DNA from: Agelas oroides
Lineage: Eukaryota > Porifera > Demospongiae > Agelasida > Agelasidae
Reading direction: 5' to 3'
Assembly (NCBI GenBank): GCA_949130485.1
Contig: OX422201.1
Coordinates: 4,252,516 to 4,316,515, forward strand
DNA length: 64,000 nucleotides
Positions 1 through 64,000 of the stretch are shown in pieces. Position 1 is the stretch's first letter; every line of letters starts with the position of its first letter. A program made the translations under genes and the position numbers. The notes beneath the pieces were generated by a model. It saw only the letters and a list, made by a program, of their open reading frames with translations, had not been told where the DNA came from and did not search any database.

Positions 1-2283
1 TACGGTAGTACGTTATTTGAACGTGGACCCCTCCCCCCCTACGTCCACCTCGCATCCACCAGAGGTCATTCACATGATAGGTATTTTCAGGCCTTACCAG
101 TTTTTTGTCACTCTTCCGCTTTCATGTATTATTATATGAACGTAACCCGAAGAACAAAAACGGGGAGGCCTGGGAACAAGGCTACTTAGGAACTGGTTTG
201 TTACAATGTGGAGCACAGGCCAGTCAAGTCCTCATCTTCTGACCCATCTATGTGGCTTCTCTTTCACAGGAGGTCTGGGTATTGTATCTGGCACGATCTC
301 TCTCCCTTCGTTTTCTCAAACTTTCAGGCTTTTTCTTACTCTGTCTCTGCCACACGTCAAGCTCTCTCTCATTCATTACTATGCCTTTGCCTATCTTCCT
401 TGTTCTGCAATGGTTTGAGAGCCCTTCTACAAGTGCTCTGAGTATTCATGTTCAAAACTCTGTAAGGAGCTAGTAGAGCTTGCATGCAAAATACATCTAC
501 GTAAGAGCTTCTGGCCATGTGTAGTTTTCAAAAAATTTTGTCCATACGCATATGCGGCAACATGTATTGCCCGTGTTAAATTAGAGGATAAACCATTATA
601 CCGGATGTATATACCGGATGTATATACCGTATTTAAATGCATGATCCAATCTAGCGCAAGAAATTCAATTCTGGGAATTTATGGGTGGTTAGGGCAAGCA
701 GACACTAATTAATTTTGGGTTGATCTGCAATACCAGGATTGAAGCCTCTCAGTTGTCATAGTCAGTTTATTTTGTGACAAAGGGCGGTCAAGAACAATTT
801 CCAGGAGAAAGAGCTATCCCATAGTTGTTAGACTTTGGGGTTTGTAAGACTTTTTGTTGCTACTGCTGCTACTGTCTATCCACTTCTGGAGAACTGAAGG
901 CCAGGAACTCTTTGCATTTCTGTTTGACCAAAAAAATTTTCGCACTTGAATCCATTGCAACGCATGATCTAATCTAACGCAAGAAATTCAATTCCTAGAA
1001 TTTATGGGTGGATCTAACTTAACACATGCCCACTCAAATTGTTTAATTTGCTTAATTTGCGTGTGTAATAAATACGGTATACAGACAAAATCACCATTCA
1101 ACTTGCTAGTGTGGGGCTCAGTCAGCATATGCACAGCAATTTACCTGCTCTGGCTCACCACCACATGACATACCAAGCTCTCCCTGCCTTTCTGTACTGT
1201 AGGTTCCAAAGCACTGGTTAGGAGTCTGGGAATGTGCCTATGTGACGGTCTCTTCACTAAGTTTGAATGAGCTAAAAAAACTAGGAGTAAAAGTCATTAA
1301 AAAATAAAAACAAATGTAGGGGTAGCGTACCAAAAAGTGCACTAACAAGAAAGAGAGGATATTATAAAAGAGGAGGTAAATATACAAAATCCTCCCGTTC
1401 TTGTTGGTGCACTTTTTAGCATGCCATCCCTACATCTGTTTTCATTTTTAATGATTTTTATTTCTTATTTCCGTACTTTTCATGTTTAATATTCTGAGTT
1501 ACAATGTCAATCAAGTACAACCACAAACCCATAATTATAACTTGAAACAGCACTGACAGTTTAGTAGCTGTTTAGGTGTCCTTGCTTCTATGATCCTGCA
1601 TAGTTTGGAGTACTACATTATTCTTGTTTCTGTACTTTTTTTATGTTAATCTCAGTTACAGTTAGACCTAAGCCTAAGAATATTTCTTTCAAGTGTAACC
1701 ACAACCCCAGAACTTGAAATGGCATTGACAGTTTAGTATAGTGATTCCAAGCATGTAATAATTGAGTAACATTGCCACAGCTAGAATCTGATGAAGGGCC
1801 AACCACTCTCCGTACCAACCTTTGTGAAACCAATTTCCTGATTTTCGATCACATAACAACTGACCAGCTGCAGCACAGAAAACTGTACTGACAACTGACA
1901 ATCCTAGCTTTACATAGTTTACTAAAGTTGTGAGTAGGCTATTTATTAGTGTAGCTATAAGTAAGCAGCTGAATGCAGCGCCTTACTTACGTGGTATTCA
2001 TAAGCTTTGCCCACTACTACGGGTCATCACCATATCAGCCGTGCGTAATGCCTGCTGGTCAACTTGCGATTTCGCTCATGCACTTGTCTAGCTCCCAGAA
2101 CAATGACCGTGGTCTTTGGTATGGGAACAAGACTACATGTGCGCATGCGTACAAAATTAGAAAATGGCATCCTTCACAACGGACAACAGCCGGGCAGTGC
2201 TGTGAACAGCTTTATCGACTTGAAGCTATAAAGCCGCTGAGTGGTCGTAGAGCCTGCACTGTGATAAGCATCAGTTTCGTGCT
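1..2283. other. Repeat-rich 5' flank, no gene recognised
   Basis: No open frame here shows conserved protein sequence. Positions 165-185 carry one end of the dispersed element family ending in GGCCTGGGAACAAGGCTA. A ~50-bp segment at 640-690 recurs at 962-1012. A ~100-bp segment at about 1470-1565 recurs, diverged, at 1625-1740; both copies end in GACAGTTTAGTA. An inverted-repeat element is listed separately. The last 300 bases may hold the promoter and leader exon of the sacsin-like gene. Confidence 0.5.
1289..1460. mobile_element. Short inverted-repeat element (MITE)
   Basis: The two ends are ~55-bp imperfect inverted repeats, from AAGTCATTAAAAAATAAAAA through GTGCACTAACAAGAA on the left to the complementary TTCTTGTTGGTGCAC and TTTTTAATGATTTT on the right. 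The total is about 170 bp with a short AT-rich middle and no coding capacity. I could not settle a target duplication, so the superfamily is open. Confidence 0.6.
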
Positions 2284-2851
2284 AAAATGACGGTGAGTAC
2301 TCAAACCGTTTTTGAGATATCATTATTGAACATAGTGATCTTAACAAGAAAGAATACGAAAATGGCACTTTCGCTACCACACACTTTTGCGTTTAGCTGT
2401 CTTCCGCGAGGCTTTTGGGCAACTTTATGAGTCTTACTGATCACAAAGGCACTCAAGGAGGAAGCCTGGGCACGTAAATAAGCTTTTAGCATATTTGTGG
2501 TGAAGTTATATGGCTTTTGCTTAAGTATTGCATATATTGCACGTCCACGATATCCCTACATAGAGAGTCTACTGACTCTCTGATATCAAAGCGCTAGACA
2601 ATGAACATGTGCGATAGGACAGGTTTAGTGTATGCCTAATTCTTGCTATTACATACATTAAGAGCGTGCACCTATTAACTGGTCTCTACAATAAAAGTGC
2701 ATTTATAACCAGTTCCTATGGCTAGGCTATAGTTCTCTCAAGTGTACGTTAAAAAAGCGTAGTTAGCTAACAATGCTGCTCTATCTTATGTTTTTTGCTC
2801 CTATAAAGTAGATTGCATAGTCAAAGACATATACTTACTTCTCACATGCAG
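2284..2851 (+). promoter_or_regulatory. Possible leader exon end, leader intron and acceptor of the sacsin-like gene
   Basis: At 2287-2292 the sequence ATGACG is followed directly by a strong donor, GTGAGT. At 2841-2851 there is a good acceptor, CTCACATGCAG, nine bases before the start codon at 2860. Joining the two gives ATG ACG ATC TGC CAA TGA, a five-codon upstream frame whose TGA overlaps the main ATG as ATGA. This is inference: the donor may belong to nothing, and an upstream coding exon outside the window is also possible. Confidence 0.3.
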
Positions 2852-2859
2852 ATCTGCCA

Positions 2860-5800
2860 ATGATTGTGAGTAGAAAGTGGGTGGGCATTGTTGACCCACA
2901 CCGCCAGTGTGTTTGTGTAAAGGATGAGACTCAACCAGCAGGAGAGAAGAAAAGGCTTGGAGAATTCTTCAAGCACGAAGGCCACAAGGCTTGTTTTGAT
3001 GGAATTTTTGGCATGTCTTCTGAACAGACTGACTACAATGCCACACTGTTTCGTTTTCCACTGCGCCAGGATGGCATGCGCCAGGATGGCACTGTCTCAA
3101 AAATATCTAGCACCACCTACAATCCAGAAAAAGTCATTGAAAATCTCTTTAGCTCACTAAAGGAGGAGGGCCCTATTATCCTGCTATTTCTAAAAAATGT
3201 TACTAGCATTTCTGTTTACAAATGGGATGGCAAAGCTACCTTACTGTTTGGAGTAGAGGTTGATGCTGAGAGTAAGCAAGCTTTACAGACAGAGAGGAAG
3301 CAAAGCAAAACATTAGCAGAAAACTATAGTCTCTCCAGTTCACACGCTGAAGTGCAGTTGTTCACTGCCACATTTTTGCAAACCCTGGCAGAAAGAGAAG
3401 CCAAAAAGATCCACTGGCTAGTGTTGAGTGTGATTGGCAGTAGCAACATGGCACTGAAGAAGCTTGGTAAGGAGCTGAAAGTGTTGCCTTGGGTTGCGAT
3501 AGCAGCAAGCCTTCCAGAGCATATACATTTACCCCAGGATTGTAGCTTTTCAGCTAGTGCAATCACTGAACCAAACATTCTCCTGCAGGAACTTAGTCCA
3601 TTTCTGCGCCAGCTGCATCATTCTCAGCTTACTCTTCCTCTGTCCCATGAGGATGCAGGGTCTGTCAGTGGACAAGCTTTCTGTTTTCTTCCCCTGCCAG
3701 GCTGCACTGCTTTGCCAGTTAATGTTCATGGCTATTTTTCAGTGGCCGACAATCGAAGGAGTATCAAGTGGCCAGCACATGATGATAAAGGTAAGGAAGC
3801 TCGGTGGAACTATGAGCTCCTTCACAACCTTGTTGCCCCAGCATACAGTATCCTTCTTGCCTGCCGTAGTTCACTGCTGCAGTATCAGGGAACTCCGCCA
3901 GTGCAGAACACAAGGCACATCACAGATCCCTATGCTGCCTGGCCTGTGTATAGAGAAGTTAAAAACCAATCCATTTGGTCTGATCTTGTTGAACCTACTT
4001 TAAAACTTGCCTCTGAGTTTCCCCTTGTTTGGACCCAAGCAGATAGAGGTAAGTGGGTGAAACTATCTGATGCATACTTCCTTCCAGGATCATTCTCATC
4101 TGCTCCACAACTTCTTCCTCCTGCACTTGCAATTGAGGCCCTCATTTATGCTGGCATACCTGTCGTGAGTTTCCCAAGTGCTCTCTGTGAGACTCTTCAA
4201 TCACATGAGACATTGCTAAAGATTGTTGTGGATCATGAAGTAACACCTCCTTTGGTGAGGAAGGCACTCAGGAAACACAAAGAGTTTTTACAATCAAAGT
4301 CCACTATGAAAGATCAGAATTCCATGTATGCCTTACTTGACTATATTCTGTCTGACAGTGATCTCAGTGAGAAAGATTTAGTAGGAATTCCTCTCCTTCC
4401 CTTGAAGTCAGACAAGCTTTCCTTCTGTCAGTTTGAAGACCCATTGCAAGCAAACTCAAAATATATCTTCACAAGCAACCTCAAGGAAGTGCTTCAGTTA
4501 CTCCCGGGAGTTGACAGCATGATAGTGAGTACAGAAATCCCCCCAGGCCTTGAAAAAAAGCTAGTCATGCTAGCAGAACATGGACAGCTGCAACTTAAAC
4601 TAGCAACACCTGAAAATATTTGTTCCACAATATTGAAACAGTCAATCTTCTCCTGGTGCAAACAACGGAAGTGCCCTTCAGTGTGGGGGTGGACACCTGG
4701 ATGCTCCAACCATCCTCCACTGGAATGGATTAGAGGTGTCTGGAATTGGCTGACAAGCAAGTCAGTCCCACTTCCTCTTCTTGAGGGTCTGCCCCTAATC
4801 CCACAATCCCTGCCTCAGGATTCTGTGCACACAAAAGTAACAATATCTCTGATTGAAATCACAAAGACCATAAGCCTCACTATCATCCCTTTTCATCAAC
4901 CAGCCGTGTTGGTGGGCATCCTTGAGCAGCTGGGGTTTACAATTGTTGAAAGGTCCGTTTGTTTTGCACACCCTGGGATGAATCGCTACATCCCAACCCT
5001 CAATCCTGCATTAGTAGCCCAACAGATTTACTCACACAAGAAAGCTAGCACAGTTCACAGCTTCAGTAATGAACAGAAGGATGCCTTAAGACAATATTTG
5101 GCTTCTGGTTCCATCCCCTCACAGTATCGTCAATGTTTGAGCTCACTGCCAATTTTCAAAGCAGGCATTGGAAAATCTGAGGTTAAATATGTTCCTCTGG
5201 ATCCTCAAAGACATATTCTTCTCCCTGCTAAACTAACACTGCCTACCAATCCTTGTTACCCTGACTATATCCTCAGTAGAGAAGACTATCCTTCCATTCA
5301 ACTGATCAAGACTCTTGGACAGATTCCTGAACTGTCTGTTGAAAGATTCTGTGTGGAACATCTGATTCCATATGCCTGTTTCTTGCAACAAAGGTGTTTG
5401 GATGGAGATGACATTGCCAAGTGGTTGTTGTCACAGCAGCCTTATCTTCCCAGACCTGTCATATCCTGTCTTAAGGAAAGCAAGTTTATTCGTACATTAT
5501 CATATCTAAAGTCACCCAGTGAGCTTTATGATCCACACAATGAAACATTTCAAGAGCTCTTTGACTCCAAAACTGAACCTGTTTTTCCAGCTGAACAGTA
5601 TGACCCATATGTGGGGAACCTAAGAAAGTTAGGATTGATAACTTGGAACTCAGTTGTTCACAATGTAGACCAATTATGTTCATTAATTCAATCTCGTGTG
5701 CGAACGGTGGCTACATTGTTCAAGAATGATGTTCAGGCTGCACTGCAGAGAAGCAAGACAATTTTGAAAATCCTAATGCAGTATTTTCCAGATAGACTAT

Positions 5801-8800
5801 GGAATGCAGTACACCATGTGCCATTTCTTTTCGCACAAAGCACTCCACCACCATTCTACCCATCTCACTTACCATGGTATGGGCAGTCATTGCACTGCCT
5901 TGAAACTGCTGATAAATTGTGTCTCCCAGTTCACCAGAATGAACTCTTGGTTGGAAGTGTCAAACCATTTCTCTCATGTGAGTATGAAGCTATACGTGGA
6001 TATATAGCTACCAGATTCTGCCAAATACATGCTGGAGATGTCATTCGGCACCTATCCAATCTGGTTACAGCAGTGAAGGCTGAGAAGGTGGTTGAATACA
6101 GCTCAATCAGCCAAGTGGTTAGCATCATCTACAGGTTCCTTTCAACTGTGCCATTTCCTGAGCAGTCCCTGCCCAGCTGTTGGATATGGTGGGAGAGTGT
6201 AAAAGAGTTTCTTCCTGTTACCAGCGTTGTCCTGAAGCTACCACAGGGTATAGATTTAGAGCCATATATCTTTTCCATCTCCAAGAACTTACATTTGAGT
6301 CAATTCAAATCCCTGTTCAAACAGTGCAACATCAAGAAAAGCATTGAAACTGAAGATGTTGTTCAAATTCTGCATAAAATCCAAGCCACATGTAAGAGTA
6401 CTGCCAGGTCTCTCACAGGATCTGAACCTGAACTTAAGATGGTACTAGACATTTTAAATTGGTTAAAAGAGACATCTGAGTCACCTGGAAACATCCTTAT
6501 ACCTACATCAGATGGCTTCCTTTTGCCTTCTATACAGTGTACATTTGATGACAGGGACTGGATCAAACAGAAGAAGAACCTTCTGCAGATATCACACTTC
6601 ACATTTGTGCATGAAAAGGTGGATGCACCACTAGCAAGGTATTTTCAAGTGAAACCACTGAGTGAGAAGATAGCTCCATCTGAAAAATTGTGCATAAAGT
6701 ACACTTTAGCTGGTCAACATGAAAGAGTTACTCGGAGAATTCGGCACATTGTTCAAGATTATGAAACCAACATTGATATTTTCAAGGAACTAATTCAAAA
6801 TGCTGATGATGCAGGAGCGACAGAAGTGAAGTTTCTTATAGACTGGAGGAAACACCCTTCTTCATCTCTCTTTTCAGGAGACCTACAGCCCTGGCAAGGT
6901 CCAGCTTTGATTGCATACAATAATGCTACATTCTCAGACCCGGATTTTCAACACATTTGTCAGCTAGCTGGTGAAACCAAACGAAGTAACCCTCTTAAAA
7001 CTGGACGATTTGGTGTTGGGTTCTGTGCAGTATACCAGCTTACTGATCTTCCAAGCTTCATCAGCAGACGATACTTCACCATGTTTGACCCACATACCAT
7101 CTACCTTGGTGACAGAGTATCTCCAAGAGAGCCTGGAATGAGAATTGATCTTGTTGAGAGCCAAAGAGATCTAAAAGTTTATGAGGACCAGTTTATGCCA
7201 TACCAGAACATCTTTGGTTGCAACATATTTGATTTGCCTGAAGGAGGTTACAATGGTACCCTCTTCCGTTTTCCATTTCGTGATATAGTGACTGCAGGCA
7301 ATAGTGAAATATGCAGAAAAATTTATACCAAAAGAGAATTGGAGAGACTTGAAAAAGCCTTGCAGAATAGAGCTACAGAACTCCTTCTCTTTCTAAAGCA
7401 TGTAGAAAGAGTATCTTTGTTTTACCTTGATGAACATGCTACAAATCATGCTGAGATGAAAGAGGTGCTTTCAATTAAAAAGTCTGCCTGTCAAAATGTG
7501 TGCACTGCACATTTACAATCTCACAAGAGTAATGCACGAACTTCTCTCATACAGGACTACCTACACAATCCTAGTTACCAAGGAACTAAGAAGTCTTCCC
7601 TCAAAATTGAAGTCAGCAGTAAGACCAGTGGATGTTCACAATCTCAGTGGCTTCTTTGCTCCACTCTTCAATCATCTTCCTCAACACTTGACATTCTAAA
7701 ATTAGAGGGAAAGCAAACTGGCCTTGTTCCTCTCGCAGAAGTTGCTGTAAACATTGACATGGTCTCTGGTGGGATAATCCCTAAAGGTGTAGAAGGTCTG
7801 ACTTTTTGTTTTCTTCCCTTGCCAGTAAAGAGTGGGCTTCAGTTTCATATTAATGGCTTCTTTGATGTTGGCAAGGACCGTCGTAGTCTTTCTGCAGCAG
7901 ATGATGAGACCTTTGGTTCACGTTGGAACAAGGCCTTGGGGCAGAGTGCACTCACTGAAGCATTCAATCAGCTGCTTGCTACCCTTGCTTCAAGAACCAA
8001 CTTAAAAGAAATTAAAGACACAAATCTCAAAAAGGACATTCTGAATTCCTATTATTCTCTGTGGAATCTTAAGAAGTCAACGGGTATTGTACCTCAAGCC
8101 TTGGTATCCTCCTTTGGGAAGCAGCTCATGGCTACAGAACTGGAAATACTGTGGTCTGAAGTGAATGGTGGCTGTTGGATTTGTCCCAAAGAAGCCATCA
8201 TTTTCTCTGAATACTTGTTAAAGAGTGAAGTCTGCAAGGATGCAATCGAAGTGATGATTCAGGAGAGATATAAAATAGTGGAACCTCCGAGTCAATCTTA
8301 TCATGTTATGATGATGATCAAGAAAGGTTTGCAAGAGAAGAAAGCAGTCTACACCTACCACAGATTCTGTGAAGAGGTTCTCTTTCCTAATGTTATTACT
8401 GTTGATCCATCATTGCGTGACAAACATTTACTATATCTCCTTGAGAAAGTTGGTCAGGAGCATCATGAGTACAAATGGGCAAACAAACTTTTACAGAAGA
8501 ACCACTGTATTCCTTGTCAGGAGAGTAGTGAACTTTTGCATCCAGATCAATTGATTGACTGTACACAGCCACATCTCAAATGTCTGTACTCTCCATCTGA
8601 AGGAAGGTTCCCAAGTGACTGTCTGCTGAAATCAAGCAGAGCAATGTACGGTCTTGCATTGTTAGGGATGGCTAGATACAAGCTCAAACTAACTGACCTT
8701 CATGAACGTGCCACCTCAGTTTGTGAGCTTATGCCCCATGAGGCAACTGAGCGTTCTCACCACATCCTTGAGTACCTTCAGAAGACATACTCCTCCTATA

Positions 8801-11800
8801 CTTTCACCACAGTCACATTAACTGACGAACTAAAACAAGTCAGAGAAACCCTACGGGATGTTGCATTCCTCTTGCCCTTAAAGAAACCTGAAGGCATTGA
8901 TATTCCCTGGTATACTAAACACGGGTATATTACTCCATCAGAATCACTCCATCCCAAGTATAAAAACCTCACTTTTACACAGAAGCCCGTGGTTGAGCTT
9001 CCACCTACCCTAACTCATGGCTATCAAGTGCTAGACTGCCTTGGAGTAGGTGAGAGTGCTCCTAACTTAGAGCTTGTGATACAGCACTTACATTGTTTAG
9101 TTTCTAGCCTCACAGAAGTGGAAATTAGTGATGCAACAAGAAGCCATCTTAACAATGAGAAGGTGATGTATGACGTTTACAAATACCTAGAACATAAACT
9201 GAAATGGGACTCTGATGGTGTAGCTGCTAATCTAATAAAGCATAGGTTACAAGGACTGAGTTTCATATGGCAGGATGGCCACTTTTTGTCAGTTAACCAA
9301 GTTGTTAAAGTGTGGCATCACCAGTGCTACCCCTACATGTGTGAACTTTCCTCAACCAACAGAACATTTGATAGACTATTCAGCCTTCTTGGAGTTCGAG
9401 AAAAGGCCACAGTTGAGGTACTTGCTCAAATATTGAAGCAGATCAAGGATGATCATGGCCCAGATTCTCCTGTATCTGATGATATTATTCCCTTCATTGA
9501 AAAGATTCTACAAGAAGTAGTGTCACAACTTAAGCTTCACAAAGAATGCAGTGAAGACTTCTACCTTCCTGATGAAAACAAAGTAATGCGTCCTGCTTCA
9601 CAGTTAGCTTCACAAAAAATTGGATCTGATTTAGCTGGGTGGCTTGCTGAGTCAGAAGCATACAAGGCTCACTTTGATACAGGGTCAGGCCACTTTGTTC
9701 ATCCCAGCATTCCAATCAAACGTGCCGAGGCTCTTGGTGCTCGTCCATTACTTGATGCTATTCTTAAGGACATCGAAGACGAGAGTTTCTTGGATGGCAG
9801 TGACTATGGTCAATATGAGGAACTGTGTGACAGATTGAACTCCATCTTGAAGAAGTACCCTGCAGATGAATCAATGTTCCAAGAGTTTATCCAAAATGCA
9901 GATGATGCCCAAGCATCAGAGATTGTGTTTGTTTTGGATCATCGCACAGACTTTCAAGATAAGAAGCTATTTGGTCATGGTAAAAACTGGGCTAAACTTC
10001 AGCACACTCCTGCTCTCTGCATTTTTAACAATCGGAAATTTTCTGAGGCAGACATACAGGGACTTGCAAAACTTGGAAGAGGTGGAAAGGACCAGTCTGG
10101 TGATAAGATTGGAAAATTTGGAATCGGCTTTAATGTTGCTTATCATATAACTGACTGTCCAACATTTCTCTCATATGGAGAGGGTGGATTGCCAGAAAAC
10201 TTCTGTGTGTTGGATCCAACATGTGAGTTTGCACCAAAAGCATCAAACAAGCGTAGCCCTGGAAGAAGGTGGAAGGTGACAAGCAAGCATATTGAAGAGT
10301 TCGCTGACCAGTTTGAGCCATTCCTTGCAAATGATCTGCCAAAGCTCTCCAAATGTGCTCCAAATTGCTTGAGAAACTTTTCAGAAAATGGCTTTGTTGT
10401 CTTTCGATTGCCTTTGACTAGAAAACTTGAAATCTTTTACAAGCACCCCGATGCATGTACACAAATCTTTCCAAGACACTCATATACAGGTGATCAACAT
10501 AGAAACAAACTTAAGGGCACGACATTTTCTGTCGATAACCTCTCTAAACTGCTTAAAAGTCTCAGTTCAAAAGCAAAAGATATTCTTGTGTATTTGAACC
10601 ACTTACAGCAAATCTCTGTGTTTGAGATCAACAAAGATGGCAAGTGTACACACAATTCCACAACCACAGCAAACATTTCTGCTCTACATCTACAAGCATA
10701 CAAACAATTTGCTAGTTATACCAGTGATTGCCTACAACAGATTAGAGAGGGGAAGTGCCCAGCTACTAAATCCACATGCCATGAAGTTAACATTCTCCAT
10801 GTGGAAAGACAGGATGGAGAAAATGGTGAATTTTCACCAGTGGACACCACATGGTTAGTCCAGCGTGCTGTTGGTAGCAACCAACTGGACTTAGGCCTCC
10901 TCCAGAGTGCACTACAGCATGGCTTGAAGCCTGTTGGTGGTGTGGCAGCACAGTTGAGTCTCGAACATCGTCAGTACCACATCTTCTGTTTCCTTCCACT
11001 TCCTCTGGACAGCCATTTACCTGTTCATGTCAATGGTCACTTTCTTGTTGATGATTCTAGAAAGCATTTTGAGGAGATTAAGCATGAAGGACTCAGTGAA
11101 TGGAACAAGGAGATTGCAACCAAAGTGATTGCACATGCCTACGTTGATCTTGTTTTGCAAGCAATGGACATGGTGCCATTAACTGGTAGTAGCAAGTGGT
11201 TTTACAACCTCTTCCCTAAGTTAGAAATACCAGGAGAGCTTGGAGATCTAAAACTGCCTGAAGCCTTCTATGCACAACTTCTCTTGAAGAACCCACCTGT
11301 TTTGATGCCTCAACAATCACCTTTAGTACATGGCACTGCAAATCCTCAAGTTGAGTTGCAATGGTTTCAACTTAAAAGTGGCTATTTTTGTACTGAAGTT
11401 GCTTGTAAAAGGACTGAGAAAATTGCTGTTGTTAGCACTAAGCTCAGAGATGTTCTCGTAGCACTTGGTATGCCTCTTACAAGTGCACCCCTTCTCATCC
11501 ATTGGTCGTGTTCCAAAATTGATGAAAAGTATGGAGAACTGGCCCGGATTGACCCCCAGAAGGTTATCAAACATTTGCAGCAAGCAACATTTTGTGATTC
11601 AACTGAGGTCTTACTCAGACAGAACATTGAACATCTCCTTGCATACTGCAGCAAAGGCTACTCTGATAAAGAGTTTCCTTCTGTGCTACAGACTGTCCCA
11701 TTGTTACTTGCATCAGATGGTTCTCTCCAAAGATCATCACAGATGTACGAGTCAAGGTTCACTGCTCTGTTACCAGGCCTTGCTGAGAGATTCATTGATC

Positions 11801-14800
11801 CCAATCTGGAAAGATCAGAGGTGGGAAAGCACCTCTTTCAGTGTAAAGTAATTGTTCCTCTCCCTATAGAAGTTGTAGCTCAGCATATTGAACTGCCTGA
11901 CACCATGTCTCCTATTCCAATGTCTTCTGAGTCGAATACCATGGAGATTGTTAGGAACCTATGGGAATATCTTTCTGAGTACTCCTGGACCAATGATAGC
12001 ATACTGCACTACTTTCACTGTAAAGCAATAATTCCTACCATGGATGAAAGACTCTTTCCAATTTCTCTGTGCAAAGCTGTTATCAACACAGTTGTTGGTG
12101 ACAGTGATGTGCAAAATGTCCTGAGGAAACTTGGTTGCCCACTGTTAGATTGTGATCAGCAGAAAGGGATGAAAGTTTTTCAAAGTGTAACTACCTCCTG
12201 TTCATCTCCAGAAGATGTCATTGAGTGCCTCTCCCTGCAACTCACCTTGAACTATGAAGCAGAACTGAATGCTGAGGAAGTACATGCCTTCATTGAGTGC
12301 ATAAGAAAATCAAAGTTTACCATGAAACCTGAAGTAACCAGGATCTTTTCCAGATTAAGACTGTTTCAGACAACTGATGGATCATTTGTTTCCCTGGATT
12401 CTGCACATTCTGGAATCTTCATCATCCCTCCTAAAATGCCCATGAATGGCATTGATAAAATTCAGAAGCACACCAATGCAGTCATTCTCAAACATCCTGA
12501 TAAGTATACCCAGGCATTCTACCGTGCAATAGTACCTAGGTACAGTGAGGCTGTAATTAGTCTTTCAGAGTTTTATGTGAGACTTATAATTCCAAACATT
12601 GAACATCTTGGTGATGCAGCTATTATTGTACACCTGCAATTTATTAAGCACAACCAAGAGCATCCTGATATGCAGTGTGTGCTAGACGCACTAAGAAAGG
12701 CGCGGTTCATTCACCTGAATGGGAGTTACAGACCACCATCTGAACTGTATGATCCAGAAGTGGATTTTTTCAAAACATTTTATTGCACAGAACTACCTCC
12801 AGCTCCATGGAACTCTCAAAAGTGGTTACCTTTTCTCAGAGATGTGGGACTAAAGAAAAAGATTACTAAATCTAAGTGGCTGTTACAGGCTAACCGAGTA
12901 GCCAGTTCACGTCATTCTTCTATAGTTCTCATGAAGCAGTCCCAAGTACTACTTGCAGCATTAATTAGTAAGATCAAAGCTATTAGTGAGGAGGAACAAG
13001 CTCCTGAGAAGGTACATGCGGTCACTGCCTTTCTTCACAATGTAGCAGACATTCATTTTATCTGTCCTTCTATGCCGCTTCACATAAATGAGTTATTGGC
13101 AGGCATTAGTCCACCCTTACGGACACAGCAACTCAAACAGAACTCATTGATCTGTTTCAGAGATTCTATCTTCCTGGCAGATGCTGATCTTGCTTGGCTG
13201 CATAAGTCTGTCCTTCCTAGAGACTGTGATGAGCTCCGCTCTTCTAAGATGAGAAAGGATGGATTACAAATAGAGTTTCCTTTGAGGACAGAAACTGTTG
13301 TCCAGAATCTCTCTTTATTGTCTGAAGTGGTTAGTAGATCCTGTGCACAACAGCCAAAATCTACCAATCAAATTGAGCAAATGGTGAAACTATTTACTGC
13401 TCATTATGCATTCCTAAACATGAAAAAGAAGTTAACTGATACAGACTTAGAACCACTGATGGATAAGGCGATCCTTCTTCTGAACACAGAAGACAGTCCT
13501 GTCTCCTCTCCCATCACTTTGGTTAAACGAACACAACTTGCAAAACATATTCCAGGTGAGTGCAGTCTGGAGCCTTTCTGTTACCGAATGCCACCACACT
13601 TGCTGAAGTATGATCATTTCATGAAAGTTCTTTCCATTTGTGATGAGTTGAAAGCTTTCCAATATGCTAAGATTCTAAATAGCATCAATGATGGGATAGT
13701 AGAAAGTGGAATGGAACTCAAAAGCAATGATCAGTACATGAAAGTTACTGAAGGAGCTTACAATCAACTGATAAGATGCTTGCGCCGTGGAGATGGCACT
13801 CTTACTGGGAGAATCAATGTTTCTCTTTTAACAGATCAGCATGAACTCCAAGATTCTAGTAAGCTGTATTATGATGACGTGCCTTGGTATGCTAAAAGGA
13901 TTCCTGCCCAAAGCTGTGCAAATTTTGAATTCATAAAGCAACCACCCGCCGATGATAGAGGGCGAACAATTCCTCCAGTCTCCCTTGGTGTCAGGCTACT
14001 CAGCACCGTCATCTCAGAGAAACTTCATGAAGATGTTAAGAGTCCTGACTTTAACTGTACTGATGAGGAACTGTATACTGTAAAGAAGCGGACAACAAGG
14101 TGTGGTTATGTGCAGAAACTGCTTGATACGTTTACTTCAATTGAACTTTTGAATGGGTTGTGTCGTGTGTACTGGAGTGAAAACAAATCTGTACCAACTC
14201 AAGAGTTTCTGATTGCAGCAAAGATCCTTGCACAAGTAGAAATCAAGTGCATTGCACACGAACCATTGAAAACTGTGCTCTGTCAGAATGGTAAGCCAAT
14301 TCCTGGAACAGAAGGCAAAGCTTTTTGCCACATGGAAATGCAAAGCGGAAAGAATATTTTATATATCTCACCTCACATTGACGATTTCACTGAAGAGTCC
14401 TTCTTAAAACAGCTGGCATTTGCAGTAAGAAAGGTGCTTCATGGAGAGATCAAGAATGATATGCACATTGTGGCAATGTTCAAGTGCGATCCTCATAGTA
14501 TTTCACGGGCTTTAGATGATGAAAGAGTAGAACCATACAACCCCAATGAACTAGAGAAGGTTACCTACCACGACATTGGTGACACTGTCCAACTAGACAC
14601 ACTTACCCACCATGATTTACTAATCATTCTAAACTTTAGTGCAGGTGAATTGGTATTGTTTCACTCAGCTGATGGAACCATGAGGTATTGTGAGATTGTG
14701 GAAGTGAAACAATCTCACAAAGTGTTTGAGCCGTCAGTACAGATCAGAACACTACAAGTCACCAACTCAAGTGATGACACAGAGGATACTGAAGAAGAGG

Positions 14801-17800
14801 TCAAGTTGTGGGTTACTCCCCTTCAGCTTTACAAATGCCTGACACCACATCAGCGAGCAGCACTCTTCTTGAAACAACCAGTGGTAAGTATGTTTGCAAC
14901 TCCCATTATCCTAGCAGATGTGCCATGTAGTGATTTAGACTCACTGTATACATGGCTTGGGGAAATCTACCACTCTCTGGAAATACAAAGCCTCTCAGGT
15001 CTTGACATATCTTTGCTTGCTATCCGCCTGGTTGGACATTTGCACTACCAGCTGGTCATTCAAGATAGAGCACAGCATCTTTTTGGCCCAGCAGTAATGG
15101 AAATTCAAAGGCTAACATGCTGCACAGAACTTCCTTGCTGTACAGTTGATGAACATCATCAACTTGTTAAGACACTAGACAAACTGGCTGGAAGATTTGA
15201 ACGAATGTGTTTGGAAGAAGGAGTGGAAGAAGAGGAAGCAACCAGATCTTTCAGGGTCCAACTTGCAGGAAGATTTGAACAGATGTGCTTAGAGGAAGGA
15301 GTGGAGAGTGAGGAAGCAACCAGATACTCCAGTACATCAGATTCAGATGATGACGCACAACAACTGTCATACCGTTACCCCTATTCACGTCAAAGGCATC
15401 CTCTGAGATCACAGCAAACTCAGTCACGTCAAATTCACCACACTCCACCACCACCAGTAGCCCAACTCACACCTCCACAGTATCCCCAACAGAGGTTTCC
15501 AACAATGTCCAGGAGAAGGGGATGCAGACCTCCACAACAAACCCGTTTTCAACCAGTTCCAGAAACACCCACACAACCACCCAAACCACCAATCTGCATT
15601 GAGAGTTCACGAATGTGGCTAGATCAAGCCAAGGCTGACTACAGAGCAGCAGAATTCTTGTTAGAGTCAATGGGAGATGTGGATTCCATGGAAGTAGAAG
15701 TCCAAAATGAAGCAACTAGCACTGACCAGGTGAGTGAAGCTTCCAGCATTCATCATCCAAAAGAAACTTCACGTCCTGAACCAGATACAACTGACCAACC
15801 AGAACAAGTCCCCACTGTTGAGCAGCAAGATGAATCTTCCAGTATTGGATCACAAGATGAGATGTCCAGCACTGAACAGCAAGATGAACAAGAGGAATCA
15901 GCTGGGGCTCATCACTTTCCTGCCCTCGTTTGCTTCTTGTGTCATGAAACAGTGGAAAAGTGTCTCAAGGGAGTCCACTATGCATTTTGTGGCCTCAGAC
16001 CAAACATGATAGACAGCAGTCATTTAGTTGAACTGCTAGAATCCTTGAAACAGTCTCCACATTCACCCAAAGCATTGATCCCTGCACTTCAGGATTGTGT
16101 ATACCTTATCAATGAGCATGAGAATAAAAGTCGCCTTCCCAACTACCAGATTCCCCCCTGTGCTCCAGCAGCTGTATATAATCACATGGATGCCATTGAA
16201 GCTTTCTTTGCCACAAGAAGGCTGTTGGCTGAATTGCAGAAAGATGAAAAATTGAAAGACTTGTTTGGTTGTATTGGGGAAATTCCAAAGCCAAAATTTG
16301 TTTCTACCCTGAAGTCAATGGCTACAGGTGAAAGTAAGTTAGTACACAGTATAGAAAAGTCAGAGCATTGCAATAGTTACCAGATAAAAAGTCATATACA
16401 GCTACATTCAGTCCAGCAATAGAAAGGCTTCTGGAGTGTGGATTTGTTAACAAGTTCTTTCCTATAAAGGAAAGTTAACCAGAATTAATATGCTGGCTGT
16501 ACAACTAGCACAGTAGTTATTAAAGAAACTAAAATTTATATAAAGAGTGGTCATACTATCTAACTAGTGTTGAGTTACTAGCAAACTCTCACAAGGACTT
16601 GAGTTTCCATGAAGAGGGCCAGAGTATAAGTTATTTGAAAGTTACTTTTAATTGTAAGCTCAAGATTTAGTGATTTTGAATTTGTCGGATTTGGCGAGTA
16701 CTAATTTTTAGCGCTATCGTGTAGCATTATAAGTTGGTGGGCTGAGTTTTGGCAAAGACAATGGATTGCTCGCTATATTTCTGGCTCTTGAAAAGCTACA
16801 CACATGGGGCAGGGATTGGCAGGTAGAGCCCTAAAACATATCCCAGCTCAGCAGTGAGCAGGTATTCTGCTACCTGTCTGAAAAATGCTGAGCATTTGCT
16901 TTGGAAGCCAAATAAAATTGCACTGCTTTTGTGGTATGGAACATAGTCACGTTCACAGGTCTCATTAGCCTCATTCCCAGGCCCAGTTCAGGCCCGTTCG
17001 AAATATCGGAGCCCGTTCAAAAATTTGGAGAAAAGGGCCTGGTATCCACTGTTTGCGCATGCGCTTAATTTCCCGACATTCCGGGAATTCCGGATAATAC
17101 CGTGTTACCTCCGTGTGACGTGACGTCAGGTACGTGTATTTTGCCGTATATTTAATCGTATACTGCTGACAATGGCTATTTGTGTGCAAGGCCTGGATTC
17201 TGCCGTGCTGTATGCCTTCCTGCGACTTCGAGGTGAAGCGACGGCGCTAAAACACAAAAAGAAAGCATCTATGAAGCATTTATGCTGGCTGCTAATGGGT
17301 TTTGGCAAGTTATAATTCGTATTACGAAGTTAAGAAACTTATAGCTTACATTTGTAGTGTGAAGATGGTCCTGGGTCGATAGCGCAGTTCAACGATAAGC
17401 GCTGGGGTCAGAAGGTCTGGGCAAAAGACTAGGAGAGCAGCGCTCACCTCTTTGGCGATATAATATAAAAGCCGATATATGAACGTCGTAGTTCATAACC
17501 ACATGATATTGGCTGTCATTTGACACACCCTTGCAGAATTTCACGTGAGCTTTACGCACTAATTAAGCGCATGCGCGAACAGTGGATACCAGGTCCTTTT
17601 CTCCGATTTTTCGAACGGGCCTGGGAACGAGGCTAAGGTCTCATGCACTACAAGTGACAATGTAAGATCTGGAAATGAGGCTACTAGAGTAATTTCAATT
17701 TTGATTATTTTTAGTGATTACGACCACTTCACTAAAAGCACTAATTTAGTACCTGCAACTATCTCAAAATTAAAACCATGACTGATAATTATAGTGATAT

Positions 17801-18432
17801 CATGTCATTGCTTTACAAATGCAGGATACCCAGAGACTTGGGACCCCATGCCAGATACAGACGAAGTATCACTGATGCGTCTAGATGCTGAATTGGAGTC
17901 AGAAGAGTATGAACGCATAGCAGGACGATTCTTACAGACAATGCCACATAGTGAGATCCTGAGGATTGAGCGAATTCAAAACAAACCACTTTGGACAAAG
18001 TACTTTCAATGTAGCCAACATATGCTGGAGTACAATGATGCCATTCTAGGAGAGCAAGTACTTTTCCATGGTTCTAGGACAACAGACCCTAAGGAAATCT
18101 ACAGTGGAGACTCGAGTTTTGACATGCGTTTTAGTGCTGATGGAATGTGGGGCAAAGGCAATTACTTTGCCGTGAATGCTTCATATTCAAATGGTTATGC
18201 ATACCATTCCAAAACTGGCTTGAAAAAAATGTTAGTGGCATGGGTCTTGACTGGTATTAGCTACCATTGTGCTTCAAAGCATTACACAAAACCCCCACTC
18301 AGAGGTACTCAGGGAAGAGGAGGGATCCAGCGTCGCTATGATAGTGTCAGTGGCATAACTGGTGGAAGCAAAGTGTTCATCACATATGAGAACAACCGTG
18401 CCTACCCAGCTTACCTCATTACATATAGATAG
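2860..18432 (+). CDS. Giant sacsin-like protein: three SIRPT/Hsp90-like repeats, HEPN, C-terminal PARP
   Basis: Two exons, 2860-16327 and 17825-18432, join in phase (donor ACAG|GTGAAAG, acceptor AATGCAG|GATACC) to give about 4,691 aa; unspliced, the frame would read 95 bases into the intron and stop at 16422. Sacsin-type repeats follow one another. Repeat 1 (aa 1-~1280) lacks the first half of its GHKL ATPase fold. Repeat 2 starts near aa 1287 with ELIQNADDAGA and GRFGVGF. Repeat 3 starts near aa 2320 with EFIQNADDAQA and GKFGIGF. Each repeat has an FCFLPLP segment. A sacsin-type HEPN domain spans aa ~4250-4480, split by an acidic low-complexity insert. The last ~200 aa are a PARP14/12-type catalytic domain with LFHGS, GKGNYFAVNASYS and AYPAYLITYR. 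The H-Y pair is kept and the third position is not glutamate, which predicts mono-ADP-ribosylation. Human sacsin (4,579 aa) has UbL and DnaJ domains and no PARP; I see neither UbL nor DnaJ here. Likely a cytosolic chaperone-type or defence effector (inference). Confidence 0.88.
15184..15325 (+). repeat. In-frame 78-bp tandem duplication inside the sacsin-like exon
   Basis: Two adjacent copies encode LAGRFERMCLEEGVEEEEAT and LAGRFEQMCLEEGVESEEAT. The unit is 26 codons, starting at 15184 and 15262. Most differences are synonymous or conservative, so the duplication is fairly young but under constraint. It lies in the linker between the third repeat and the HEPN domain. Confidence 0.85.
16966..17636. 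mobile_element. Non-autonomous hAT-like element in the PARP intron
   Basis: The element starts TAGCCTCATTCCCAGG and ends CCTGGGAACGAGGCTAA. Long terminal inverted repeats continue through GGTATCCACTGTT and GCGCATGCGCTTAATT and their complements; the left arm has a ~30-bp internal duplication. An exact 8-bp direct repeat, GGTCTCAT, flanks it at 16958-16965 and 17637-17644, which fits hAT-type insertion. It is 671 bp with no transposase. It lies inside the 1.5 kb intron separating the HEPN-coding and PARP-coding exons. Confidence 0.85.
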
Positions 18433-18970
18433 TCTAAATGACATAGTGTAGTATTCCACATAACACTGTTTTATGGTTAGTTTGTGTTTATGCTTGTAGC
18501 AAAGTATTTTTTTAGTTTTGGTAATGATTGTTTTTTTTGTGTGATGCTATTCACCAGTGTGTACATTATACATTTCACTTTCATCTTTAGAAATGCTGCT
18601 TAAACTATGTGAAGGTGCATTATGTGAGTGTCCTGTGTACATATAATACGACAGAAATGGGACAATTTTTGGGGGAATTTTGCAGTAGATTAAAGCCTGC
18701 AATATTGTTCTAGATGTGTGTATACCCAGGCCCATGAGAATGAGGCTAATGACAGGACTTAGAATTAACTCTCTGCTAGTGGGTAGGCAGTAACAGTTTG
18801 CATTGAATATTTATATTTGTGGCATGTGCCTGGTGGCATAGATGTATTAGTCTAAGCAACCAGCTTCACCTCACACCCTGAGGAGAGTTTTTCTTTGCAG
18901 GAAAAAACTAGAGACAAAGTTACTGAGCAACAATTAAGAATATGTACACAGAGGAGTGTAACACCATATT
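18433..18970. other. Intergenic, 3' flank
   Basis: Convergent gap between the sacsin-PARP gene and the microprotein gene. It is T-rich and has one degraded end of the dispersed AGCCTCATTCYCAGGCC family at about 18727-18750. Nothing else was recognised. Confidence 0.5.
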
Positions 18971-19117
18971 TCAGGGTTCATGTTTCTTCATTTCTCTGTG
19001 CTTGTGTTGACCTTCTCTTCTGCTCTCAAAATAGGGCCGGAAGATGTAGGTTCCTGTAACTATTCCCAGTACTGCAGCTACAAATAGTTGACTGGCAGGG
19101 ATCCTTCGATGCAACAT
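18971..19117 (-). CDS. PIGBOS1: 48-aa single-TM microprotein, PIGBOS1-like
   Basis: Reading from the ATG at 19117, the protein begins MLHRRIPASQ, then a hydrophobic segment LFVAAVLGIVTGTYIF, then RPYFESRREG and a lysine/arginine-rich tail ending MKKHEP. Human PIGBOS1, as I remember it, is 54 aa with RRLTFAQLLFATVLGIAGG followed by VYIFQPVFE, so the pattern RR-x3-QL-x3-A-VLGI-x2-G-x-YIF-x-P-x-FE is shared. PIGBOS1 is a mitochondrial outer-membrane microprotein that contacts the ER protein CLCC1. A likely acceptor (TTATTGCAG on the minus strand) lies about 50 bases upstream of the ATG, so the 5' leader is probably spliced. The frame stays open upstream with no better start. The assignment rests on motif recall over a short protein. 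Confidence 0.6.
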   Translation of the reverse strand: MLHRRIPASQLFVAAVLGIVTGTYIFRPYFESRREGQHKHREMKKHEP

Positions 19118-19177
19118 CCTGGTTAGATTTCCAAAGAGCAAGGAGTGTGTCCTTATGAGAAGAATCTGCAATAACAA

Positions 19178-20793
19178 TCATTGTAGCAACACAATATCAC
19201 ACATCCTCTGCACTGACTCCTGAAATTGTCCAGTGAGCAAGCTTTATGCCTGAGCATGATTATAATAGCCATAATTAATCATTGGTATAGGGTAGTAGTT
19301 AATAACAAAAAACCCTGGCCTAGAAGGATTGATATTGAACCATGGTTAGGGCTACCATACTAAAAATTTGTAGCCACTTGATGAGGATCAATATACTGTA
19401 CAAACACAGAGTGGCTACCATGGTTGCAGACAAGCTGAACAGGTGCAACCACAATGATGTGAAAACCATCCATGAGGAAGTCACTACAAGTATACTTCGA
19501 AATATAATGCAGTCTGAGAGGAAATTGGCCTGCAACCAGGATGGTCTAACATAACCCTAACTGAGAACATCTGTGAGTGAGTTACTACAAGTACACTTCA
19601 TTCTCCTGAAAGTAGCAACCACAATGTTCTAACTGTATCCTCAGAACATTGTGACGAAGTCATTATGTACAAGGGCACTTCAACCTGAGAGGAAGATCAC
19701 AATAATATGGTCTACAAACCTTGAGAACATTTGTGAGTGAGTCACTACAAGTCCACTTCTGACTGTACCCTCAGAACAGTGTGAGGCAGTCACTACAAGG
19801 GCACTTCAACCTGAGAGGACGGAACCACAATCATCTGACTACATTCCCAGAACATCTGTGAGGGAGTGCACACTTCAAAAAGATGACAGAACTTTCATGA
19901 TCTTGATGCAAACAGTTGACTTCCTCACAGATATTCAGTGGTTACTATCTGCAGGATCATGTTTGTAAGATGCTCTGAGCTAGCTGCTTTTCTGCTTGTC
20001 CTACATAAGGTTGCTCAAGCCAGATAACTTTTCAAGGAGAGTCAGTAGGCAGAAGGCTTAAAAATGATAATAATAGTCACATGATCAAGAGCTTACATGG
20101 CGACAATCTCACAGCAAAATGTACACTAACAGCTCTCCAAAATTAAGAGTCACACTATCTACAGTTGGCTTTTGTTCAATTTTCAGGCCCAATTTTAGAT
20201 GACACCACTCTCAAATTCAGGTTGAAGATTCACACACATGCAGCAGCAAATTTCATTTTTGGGTAGCATGTGCCAAAAGTTGGGTTGGTGGGGCCTAGGC
20301 AACATAAAATCAGATTGCAATGTAAGTAGTGCTAATATCAAAATTGACTTCTCATAGCAGCTGTATCTCCAGCTTGTAGTAACTACTCTGTGGTCAAAAC
20401 AACAAATTTTAATGTTTATAGCATGTGTCAGTGTCAACAGTGATTTAACTACTTGGGAGGGAAGATTTAGCCTTGTACACATGCAGGCCCACCGAAATCC
20501 TGGGTGTGAGGTTAGGGGGGACTATACCTGTAACCGTTATACATACTATGTAGAGTCAGACACATTGCAGCACATCCATGCCTTCAATTAGCTACCTTGT
20601 CGACCATCTTGAGGAACCATCACTACTGGAGGAAGGTTCTTGCCACCCACTTGTATACAATCGGAACCTTGAGCTGATGTTTGGCTTTAGCTCTCATCAT
20701 TATCATGATGACTGCTAAACATTCAGTAAAATTGTCAGGACCTACTAAAAAGGGTGCAATGTGTCTTTGCACCAACACCATTACAGAGCAAGA
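19178..20793. other. Non-coding stretch with a degenerate tandem repeat
   Basis: Between about 19440 and 19880 the motif AGAACATCTGTGAGTGAGTC followed by ACTACAAG and CACTTC recurs at least five times at irregular 60-110 bp spacing, alternating with CAACCTGAGAGGA and CAACCACAAT. It looks like an old, eroded minisatellite. The rest (19880-20793) shows no convincing gene. Confidence 0.5.
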
Positions 20794-21068
20794 GGTAGTC
20801 ACTTATATTTTGCCTGTTGAAGCGTTTGCAACCGGGATCAAGGTTTTTGATCAGCAAAAAGTGTGCTTGATCACTTGATCATTCCCTTCAGAGGCTCTTG
20901 ATTGCTTGCAAAGGTTAAATTGCAGCCGCATGTTCTTGATCCGTTGATTTTTAGCAGTTTGGAGGTCACCTTGATCCCTTGATCGGCCCCCAAAAAGGGC
21001 TTTGATGGCTTGATTCAATTTTGATCCCGGTCACAAACACTTCTACACAGGACATATAAGTGACTACC
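20794..21068. mobile_element. 275-bp inverted-repeat element rich in TTGATC
   Basis: Ends are GGTAGTCACTTATAT and ATATAAGTGACTACC. The inverted repeat continues imperfectly for ~50 bp to a shared ACCGGGATC/GATCCCGGT. The interior has repeated TTGATC/CTTGAT words, giving it hairpin potential. No clear target duplication and no coding capacity. Confidence 0.65.
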
Positions 21069-21169
21069 CCTTGCAGAGTACAGATCCAAATGAACTGCTC
21101 TGCTATCTGAATAGATTCAAGGACTGGATTCACTGAAGAAGTCATGCATCATTGAAGTGTTCTTTTCAC

Positions 21170-22390
21170 TTTAGCAGCTGGTCATAAAATGATCAAGGCA
21201 GAGGTGTGGCTCTGCTGTAAATGCTTCAAGTGCATGACAGAAAATCCATGCAGACTGGCTGCTACAGATAGCAACGATTCCTGTGGTGTTTGAATGTATC
21301 AAAAGCTAATATAGCTGGCAATGTATATTTTAGCCATAGTACTAGTGCAGCTGACAAATGACTGTACGTGTATGTATGGGTAATCTACCTCTGATTCTGC
21401 AACAAACAGCCCACAAGTAAGGACAGCCTTTGCCTACTCGGAGTTGGTACACTAACACAGTTGTGAGAGACTTCTTGGGCTTTTTATGCCCTTAGCCTCG
21501 TTCCCAAGCCGTTGGGAACGAGGCTATATATGAACCGAAACCTTGGAACGAGTAGACTATCTGTACGTTCAACAGAAACTATGCAGTTTGAGTTCTCTAG
21601 CTAGTTGCCTGTATCGTGTATAATTCTTTTCACGGTATATCTGTGTGTGAAGAGAAGGGGAGGATAGGGGGAAATTGGAGGAAGGAGAGGAGAAGAAAGG
21701 GGGAGGAAAAGAGGTATATAGGAAGAAAGGAGTGCTGAGGAAAGAGACATTTATGAGAGATTCAGAAGGATGGGGAGAAGGGAGTATAAGAGACAAGCCG
21801 TTAACGACAGAACGTTAGCATCCGTATGCTTTACGGTATTTATACCAGCCCTAACCCAACCCTAACCCCACCCTAACCATATAAATCACTGTATAGCTTA
21901 CGGATGCTAACGTTCTGCCATTAATGGAAATCGTATAAGAGCTGTTGAGACCTTATGAATATGTGATACAGGTGTCTACTATAGTTCATCCATGTATGGA
22001 GACTGACTTTCTCTTTAGCTATGTCTGTTTAGTTAAGTCTATGTACTGCCTGTGTCTTTTGTTTGTTGGTATCTTTCAATAGCTGTAGCTACATGCAAGT
22101 CTAGATAAGCCATTTCAAGTGCCTCACTTCACAAAACTGCTGAGTGACTAACAAAGAAGTGGGGTTCCTTTTCTCTCCTCGTACTAAACTTGTAGGTATA
22201 CTAAACTGTTTTAAGTTTTTAGCAGATAATTAATCATGCAGTATGGCCTATTTATATTCAACCTCATGCAACTCAGAATATTTATTTTGACTAAACTAAA
22301 AAAAAACCCATCTTTTCTGCAAAATCTAAGAAACTTTACTTATATAACTATAACTATACCTTGCAGTGTGTTGAAGCTAATCAACAGTAC
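21170..22390 (+). repeat. Direct segmental duplication, copy 1
   Basis: This stretch and 22400-23280 share ordered blocks of similar sequence: TGATTCTGCAACAAACAGCC (21393, 22682); a palindrome of TTCCCAAGC and TTGGGAA at about 21500 and 22815; GAAACCTTGGAACRAGTA; TAGATAAGCCATTTCAAGTG; and a TTTTTAGCAGATAATTA block. Copy 1 is longer because it holds a purine-rich GGAGGAAG tract (21650-21790) and the 140-bp element at 21793. No gene recognised. Confidence 0.65.
21793..21932. mobile_element. 140-bp Mutator-like MITE with telomere-type core, copy A
   Basis: Starts ACAAGCCGTTAACGACAG, ends ATTAATGGAAATC. Long inverted arms contain GAACGTTAGCATCCGTA and its complement. The core is CCCTAACCCAACCCTAACCC, i.e. 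telomere-like units with slips. A 9-bp repeat GTATAAGAG flanks it (21784-21792, 21933-21941). Nine-base duplications are typical of Mutator-like elements. Confidence 0.8.
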
Positions 22391-22399
22391 AAGTCCTAA

Positions 22400-23280
22400 A
22401 CACGTCATCACTGCCATGATGACAGCGCATGGTAATAAAATTATTGTGTGGCTCTACTGTAAAAGCTTTAATGACTATGTATTACAGACAAACCATCCAG
22501 GCTGGCTGCTCAATGATTCACTAGCTGCTTACACAGCAACGATTCTTGTGCTAGCTTCATGGTGTTTGAGTGTGCATAGCTGGCCAGTCATGCATACTTG
22601 AGCCACAGTAGCTAGACTACTACTGCATGAGCTGACAAATCACTGCACATTTTTTTGCATGTATGGATTGTCTTTTTTCTCTGATTCTGCAACAAACAGC
22701 CCGCCCACAACTTTACAAGCAAGGACAGCGTCTGGCTACTCAAAAGTTTGTACACAGTTGTGACTCGGAACCTTCGGCCAATAGACTTCCAGGGCTTCTT
22801 GAGCCCTTAGCATCATTCCCAAGCTGTTGGGAATGAGGATATGAACTGAAACCTTGGAACAAGTATCTGTAAGAATTTCTACAAGTTGTCCAACCTCAAT
22901 CCTCCACAGAAACCACAGAATCATACACTTTGAGTTTGCAGTATCTTCCAGTTGTGAAAATCTTGTATCATGTATCAAAATATAGTGCATCTTTAAATAG
23001 CTATACATGAAGTGTAGATAAGCCATTTCAAGTGTCTCACTTCACGAAGCTTCTGAATGACTGACAAAGCAGTTCCTTTTTTCTTCTTGTAGTAAACTTG
23101 TAGGTGTCAATTAACGTTTTTAGCAGATAATTAGTATGGTGATATATTATTCATCTTCAATCCAAATATTTTGACCAAACTCAAAACCATTTTATTTTCG
23201 AAATTTTCCTGATAACTATGAATATAACTGTCCTGCAGTATAGTACAACAATATATCAAAGTAGGGACTAACCAAAACAC
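22400..23280 (+). repeat. Direct segmental duplication, copy 2
   Basis: Diverged, shorter counterpart of 21170-22390, sharing the blocks listed there in the same order. It lacks the purine tract and the telomere-core element, so that insertion came after the duplication or was lost here. No gene recognised. Confidence 0.6.
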
Positions 23281-23364
23281 AGTCTCAAGACAAAGAATTA
23301 TGTAGCTAGCTAGCTACATCCACCAATTCTAAATTAACGCATAAGATGCATTAGTTCATGTATG

Positions 23365-24282
23365 TTAACAACCATACTTTGGGTCTGTAACATTGAGTTC
23401 TCTTGGGTTGTTGGAGGTTACGGGACATCCTGTGAAGCAGCCAATTGTCCATGGGAAGCCATCAGGAAGGTGGTAGTGGTAGACAAGTTCTCCATCAATC
23501 TCATGAGTGTGGCCTTGACAGGAATCCAAGTCGGTTGGAACAACGCCTCCCAAAGAATAGCGACCATATATTCCATAGCCATCAAAAATCCACCCAAGAA
23601 GCTGAGAATGTTGGCCAGGTATGTCTGCGGGAAGTTCGCATTCCTTACGCTGGCTTGTTGTGTTGATCCCAATGCCAGAATGGACATGGTAGTTATTATG
23701 AGGATCTGCATGGCCTCCACACTGGTCTGTTGTATGCCCCTCCGCCACAACTGCATCCACATAGATTGTAGGGGCGTTAGGGTCTTGATTGGGACACTTG
23801 GAGCTGAATCCACATGGAGAACCGACTCCAAATATCTTGACCCCATTCAAAAGCACCCCTAGAGCTCCCATAATTGGTTTGGGGTTCTCCTTGAGATAAG
23901 TGATGCCATTGTAGACACTGTCCTTTTCCCCAACAGGGATGGGCTCCTTAGCACGCTTAGGTTTGAGTGGGATCTTAAAGATGGTCTGTCTCAAGCAGGC
24001 TTGGGCTGGGTTGGTCCAATCAGGATTATCATATGGAGGGCATGTAGAAGTGTTGATGTATCGATAGGTGTTTTCAGTGGTGATGGTGACTCCATTGTAA
24101 GGAGGTTTTGTGAAGCACTGCTGCATGTTAGGTGGACAGTTCTGAGCCACTGCTCCACAGCAAAAGACAGCCAACAGCATCAGTGACAGAATCTTGAGGA
24201 ATACGTGGACATGCAGTTGCAAGAGAGAAAAAATCTGAATCACCTGAGCATATAGCAGACTGCAGTGCAGCTTGCTGTTCAA
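23365..24282 (-). CDS. Secreted YHYH-domain protein
   Basis: A single frame of up to 305 aa. A hydrophobic stretch near residues 31-45 (SLMLLAVFCCGAVAQ) ending before NCPP looks like a signal peptide; the true start may be an internal Met or lie on an unseen exon. The mature part is cysteine- and histidine-rich. It has GHADPHNNYHVH, then GWIFDGYGIYGRYSLGG, then HTHEIDGELVYHYHLPDGFP and TIGCFTGCP, which is the signature of the YHYH family (Pfam YHYH). The family is known from marine bacteria, algae and invertebrates and has no established biochemical role; the histidine clusters suggest metal binding (inference). The protein ends DPKYGC. Neighbouring transposon sequence does not break the frame. 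Confidence 0.8.
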   Translation of the reverse strand: MNSKLHCSLLYAQVIQIFSLLQLHVHVFLKILSLMLLAVFCCGAVAQNCPPNMQQCFTKPPYNGVTITTENTYRYINTSTCPPYDNPDWTNPAQACLRQTIFKIPLKPKRAKEPIPVGEKDSVYNGITYLKENPKPIMGALGVLLNGVKIFGVGSPCGFSSKCPNQDPNAPTIYVDAVVAEGHTTDQCGGHADPHNNYHVHSGIGINTTSQRKECELPADIPGQHSQLLGWIFDGYGIYGRYSLGGVVPTDLDSCQGHTHEIDGELVYHYHLPDGFPWTIGCFTGCPVTSNNPRELNVTDPKYGC

Positions 24283-24545
24283 CTTATGTCAAGAGTTTGA
24301 GATGGGCTAATAATGTCCTGAAAGTAGCTTTTTGCAAATCCAATAATTATGATGATAGCGCTCATGTGACACATTTGGAAGCCACAAGGTAGATGAAACG
24401 AAAAAAAAAAAGAAAAAAAAAAACTTAGCTACTTTTAAAATGTGGTCTGGGAAGGAGGCTAGGATGCTACTAATTTCTGGTGTCACTCATCTCTAAAATC
24501 TCGCGTCTCAACTAACATTATAAACTTCTAGGAAGAAGGTAAACC

Positions 24546-25111
24546 GATTTCCATTAATGGCAGAACGTTAGCATCCATAAGCTATACAGTGATTTATATG
24601 GTTAGGGTTGGGTTAGGGTTGGGTTAGGGTTGGGTTAGGGCTGGTATAGGGCTACGACGTATCTGGTCACTTCCCCCTAATAGCCACACTGGCATTGTTC
24701 ATTGTGTTTCTGGTTGTGTAAGTGTGTATAATGTTTGTTTTCAACGTTTCTGTTGTATCAGTCTGCTTGTAGTAGCAGTAATTTCCTTGTACGTACAGTT
24801 TTTCAATCTGCATCTCTCTCCTGTCGCAATTTCATTGGTCAAAACCTTATGTTTGGCAAGAGTTTTGTACGGGATTATAGTAGTATCTCTTTAGATTCAG
24901 TTAATTTGGTTAGAGAGTTGAGAGATAACTCACTGTTTGTACCTGGCTTTCAGACCTCTGAACTGAACTTATTTGTGCATTATGTGTCTACTTCATAGTT
25001 AGGTATCTACTCTTTTAATTGTACTCCTTTTCTGTGGGGTGAATAATAATAATAATAATAATAAATACCGTATAGCATACGGATGCTAACGTTCTGTCGT
25101 TAACGGCTTGT
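24546..25111. mobile_element. 566-bp long form of the telomere-core Mutator-like element, copy C
   Basis: In opposite orientation to copies A and B: starts GATTTCCATTAATGGCAG, ends TCGTTAACGGCTTGT. An exact 9-bp duplication AGGTAAACC flanks it (24537-24545, 25112-25120). It has three GGGTTAGGGTT units near 24602-24640, then ~400 bp of extra sequence absent from the short copies, including an 87-codon frame (24735-24998) without recognisable domains, and an (AAT)n run near 25046. It may be closer to the parental element. Confidence 0.85.
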
Positions 25112-25120
25112 AGGTAAACC

Positions 25121-25524
25121 TCCTCCTGCCATAGTCGTGTATTAAAGCTCCCGTGCAGCCGTGCTCATGCACCGATAATATCCTACACTACAGACTATTT
25201 ATGGTGATGTTAGTAGTATGCATTGTGATTAGCCATAATTATACAACCACTAACATGCAAGTACACGTACGTAAAGCTGATATCTCACTTACATGTACTT
25301 CCATCGTTCAGTGTTTCTCGACCAAATAATTTGCAAATGAATTCATAGCACTGAGGTTGTCATGTGGCTTCCCATTTTTAGTATAATTATAGTACTGTCA
25401 TCTGCGGAATGCAGAATGATTATTGTTGACCTAATATCGTTCCCAGATCACAGAATGCATTTCGCGATCTGTGGTCTGGGAACAAGACTGGATCAGGCTA
25501 GGCGGAGACTGTCAATTCTGCAGA
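25121..25524. other. Upstream region of the THEM6-like gene
   Basis: No gene. A palindrome at about 25439-25483 (GTTCCCAGATCACAG with CTGTGGTCTGGGAAC) is a small relative of the dispersed CCTGGGAACGAGGCTA family and lies just upstream of the gene, so it could overlap its promoter or leader. Confidence 0.5.
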
Positions 25525-26175
25525 ATGTGCTCTCTTATTGTGGGCGTGTTAGCACTTCTCTTCGCCTTCACTGACGCCTGGTACTTTGTGCGGTTCTTCT
25601 TCCTGTTTTTGAAGGTCATTCTGAAGAGGACTCTGGGGAGAGGAGAGTGCTCGATGTCCCAGGAGGACCTTCTGAACAAAGAGTACAGGTGCTATGGAGT
25701 GGTTCTGCCATCTGATCTTGACTGGATGCTGCACATGAACAACTCGAGGTACCTGAGAGAGATGGATTTTGGGAGGGTAGGACTCGGCCTGGAGTGGGGA
25801 ATACGAGATGTGGTGAAGAAGCTTGGTGGGAGAGCTGTACTGAATGCCACAGCAGTCAGATACCGGAGGTCACTAACTCTCTTTCAGCGATTTGTAGTCA
25901 AGACAAGAATCCTTTGTTGGGATGAAGGTGCAATCTACTTTGAGCACAAAGTGGTTGCAAGTGATGGTTTTGTATGCACTGTGGTCTTTGCCAAACTTGC
26001 AGTACGGGGTGTCACAGCACCTGTGATCTTCCAAACACTGGTTGGCTGTGGAAGGAGCCCCCCTCCCCCTCCTGAAGTGCAGAGCTGGATGGAAAGTATT
26101 GTGAGGTCAAGTGAAGCAATGAAGAGAGAAGGAAATGTTATGGAACAGAATTACCAGAATGCAAAGATGGAATGA
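25525..26175 (+). CDS. THEM6: THEM6-like protein (thioesterase superfamily member 6)
   Basis: Start chosen at 25525 (MCSLIVGVLALLFAF) because human THEM6 also opens with a short N-terminal hydrophobic anchor; the in-frame Met 54 bases upstream adds unconserved residues. The 216-aa product has the anchor at residues 3-17, DAWYFVRFF, then VLPSDLDWMLHMNNSRYLREMDFGR, close to the family motif [20 protein letters not shown]. Next come RYRRSLTLFQRF, KTRILCWDE, FEHKVVASDGFVC and a C-terminal PPPEVQSWMESI. This is a hot-dog-fold acyl-thioesterase relative anchored in the ER membrane; human THEM6 supports membrane lipid homeostasis. Length matches human (208 aa). The coding region is uninterrupted. 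Confidence 0.9.
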   Translation: MCSLIVGVLALLFAFTDAWYFVRFFFLFLKVILKRTLGRGECSMSQEDLLNKEYRCYGVVLPSDLDWMLHMNNSRYLREMDFGRVGLGLEWGIRDVVKKLGGRAVLNATAVRYRRSLTLFQRFVVKTRILCWDEGAIYFEHKVVASDGFVCTVVFAKLAVRGVTAPVIFQTLVGCGRSPPPPPEVQSWMESIVRSSEAMKREGNVMEQNYQNAKME

Positions 26176-26452
26176 ATAAGTGGTATTTTTATATGGAAAT
26201 GCAAGTTTGATGCATCTTATTCCCAGATCCCTAGCATGTACAGTCTTGCGGAGCCAGACTCTCACAGAGCCGGACTCTCACACGAAAAGTGGGAGAGAGT
26301 CCGGTCTCTCACATATCGAGTTGGTACTAATAGGCCAAGGAATTTCTGTGGTTGATAATTGACCATAAGTAGGTTAGAGCGGCCAAGTTTTTGAAAGTCT
26401 GGCTTCAATGTCAGTGACTTCCTTGTCAATTGCACACTTGTTCCGCCTATGT

Positions 26453-26525
26453 AATTACCTACTGACTTCAGTGCTGACAGTGCAACACATTGATGTTGCA
26501 CTGTTAGCAAGTCAGTAGGTAAATG
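26453..26525. other. ~73-nt hairpin, possible microRNA precursor or tiny MITE
   Basis: The left arm TACCTACTGACTT and GACAGTGCAACA pairs with the right arm TGTTGCACTGTT and AAGTCAGTAGGTA across a 6-base loop CATTGA, with a small bulge mid-stem. The stem is about 30 bp. Length and loop fit an animal pre-miRNA, but isolated hairpins are also common as miniature transposons. Confidence 0.45.
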
Positions 26526-27140
26526 ACTCCGTCAAGACTATAGCGGGTGCTTGTTAAGAATTGCAACAGTGGGGGTCTGGGAGCATGACTATTTGAGATT
26601 GTAACCTTTAACATTACATTCTGATGGATTCACTGCTATGACATTAATTTATAGGTAAACATGTACACATTGTCTGAATTCTTTGTATAGTGTCTCCAGT
26701 AAGGATTGGGAGGACTACAGTGCATGACTTTGGATCTCTAAGTTAAGGTGTTCAAGCTCAAGCCTGCTTTGAATGAGGTATCCGGCCATAGTGAGCATAC
26801 TCCTTAGAATGTGCATGTTACAATGAGTTGTTCTCTCACTTCTCTGCTCTGCATGGAAAGCTGGATGACATTTCGTCGGTTTGTGTGTGGGGTGAATGAC
26901 TGGAAATCTTATTCTTTCAGAAGACAGTGGTGGAGAGGTTGGGTTGCCATTATAAATCTCTATGCACCCTATCAGAGGTCAAGGCAACTCATATCTTAGT
27001 AGCATGCACTAATAACTTTGGGGCTTAATTTTGATCCTATAGCCAGGCTCCCAACCATGCAGCATGCAGCTCTGAAAGGCAATAGATAGGAAGAGGGCTA
27101 TAAAACAACTTTTATAAAATTCTTCTGCATACACTGCACA

Positions 27141-27203
27141 GGCGGTGATACTCAACTGGTTAGGTTGAACAGCAAGAGTGTCTGTGAGATTGAGCCCAAT
27201 GCC
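27141..27203 (+). repeat. tRNA-like SINE fragment
   Basis: TACTCAACTGGTTAG resembles a tRNA-type A box/D arm, and GAGATTGAGCCC some 30 bases on resembles a pol III B box. No intact cloverleaf can be folded, so it is called a tRNA-derived SINE remnant rather than a tRNA gene. Confidence 0.35.
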
Positions 27204-27322
27204 AATATATGGACTTTGATCTCAATCTGTAGCAACAGCAAGCATTTAGCACAATAGGAACCACTAGCATGCATGATTGTGTGTTTCAGCTCATAGCCAT
27301 GCAGTGGAGCAGGCCTGTAACC

Positions 27323-27374
27323 TAGTCTCGCAAGCCAGACCCACTTGCAGAAGTGGGTCTGGCTTGCGAGACTA
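27323..27374. repeat. Perfect 24-bp palindrome with 4-nt loop
   Basis: TAGTCTCGCAAGCCAGACCC continues to ACTT, then the loop GCAG, then the exact complement ending CGAGACTA. No mismatch in either arm, so it is recent or maintained. A fragment of similar sequence (GGGTCTGGCTTTGCCAGACTA) sits at about 45062-45082, suggesting a dispersed foldback family. Confidence 0.85.
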
Positions 27375-27565
27375 TCTGTAACCATGCATAACACAGGAGT
27401 ACAAATTCTTGTAAGAAAAGAGCCTGAAAGTGATCCAATTAAAAGAAAGTATAATAATACTTGTGAGAACAGTGAGTGGTAAAACTACAACACTACACAT
27501 GACATGCACCCTGATGAAACGTGATGAGTAGTATACATGTCAGTGAGGAGTCATAAGGTACTGAT

Positions 27566-30500
27566 CTACCACCCAGGAGCAGCTTGGGCCAATCTCCGCA
27601 TCCGTCTAGAATGGAAAGAGAGAAAACAACATTGTGTGCTTCATAATTGGTTGACTACTGTATCATGAAGATATACACCTCTGTACAAGTTTGCAAATCT
27701 AAGACATTGTATTGAAAACCGACTGGAGTCAGTCAGTCAGCTCATGGACCAATAGTAGAAGTGAGTATAGTTAGAGAAAACACTAGCAGTGCATTCTAGA
27801 GACAGGACCAAAGTGCCACAGCCAGTAAAGCTAATAAATACTCAACACAACCACACTTCATACCCACATGGAAAATGAAACACACACAAGATCAAGGAGT
27901 TTAGCACCACACCATTTGGGTGCCATACAAAGTGATCATGTGCATCCAGGCACTTCTAATCCCTTTCCATTTGATCATGTGCATCCAGGCACCTCCAATC
28001 CCTTTCCATTTGATCATGTGCATCCAGGCACTTCTAATCCCTTTCCATTTGATCATGTGCATCCAGGCACCTCCAATCCCTTTCCATTTGATCATGTGCA
28101 TCCAGGCACTTCCAATCCCTTTCCATTTGATCATGTGCATCCAGGCACTTCCAATCCCGGCACCTCCAATCCCTTTCCATTTGATCATGTGCATCCAGGC
28201 ACCTCCAATCCAATTTGTTGCAACTAATACGTATATATCTATGCACATGACCACACCCATCATACGTAATAGACATACCAGGTTTCCAGCTACATAGACA
28301 ATTACATATTTCCCTTCCCTGAACACACACACACACCTGGTGTTTCTATCCTGGTCTCTCATCTTCTTCTCCATTTCTGCATCAGTGAGCACCTGTACTG
28401 TGGGTCCCCACTGCTCTGCATCTGCAAGTTGCCTCACTGGGAACTTTATTGCAGGTAGTGGGGCTTCACTATGTGAGCAAGGAAAAGAAGATTCCCTCAA
28501 TCAGAAGTATGAGAGTGGTTGAAGTCATGGCAGCAATGACAGATCATCAGAGATAGTGAATCCATGGAGACTAATTGTATTGCATAAGCAGTTGAAGGCA
28601 TTCTAAATAACAATGTACTACAACAGGTATCCGAACACGTTGGTTAACCAAAGCCAGTGGAAAGCAACTTATCTGAACATCAACAGGGGCTTATTTAATT
28701 GTCAAGAAAGGGCCGAAAGTTGATGGTTAAAAGGTTTGGAGGAGGATCATTAATCTCGTTTCCACACCTCACATTATTCAATGTTTGTACCGTGTGTATT
28801 CTTAGACTACTGCTGTATGATGTCTGGGAACAAGGGTAGGGCAACCCCCATGTTGTACTTTGTATATAAATTATACAGGGGGTCTGGGGGCTTGCCTCCA
28901 GGAAAATTAGACCCTCTGAGATCACTTTTTCAAATAACATTGTCTATGACTGGTCACCACATTCACTAATACTGATAAGGCTCTCTCAACTTGTAAGTTC
29001 CAAGAAGTTCCAAGAAAAGAGGGAGGGGCAAATGCCTCCTTTCCCACTCCAAATTAAAGCCCTGCATCAGGTATGCGAACACGTTGGTTAACTGAAAGTG
29101 TTCACTTTAAACAACCAGATGTCAGCATGGCCACTATTTGGTGCTTAGGATTCACTTTACCCATTGTACGGCAACTGGAGACACGGGATATAACTTTACT
29201 GGCAAGGCAGGATTTACAACAAAGGTTTAATAACCAACTGACAAAGTGACCACTGGGTATCATGTGCAGGAAACTGGGTAACAGTTTACGGTTGTGTGGA
29301 TTCTAGCACTTGCTACATAGCAGTGGCTAGAAGTACAACTTCAGATCTGGTAGCCAGGGGATGCATCACACACCGGTGACAACTTGACAGCAACAAATCA
29401 GTGGTAGTGCACAGCTAGCTCACGCATAGTTAACATACATCATATGGGCTGACAAGTGCAATGGACACCCTCTGTCGTCTTTCAGTTATCTGCAGTCATC
29501 AGTCAACCAAATTCCCTCTGGTCTGAACGTGTTCGGATAAGTGACTTCTACTATATTCCTACTTATCACAATACTGATCAAGTATCTGCATAAGATGCAG
29601 AACTACAAAACAACACGAGCAAATTAACACTAGAAGATGTCCTTATGGAGTTAGTTTAGGCTCACATCAGATGGAGCGAGTGACTAATCTGTCTGTTTCT
29701 CAAAGTGATACTACTTCTTGGTGGCCAGTTTGAAAGAAGGAACATGCTGGATGGGCCTGGGAACAAGGTTATACTTCCCACTGTATGTGCTTGTACTACC
29801 AACAGTAGTCCTCAGTACAGTGGAACCCCTCTATAGCAGACACCATTGGGAACCAACATTTTTCCCCATATAGCGAGGTGTCCCTAACTCAGGGGCTGTA
29901 TCACAGTGATCAATCTGGCAGCAATAAATCATCTCTAACTTGCACCAATAGTCGGCAATGCAGTGGAACCCTATTTAATGGACACCCCTCAACAGCGGAC
30001 ACCCACAATATAACGGACAGTTCCGAAAGTGCCGGCTGTCCTTCCATTCACTTCAGTACTTCAGCAACCCCTGAAAAGCGGACACCACACTACTCTGTAT
30101 AACGGACAGCTTTCATGCCTCCAATCGTACGCAGACAGTAATTAATGACCCCGATTTAGTGGACACTCGTCGACCTTTTCAGCATCATCGCTGCTGGAGT
30201 TAACATCTTGACATTAGATCAGCGCTGTTACTTGTCTCTGCTTAGGCTTCCCTGCCAGCATATAGGTCTATTGGAAAGGTGGCCTTTTTACACTGAACTT
30301 CACAATGTCAAATGCAAGACGCACATGGTGGTCGTATCAATCAATCTCATGCCTCTTTATCAGTTGATTTAAGGGACCAAGATCAAGTGCCAGGATTTAT
30401 AGCATGCATCGATCGTGTGATAAAATGTACCAGGCTTCTCGGTTTTTGTATCCTATGTGTAAGTGACAGTTAAAGCTGTGAGGAGCCTTTCCTTCTTTTA

Positions 30501-33499
30501 CCTGAAAGCATAAGTGCGAGCATGCCAGCTGAGCTGTCCTCTGATGGAGTAGGCAATGGTGGTGGCAAACTCTCCCCCGAGACCCAGGTCGGCACACAGC
30601 TGACGTGCAAACTGCTCTGGGCTGTTGAGAGGGTTGGAGAGGTCCCATTCAAATTGGTCTACAAGTGAGATGTTGCCAACATGGATATTCAGCTGGGTGG
30701 AGAGGAGAGGTTTGCATGTAAAACCATGCCATTGCCATAAAAATGTAAATACACATATTCTGGCCTGTATGGGATATACCGTAGTGTCCCACAAATACGC
30801 CCCCCCCCCCCCCCCCCTCGCGCATAAGCCCCCCCCTGCATTTTTAGTGCAAAGTCTTGCAGAGGTATTTTTATCCCGCGCATAAGCCCCCCCACCCCCC
30901 TGAAGAAGACTCATCCCGTTCAAAATATTGAGATTAAGTTTATTTAAGCCACTCGGCTGTCTACTGTTAAAGTGTCTACTGCAAATGCGGACCGCCCACA
31001 TCAACGATGGACACACCAGTTACTTCGCGGAAGCGCCCTGCTTCCTCGCCCCTCAACGCTGAAGCTCGTCAGCCTACCGCTAGCGCCAGGAGCATCTCTC
31101 CGCTCACGTTCTACGCTCAGCCCCCACCAACAATGAGGTCATGCTTTACTCAATTATGTGGCACCGGAAGGGAGGGCATAATCGCGAGAGAAAATGTCGC
31201 ATCCCGTGTATAAGCCCCCCCTGCGCTTTGTACTAAGGCTAAAGTTGCAAAAGGGGGGGCGTATTTGCGGGACACTACGGTACAACTATTATACTTACTA
31301 ATATACATAAGATTAGTACTACATTCTGAATTAAGTTGCAACTTTTCATATTCAGAAAAACTGCCGGGCAATCTGGGAGACAACTATCTGAGTTAAGAAA
31401 GGATAGGCCCTTATCCAGATCAAGAAAAGCAATCCAACCAAATGGAGACTAATAATGGATCTACATGCATGTACAGATACCTTCCTACAAATATCTTGGC
31501 TAGCGTTACACATGCATGCATGAATGGTGCATGTAGTAATACTTCTAGTACTACTGTATGTATTCTCCCCCACCTTGACGATGACCCTCCTGTCCTCCTC
31601 ATCCTCCGGTATCATGTCTGTGGAGAACTGTTCACATTGCTGCCGGATGGAGGATGATATGGCTGGCACAAAGGGCCCACTGGGTAGCTCCAGGTCATCA
31701 CACAGTAGCTCTGCAAACTGCTCTGGGGTTATCAGAGTTTCTGAGCATGTGTGTGTGTGTGTGTGCGTTGTGCAATATATGTACATGTGTATCCGTTTTC
31801 GTGGGTTAAGTGGGTGATAACAACATAGAATGTGTTGCAAAGGTCCTCCACAGCTTTTGTTACATACTGTATGCACCATAAGTAACAAGGCTATCTCTAG
31901 ATGACATCACACATAAACACAGATAGTCACACATTGACGTATGTATATACAGCCTATCATGCAAAGCAGACGCTATTCCTACTGAAGAGAGAACATACCA
32001 TTCTTGTTCCAGGTGAAGGTATCTCTCAGCTTTTGTCCGTCAATGTCAATGTCCAGTCTGATGGGCACCAGAACTTCAGAAAGGGTAGCTGCCTCACACA
32101 GTCCAGCAGGGTTCTTGTCATCATAGCTGAGCGAGGGACACACAAGTGGTGACAAAGTGCAATCCTCCCAAGTTTAGCACATGAACGATATGAGAGTAGT
32201 TCATATGTGATTGGTGTTACTGCAAACAATGTACCTTAAAAGCTTTAATTAAGGCGCAAAGGCGCCTTGTTTGGAGCGAAAAATTACTTCTGACCCTTGG
32301 AGTAACACCCTTCCAATGAACTCGTGAAGTTCGAAAGAGCTGAGTATGGCTACACTGACAACAGTCAAACTGGAGTATGTTATACGAGGCTATCATGAAT
32401 ACAAGCGTGTTTGGAGTTCAGAGATCAATGAAAGGCTCAACAACAGTCGAAGAACTAGTAGTCTCGAAGTCGCACGAGTCGGGTACGAAATCTCTCTAAA
32501 TAGAAAGTGCCCTTCAAAAATTATTTATGCCGCCAAAGGGCGCCTGCTTTAGAGCGGGAAAAATTAGTTTCCTGTCTTAAGGGTGCTTTCATTGGAGAGG
32601 CACCTTAATTAAAGCTTTTACGGTAGTGTGTAATAGTCCATTTCTTCTCTCCAGCTTTTCAGTTGCATAATGTATAAAAACATGCAATAGAAACGCTGCT
32701 AGCAACTTAACCAGGCATCTACAAGTCATGCTTTATGTGCCTTGTACCACACCACACCTTGTGTGCGATTCAGTGAAGGTATATGTTACATCTTTTTCAC
32801 ATATACCACGATGCAGTGAGGTTGTGAGTAGTGTATGCAAAAAAAGATATAACATACTAGTCTTAGTAGCCATTGTCCCTGTCCTCATTAACTGACTAAC
32901 AAGCTCCTAGATCCTCCATGGGTCTAATAAATAATGAGGGGAGAAAACCTGTTACCATGGTGATGGATATCAAGTAAGCACATTACTCACCACGTGGGGA
33001 AACTCTTGATTCTCTTGGAATTTGTCTTGTAACGTGCAATAGGACTTGCACAGGGGACAGCATCCAGGTGGTAAGAGCTACTTGGAATTTGTGATATCCA
33101 GGAGCTCTTCTTGGTACTCCTGCGGTCACTGGCTGAGTGGTGGAGGGAGGAAGATCGGTCCACACTGGAGTGACTCACAGAATCAAACCCAATTGATGAA
33201 CGATACTTCTCCTCAGCTCCTGAAAGAATATCCTCCACCTCCACCGCCTTCACAATCTGAACATTTGAAGAGATGTTGCTGTAACCGTATCCGATTTGTT
33301 CACTGGCATGTCGCCTCTCGTCCTGATTCATTTTCCGCTTCCATAGTCCAGGGTACTTTTTGTACAAATCACCTCGAAACAGCCGCAGGTAGTTTCCCAC
33401 TTCGGATCCCAGCATGTACTCTTCCCCTTCCTCACCGAGTTTGAAGACCTTCGGCTTTGGCCCGTAGGTTTTCAGCGTCGAACAGAGCTTGGTAGCCAT
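27566..33499 (-). CDS. SMARCB1: SMARCB1/SNF5/INI1, BAF chromatin-remodelling core subunit
   Basis: Six exons in transcript order: 33499-32991, 32126-31999, 31740-31574, 30692-30502, 28468-28337, 27605-27566. All junctions are GT-AG and in phase, giving 388 aa (human 385). The N-terminal winged-helix domain has [23 protein letters not shown] (aa ~28-50); [12 protein letters not shown] follows near aa 145. The two SNF5 repeats are [19 protein letters not shown] through RVIVK and [19 protein letters not shown] through [12 protein letters not shown]. The C-terminal basic helix reads [19 protein letters not shown]; in human this helix docks on the nucleosome acidic patch. The protein bridges BAF/SWI-SNF to nucleosomes. 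Introns carry a 39-bp minisatellite and several DNA elements. Transcription diverges from TCHP, 1.28 kb away. Confidence 0.97.
27934..28211 (+). repeat. 39-bp minisatellite in the last SMARCB1 intron
   Basis: Seven units beginning GATCATGTGCATCCAGGCAC start at 27934, 27973, 28012, 28051, 28090, 28129 and 28183; a 15-bp partial unit (GGCACCTCCAATCCC and flanking) separates the last two. Units differ mostly at CACCTCC versus CACTTCT/CACTTCC. Because 39 is divisible by three, all frames stay open, which explains long spurious reading frames here. Confidence 0.95.
28628..29539. mobile_element. Candidate 0.9-kb element with short inverted ends
   Basis: TATCCGAACACGTT at 28628 is matched by its exact complement AACGTGTTCGGATA ending at 29539. 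A second copy of the left end (ATGCGAACACGTTGGTTAAC) lies at 29070. No coding capacity or clear target duplication. In SMARCB1 intron 4. Confidence 0.4.
29816..30175. mobile_element. Pogo/Tigger-like TA-flanked fragments
   Basis: TACAGTGGAACCCCTCTATA and, 137 bp on, GCAGTGGAACCCTATTTAAT are two copies of a left end typical of pogo-group (Tc1/mariner superfamily) non-autonomous elements. They are followed by reiterated GCGGACACC/AACGGACA words. Broken and nested; no transposase. In SMARCB1 intron 4. Confidence 0.55.
30777..31282. mobile_element. 506-bp element with TACCGTAGTGTCCC ends
   Basis: Left end TACCGTAGTGTCCCACAAAT then ACGCC and a C-run; right end GGGGGGGCGTATTTGCGGGAC then ACTACGGTA. 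The ends form ~30-bp inverted repeats beginning at a TA. The C-run is also repeated inside with ATAAGCCCCCC words. The interior is GC-rich around 31000-31200, with a 68-codon frame starting [14 protein letters not shown] that could be a transposase N-terminal relic. Probably Tc1/mariner-type. In SMARCB1 intron 3. Confidence 0.75.
32232..32625. mobile_element. 394-bp TA-flanked MITE
   Basis: Left end TACCTTAAAAGCTTTAATTA then AGGCGC; right end GCACCTTAATTAAAGCTTTT then ACGGTA, a ~26-bp inverted repeat. No coding capacity. In SMARCB1 intron 1. About 240 bp toward the gene start, 32866-32935 is a separate short repeat (CCATTGTCCCTGTCCTCATTA) recurring at 62480-62525. Confidence 0.7.
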
Positions 33500-34780
33500 G
33501 ATCAGCTAAGCCTAAGATAGTGTAACTTTTAGTTCTAATAGAAGCCCACCAATAATTTTCAGTCTTACCTACCACCCAGCTTGCGCGCGCCGCATCTTTG
33601 TTTATAAATGGCGGGCTAGTGTGAAGGCAGAGACGGTGACCAGGATTTGTAAGGTGGGCATGGGGAGAGTACACATGAGAGTAGTCCCTGATAGCATAGT
33701 AGGAACCTGAAATGTTATTTCAAATTAACGTAAGTTTTTAGTGTATATGGAAAGCTCTGAGCTTAGCCTAGCCTTAGTAGAAAATAGCATAGATAACACA
33801 AGCCGTTAACGACAGAATGTTAGCATCCGTATGCTATACGGTATTTATACCAGCCCTAACCCAACCCTAACCCCACCCTAACCGTATAAATCACTGTATA
33901 GCTTACGGATGCTAACGTTCTGCTATTAATGGAAATCTAGATAACAGCAACAGTCACGGTGTTCTGAGCTCATGTTCTAGTTTGAGTCGTGAACATTGTA
34001 CAGGTATGCAGTATTGATTAATGTACATAAACAATCAGTGAAACTCATCTCTGTTTGAAAAGCAAGCCGGCTTATACAGTAATAGAGCGGGTTTCCTGCT
34101 CTATTATCTAATGTACAAAGTTACAGAGTTGCGACCTCGGTACGTGCAAATGAGTGAGATGTGCCACAAAATGGTGTGAGAAAACATCGTAGTGACTTTC
34201 ATGCGTGAGGCATGTGAAAGTATGATCGCTCTATGGGACTAATTGGTTTATTACCGCATTGCAGAGATGTTATAATGCTATCTTTAATGTCGTCTTACTT
34301 GGTTTGGTTCTATACTTACTTTCGTTCCTAGCTTCACAGTGTTTTACCGATCACCGATTCAGTGCACCTACGATTTAGCCTTGTCTAGTCTAGGGGCGTG
34401 ACCTGGCATTAGAAATCACTTTGTGTGTGCATGTGAGATTTCGGTGCATGTGAGCATGAGGTAGATACTAAATGCGTGAGTCTCACACAAAATGCGTGAA
34501 AGTTGGCAGCTAATACAGCAACGTCAGCACTCTGTTAATGTGGCGAAAAAAACAGACAAACAATGGATGAGTACAGTGGTGCTGTTATGGTAATGAAATC
34601 CTCAAGTTAGCCATGTTCAGAATACAGAAGCTGGCCTCCTGGTTTTTGCTAAACAGATACTGGATCATTGTGGGGCAAGCAGTATGCTAGTCCCTACCCG
34701 AGTGCACAAGTGGACAAGCAGTCATCTGTTGTTGTTTGTTTGTGCACACTCAATGTAGGTGGCTTTATTGTGTTGGAGTG
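33500..34780. promoter_or_regulatory. Divergent SMARCB1/TCHP intergenic region
   Basis: Holds the promoters of both genes. A GC-rich block directly upstream of SMARCB1 (about 33570-33620, GCTTGCGCGCGCCGC) is the likeliest core promoter for that gene. The telomere-core MITE copy B sits between the two. No other coding sequence recognised. Confidence 0.5.
33798..33937. mobile_element. 140-bp Mutator-like MITE with telomere-type core, copy B
   Basis: Nearly identical in length and sequence to the element at 21793: starts ACAAGCCGTTAACGACAG, core CCCTAACCCAACCCTAACCC, ends ATTAATGGAAATC. Flanked by TAGATAAC(A) at 33790-33797 and 33938-33945. The near identity of A and B implies recent activity. 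Confidence 0.85.
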
Positions 34781-41832
<7,052 letters not shown>

Positions 41833-43911
41833 CATGTGCAATGTTTGTGCAGTTAGATATGAAAACTGCACAACTTAACACAGGAGCTTGCTAGATGCTA
41901 CACACATGCACACACATGTATTACATGTATACTGTGTATTTTGATGTTTGTTAAAAACTGCATACTGTAATACGGCTTACATGGGGGGTAACACTATTTA
42001 CCTCAGTGCACCCATACAGACATTTGTATCTACTTGCACTGCACAAATCCATCAGAGTACAGCAGGCCTGTATGACATGATTGTGTTCCAGCGTTTGACG
42101 GTCTGACTCGTGAGACCAGGGATAATACACTACTACAATCGCCAGCGTGCAAACTTCCGGGATTTTAATTTCAGAGGCGGGGTTACTTCCTGTCGGAAAA
42201 TGGCGTCCGTGACAGTCCACATTTCTAGCGATGTTTTTCCTCTTGTCGAAGATAGCGAAAGGAAAAGACACGCTGTTTCAAGGTAAGCAGGGATATATAT
42301 GTAAGAAAATATATCTAATCTTGACTGAAAACGGCATGCAAAGAAGAAATCGTGTGTAACTGACATTTAATGAACCGTCGAATGGGAAGTTGAGGGGGTT
42401 ATCAGCTTCCTTGCAGCGGGAACACGGGTATTGGTGCTATTAACAGTTAGCTATGGGACTACTGAACTAGCAAAACAAGTTTTAAGTTTGTGGGTGAAGG
42501 TTAATGGAAATGGCACCAGGTTCTATTGCCCTGAGTTGGGTGACCTTTCTGTAGGATGTGCACATATGGGTGTGCATAAAGCATTGACACTATGTTTCTA
42601 ACTCAAGATTATTTTCTTCACCAAACTCATGTCCCACACTCTACTCTAGAGGAGTATTCAAGTATCTTAGATCATCATCAAGCTTACTTTCTGCATCGTC
42701 GTCTGATCTACTTCAAAATCTGTCACTGTTTCATACCTGTTTGTTGGTTCTCTGGACAATGTATAAGCATCATATATATTGCAGCCCTCATTGAGTGGGC
42801 ATTTATTGGATCCCAGAGCACACAGCCTTGGCCTTGTCTGCCATCATACAGTCCTGTATCTGGGCTGTATTTCTCATACATTGATAACCAGACAAAGGAA
42901 CTCGTACCAGAGACTTGCCCGGCAACAAGGGAATCCCGACATCAGTTAGGACCAGTGTTAGCTGCATGGAGATGGAGAATCTGTTCTTCTAGGCCTGATG
43001 CTTGAGATATATCAAGTTGAGATACTTCACCTGCTGCACAGTAGAAGTGGCAACGACTAAAACCGGGTGTTGCAATGGGATGGGTCCAGGTCATTGTGAT
43101 GTGTTACCAATCACAATTACTAGCTTCATCCCTTCTCAGTGTGCCTACAAGCCCAGTGTAGGTACAAGAACAAGCAGCTTAATACTTTGTTAACACAAAA
43201 ATGCACCACTACACTGTCGATGAAATTTAGTATTTCTGCCACCGGATATCACCCCTTTCAGTGCCAGGTACACATACATCTTGTATGTTAGATTTGAACA
43301 TTTTTTAAGCAGTGTTGACCCTTTCCTCCATGCTTCTCTTTCATTATAAGAAGTGTGCACTTTTGACTACTATTCTTACAGAGTGCATTGCATAATTTTC
43401 AGATGGGCCTGGACACCAAGCTAGAGCTGCGATGGTGACATTTGGATGCTACCTGAGCTATATCTGAGTGGATTACTGCCTCTGCTGATTTTCTGTCCTT
43501 CCTGTGAAGTGCTGAACAGTACTTACAGACTCAGTCATATACAGAATACACTTCAGGCCTGGGCTTCTCTGTAGGCTTATCTTTCATGCAGCATTACATT
43601 TTCCCATTCCTGCATGCATCTACTTTGACACACTGTTTACATCATTTACTGTACTGGAACACAGAAACTTATGTGAAGCCTAAGTACAGTATTCTCCTTT
43701 CTTCGATGCAATGGCTGTCCTGGTGCTGGTTAATAGAAATGGCACCAACTTTGATGCAGAAGATGTAAATTGTCAGTCAAATCCAGTTGTTAGGGCATAT
43801 CTTTCGTTCTGAGTTACGTAACGTATCCATGTGAGACTAATGCAGCGCGCGGTGGCGCTACGGTGGGCGTGGTAGGCCACCCACGTGTTTTGTCATAAAC
43901 AATATGGCAGT
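41833..43911. other. Intergenic between TCHP and the MATH-RING gene
   Basis: Apart from the candidate first exon at 42200 I recognise nothing coding. The words GGTTAATGGAAATGGCACCA (42500) and GGTTAATAGAAATGGCACCA (43727) are a repeated pair about 1.2 kb apart. Sequence just before 43912 (GCGCGCGGTGGCGC, CACGTG) is GC-rich and looks like the promoter of the next gene. Confidence 0.5.
42200..42282 (+). CDS. Candidate orphan first exon
   Basis: ATG at 42200 opens MASVTVHISSDVFPLVEDSE then RKRHAVS and ends in AAG|GTAAGC, a good donor in phase 2. It is preceded by CTTCCGG and ACTTCCTGTCGGAAA, which look like ETS-type promoter motifs. The phase would allow joining to the second exon of the MATH-RING gene (45755) as an alternative start, but that would replace the first MATH strand, and no downstream exon of its own was found. 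Origin unresolved. Confidence 0.35.
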
Positions 43912-46900
43912 ATGGACGATTGTAAGTTAGAGTTTGTGGTCCCCAACTTCAGCCAGTTGAACGGTTATGTGACAAGTGAGCTCACAACGATACACAGTCT
44001 TCCCTGGTAAGTGTACTACCACTGAGGAGTTTTTTGTTTAGTATTTTATTCGTGAATAATAAACTACATTGTTCTGAGAGGTTTCCGTTCTCTGTAGTCT
44101 AAACTCCCAAGGGTTAAAGGCCCCGTCTCGCAGCATAACATAAAGCAATAATCGTGTAGTAGGCATATCACGCTTTCATTGCTTTGTAAGATCGATGCAA
44201 GATACGACAGAAAAAGCATATTATCTGAGTGCATATCCATATTTATGGCCCCATTTCCCAGGCTCTCCTTGCAATAAAGTAGTCTGGCAAAACCACATCC
44301 GAGTGCGAAGCACGGGGGGGGGGGCTGGTTGCAAGCCTATATTGCGCTATATACCCACTGCAGAAATTTTGCAGTCCAATCAGATGGCAGAACACACAAT
44401 TACAACATAGGGTTATCGACAAATACGATAAATACAGGGCGAGGGGAGAGTCTGGGAACGAGGCTAAGGCTGCCGTATAAAGACTACAAGTCCAGTGAAT
44501 ATTTACTTAGCCTCATTCCAAGGCTTGACTGTGCCTCTGTGAGCTGGGCTTTATCATTGTAAGAGTAAGACCCAAGTATCTATGGCTTTATGGACAGAAG
44601 GCCCTTTGTCTACAGTTGTGACATCGCTCAGACAATTCATAAATTATAGTTGTCCTCAGCAGTGTTGAGCTAATTTTGTAGTTGCTAGTTGTACCTTCAC
44701 ATAGGCTAAGGATCACGGCGCTCCTTAGTTCTGGCTGTAGGGCAACTGTTGAGGGTCTGCCCAATGTTCATAGTTCGTCTACAACACATAACACTGTCAG
44801 AGCTACCTCACTGGATGGCAATTCCACGTGCCGTGTCGGCAAAGTTCAAAGCATTTTCATTTCCGGTCAATTAAAAGTTATTCCGCTATTCCGTTATTCC
44901 GTTATTCCGTATTCCGCGTTTTACCGACTCCCGCTAGGGAACTGGGCTACACTAACCCGAAGCCTAAAATCAAAACGTATTAGGCATTACATAATCTATG
45001 TGATAATTGCATTCCTATGCAATATAGGCTTGCAACCAAGACCCTTGTGCTATATATGCTTGGGTCTGGCTTTGCCAGACTAGCAATAAGGAGGGTGGAG
45101 AGCCTGCATTGTACCCTCATTCCCAGGCCTTCCGACCATCAAATTTTTGCAAAAAAATAGAGGCCCTTTTGACAGTTTGACAGTGATGTGTCAGAGTGTA
45201 TCAAGTAGTTGGAAGGCTTATCATGTGAGTGATGTCAATGTCTACCTATAGGGGATAAATACTCCCAGGCCTCCCTCCCCTCCATTTTTGTGTACTGTAA
45301 AAACTAGACAGTGAGAAGGCCTGGGAACAAGAGTACACTTTATATCACATGTGTGACATCAAGGGCGTAATTCATCACATGGGGTTGGACTAAGCCAGAC
45401 ATGTTCTACCCGTTAGGTTCCATGTCTGACTCACTAAGAATATACCACACTGGTTTGTCTGGTTTATTATAGGTTCTGTAGCAAACTGTTTTCATGCCAT
45501 TGTAGCTACTTTTGGCATGATCGTGAGCTGAGCTATCCACCATGTACAATTAATTTGTGTCTACCTTCTCTCCAACCTTGATGTCATGCATTGTGATAAA
45601 AATACCTGCACCAGGCTCTCCCCCTCCTTACTGTAAAGAACTGGACAGTAGGAAGGCCTGGGAATGAGGCTATGTTTTGCTTACAGTCTCATAGCTTCTT
45701 GCTTGCAAGTGATAAACATATGTTTACCATAGCGCACTTAATATCTATACTTAGGAGTTTGGCAGTGGTGTGTCAGGATGTATCCAGTAGCTCACAAGGT
45801 GGAAGATGCAAAGCACTCGGAGTGTTTTTGCAGTGTGTAAAAGATGTGAAAACTCTTCCATTGTAAGTGTAGCGTCATGAACTCTACGTAGCTCATGAAG
45901 TGCATACACATCTGTTGTCACTGCTCTAATGACAAAACACTTTGGGTAGACCGTATTACTGTGTGAATTTGGTTTTGAAGAATGTGATTATGACTGCAGG
46001 CCAGCTACTTGGCCTGCATGCCTTTGATCTGACATGCTGCCAGCAGACGTCCACCACCAACAGTTTGTACTCAGCCATTTTGTCTTATTCTCCTCCCGAA
46101 TCATCATGTGTTATAGGCTTTGACTATTGAACAAATAAGTTGGAAGCATGAGGAGCAACCAGACGCAGTACAACTCCACTTTGACCCCCCACCAAGCTTT
46201 TCATTCCCTCAGTTTCCTAGTGCAAGCAGTGAAAACTAAGCAAACAGGACTGACGACAGCATCGTTTGTTACTGCTCTACATGTGATTACTTTTTTTTTA
46301 GTTTACACTGTTAACATAAAAAGAAAATTGAGAGGAAACAGCAAAGTATTGGAGAGGGCTACGTATTAGGGCAATGACAGTAACAATAGTACAATGCATA
46401 CATACTGTCTTTACAGTTCCTATAACATACATAAGTATGAATTTAATTTTTCTCTTTCTACTTCAGAGGCTGGAGTGTTGCAACTCATTCCACCATGACT
46501 CTTGTCAACCAGAGAGACCCCAAGAAGAGCTACTCTAAAAGTATGTCAGCTGCAGTGGGATAGTGCTTTAAGATAACTTATCATTAGGCCACAAATTATG
46601 CATACTCTCTAAAGAATTATGCTTGCAGCAGTACTTATAAATTCAGTAGTCCCAAATAACTGTTGGACTGGATTATCCTTACATCAGTGCTATCATGCAA
46701 TTAGTCTCACTCTTAGGCCTCCCTTGTTTGACAATAGTACCGGATGCAGAAGAGCAGCAAAAAGCAAGGTCTCATTTATCATGTGAATGACATCAGGTGG
46801 ATGGATGTAAGGTGGATGTAAGGTGGATGTATAGGGAGGCCAGAACGAACCCAACTTTAAGTATTCCACAGGTGGTCAAAACTCCAGATGTTTGTGCGGT

Positions 46901-49900
46901 GGAAACTGCTTAGCTTCACCAGAAACTCACTTTCAAGCTTAGTGCATGCATATTTAAACACAATCCCCCCATATCCACTTCACATCCCCCTGACAACATT
47001 GAATAAGACCAGGTCTTTTTTTAGCCACTCTTCCACCTCAGTGTGTGTAATATGGTCAACACAAATAGAAGAGTAAATAACGTGGGAGGCTTTGGAATGA
47101 GGCTAGTTATCAGTCTTACACAACCTTGATATGTATATATAGTTACTTTGTGCTTCCTAGCATGTGTGATAACTATATCTATCATGACAAGTCATAGCAG
47201 AGAGATTGAGTCCGTACCTAACCTGGTATATATGTAATAATCGAGGCCTGTCAAATGTTGTTGCTAGTCCGACCTGTTATATCTAGTTTCGTGTTCTTCA
47301 GTCTTTACACTTTCTTAGTGAGCTGCTTCACCATGGAGCCTATATAACTGTTTTGTGTATTTCTTACATGTTGTCCAGAGTTTGATCACTGCTACTGTGC
47401 CAAATCAATGGACTGGGGCTATAGCTCATTCATGAAATGGAAGGTAAGCTACTTTGTCTTGGCATGCTATTCCTTCTCCATGTGCAGACATACATACATA
47501 AGATAGCTACAGCTACACAGCAAAATTAGTTGCCTTGTACTAGGGCACTCAGCTATTAAGATTCTGTCAACTTGTTCTTTACAGGATGTTACAGATGCCT
47601 CCAAGGGATATCTGAAGGATGATAGGATCATACTGCAAGCTTACATTGCCAAATCTAAGTATGTGTACATAGCATGACAAGTTCGACATGTAGTACATAG
47701 GTACTGCCTCATACAATTTTGTTTCCTTACAGTACCTCCCCAAGTCCCCAGGAGTTTGATAAGACTGTCTCGGTTCTTGCCTGCCCTATGTGCCATGACG
47801 ACTTTCAAGAAGGAGGAAAGAAGCAACCCATGAGTCTCAAGTGTGGCCATACCTTCTGTCTGGGTATGTGTACTGATGCTGCACTGCTGTTGGATCAACA
47901 CTAAATTATGATAGTGCTTGAGTACTGGATAACTAACTGTCTGATAATTATAAACATAAATTATCGGTGTCATAGTGTACAGTGTCCCATGACAAAATAT
48001 CTCCTCCCTTGTGAGAAATAGTTTGCCACTACTACTGTTATCTTTGCAGTGATGTAAATACATGGAGCATCCTTGAATGCATGTATCTTAGCTACTGTGT
48101 GATTGGTCTTATACTTGGTACAGATGTAGAATCTACCTAGTGGATTCTACATCTGTACCAAGTACATTAAATGCCAATCACACAGCTGGTAGATTCTACA
48201 TCTGTACCAAGCACATTAAATGCCAATCACACAGCAGCTAAGATAAATGCATTCTCAGAACAGTTAAGGCAGGCTAATACATATAAATTATACACCCATC
48301 AAGTTTTTACATGGTGAATTTAACTTTAAATATCTCATGAACCCATGGCAGTGTGAACATGGGGTTTGTAACAATGACAACAATGATGCTTCCCAATTCT
48401 GTAAATGAAAACAATTTGTTGTCATGGCAACTAATTAACAGCAGCCGCGCTCGTGTAAACAAGCCGTTTGTAGCAATAAATACAGCAAAACGCGGAACTG
48501 AAGACGTAGCCTTAGAGCTAAGCCATTGTAGCCACTATTACTATAGATCATGGCCTAACAGAAACCAGGTGGCATGAAACAGCTTTCCTTTTTACGGCTG
48601 ATATATAATCGAAAATAGGCAAAAATTGGGGCTTATCGTGTGGTAATTAACTTTCAAAAGTTAAGGCTTTCTCAGCACAGCATTAACAGCACAAATGCCA
48701 CCTGGTTATAACAACTTCAACTCCTCCTGTACACAGAAAAGCCATCAGATCTTGGTTCCACGGTTGACGAGTGTTCCGCATAAACCGCCAAAGACGATCG
48801 GTCATCGTCGCTCGAAATGACTTGAGCTTTACTTCTGTCTTCTGCTTGCAGAAGCACGCGGCTCTCGGTCTCAGTGATATCCCTTCTGAAATTCGGACAT
48901 ACCTACTTCATAATCAGCGCTAAAACAAAGCTCTACAGAAAATACTAACGGTCAGAATAACGATGACAAAGTTAAGACGCTTACACTCGGCAGCCATTCA
49001 GTTTCCGTAAACTATTGCAATATCCTCGCATACTTCCGCATTACGAATAATAAAGTTAAGCCCGCCTTAATCGTTCTGAGTTCGTACATGTGGATTGCTT
49101 TGCAAGAGAGCTGTGAAGAAACAATGTGCAGAAGAGACCGTACATGTGCTCCATGTTGGTCATCTTGGTATAAACTTATGACCTTGGTGTAATATTGACC
49201 AGAGGGCATTACTCCCTCTGTCACTGGTGCATGTTTCCATGTGGATCCATCTATTGTGTTTGTCACTTTCGTTTCTTTGTCACTTTCGTTTCTTTGCATC
49301 TCACAAGATTGCCTACAGAACTGCTCGTCAAAAGCAGATGATGTGATCAAAATCAAATGTTCCAAGTGCAACCAGGAACACCTGGGTTCAGACGAGACAA
49401 AAATGTGGTTTCCAAACCACTCGGTGGTCCAGATCATTGGGAATGTGATTCCTAAATCAAAGCACTTCTGCAAGACTCACCAGCACGACCAGGCCTATTA
49501 CTGTTTTGATGACCAAACACTTGTGTGTATCTACTGTGCCTACCATGGTGAGCATTCCGGTCATGAGTGTGTCCCCATAGAGGAAGCCAGGAAAAGGAAG
49601 GAGAGTGCCCTGCAGGAAGTGAAGCTCCAAGCCTCCAGCAAAGTATCGGAGCTGGAGCGTAGTCTACTGCTGCTAAAGGATGAACAACAGTGGGTGAAAT
49701 CCCAAAAAGAAAGTGTATCACAGTTGGTGGAGGAGTGTTTTCATAACATTGAGGCAGCTCTGCAGAGGCAGAAGGAGCAGCTTCTGCAGGAGTTGAGTGC
49801 ACACACAGCAGACATCAGTGGAGTGTTGGAAACACACATCAAGTATGCTGCACTATGCAATTATGGGTTATACATGTATAGTGAATACAATGTATGCTGC

Positions 49901-50548
49901 ACTATGCATGAATATAATTGGATTATATACGATGTACCGGGGGTATTGCCCTAACTAGCTACTTTGACAACTACTGGGATATCTCTTCTGTATGGCATGT
50001 TATGGTATAATAGCTGGCAGATACCAATTTTATATGGACTTGTAGCAATACCAGCTAGTACTATGAGTTTCATTGCTCATTCTACAGTATTTCAGTGTAC
50101 TATTATTTTTGTGTTTGAATGATGTTCATCCATCAATAATTATTGCAGCAAGCTTGAGAGAAAAACTACAGATATGAGGGCTGCCCTGAGTAAGTATTCC
50201 ACCTGGCAGTCTCTTCCAGCCAAAGATGCCCTTCACCAGTCACAAGCCCTCCACTTTACCCTCAGAAGTATTGCCACTGGATGTGAGGATGTGGAGACGA
50301 TGCCAAGAGCCACTACCAAGATCTCATTTGAAGCGCCTTGCTCTGATGTTCTTACAACACTGGGTCATCTAGGCAGATTCAAGATTGCTCCAAAAGGTGG
50401 TGATGAACAGCACACAAAAAAGAACAAGTTGCCAAACAAAAACAAGGAACAACTTTCACAAAACAGTGTACATGAAGCTCACAGTCATGTTGTACAAGAC
50501 ATAGAAGGCCAACCTCCAAACAAAAAGAAAAAACTCGTTTTCAATTAG
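43912..50548 (+). CDS. MATH/TRAF (USP7-like) - RING - B-box - coiled-coil protein, likely E3 ubiquitin ligase
   Basis: Eight exons: 43912-44006, 45755-45862, 46467-46540, 47379-47443, 47585-47658, 47733-47863, 49308-49842, 50149-50548; in phase, 493 aa. Aa 4-137 form a MATH domain closest in pattern to the USP7 TRAF domain: LPW, ALGVFLQC, GWSVATHSTMTLVNQRDPKK, MDWGYSSFMKWKDVTDASKG, YLKDDRIILQAYI (USP7 has [20 protein letters not shown]). A C3HC4 RING follows at aa ~155-200 (CPMC, LKCGHTFCLDC, IKCSKC). A B-box lies near aa 240-275 (HFCKTHQHDQAYYC, CIYCAYHGEHSGHEC) and a coiled coil at ~280-350. The tail is basic, with PNKKKKLVF as a possible nuclear signal. TRIM37 has RING, B-box, coiled coil and then MATH; here MATH comes first. 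Exon 7 uses an AAG acceptor. Confidence 0.88.
45112..45335. mobile_element. Inverted-repeat element with an exon-2-like fragment inside
   Basis: Left end TACCCTCATTCCCAGGCCTT, right end AAGGCCTGGGAACAAGAGTA. At about 45178-45212 lies AGTTTGACAGTGATGTGTCA then GAGTGTATCAAGTAG, similar to the start of coding exon 2 of the surrounding gene (AGTTTGGCAGTGGTGTGTCA, GGATGTATCCAGTAG at 45756). A second partial end (GGAAGGCCTGGGAATGAGGC) sits just before that exon at 45651. In intron 1 of the MATH-RING gene. Confidence 0.55.
48075..48254. repeat. Large imperfect palindrome with a duplicated arm
   Basis: GAATGCATGTATCTTAGCTA at 48075 through GGTACAGATGTAGAATCTAC pairs with a right arm ending GCAGCTAAGATAAATGCATTC at 48254. 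The right arm contains ATTCTACATCTGTACCAAG and CCAATCACACAGC twice (48151-48186 and 48193-48234). In intron 6 of the MATH-RING gene; probably a MITE with internal duplication. Confidence 0.75.
48562..48712. mobile_element. 150-bp MITE in MATH-RING intron 6
   Basis: AAACCAGGTGGCATG near 48571 and ATGCCACCTGGTTAT near 48696 are inverted ends; interior AT-rich. The adjoining stretch 48740-49010 is richer in GC than its surroundings; short frames there show no recognisable domain. Confidence 0.5.
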
Positions 50549-51694
50549 TGTATTTCCTATACCTATAGCAAGTTGTTTATCTGTATGAGGACCAAATTTA
50601 GTTTTTGCTTGCATGCATTCAGAAATTCAGTGTTACAGCTGGTGATCTTAAAACAAAACAAACAAACAAACAAACAAAAAATGATCCATGCCCATCATCT
50701 TTGCTTAGTAGAATGAACTGTTGTCAGATATGTCTGAAGTTTGAGGTTTGAATTTGTATTCTGATCAGATGTTCTGAGAGATTGACCTGGTTATACCATA
50801 TAAATATGCAGTAAGAATGTCATGTATCGGGGATTTAAATGGTCTTTGCCTGTCCAATGAGCAATAGAATGTGCATGCTGCTATTGAGGAACTTGATGTA
50901 GTCTACCACATTGTTATTGTACTGGTATTAAACTTTTTGTGCTTATCAACTAGAGCATACAGAAATGCACTGTCAATGCATGCACCATCCTTGGTTCCAA
51001 ACCCAAATTGAGCATGCATTTTCATAAGTCAAAGAATGCATATGTGCTTCACATAAGTAACTTAGGCATGGGTTCCAAGAAGTCAGGTCACTCAGGTGGG
51101 TGTGATGGAAGAGCTAAAGCTAGGATCTATATAGTATACATAGATGTCGCTTCAAAGAATTCAGACAGGTACAGTGCTCCAAAGCAAAAGAGCAAAATTT
51201 TTCAAATTATATAGTAAAGCCCTCCTATCATCTTATTTACACATATAAACGGTACAAATCATCGTTATTTGCACGTACACGGCCTGCGCTGCGAGTTTAG
51301 CTTCTCTATATACTTGCCATACTTAAGAAGAGCCGTTGTGACATCACAGATAATTTGTGATGTCACAGATATGTACTACGATGCTAAAAAACCATCAGCC
51401 AGCTAGAATTTATCATATTCGAACCGAGTATTAGCTAGAAATTCGGTTAACTAGGCTTTGTGGAAAACGTGGCAAGCTCAACTACAACCGGTTCTTCTCA
51501 GAGCCAACTCACAACTATAAGTATATATATGTATATGAAGTATCTCAGGCTAAGTGACATTAGGGCCCAAGGAGATCATATACCAGCAGTTGGAATTGAG
51601 TCTTTCTGCAGATTGTTTCTAGAGTAGTGACATGTAACAAATTAATGTCCTCACTTGCCAGAAGAGTGGTTATTATAGCTAGTAACAGTTCCTA
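50549..51694. other. Convergent gap between the MATH-RING gene and VWA8
   Basis: Contains the 3' end of the MATH-RING transcript; ATTAAA at about 50926 is a possible poly(A) signal. A short palindrome, TGACATCACAGAT with ATTTGTGATGTCA, sits near 51340-51367. An (AAAC)n run lies at about 50653-50680. No gene recognised. Confidence 0.5.
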
Positions 51695-54600
51695 TTACAT
51701 CAAAGTTGAAGATAGTATCTGTTGCAGGATTTGTGGCAGTTCTCTGTTATCCATGCACACAAATGACCTTCCAGCTGGAAGAGCTTCCTTTATCCTGCAT
51801 GGAAAGTAGTCAGTTGGTGGATCATGCACACACAACTGTATACTGATTGTATTTACTAGGTCACTAGTACACAAGTAAGCTATATACCCACTTCATACTA
51901 CACGTACACAAGTCATATATTAAATTCTATCCTCTCTTATTAATTAATATAACTACACTATGGTAACACCACTTACATACCTTTTAGCCTGATCTCCTAA
52001 TGAACCAATAAATATAGCATATACATTCACACGAGGGTCAGAGTTCATCAGAGCTGCAAAATGCTTCGGTTTGATTCCATAGCGTGAAAAATTGGCATCA
52101 CTGAGCACTATGACAAAGTAGTCATCTCCCACATGTTTGGTGACCTGCTCTATTGCAGTCCTTGTTGCTTCCATAGTATGATCACCAGACCAGCAAAACT
52201 GAGATTCTGCTATCATGGCCTATACATACAAGCAAGGTAATACATTGTGATACACTGTCAGGCATACTTTAGGATGCAGTGATTCCCGTACCTTCAGCAC
52301 CTGTAGCCTTTCCTTGTCATTGCTAGGAGGGTTAGACGAATTAACAAAGGGAACCTCATCAGAATCTCCCGAGTGTCCCACTATGTCCAGCTGCACAATT
52401 AAGGTGAAGCATACGCAATCAACATACCTATATCTGCACTAACATTGACAGTACAGGTAGTATGGGCTGCTTGGCCCAATTAGCCTCTTATGGCCTATAG
52501 TAACAAACCTTGAAGTTTCTCTGATTGTCAAAAGCTTCCATTACCATCAGTGCTGCTTCCAGTGTTCTCTCAAGTCGTCCATCATAACCATTGAAGCGGT
52601 ACATGCTACCACTCACATCCACCACCAGCCTGATGTGTTTTGGGTACACCTGATCTGAACCAAACTGGTGAGTGGATGTACAAGGACTCATTATAAAAAT
52701 ATACCAACAATAATGCGGTACAGGTAGCTAACAGAGGCAGCACTAGAAGCTTTGTTCAGCAATGAATCACCTCAGGTGTCCTTTCTCCCCTTCTCTTGTA
52801 GATAGCTCTTTCTCCTGTCAGCCCTTCTATGAGCTTTGTGGAACAAGAAGTGAAACCAAGCTGCATAAGTTACATCTTGAAGTGTCCTTATTAGACAGTG
52901 TACAGAACTCATACTACCTTTCCATCATCCAGGTCTCCTGAAGTCTGGTGTCTCAACCACTGTCTTTCAGTATTGGTTGACTACAGAATCCATACAGAGT
53001 AAGTTTTAACATCCTGGGCCAGAGCTCAAAGAGTATGATAAATACATTCACAACAAAAACATTTTCCATGCACAGAAAATCCTATTGCAGTAAATAAGCC
53101 CAGCTATCCCCATGCATGTCAGAAGCATTAGACTAAGCAAGCTGAACAAGTTACAATTCAACTACTGTTCTTTAGCTTAGAAGTGATAATTTCTGTAGCA
53201 GAGTATCAAGGTTTATTACACAAATAGTAATCACCATGCAGTATTTGAATACCAAGTTAGGTGATTGAACTACTAGTGAGAATTTCATTGTGAAATTACT
53301 TACCCGCCACCTTAATACCTATTACTATTTGTAATGTTTGCATGAACCCTGTGCTCAAATTGACTATTACTACAGACATAAAAAAAAGTGGGCAGCGTTT
53401 GATGTATTTGTTCAAAATAAAGCAGCACTTGAATACACATACATTCTTAGCATAATGAGCAGTCCTATGGAGAGGAATAGGCTTAAATTTGTGGTTTACA
53501 AGAAAAGTAACTCAAAGTGAGAAAAGGACTCACCTTTATAGCATCCAGCATGATCCTGAGTGTTTGAATCTGCCTGCGGACCTTACTCAGCATTCTCTGG
53601 TACATCTCAGCATCATGTTCACTCATCTCAATCTCCCTGAGCCTATACCAATGTAGACAATGATTCTGCACAGATTTGTACTGATGAAGAGAAAATCATG
53701 CATGAAACATCAAGGATCTACGTGAAATTCAAACATAAAGCCACTGACAATCCTTGGGCAGAGAGGGTTACAGTAACATTGCCTGTAGAGTCCTTCATTC
53801 TTCCCACAGCTGGACATGGCTGAGGTAGGGTCCAATCGTGACACAAGGTGGTGTCCTACTAACAGTGTATAATTCCTACAGATTAGATGACTCTTGTCTG
53901 ATATTAACATGAATAGACACTAAGTCAGGCTAGGCCAATGTTACTGCATGCAGATTGTCTGTCACATTATTGCCCATGGGTTTAAGTGTCTTGGTTTGTG
54001 TCCTGTAGATCTGTTTCTCACTAAGCATTTAGCTACACTGTCTTCTCACTTTTGCAGCATCACAGTTAAAATGAATATTGAACTATACCTTTCTCTGTGT
54101 GCCTTTTGTCCCATTTCTCTAGCAGCTCTTTTAACCTGAGAGCATAATCAAAAATAAAAACCTTGAAATAGGAGTCTGTAACAAATAAGTCAATAGTTCA
54201 CAAAACAGCACCTATTATATGTTGGCAGATTATACGTAGCTCAGCTAAGTAGCTTCCTTCCCAGGTTATCAGCAATTTTGGCAATTGGGAACAAGCATGC
54301 ACTAAAAGTCTTTCCAACTTGAGTTGTTGTATAGCTGTGCATGACAAATCAGTTGAGATTAGGCTAGTCAATCCCACATCCAACTTCTACATATAGGTAT
54401 AGGGCTTTTTTAAGACAAAAACCAGCAGTGCAGGGTCTGATAAATGGGCTGGATGAAAGTGTACACAATGGAATGTTTAATTTTTTTCTGCTTTCTGAGC
54501 ACCACATCTACAGGTACAATAGCATGTACATACCTCCTCAGGAACATTCTCCTTTTCCCAATCAGAGACTTGGTATAAAGGGTGTCCTGCATCTAGGCGG

Positions 54601-57600
54601 TATGGTCCTCCCTTCCCTCCCAATCCAGCTGTATCCCTCCCACCAGTTCCTCCTGCCCAAGTGTTTCCACCCACATGAGGTGCATTGGTGGGGTCATGCT
54701 GGTATGAATGGTAGAAAGTAGTGAGAAAGAATTATTACCTGACATTTCTCAATTCACTAGTAGGTGCTGTACGCTCCACCATTTTTAGCTATCAAGTATA
54801 TAAGCTTGAAAATGGCATCCAACAAAGACTTGTTCTGTATGTCAAGTGCAAGAGAAGTCAAACTATACACATAGCCTGTGACCAAAAAAAAAAGTCCCCA
54901 GGCTTTTCCCCAGCTTTTCAGTCACATTTTTTCATACATTAGCAACTGAAAAGCTGGGGAGGAGCCTGAAAAGCCAGTATGGTTCTCCCTTCCCTCCAAA
55001 TCCAGCTGTATCCCTCCTACTAGTCCCTCCTACTCATCAAAGTCTACACACAGAAAGGCATGTGTGTCTCTGTCTTCCAGCAAACTTCAGCATCAGCCCA
55101 CAAGGACTCAGTCCACAATGACTCAGTACATGATAATACTATGGATAAAGGGTTAACTAACTTAACAATAATCACCAAACCTGCAGCACATGGCTACTCA
55201 ACACACTTAGTAAAGCTAGTGCATGGGAAGAAAAATGAGTAGCTATGGCCAGCCACAGGCAGGATACCTCACCAAACTTCATCCTTCTGTCACTGGTCAT
55301 TTAGATACTATAACCCAGTTCTACTGCTGTACTAGCTACTGGCCAAAGGAGAATGGCAAACTTTGGCATTTAAGTATTGAGTTCTATGGTGAGTGGCAAC
55401 TTTTTGCCACTCACCACAGAACTCAATACTTAACAGTCAAAGTTTGACGATTTGTAAAAAATCAACCATAAGGCCGATAACTTTCATATTTGAGATTTGA
55501 GTCATTTGGGCTATAAGAATTGTCATATAAAATTGGTGTTGCTGTGGCAACATAAATAGCGGTTGCTAACCTTGAAGCCACACCCACTGCATAAGGTCTA
55601 TATACTGATCATGCATACCTTTCCATGTTTGGGCCTACTGACATCCAGTCCACTCTCCCTCTCATAGGTGATCTGCAGAGGTTTCTCACTGTCTTCCCCA
55701 ACCATGGACCGCCACTCTGCAAGGGATCTAAAGAGATGGTAGCAAAAACTATAACCATCTGCACTAATACAGTTATCTTATTTGGATCATTTCCTACGAC
55801 ATGTAAGCAAGAGATACAAACCCACAATAACAAGACGACTGAAAAATATAGATAATTTCAGGCTTGCCCAGTTACAGTATATAAATAGTATGACTTAACT
55901 GTTGAGTGACAATTGCACATGGGTTTGCCCTATCAGCTGCATGACATCTAGGCCTTTTTTTTAGGGAGACATGGTTCGTTGATTGCTAATGTATACTTGT
56001 AATCACTGTCTGTTGTCTACAGTGAATGTGCGAGTGGTATCATTCAACCACTCACACAGTAGAATTGATCTGCATGCACAATCACTTCTCTCACCTCTGC
56101 AGTGCATGGTGTCCAATCTCCAAAATCCTAACTGTTCCCCAGCTATCTACAGCCACTATTGAGCCATTGTGCAAAGAGGCAACATGGATGATGGGCTTTT
56201 GCAGAGAGTAGACACTCTTCTCTCCAGCACTATACACAGAAAGTAAACAAACTAGTTGCACCACATATGTAATATCATAGTGAAACATTAAGTAAATCAT
56301 GTACTACAAAGCCACAAGTAATAATATGTGAAATGAGGAAAGATACACTTGTTACCATGGTGATGGCATCAAATACTGTTACAGTTGCAATGCATAATAA
56401 ACAGAGCAACCATAGAGTGTTTTATATACACCTTGGATCTTTAAAATACCACTCTACACATTAAACATTAACAACAGGTAAACTGTGACAACCATTAAGC
56501 ATCAAATTCCAGCCATACACAGGTAATCCAATCTTGCGGTAACAGTGTCTGGGTAGATTAACAATGGTCAGAGCAGGTTCCTGCTCAGTGCTGCCAGTAG
56601 TAGGATACACAATCTCCCCTTCACTGGGTATGAACGCTGGAGAAGCTGAATTTGTAACAAATCCAAGGTCTTGGGAGGTAGCTTGGGTAGTGGGAATGGA
56701 GTAGACCTCCACTTTAGAATGCTCCTGAAGAGACAAACAGCAAAGAGTGATTCCAATGGGCTATCTAGTGGAGTCTTCCAGACATAAGACAGAATATTGG
56801 GTAGGCCTGAGAACATAAAATAGAAGCTTTTGTGAAATTAATATACCGCCATGGGATGAAGAAGGTGATGCTTTTTAACATCCTTATGCGACATTTACAG
56901 CCTTTATCGCAAGAGATCAAAATAACACGTACATAAAGTACCCATTTGAAACACATAACAAACAAGTGTCAAATCAAGCAAGCAAGAATCGTACAAGGTT
57001 TTCTCATATGTGATAGACTGTAAAGGTTGCAACTTGCATATCAGCACATTACCTTCAGTGGTAGTCCAGTGAGCACCGCTCCACCACCGTTGCTGTTGTC
57101 ACCTCTGGACATCAATCTGCTATATGAAGATGGGGTGTTCTCATCTACCACCATACTGAGACTTTCTCCGAGAAGATTAGCAGGGAGGCCATCAGTGGAG
57201 AAACACTTCACTGTAGCTTGAGAGTATGAAAGAATAGTTGTGTATTATTGCATTGCATCTGATTCTCTGTACAGTGAATTTAATCAGACATGTCATGGGC
57301 ATGCACAGTCAACTTAGTCCAATAAGCACATCCACCATCTGATGATGTATGCATACACACCAATATTTATGTGTATCCCCTAAGACTTTATCATGGACTT
57401 CACATAGTGTGGGGCTTACTCAGAATCTCCCCAGCAAGCATTAGAAGACTATCATTGAACTGCTGTTGAGTAGATGAATATAATCCACTCACCTGGATTA
57501 CAACTACCTGACGTGTTGACTTCCAGTAACGACACAGTGGGAGTCTCTTCTGTAGGACTACTATTCTTGATGTTCAGCACAAAAAACCTAAAGTAAAGTG

Positions 57601-60600
57601 GATCAACACCTGTAACTGCATGAGATAAATGAAATGGGACCTATTTACTGAAGGCAAATTATGTCACATGCACAACAGAAATTGTGCATGACAAGGTGAA
57701 CATAAAATCTGCATGTAGATGCATGCTGTGATTGTGCCGACCATGTGAATATATACTGTAGGTGGAGCTTTATTATCAGTTCTACATTAAGCTATTACTG
57801 TGTACCAACCACATTCTGCTACTATAACCATAAATCATCAGTGTATCTCATGTAAGCTTATAGTCTGGATTGAGTGCATGTGGTACATAAGGCCTACTAT
57901 ACTGTGTGGTACAAATAATGTGTTTGCACTGTATGTGTTACATGTGTAGTTCAACTACAAGAACTGTAATGTGGCTAATGGTTTGTTGCAAGAAATGGCT
58001 GCTCACTTGTCTCTTGTCTTATCACAGACAAGCAATTGCTCTCCTGATAGCATATGCATGTCTGTCACCACAGTAGGCAGTGAGACTGTGTGGGCAACTG
58101 GTGTAGCACTGGCAAAGTCATACAAAGTAACAGAGTTCCTACAAAGGAAGAGCACCAACAAGAAACCAACATACTTCATCACATTGGAGAAAAAGTGACA
58201 CATGTTTGTAATGTTTTTACCTACCCTCCTTCCTGAAAAACTGCCAAAAGGTCATCAGTTAATGCTCCTCCACACAAATGGTAAGGATGCTGCAAGAATT
58301 AAGTACAAAACCACATTTTTTGTTCCTTCATTCTATCTGCATTGTTTGATTGCCTACTTCCCCAAGTAGGACATGGATGAATTATAATGAGGTATTGGGT
58401 AAATGTAATTAGTTACACCTAGGTCTGCTTTTCAACAGAAACATGGTTCACTGGTTGCTCATGCTCACTGAAATAACCTACACGTCTACCAAACTGAGTC
58501 TATACCTGTTTATTTTTCTGCCTCCATGTTAACAGATCTGTCAAGCTACTGGCAGCAGTGTGAGAGCCCATTCGGTACACCTCACCTTCAGTGGGGTGCA
58601 CCAAGAACATGGAGTTAGTCTGTGGAGATGTGGAGGCAGCAGAACATAATTAACAAGCAGAGACACACCACAAACACCTTCAAAGACCCTATTGGATGAA
58701 CATTGAATCAGACATCCAGCTTATCTCTTATACATATGCATGGCTACCTGCATTTGGTGATGTTCAAAATCTTGCTTGCCATTGTATGACTCAGTTACAT
58801 AGCTAATCATTGAAGCCCAATAAACAGAAGAACATTATGGAGGACCTGGTGGCCGCTACTCACTTCAGCCTCATGTAACACAATTTTTCCTGCATTGTGA
58901 CCTCCTAGTGAAACAGGTGTCAGCTGGGGTCTCCAGAGTCCTCGGGTAGAGGGGTACAAGTGGTCAAGGTCCATGTGGTAGAAGGAGTCCCCGTTGAGTG
59001 GCATACTGAACAGTGAAATTGGATTTGCTGTGACAGCATGAAGAAAATCTCCATGCTCAGGTGATGAACCTGAGAATTTGGTGTACACCACATGTAAACA
59101 AATACCCTAGTACTAGGCATTCATACTGACACACAAAACACAATTCCTACTTGAAACTACTATCCCCATAAAATTATAACCATACGTAGTTTCAATATCA
59201 TTTGCAAAAGGAGATAGCCAACCTTACTTTCCAGTGAAGAATCAGTCCATATGCACATAGAATATCTGTGAACTACACTAGAAGCTCTACCAATCCATCT
59301 GTCTGCTACTGACTTGTTTTATAAGTAAACCAGGGGCAGAACTGGGATTCACACCCAAGACTTTTGTGGTCACCACTGATCCAAAAGGCAAAACATGAGG
59401 CTATAATGTATACAGGTTTCCTAGCATGTTCATTCCCTCTCAAGCTCTTTTAACCAATTCAACCACATCAGCTTTGTTTTCACTGTAAATTGCCAACAGC
59501 CACTAGTAGTACGACTCATAGCCAGGTTACTGGCCACTACAGCATTTCTCTGCTATGTACAAAAGAAGTTGGGAATGCATGATTACCTGGACCAGTGCAG
59601 ATTGTAGCAATATAATTGGTCTCATGGATAGGAAGCATCCAATGACATCTCAGCTCAGAGAAACCAATCCCCCTTGATTCAACCCTTTCAATGGGATACT
59701 CTCTTGCTTGCAGTTGGTACGGACCCTGCGCAGTAAATGAGGAAAAATGTCCCAATGGAACAGAGAACAGGATTGCAAGTCTTGTGGTGTCATATATACA
59801 TACCTTCATGGACACAGGAACACGTTTCATTTGGAGAGAGCCTTTGTTTGAGCTGACAGTCCAATGCCCAACAAGGGCTGGCTGAGGTAGGGGGTGTCTG
59901 GAAAAGAACATGCACCTGACAATCCCTCAAGTGAGTCTCCACTTAATAATTAGTCTACAAGTACTCATACACAAGGCAGAATCTAGAAGTGTACTACACC
60001 TATGTACAATTAATCATTTAAAAATAGTGTTGATGACAAAGAATTTCACAGAAGCAACCAGCACATATCAAACATGCTATAGATATAACAGAACCTACAT
60101 ACACATGTAGAGTCTATGTGAATACCATAGAGTACGTATCAAGCACCCACCCCCTCTCCTCACTCATTCTATAATCTATGTGTGTACAAACACAGCTAAA
60201 TTTGAACAACAGCACAGATGAAATGCCATCACAATGATACGCAAGATGCCATTTTCAACTTTAAGGCTGCACCAACAAAGAGAGGGGAAAGTCACAGTGG
60301 GGGAGAGGGGTGAGGTGGTATTTGCTAAAACCATAGCCTTCTCTGCAATAAATATGTGCTGCTCGGCTATGAAGTGATGATAACGTACAGATTAAGAACT
60401 CATGTCAACCGGCAGTTGATTACATGTGTACCTCTCTCACATTTCCACTACGTACCATACCCTTATAAGAAGATGACGATGGAAACATTATGGTGAATGT
60501 ATGGCAAGAGCATTGCATGTGTTTTCAAATTCACTCATGTTGTGGCAGTAGAGCTTTAACTTATGCTGCTACAACACCTACCAGGAGGCTGGTTTAAACT

Positions 60601-62181
60601 AACCATCAGCAATTTCCATAAATGGAATTTCACGCAAGCATTCAACTACTACATAGTATACCTAAATAAAAATAGTTTTCATGTGTACAGTAGTCATACA
60701 AGGAAATCTTTGCACATAGGCAAAGAATGTATGTGAGTTGCCTTGATGCTGATATGCTACTAGCTCCATGCAACAGTTATTACTCTTACTTAACGATTGA
60801 CACACTGTAGTTGAAAACAATACAGGTAATGTTAACATGTACAGACGATATGGATATCAAAATAAAAAAGGTGTAGTGTTCCTCACTATATAGAAGGAGA
60901 AAACCCATCTTACTCGGGAGCTAGCTGTACAGCAGTAGTTGAGGCACCGACAGGAATACCATGCTTATGCAACACTTTAAAAACCACTTCCAACAGTTCA
61001 CGATGGTAGCTGTCAAAATCAAACACGTTCCTCACCACACTTGCAATACCTTCACCAGGAAACTCCTGTATAGATACACAGTGATAACACAACACTTCAT
61101 AACAAGCCTAAACTACACCCCAAGATGCTTGCAAAACATACGGAGAGTTTAGTGCTGCTTTACCTTAGCTAGAAAGTTTTAGTGCTGCTTAGCTATAGGT
61201 CTCATCATAACACTGCTTCATCCTCAGGGGAGGAGCCAGACATGAGTTTACTTCCACTTCCGTTATGAACAGCAAGACACATCTGACCTCTTTACACTCG
61301 TGCATATGTACTATAGCTTATAGCAATGAGCACAATAACGTAGATCAGAAAATTTTCAGTGTTAAAAATTTTTCGTCAGTACCCTACTAGGACGAAAAGT
61401 AAAAACATTTTTAACATCGCTGCATTTCCACGCTTGTTCTGACACTCTAGCTCCTCCAATGACTGCTTCCCATGCTTTTTGTAGATATGCATGGTACCCT
61501 CTCACCACGACTCTTTCCTGAACGTCTCCATTTTTTGACAACCCAACACACATGTCTTTCTTACCAGACCCGGATCTAAATCTGGGTATGAGACTATGAA
61601 TTTTCATTGTTTAATAATTTTTCATTGTGTCTAACTTTCATCGGTGCACTGAAGTGACAACAATTAATCAACAAAAAATTTAACAGACCAATATTTTTAA
61701 GGGCGAAAATTTCCCCATCTATGGTATAACATTGATGTAGGCATATGGAGTGCATGACATCATGAAAGTGGGGAAATCCCTCTCATGGGGTGACAGTGGT
61801 GTACCTGGTGAATTGTCAGTAAATGCGACTTTTATTCATGCATGTGGTAGGTACACAATGGTTCTAACCAATGCACTCAGATTTGATGTTTATCACTTCT
61901 TCTGGTCTGGCAATTGGCACTGTTAGGGGGTGTAATTTTTCTCCTTTTTTGTGCATCTCGGGGTGTAACAAGTACTGGTATTTACATTGTATTTGATATG
62001 GTGAGCAGGTTACACTGAAACACCTTACTTGTAAGTGTTTCACGATGTTGACCACCTCTCTAGTTGAGTAGGGATAAGCAATTAGCCCCTCATCAGCCAT
62101 CTGCCGCAACTCAGAAAAAGCAGAGACAAGTTTCTTTAGACTGGCCTCTGGAACATCAGGTCCGTACTGCCGCAGCATAGC
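51695..62181 (-). CDS. VWA8: VWA8, C-terminal ~890 residues (5' part not in window)
   Basis: Twenty-one exons, from 62181-62029 through 61065-60914, 59897-59804, 59725-59587, 59069-58864, 58619-58506, 58289-58225, 57587-57493, 57216-57053, 56724-56519, 56229-56095, 55727-55619, 54698-54534, 54135-54089, 53642-53534, 52980-52918, 52833-52771, 52664-52509, 52390-52292, 52219-51981 and 51794-51695. All junctions fit in phase (2,673 nt). Markers in order: MLRQYGPDVPE, YPYSTREVVNIVKHLQ, NVFDFDSYHREL, LHKHGIPVGA; VGGNTWAGGTGGRDTAGLGG; RRQIQTLRIMLD; TGERAIYKRRGE; and a VWA domain with MIDAS DVSGS, DIVGHSGD and VIVLSDAN; the end is LPQILQQILSSTLM. VWA8 is a mitochondrial matrix AAA+ ATPase; the AAA modules lie upstream. 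The exon 10 donor (GT|GTATGG) is the least certain. Confidence 0.94.
54977..55032. repeat. Decayed duplicate of part of a VWA8 exon
   Basis: AGTATGGTTCTCCCTTCCCT followed by CCAAATCCAGCTGTATCCCT is a diverged copy of 54597-54662 inside the exon coding GRDTAGLGGKGGPYR. It adjoins an inverted pair (CAGGCTTTTCCCCAGCTTTT at 54899 and AAAAGCTGGGGAGGAGCCTG at 54951), suggesting capture next to a foldback element. Not usable as an exon. Confidence 0.7.
55358..55445. other. Near-perfect ~42-bp hairpin in a VWA8 intron
   Basis: The left arm AAACTTTGGCATTTAAGTAT then TGAGTTCTATGGTGAGTGGCAA pairs with the right arm TTGCCACTCACCACAGAACTCA then ATACTTAACAGTCAAAGTTT over a 3-4 nt loop, with only a few mismatches. 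It could be a miniature foldback transposon or a small-RNA precursor; the tiny loop favours a foldback element. Confidence 0.7.
59332..59403 (-). repeat. tRNA-derived SINE fragment
   Basis: On the minus strand TGGATCAGTGGTGACCAC resembles an A box/D arm and GGGTGTGAATCCCAGTTCTG resembles a T arm with B box followed by an acceptor-like CTGCCCC. No matching 5' acceptor strand or anticodon stem was found, so it is a SINE remnant rather than a tRNA gene. Confidence 0.45.
59898..60913. other. Long VWA8 intron, nothing recognised
   Basis: No exon, element end or hairpin was recognised in this 1.0 kb intron, apart from short purine-rich GGGGAGAGGGG at about 60300. Confidence 0.5.
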
Positions 62182-63373
62182 CTGGAGGGAAGACAGGATA
62201 TGTCATTCTTGACATGTAAAAAAAATGGTGCATAGCCAAAATTTAAACTTCATACACTTTGAAATGCATTATCTGGAGTTAGCTAAACTGCTGTTCTGAC
62301 TTCCTACAGAAGAAGAAGCCTTCCAGAAGAAGCATTCTAATTGCAGCAGTTTCCTTATATTGAATCTGTGACCTAGTAGAATTTCAGGCTACAGTGCTAT
62401 TCAACTATGTAAGCTGATATGCTGTAGTCTTCCACAGGGCACCATGAAGTAGTGAAGCCACAGGGAACTTGAAAAATGATCTAACATACTTGGAAGCCAT
62501 CACCCCTGTCCTCACTAATTAGGCACTGAGCTCCTAGACCTTCCACGTGTCTCAGGAAAATGTCTAATACACTACAACTGTTACACAGTAACTACAGTCC
62601 AGGACTTGGTATTCCATGTACAGCAATACTTCACTTTGTAGTTACACGGGTACCTGTTTTTGTAACTACAGTAACTGAATTGTAAGCACAGTTTGTGAGC
62701 AGATGTAAGCAGAATGAGCTGTGTATATTGGTGGAGGTACTCAAGTAATGCATGGGAAAAAGAGCTTGACACTGCTGATGGTGTGATAGCAAGCCAGCTT
62801 GATGTACCGGTTACGTAAGAAGTGTCTTTTATTACTACTGTCTTGAATCTCTTAGCTGCCAGGTACCGGTACAAACACTGACCAGGACACACTCTGAACA
62901 AACATCTACAATGGTGTTTTTCTACTGTCCCAATGGCTCAGGACCCCTGGTAGCTTAGAGCAACTAATCTTAGATGGGGGGCCAATGCTAAAACAAATTA
63001 ACCACCAAGTGGTTGCCCTGGTTACAGGCATCAATTTAAGGCCATAAACAGTTCCCTGAAATGCAGTTGTAGTGACTCATTGCAGATGCTCCAGAAATTG
63101 TTGACCAGTGTATTTTAGAGGATTGTGGTTGTAAGATGAGCTTTCTTTTAGGGTTGCTTTATGCAAATAGACTCCTATAACCACAACCATGACAACCACT
63201 TTGTGGTTAAAATTGTTTCTAGTGGCTATTTGATAATTAATTATCATTAGTTACACACACTTTGTTGGATGCATTTTTAGGAATGTCACATAAGGATCAT
63301 AGGTCATGTGCATGAGAATAATAATATTTAAAGCTAACAATAAGTTCACACTTCAGTTTGTTTTTCTGTAAAA
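62182..63373. other. Non-coding stretch upstream of the last visible VWA8 exon
   Basis: No further VWA8 exon was found, so the next upstream exon lies beyond or is too short to see. 62470-62530 is a second copy of the repeat seen at 32866-32935 (CACCCCTGTCCTCACTAATT, GAGCTCCTAGACC). A CCACCAAGTGGTTGCC block at 63001 and ACAACCACTTTGTGGT at 63192 look like remnants of an inverted-repeat element. Confidence 0.5.
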
Positions 63374-64000
63374 ATGGAATGCCAACTAGTTGAGACAGTG
63401 CTTCTGGCTGCATCCACTCTCTTTGTTCTAGCAGCTGCCAGTGGGATTTCTGCTGCTGATCCTTGTACAGCTTCACTCCCTGCTGTTGCCATCAGAGGAG
63501 ATGAATGTCCAGATTCAATTGGTGATGAAACCATCAACGAGATTGAACAGAATGTTTCTACTTTGCTACAAGATGTGGTAAGCTGTAAGCTACTAGGCCG
63601 TACCCCTGAGTTCCCAGCTAACTCCTGTACAGAGCTTGCAGAGCGAGAGCCAGACATCCCCTCAGGAAACTACTGGATTCTCAACTCCACACATGCAGTC
63701 ACCAGTCCAAGTGTTCTGTGAAATGGGTGAAGCCTTTCCAGCTAGTCTCAATGTCACCGGAGGCTGGGTGAGGGTAGCAAACTTGAACATGACAGACCCT
63801 AACCAGCAATGCCCCGAGAACCTACAGCGGTCATATACAGACCAGCCTGTACGACTGTGTGGAAAGAGTACCAATAGTGGCTGTGATTCAGTCACCTTTC
63901 GTACTTATGGAGTTCAGTACCAACAAGTGTGTGGTAGAGTGAGGGGTTACCAGTACGATTCACCAGATGGATTTGAACGGCACTCATTTTGTCCAGCTCC
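63374..64000 (+). CDS. Secreted fibrinogen-like protein, N-terminal part, with a frame break
   Basis: ATG at 63374 opens MECQLVETVLLAASTLFVLA then AASGISAA, a signal-peptide-like stretch. LGRTPEFPANSCTELAE and PSGNYWILNSTHAV follow. At about 63700 the conserved frame continues one register over with VQVFCEMG, GGWVRVANLNMTDPNQQCP, VRLCGK, YQQVCGRVRGYQYDSPDGF to the window edge. This SGNYWI...VQVFCEMG...GGWVRVANLNMTDPNQQCP pattern is seen in fibrinogen-like extracellular proteins of sponges and cnidarians. The first frame stops at 63721. Both sides look conserved, so the shift is more likely a polymorphism, sequence error or a recently broken paralogue than an intron. Either partner of a cell-surface recognition family or a pseudogene. 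Incomplete at 3'. Confidence 0.6.

Follow-up and report, generated by a model that had tools for sequence, protein, structure and literature searches.

A sponge locus predicted to join a giant sacsin-like protein and its HEPN domain to a PARP-type ADP-ribosyltransferase

The chaperone sacsin is known from a human ataxia in which it is mutated. The question raised by this Agelas oroides locus is whether a giant sacsin-type exon and the PARP catalytic exon that follows it belong to one gene, and what the product of such a gene might do. Here, the window is the whole 64,000-nucleotide stretch of DNA that was analyzed. The sequence makes it very likely that the locus is one gene, predicted to encode a giant sacsin-like protein in which HEPN is followed by a PARP14/15/12-like ADP-ribosyltransferase at the C-terminus.

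The giant sacsin-HEPN exon

The ORF scan of the window recovered P0001 at 2821-16422 (+), a frame of 4,533 open codons; at the window's own stop-codon frequency (0.052), the chance of an open run of this length is ~10^-105. Within this frame, an acceptor (CATGCAG/AT at 2851/2852, phase 1) sets the first exon base at 2852, where DLP residues also mark, by eye, the start of likeness in several further-reaching relative ORFs. The features of the exon are as follows.

2852..16333 (+): giant exon of 13,482 nt (~4,490 codons) with sacsin-type repeats, linker and HEPN, from the open frame, the acceptor and Pfam
2852..3870 (+), end approximate: repeat 1, C-terminal part only, its N-box and G-box absent from the exon, from likeness to repeats 2 and 3
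6718..7452 (+): SACS/GHKL ATPase module 2 (QNADDA, GRFGVGF), the best PF25794 stretch, residues 1300-1544
9808..10530 (+), end approximate: SACS/GHKL ATPase module 3 (QNADDA, GKFGIGF), where tblastn of module 2 matches 9808-10323
15598..16311 (+), edges approximate: HEPN, its first helix followed by an inserted acidic linker

Pfam detected SACS (PF25794) in P0001 at E 2e-157 over three stretches, and the exon holds GHKL ATPase modules as two complete motif sets plus one cut by its 5' edge. Specifically, module 2 carries QNADDA at residue 1327 and GRFGVGF at residue 1395 and matches the solved sacsin domains 5v44-5v47 in sequence comparison (E 1e-46 to 4e-44), while the motifs of module 3 lie at residues 2359 (QNADDA), 2431 (GKFGIGF) and 2526. 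The N-terminal half of ATPase repeat 1 was not found by tblastn in positions 1-2851. Because this half is missing both from the exon and from 1-2851, the gene is expected to start upstream of the window, with at least one earlier exon.

Following these modules, PF05168 HEPN was detected at P0001 residues 4366-4470 (E 4e-6; 27.4 bits, above the cut-off of 22), and the best match of the HEPN model was the HEPN of human sacsin, as befits a sacsin-type C-terminal HEPN. Foldseek of the domain gave no match at E 0.001, the best being 3o10_C at E 0.088. The open frame, PF25794 and PF05168 thus bear out the proposal of the first-pass annotation that a sacsin-type region of about 4,490 codons ends in HEPN. 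That annotation had also described HEPN as often RNA- or nucleotide-directed. HEPN RNases are defined by an R-x4-6-H motif, according to passages of PMC3710099; the window's copy retains the arginine (R4438) and has glutamine (Q4443) in place of the histidine; alignment A1 shows histidine there in 9 of its 38 other rows. With Q where the RNase histidine belongs, an active RNase is unsupported for this copy, which speaks against reading the domain literally as an RNA-cutting effector. The HEPN of human sacsin is described, in passages of PMC4569058, as a dimer that binds GTP with an affinity of about 0.8 micromolar.

The splice junction and the PARP catalytic exon

The junction and the downstream exon comprise the following features.

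16334..17824 (+): phase-1 intron with an inverted-repeat element, from donor and acceptor sequence
16334..16339 (+): preferred 5' splice site GTAAGT, phase 1, from the donor score and P0005/P0196 and P0206
17825..18432 (+): PARP catalytic exon including the stop codon, from Pfam PF00644 and the solved relatives PARP15, PARP14 and PARP12
18067..18069 (+): catalytic His (LFHG), H96 of P0002; H in 120 of 120 relatives among the matches listed
18163..18165 (+): catalytic Tyr (NYFAV), Y128 of P0002; Y in 120 of 120 relatives among the matches listed
18373..18375 (+): third triad position, Val (V198); of 120 relatives among the matches listed, 108 have V and 12 have I

Two phase-1 donors lie 6 nt apart, CAG/GTGAAA at 16327 and AAA/GTAAGT at 16333, scoring 7.24 and 9.63, respectively, on a generic matrix. 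P0005 and P0196 share the tail TAEGK (identical, hence one observation), and P0206 ends in GTEGN. Since these relatives carry glycine at the second site, the codon at the first site cannot be GGT and GTAAGT scores higher, the donor at 16333/16334 is more likely than the one at 16327, which stays as an in-phase alternative. Joined to 17825, either donor gives a frame with the terminal stop only, and the spliced frame runs through about 4,697 codons without a premature stop. Therefore, the in-phase intron of ~1.5 kb leading into a PARP14/12-like domain, as originally proposed, stands in its frame, phase and acceptor (17825), with the donor moved from 16327 to 16333. Mean column identity among relatives falls from 0.56 (residues 4491-4500) to 0.21 (4501-4510), past the LKSM block. 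The intron also contains a MITE-like inverted-repeat element at 16965-17636 (arms at 16965-17070 and 17561-17636), whose main arms of 60 nt are 92% complementary and whose outer arms are shorter; a GT within it, at 17129, scores above both donors, and blastn at E 1e-3 found no second copy of the element in the window.

The downstream frame (P0002, 17782-18432) matched PF00644 PARP at E 1.7e-18, and the best solved matches of the exon were PARP15 (7e-22), PARP14 (9e-22) and PARP12 (8e-19), placing a PARP catalytic fold in 17825-18432. H96 and Y128 are the His and Tyr of the NAD+ site. Poly-ADP-ribosylating PARPs have Glu as the third triad residue; here the position is V198. Because this residue is V (V or I in relatives) and not Glu, the domain is predicted to be a mono-ADP-ribosyltransferase. 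One 543-aa relative on a 4,033-bp contig (P0170) appears by eye to have two tandem PARP catalytic domains.

Elsewhere in the window, we noticed a YHYH-domain ORF (23365-24288, -), a thioesterase-like (4HBT_2) ORF (25435-26175, +), ORFs matching SNF5/SMARCB1 (INI1) (30498-33505, -) and a B-box zinc finger ORF (49199-49954, +). The SNF5/SMARCB1 gene and the introns mark the DNA as eukaryotic. By eye, 27838-28500 is a minisatellite-like repeat with several open frames on both strands, and a long CA/TG microsatellite at 38315-38923 gives rise to TH and VC runs in ORFs.

HEPN-PARP linkage in relatives and alternative gene models

A joined HEPN + PARP profile returned 304 matches, the best 120 of which were examined. 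Among these 120, both domains share a single frame in at least three JGI-derived proteins (P0186, 504 aa; P0189, 507 aa; P0192, 747 aa), whose HEPN is ~32% identical to that of the window. P0189 is identical at 290 of 305 positions (95%) to residues 6979-7283 of P0046, a 7,285-aa SACS + HEPN ORF, and the match of P0192 to P0046 begins at residue 6724 (89%). P0189 and P0046 diverge right after VDT, at the predicted junction, where P0046 reads GEKPVV and then stops, and P0189 reads DYPPDWN and continues into PARP. We read P0186, P0189 and P0192 as spliced sequences that come from RNA; they may instead be DNA copies lacking the intron, and the protein is fused either way.

A glycine stands where similarity ends in 43 of 45 sacsin-HEPN ORFs, including the window's own (judged by eye, no control), the exceptions being P0027 and P0047, and P0035 and P0036 fit loosely. 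On the PARP side, we considered the 65 PARP ORFs that extend three or more residues upstream of the exon and asked for G, A, V, D or E, the residues dictated by a phase-1 AG acceptor. One of these just precedes the PARP exon in 57 of the 65 ORFs, compared with 13.6% of 287 nearby read-through positions, a control stretch that is intron-like and hence poor in those residues anyway; the other 8 ORFs misfit the rule. PF00644 is listed in the own records of none of the 45 sacsin-HEPN ORFs, which fits an intron and is not itself support for one.

Additionally, judged by an exact match in the length of the longest contig, a PARP ORF among the matches listed lies on the same contig as 9 of the 45 sacsin-HEPN relatives and 3 of the 10 shorter HEPN ORFs. 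P0026 and P0219, two of these 12 linked rows, lie on one contig with one PARP, and three linked contigs are short (20,594, 9,975 and 2,289 bp); linkage here is at the contig level, without distance or strand. The remaining 36 of 45 had no contig-mate PARP among the matches listed. They include the window's own P0003, even though the window has its PARP exon, so the listing misses true pairs. HEPN distances track PARP distances closely (Mantel r = 0.91, 14 pairs; p = 1e-4, 10,000 permutations), and still do without P0186 and P0189 (r = 0.81, 12 pairs; p = 1e-4, 10,000 permutations), part of which may reflect shared species history. P0016, P0017, P0021, P0022, P0023 and P0025 are 80-94% identical sacsin-HEPN relatives on contigs that differ in length, being either recent duplicates or products of several assemblies.

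Overall, recurrence in relatives of a phase-1 intron position joining HEPN and PARP is strongly supported by these sequence comparisons. The sacsin-HEPN-PARP fusion appears well supported for the family, and is predicted for the window's own gene from its splice signals.

The PARP exon might instead be an alternative 3' exon, with plain sacsin-HEPN and PARP-ended forms both made under a regulated switch. Read-through of the donor stops after about 30 residues, and the ORFs of many relatives likewise stop shortly past it, in line with such a switch; however, early stops are expected by chance after an intron start and the read-through tail is not conserved, which leaves this arrangement unlikely. 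That the window's copy is decaying, or its PARP inactive, is highly improbable: the repeat element in the intron and V as the third triad residue could be taken that way, but the ~4,697 codons lack a premature stop, H and Y are intact, and V or I stands third in all 120 relatives among the matches listed. Finally, two genes, i.e., a sacsin-HEPN gene ending at 16422 and an independent PARP with a first exon phase-compatible by chance, would account for the ORF running through the donor to that stop, for the first in-frame ATG lying within the PARP exon and for the many PARP-type ORFs in the protein collection (257 at E 1e-8), yet this model is the most improbable of all and is set aside by the lack of conservation past the donor, the phase-1 acceptor rule of PARP ORFs, the single-frame relatives that leave the sacsin ORF exactly at the junction (P0189/P0046), the shared contigs and the correlated HEPN/PARP divergence.

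Possible function and relation to known systems

For the single sacsin-HEPN-PARP gene, we tentatively propose, as the simplest mechanism, a large ATP-gated client binder (a sensor or chaperone) with a mono-ADP-ribosyltransferase output, for which the odds are somewhat short of even; architecture and mechanism taken together, we hold the reading with modest confidence. Client binding by the Hsp90-like modules would depend on ATP, the client being a misfolded, aggregated or foreign protein. HEPN, lacking the RNase histidine, would serve as a dimerizing, nucleotide-binding hinge, as in human sacsin, and a HEPN pair could draw two mono-ADP-ribosyltransferases together. The PARP output would then be single ADP-ribose marks on the client, on neighbors or on the protein itself, and such marks might act as a stress or anti-invader signal.

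A role in immunity or proteotoxic stress is probable on circumstantial grounds, and an invertebrate defense or stress effector not described before, as first suggested for this locus, is plausible. Passages of PMC3710099 report sacsin-DEATH fusions in the sponge Amphimedon and discuss sacsin and HEPN in apoptosis and immunity; TRADD-N domains of marine animals are fused to partners that include sacsin, HEPN and PARP (passages of PMC8195603); and oysters treated with viral RNA up-regulated sacsin, according to work cited in passages of PMC8195618. A proteostasis protein without an immune role, folding clients and tagging failed ones with ADP-ribose, would agree with the description of sacsin as a chaperone in parts of PMC3710099 and PMC4569058. 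Against it stand the DEATH-domain proteins of Amphimedon, the viral-RNA induction of oyster sacsin, and the nearest PARPs being PARP15 and PARP14, the duplication of the latter having been tied to viruses (passages of PMC13224862); we consider a purely proteostatic role rather doubtful.

More broadly, and as a speculative possibility, the locus could represent an undescribed family of giant animal sensor-effectors. In these, Hsp90-like sacsin modules would provide ATP-gated recognition and a mono-ADP-ribosyltransferase the integral output; the family would parallel NLR-type receptors, with ADP-ribosylation as its signal, and would have expanded and diversified among sessile marine animals. The predicted sacsin-HEPN-PARP gene joins sacsin and the PARP14/12 group, two systems mostly studied separately. 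Were the proposed mechanism correct, it would show sacsin modules to be capable of triggering ADP-ribosylation. The gene also offers a testable handle on the function of invertebrate sacsin-like proteins and on what the sacsin HEPN positions beside itself.

Within the freely accessible literature searched, no sacsin-PARP protein is described and the combination is undescribed to that extent, although databases of annotated eukaryote proteomes may well contain one that no paper reports. The term PARP has no occurrence in the text of PMC3710099, passages of which describe operons in bacteria that pair HEPN genes with those of ADP-ribosyltransferase-like enzymes. Among the PADLOC models, candidate anti-phage TmtA matches P0001 residues 1299-1727 (6715-8001; E 3.7e-118), a match limited to its N-terminal module (profile 13-352 of 1,370); P0002 and P0189 matched no PADLOC model at E 0.01.

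Shared with human and other animal sacsins are the SACS/GHKL ATPase repeats of the locus and its C-terminal HEPN. In human sacsin, DnaJ precedes HEPN, whereas Pfam up to E 0.1 lists SACS and HEPN alone, and no DnaJ, in P0001, and here HEPN is followed by a PARP exon. Human sacsin begins with a ubiquitin-like domain (passages of PMC3710099); the N-terminus of the window's gene lies outside the window. With PARP14, PARP15 and PARP12 (ARTD) the locus shares the catalytic domain with its H and Y; it differs in the attached sacsin-HEPN, in V as the third residue and in its exons P0001 and P0002, where Pfam found no macro, WWE or RRM domains, so that the upstream macro domains of PARP14 proper are absent from the exons within the window. 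Amphimedon has six PARP14-like proteins, all with macro domains, according to PMC4245714, a paper that makes no mention of sacsin. The sponge sacsin-DEATH proteins (passages of PMC3710099) are likewise sacsin-like, and a DEATH domain upstream of the window would be invisible here. The TRADD-N proteins of marine animals draw on the same effector pool; the passages of PMC8195603 name no sacsin-PARP protein, and its source-data tables could contain one. The nearest described architecture, in those passages, is that of cnidarian TRADD-N proteins with HEPN at the N-terminus and Macro and PARP at the C-terminus.
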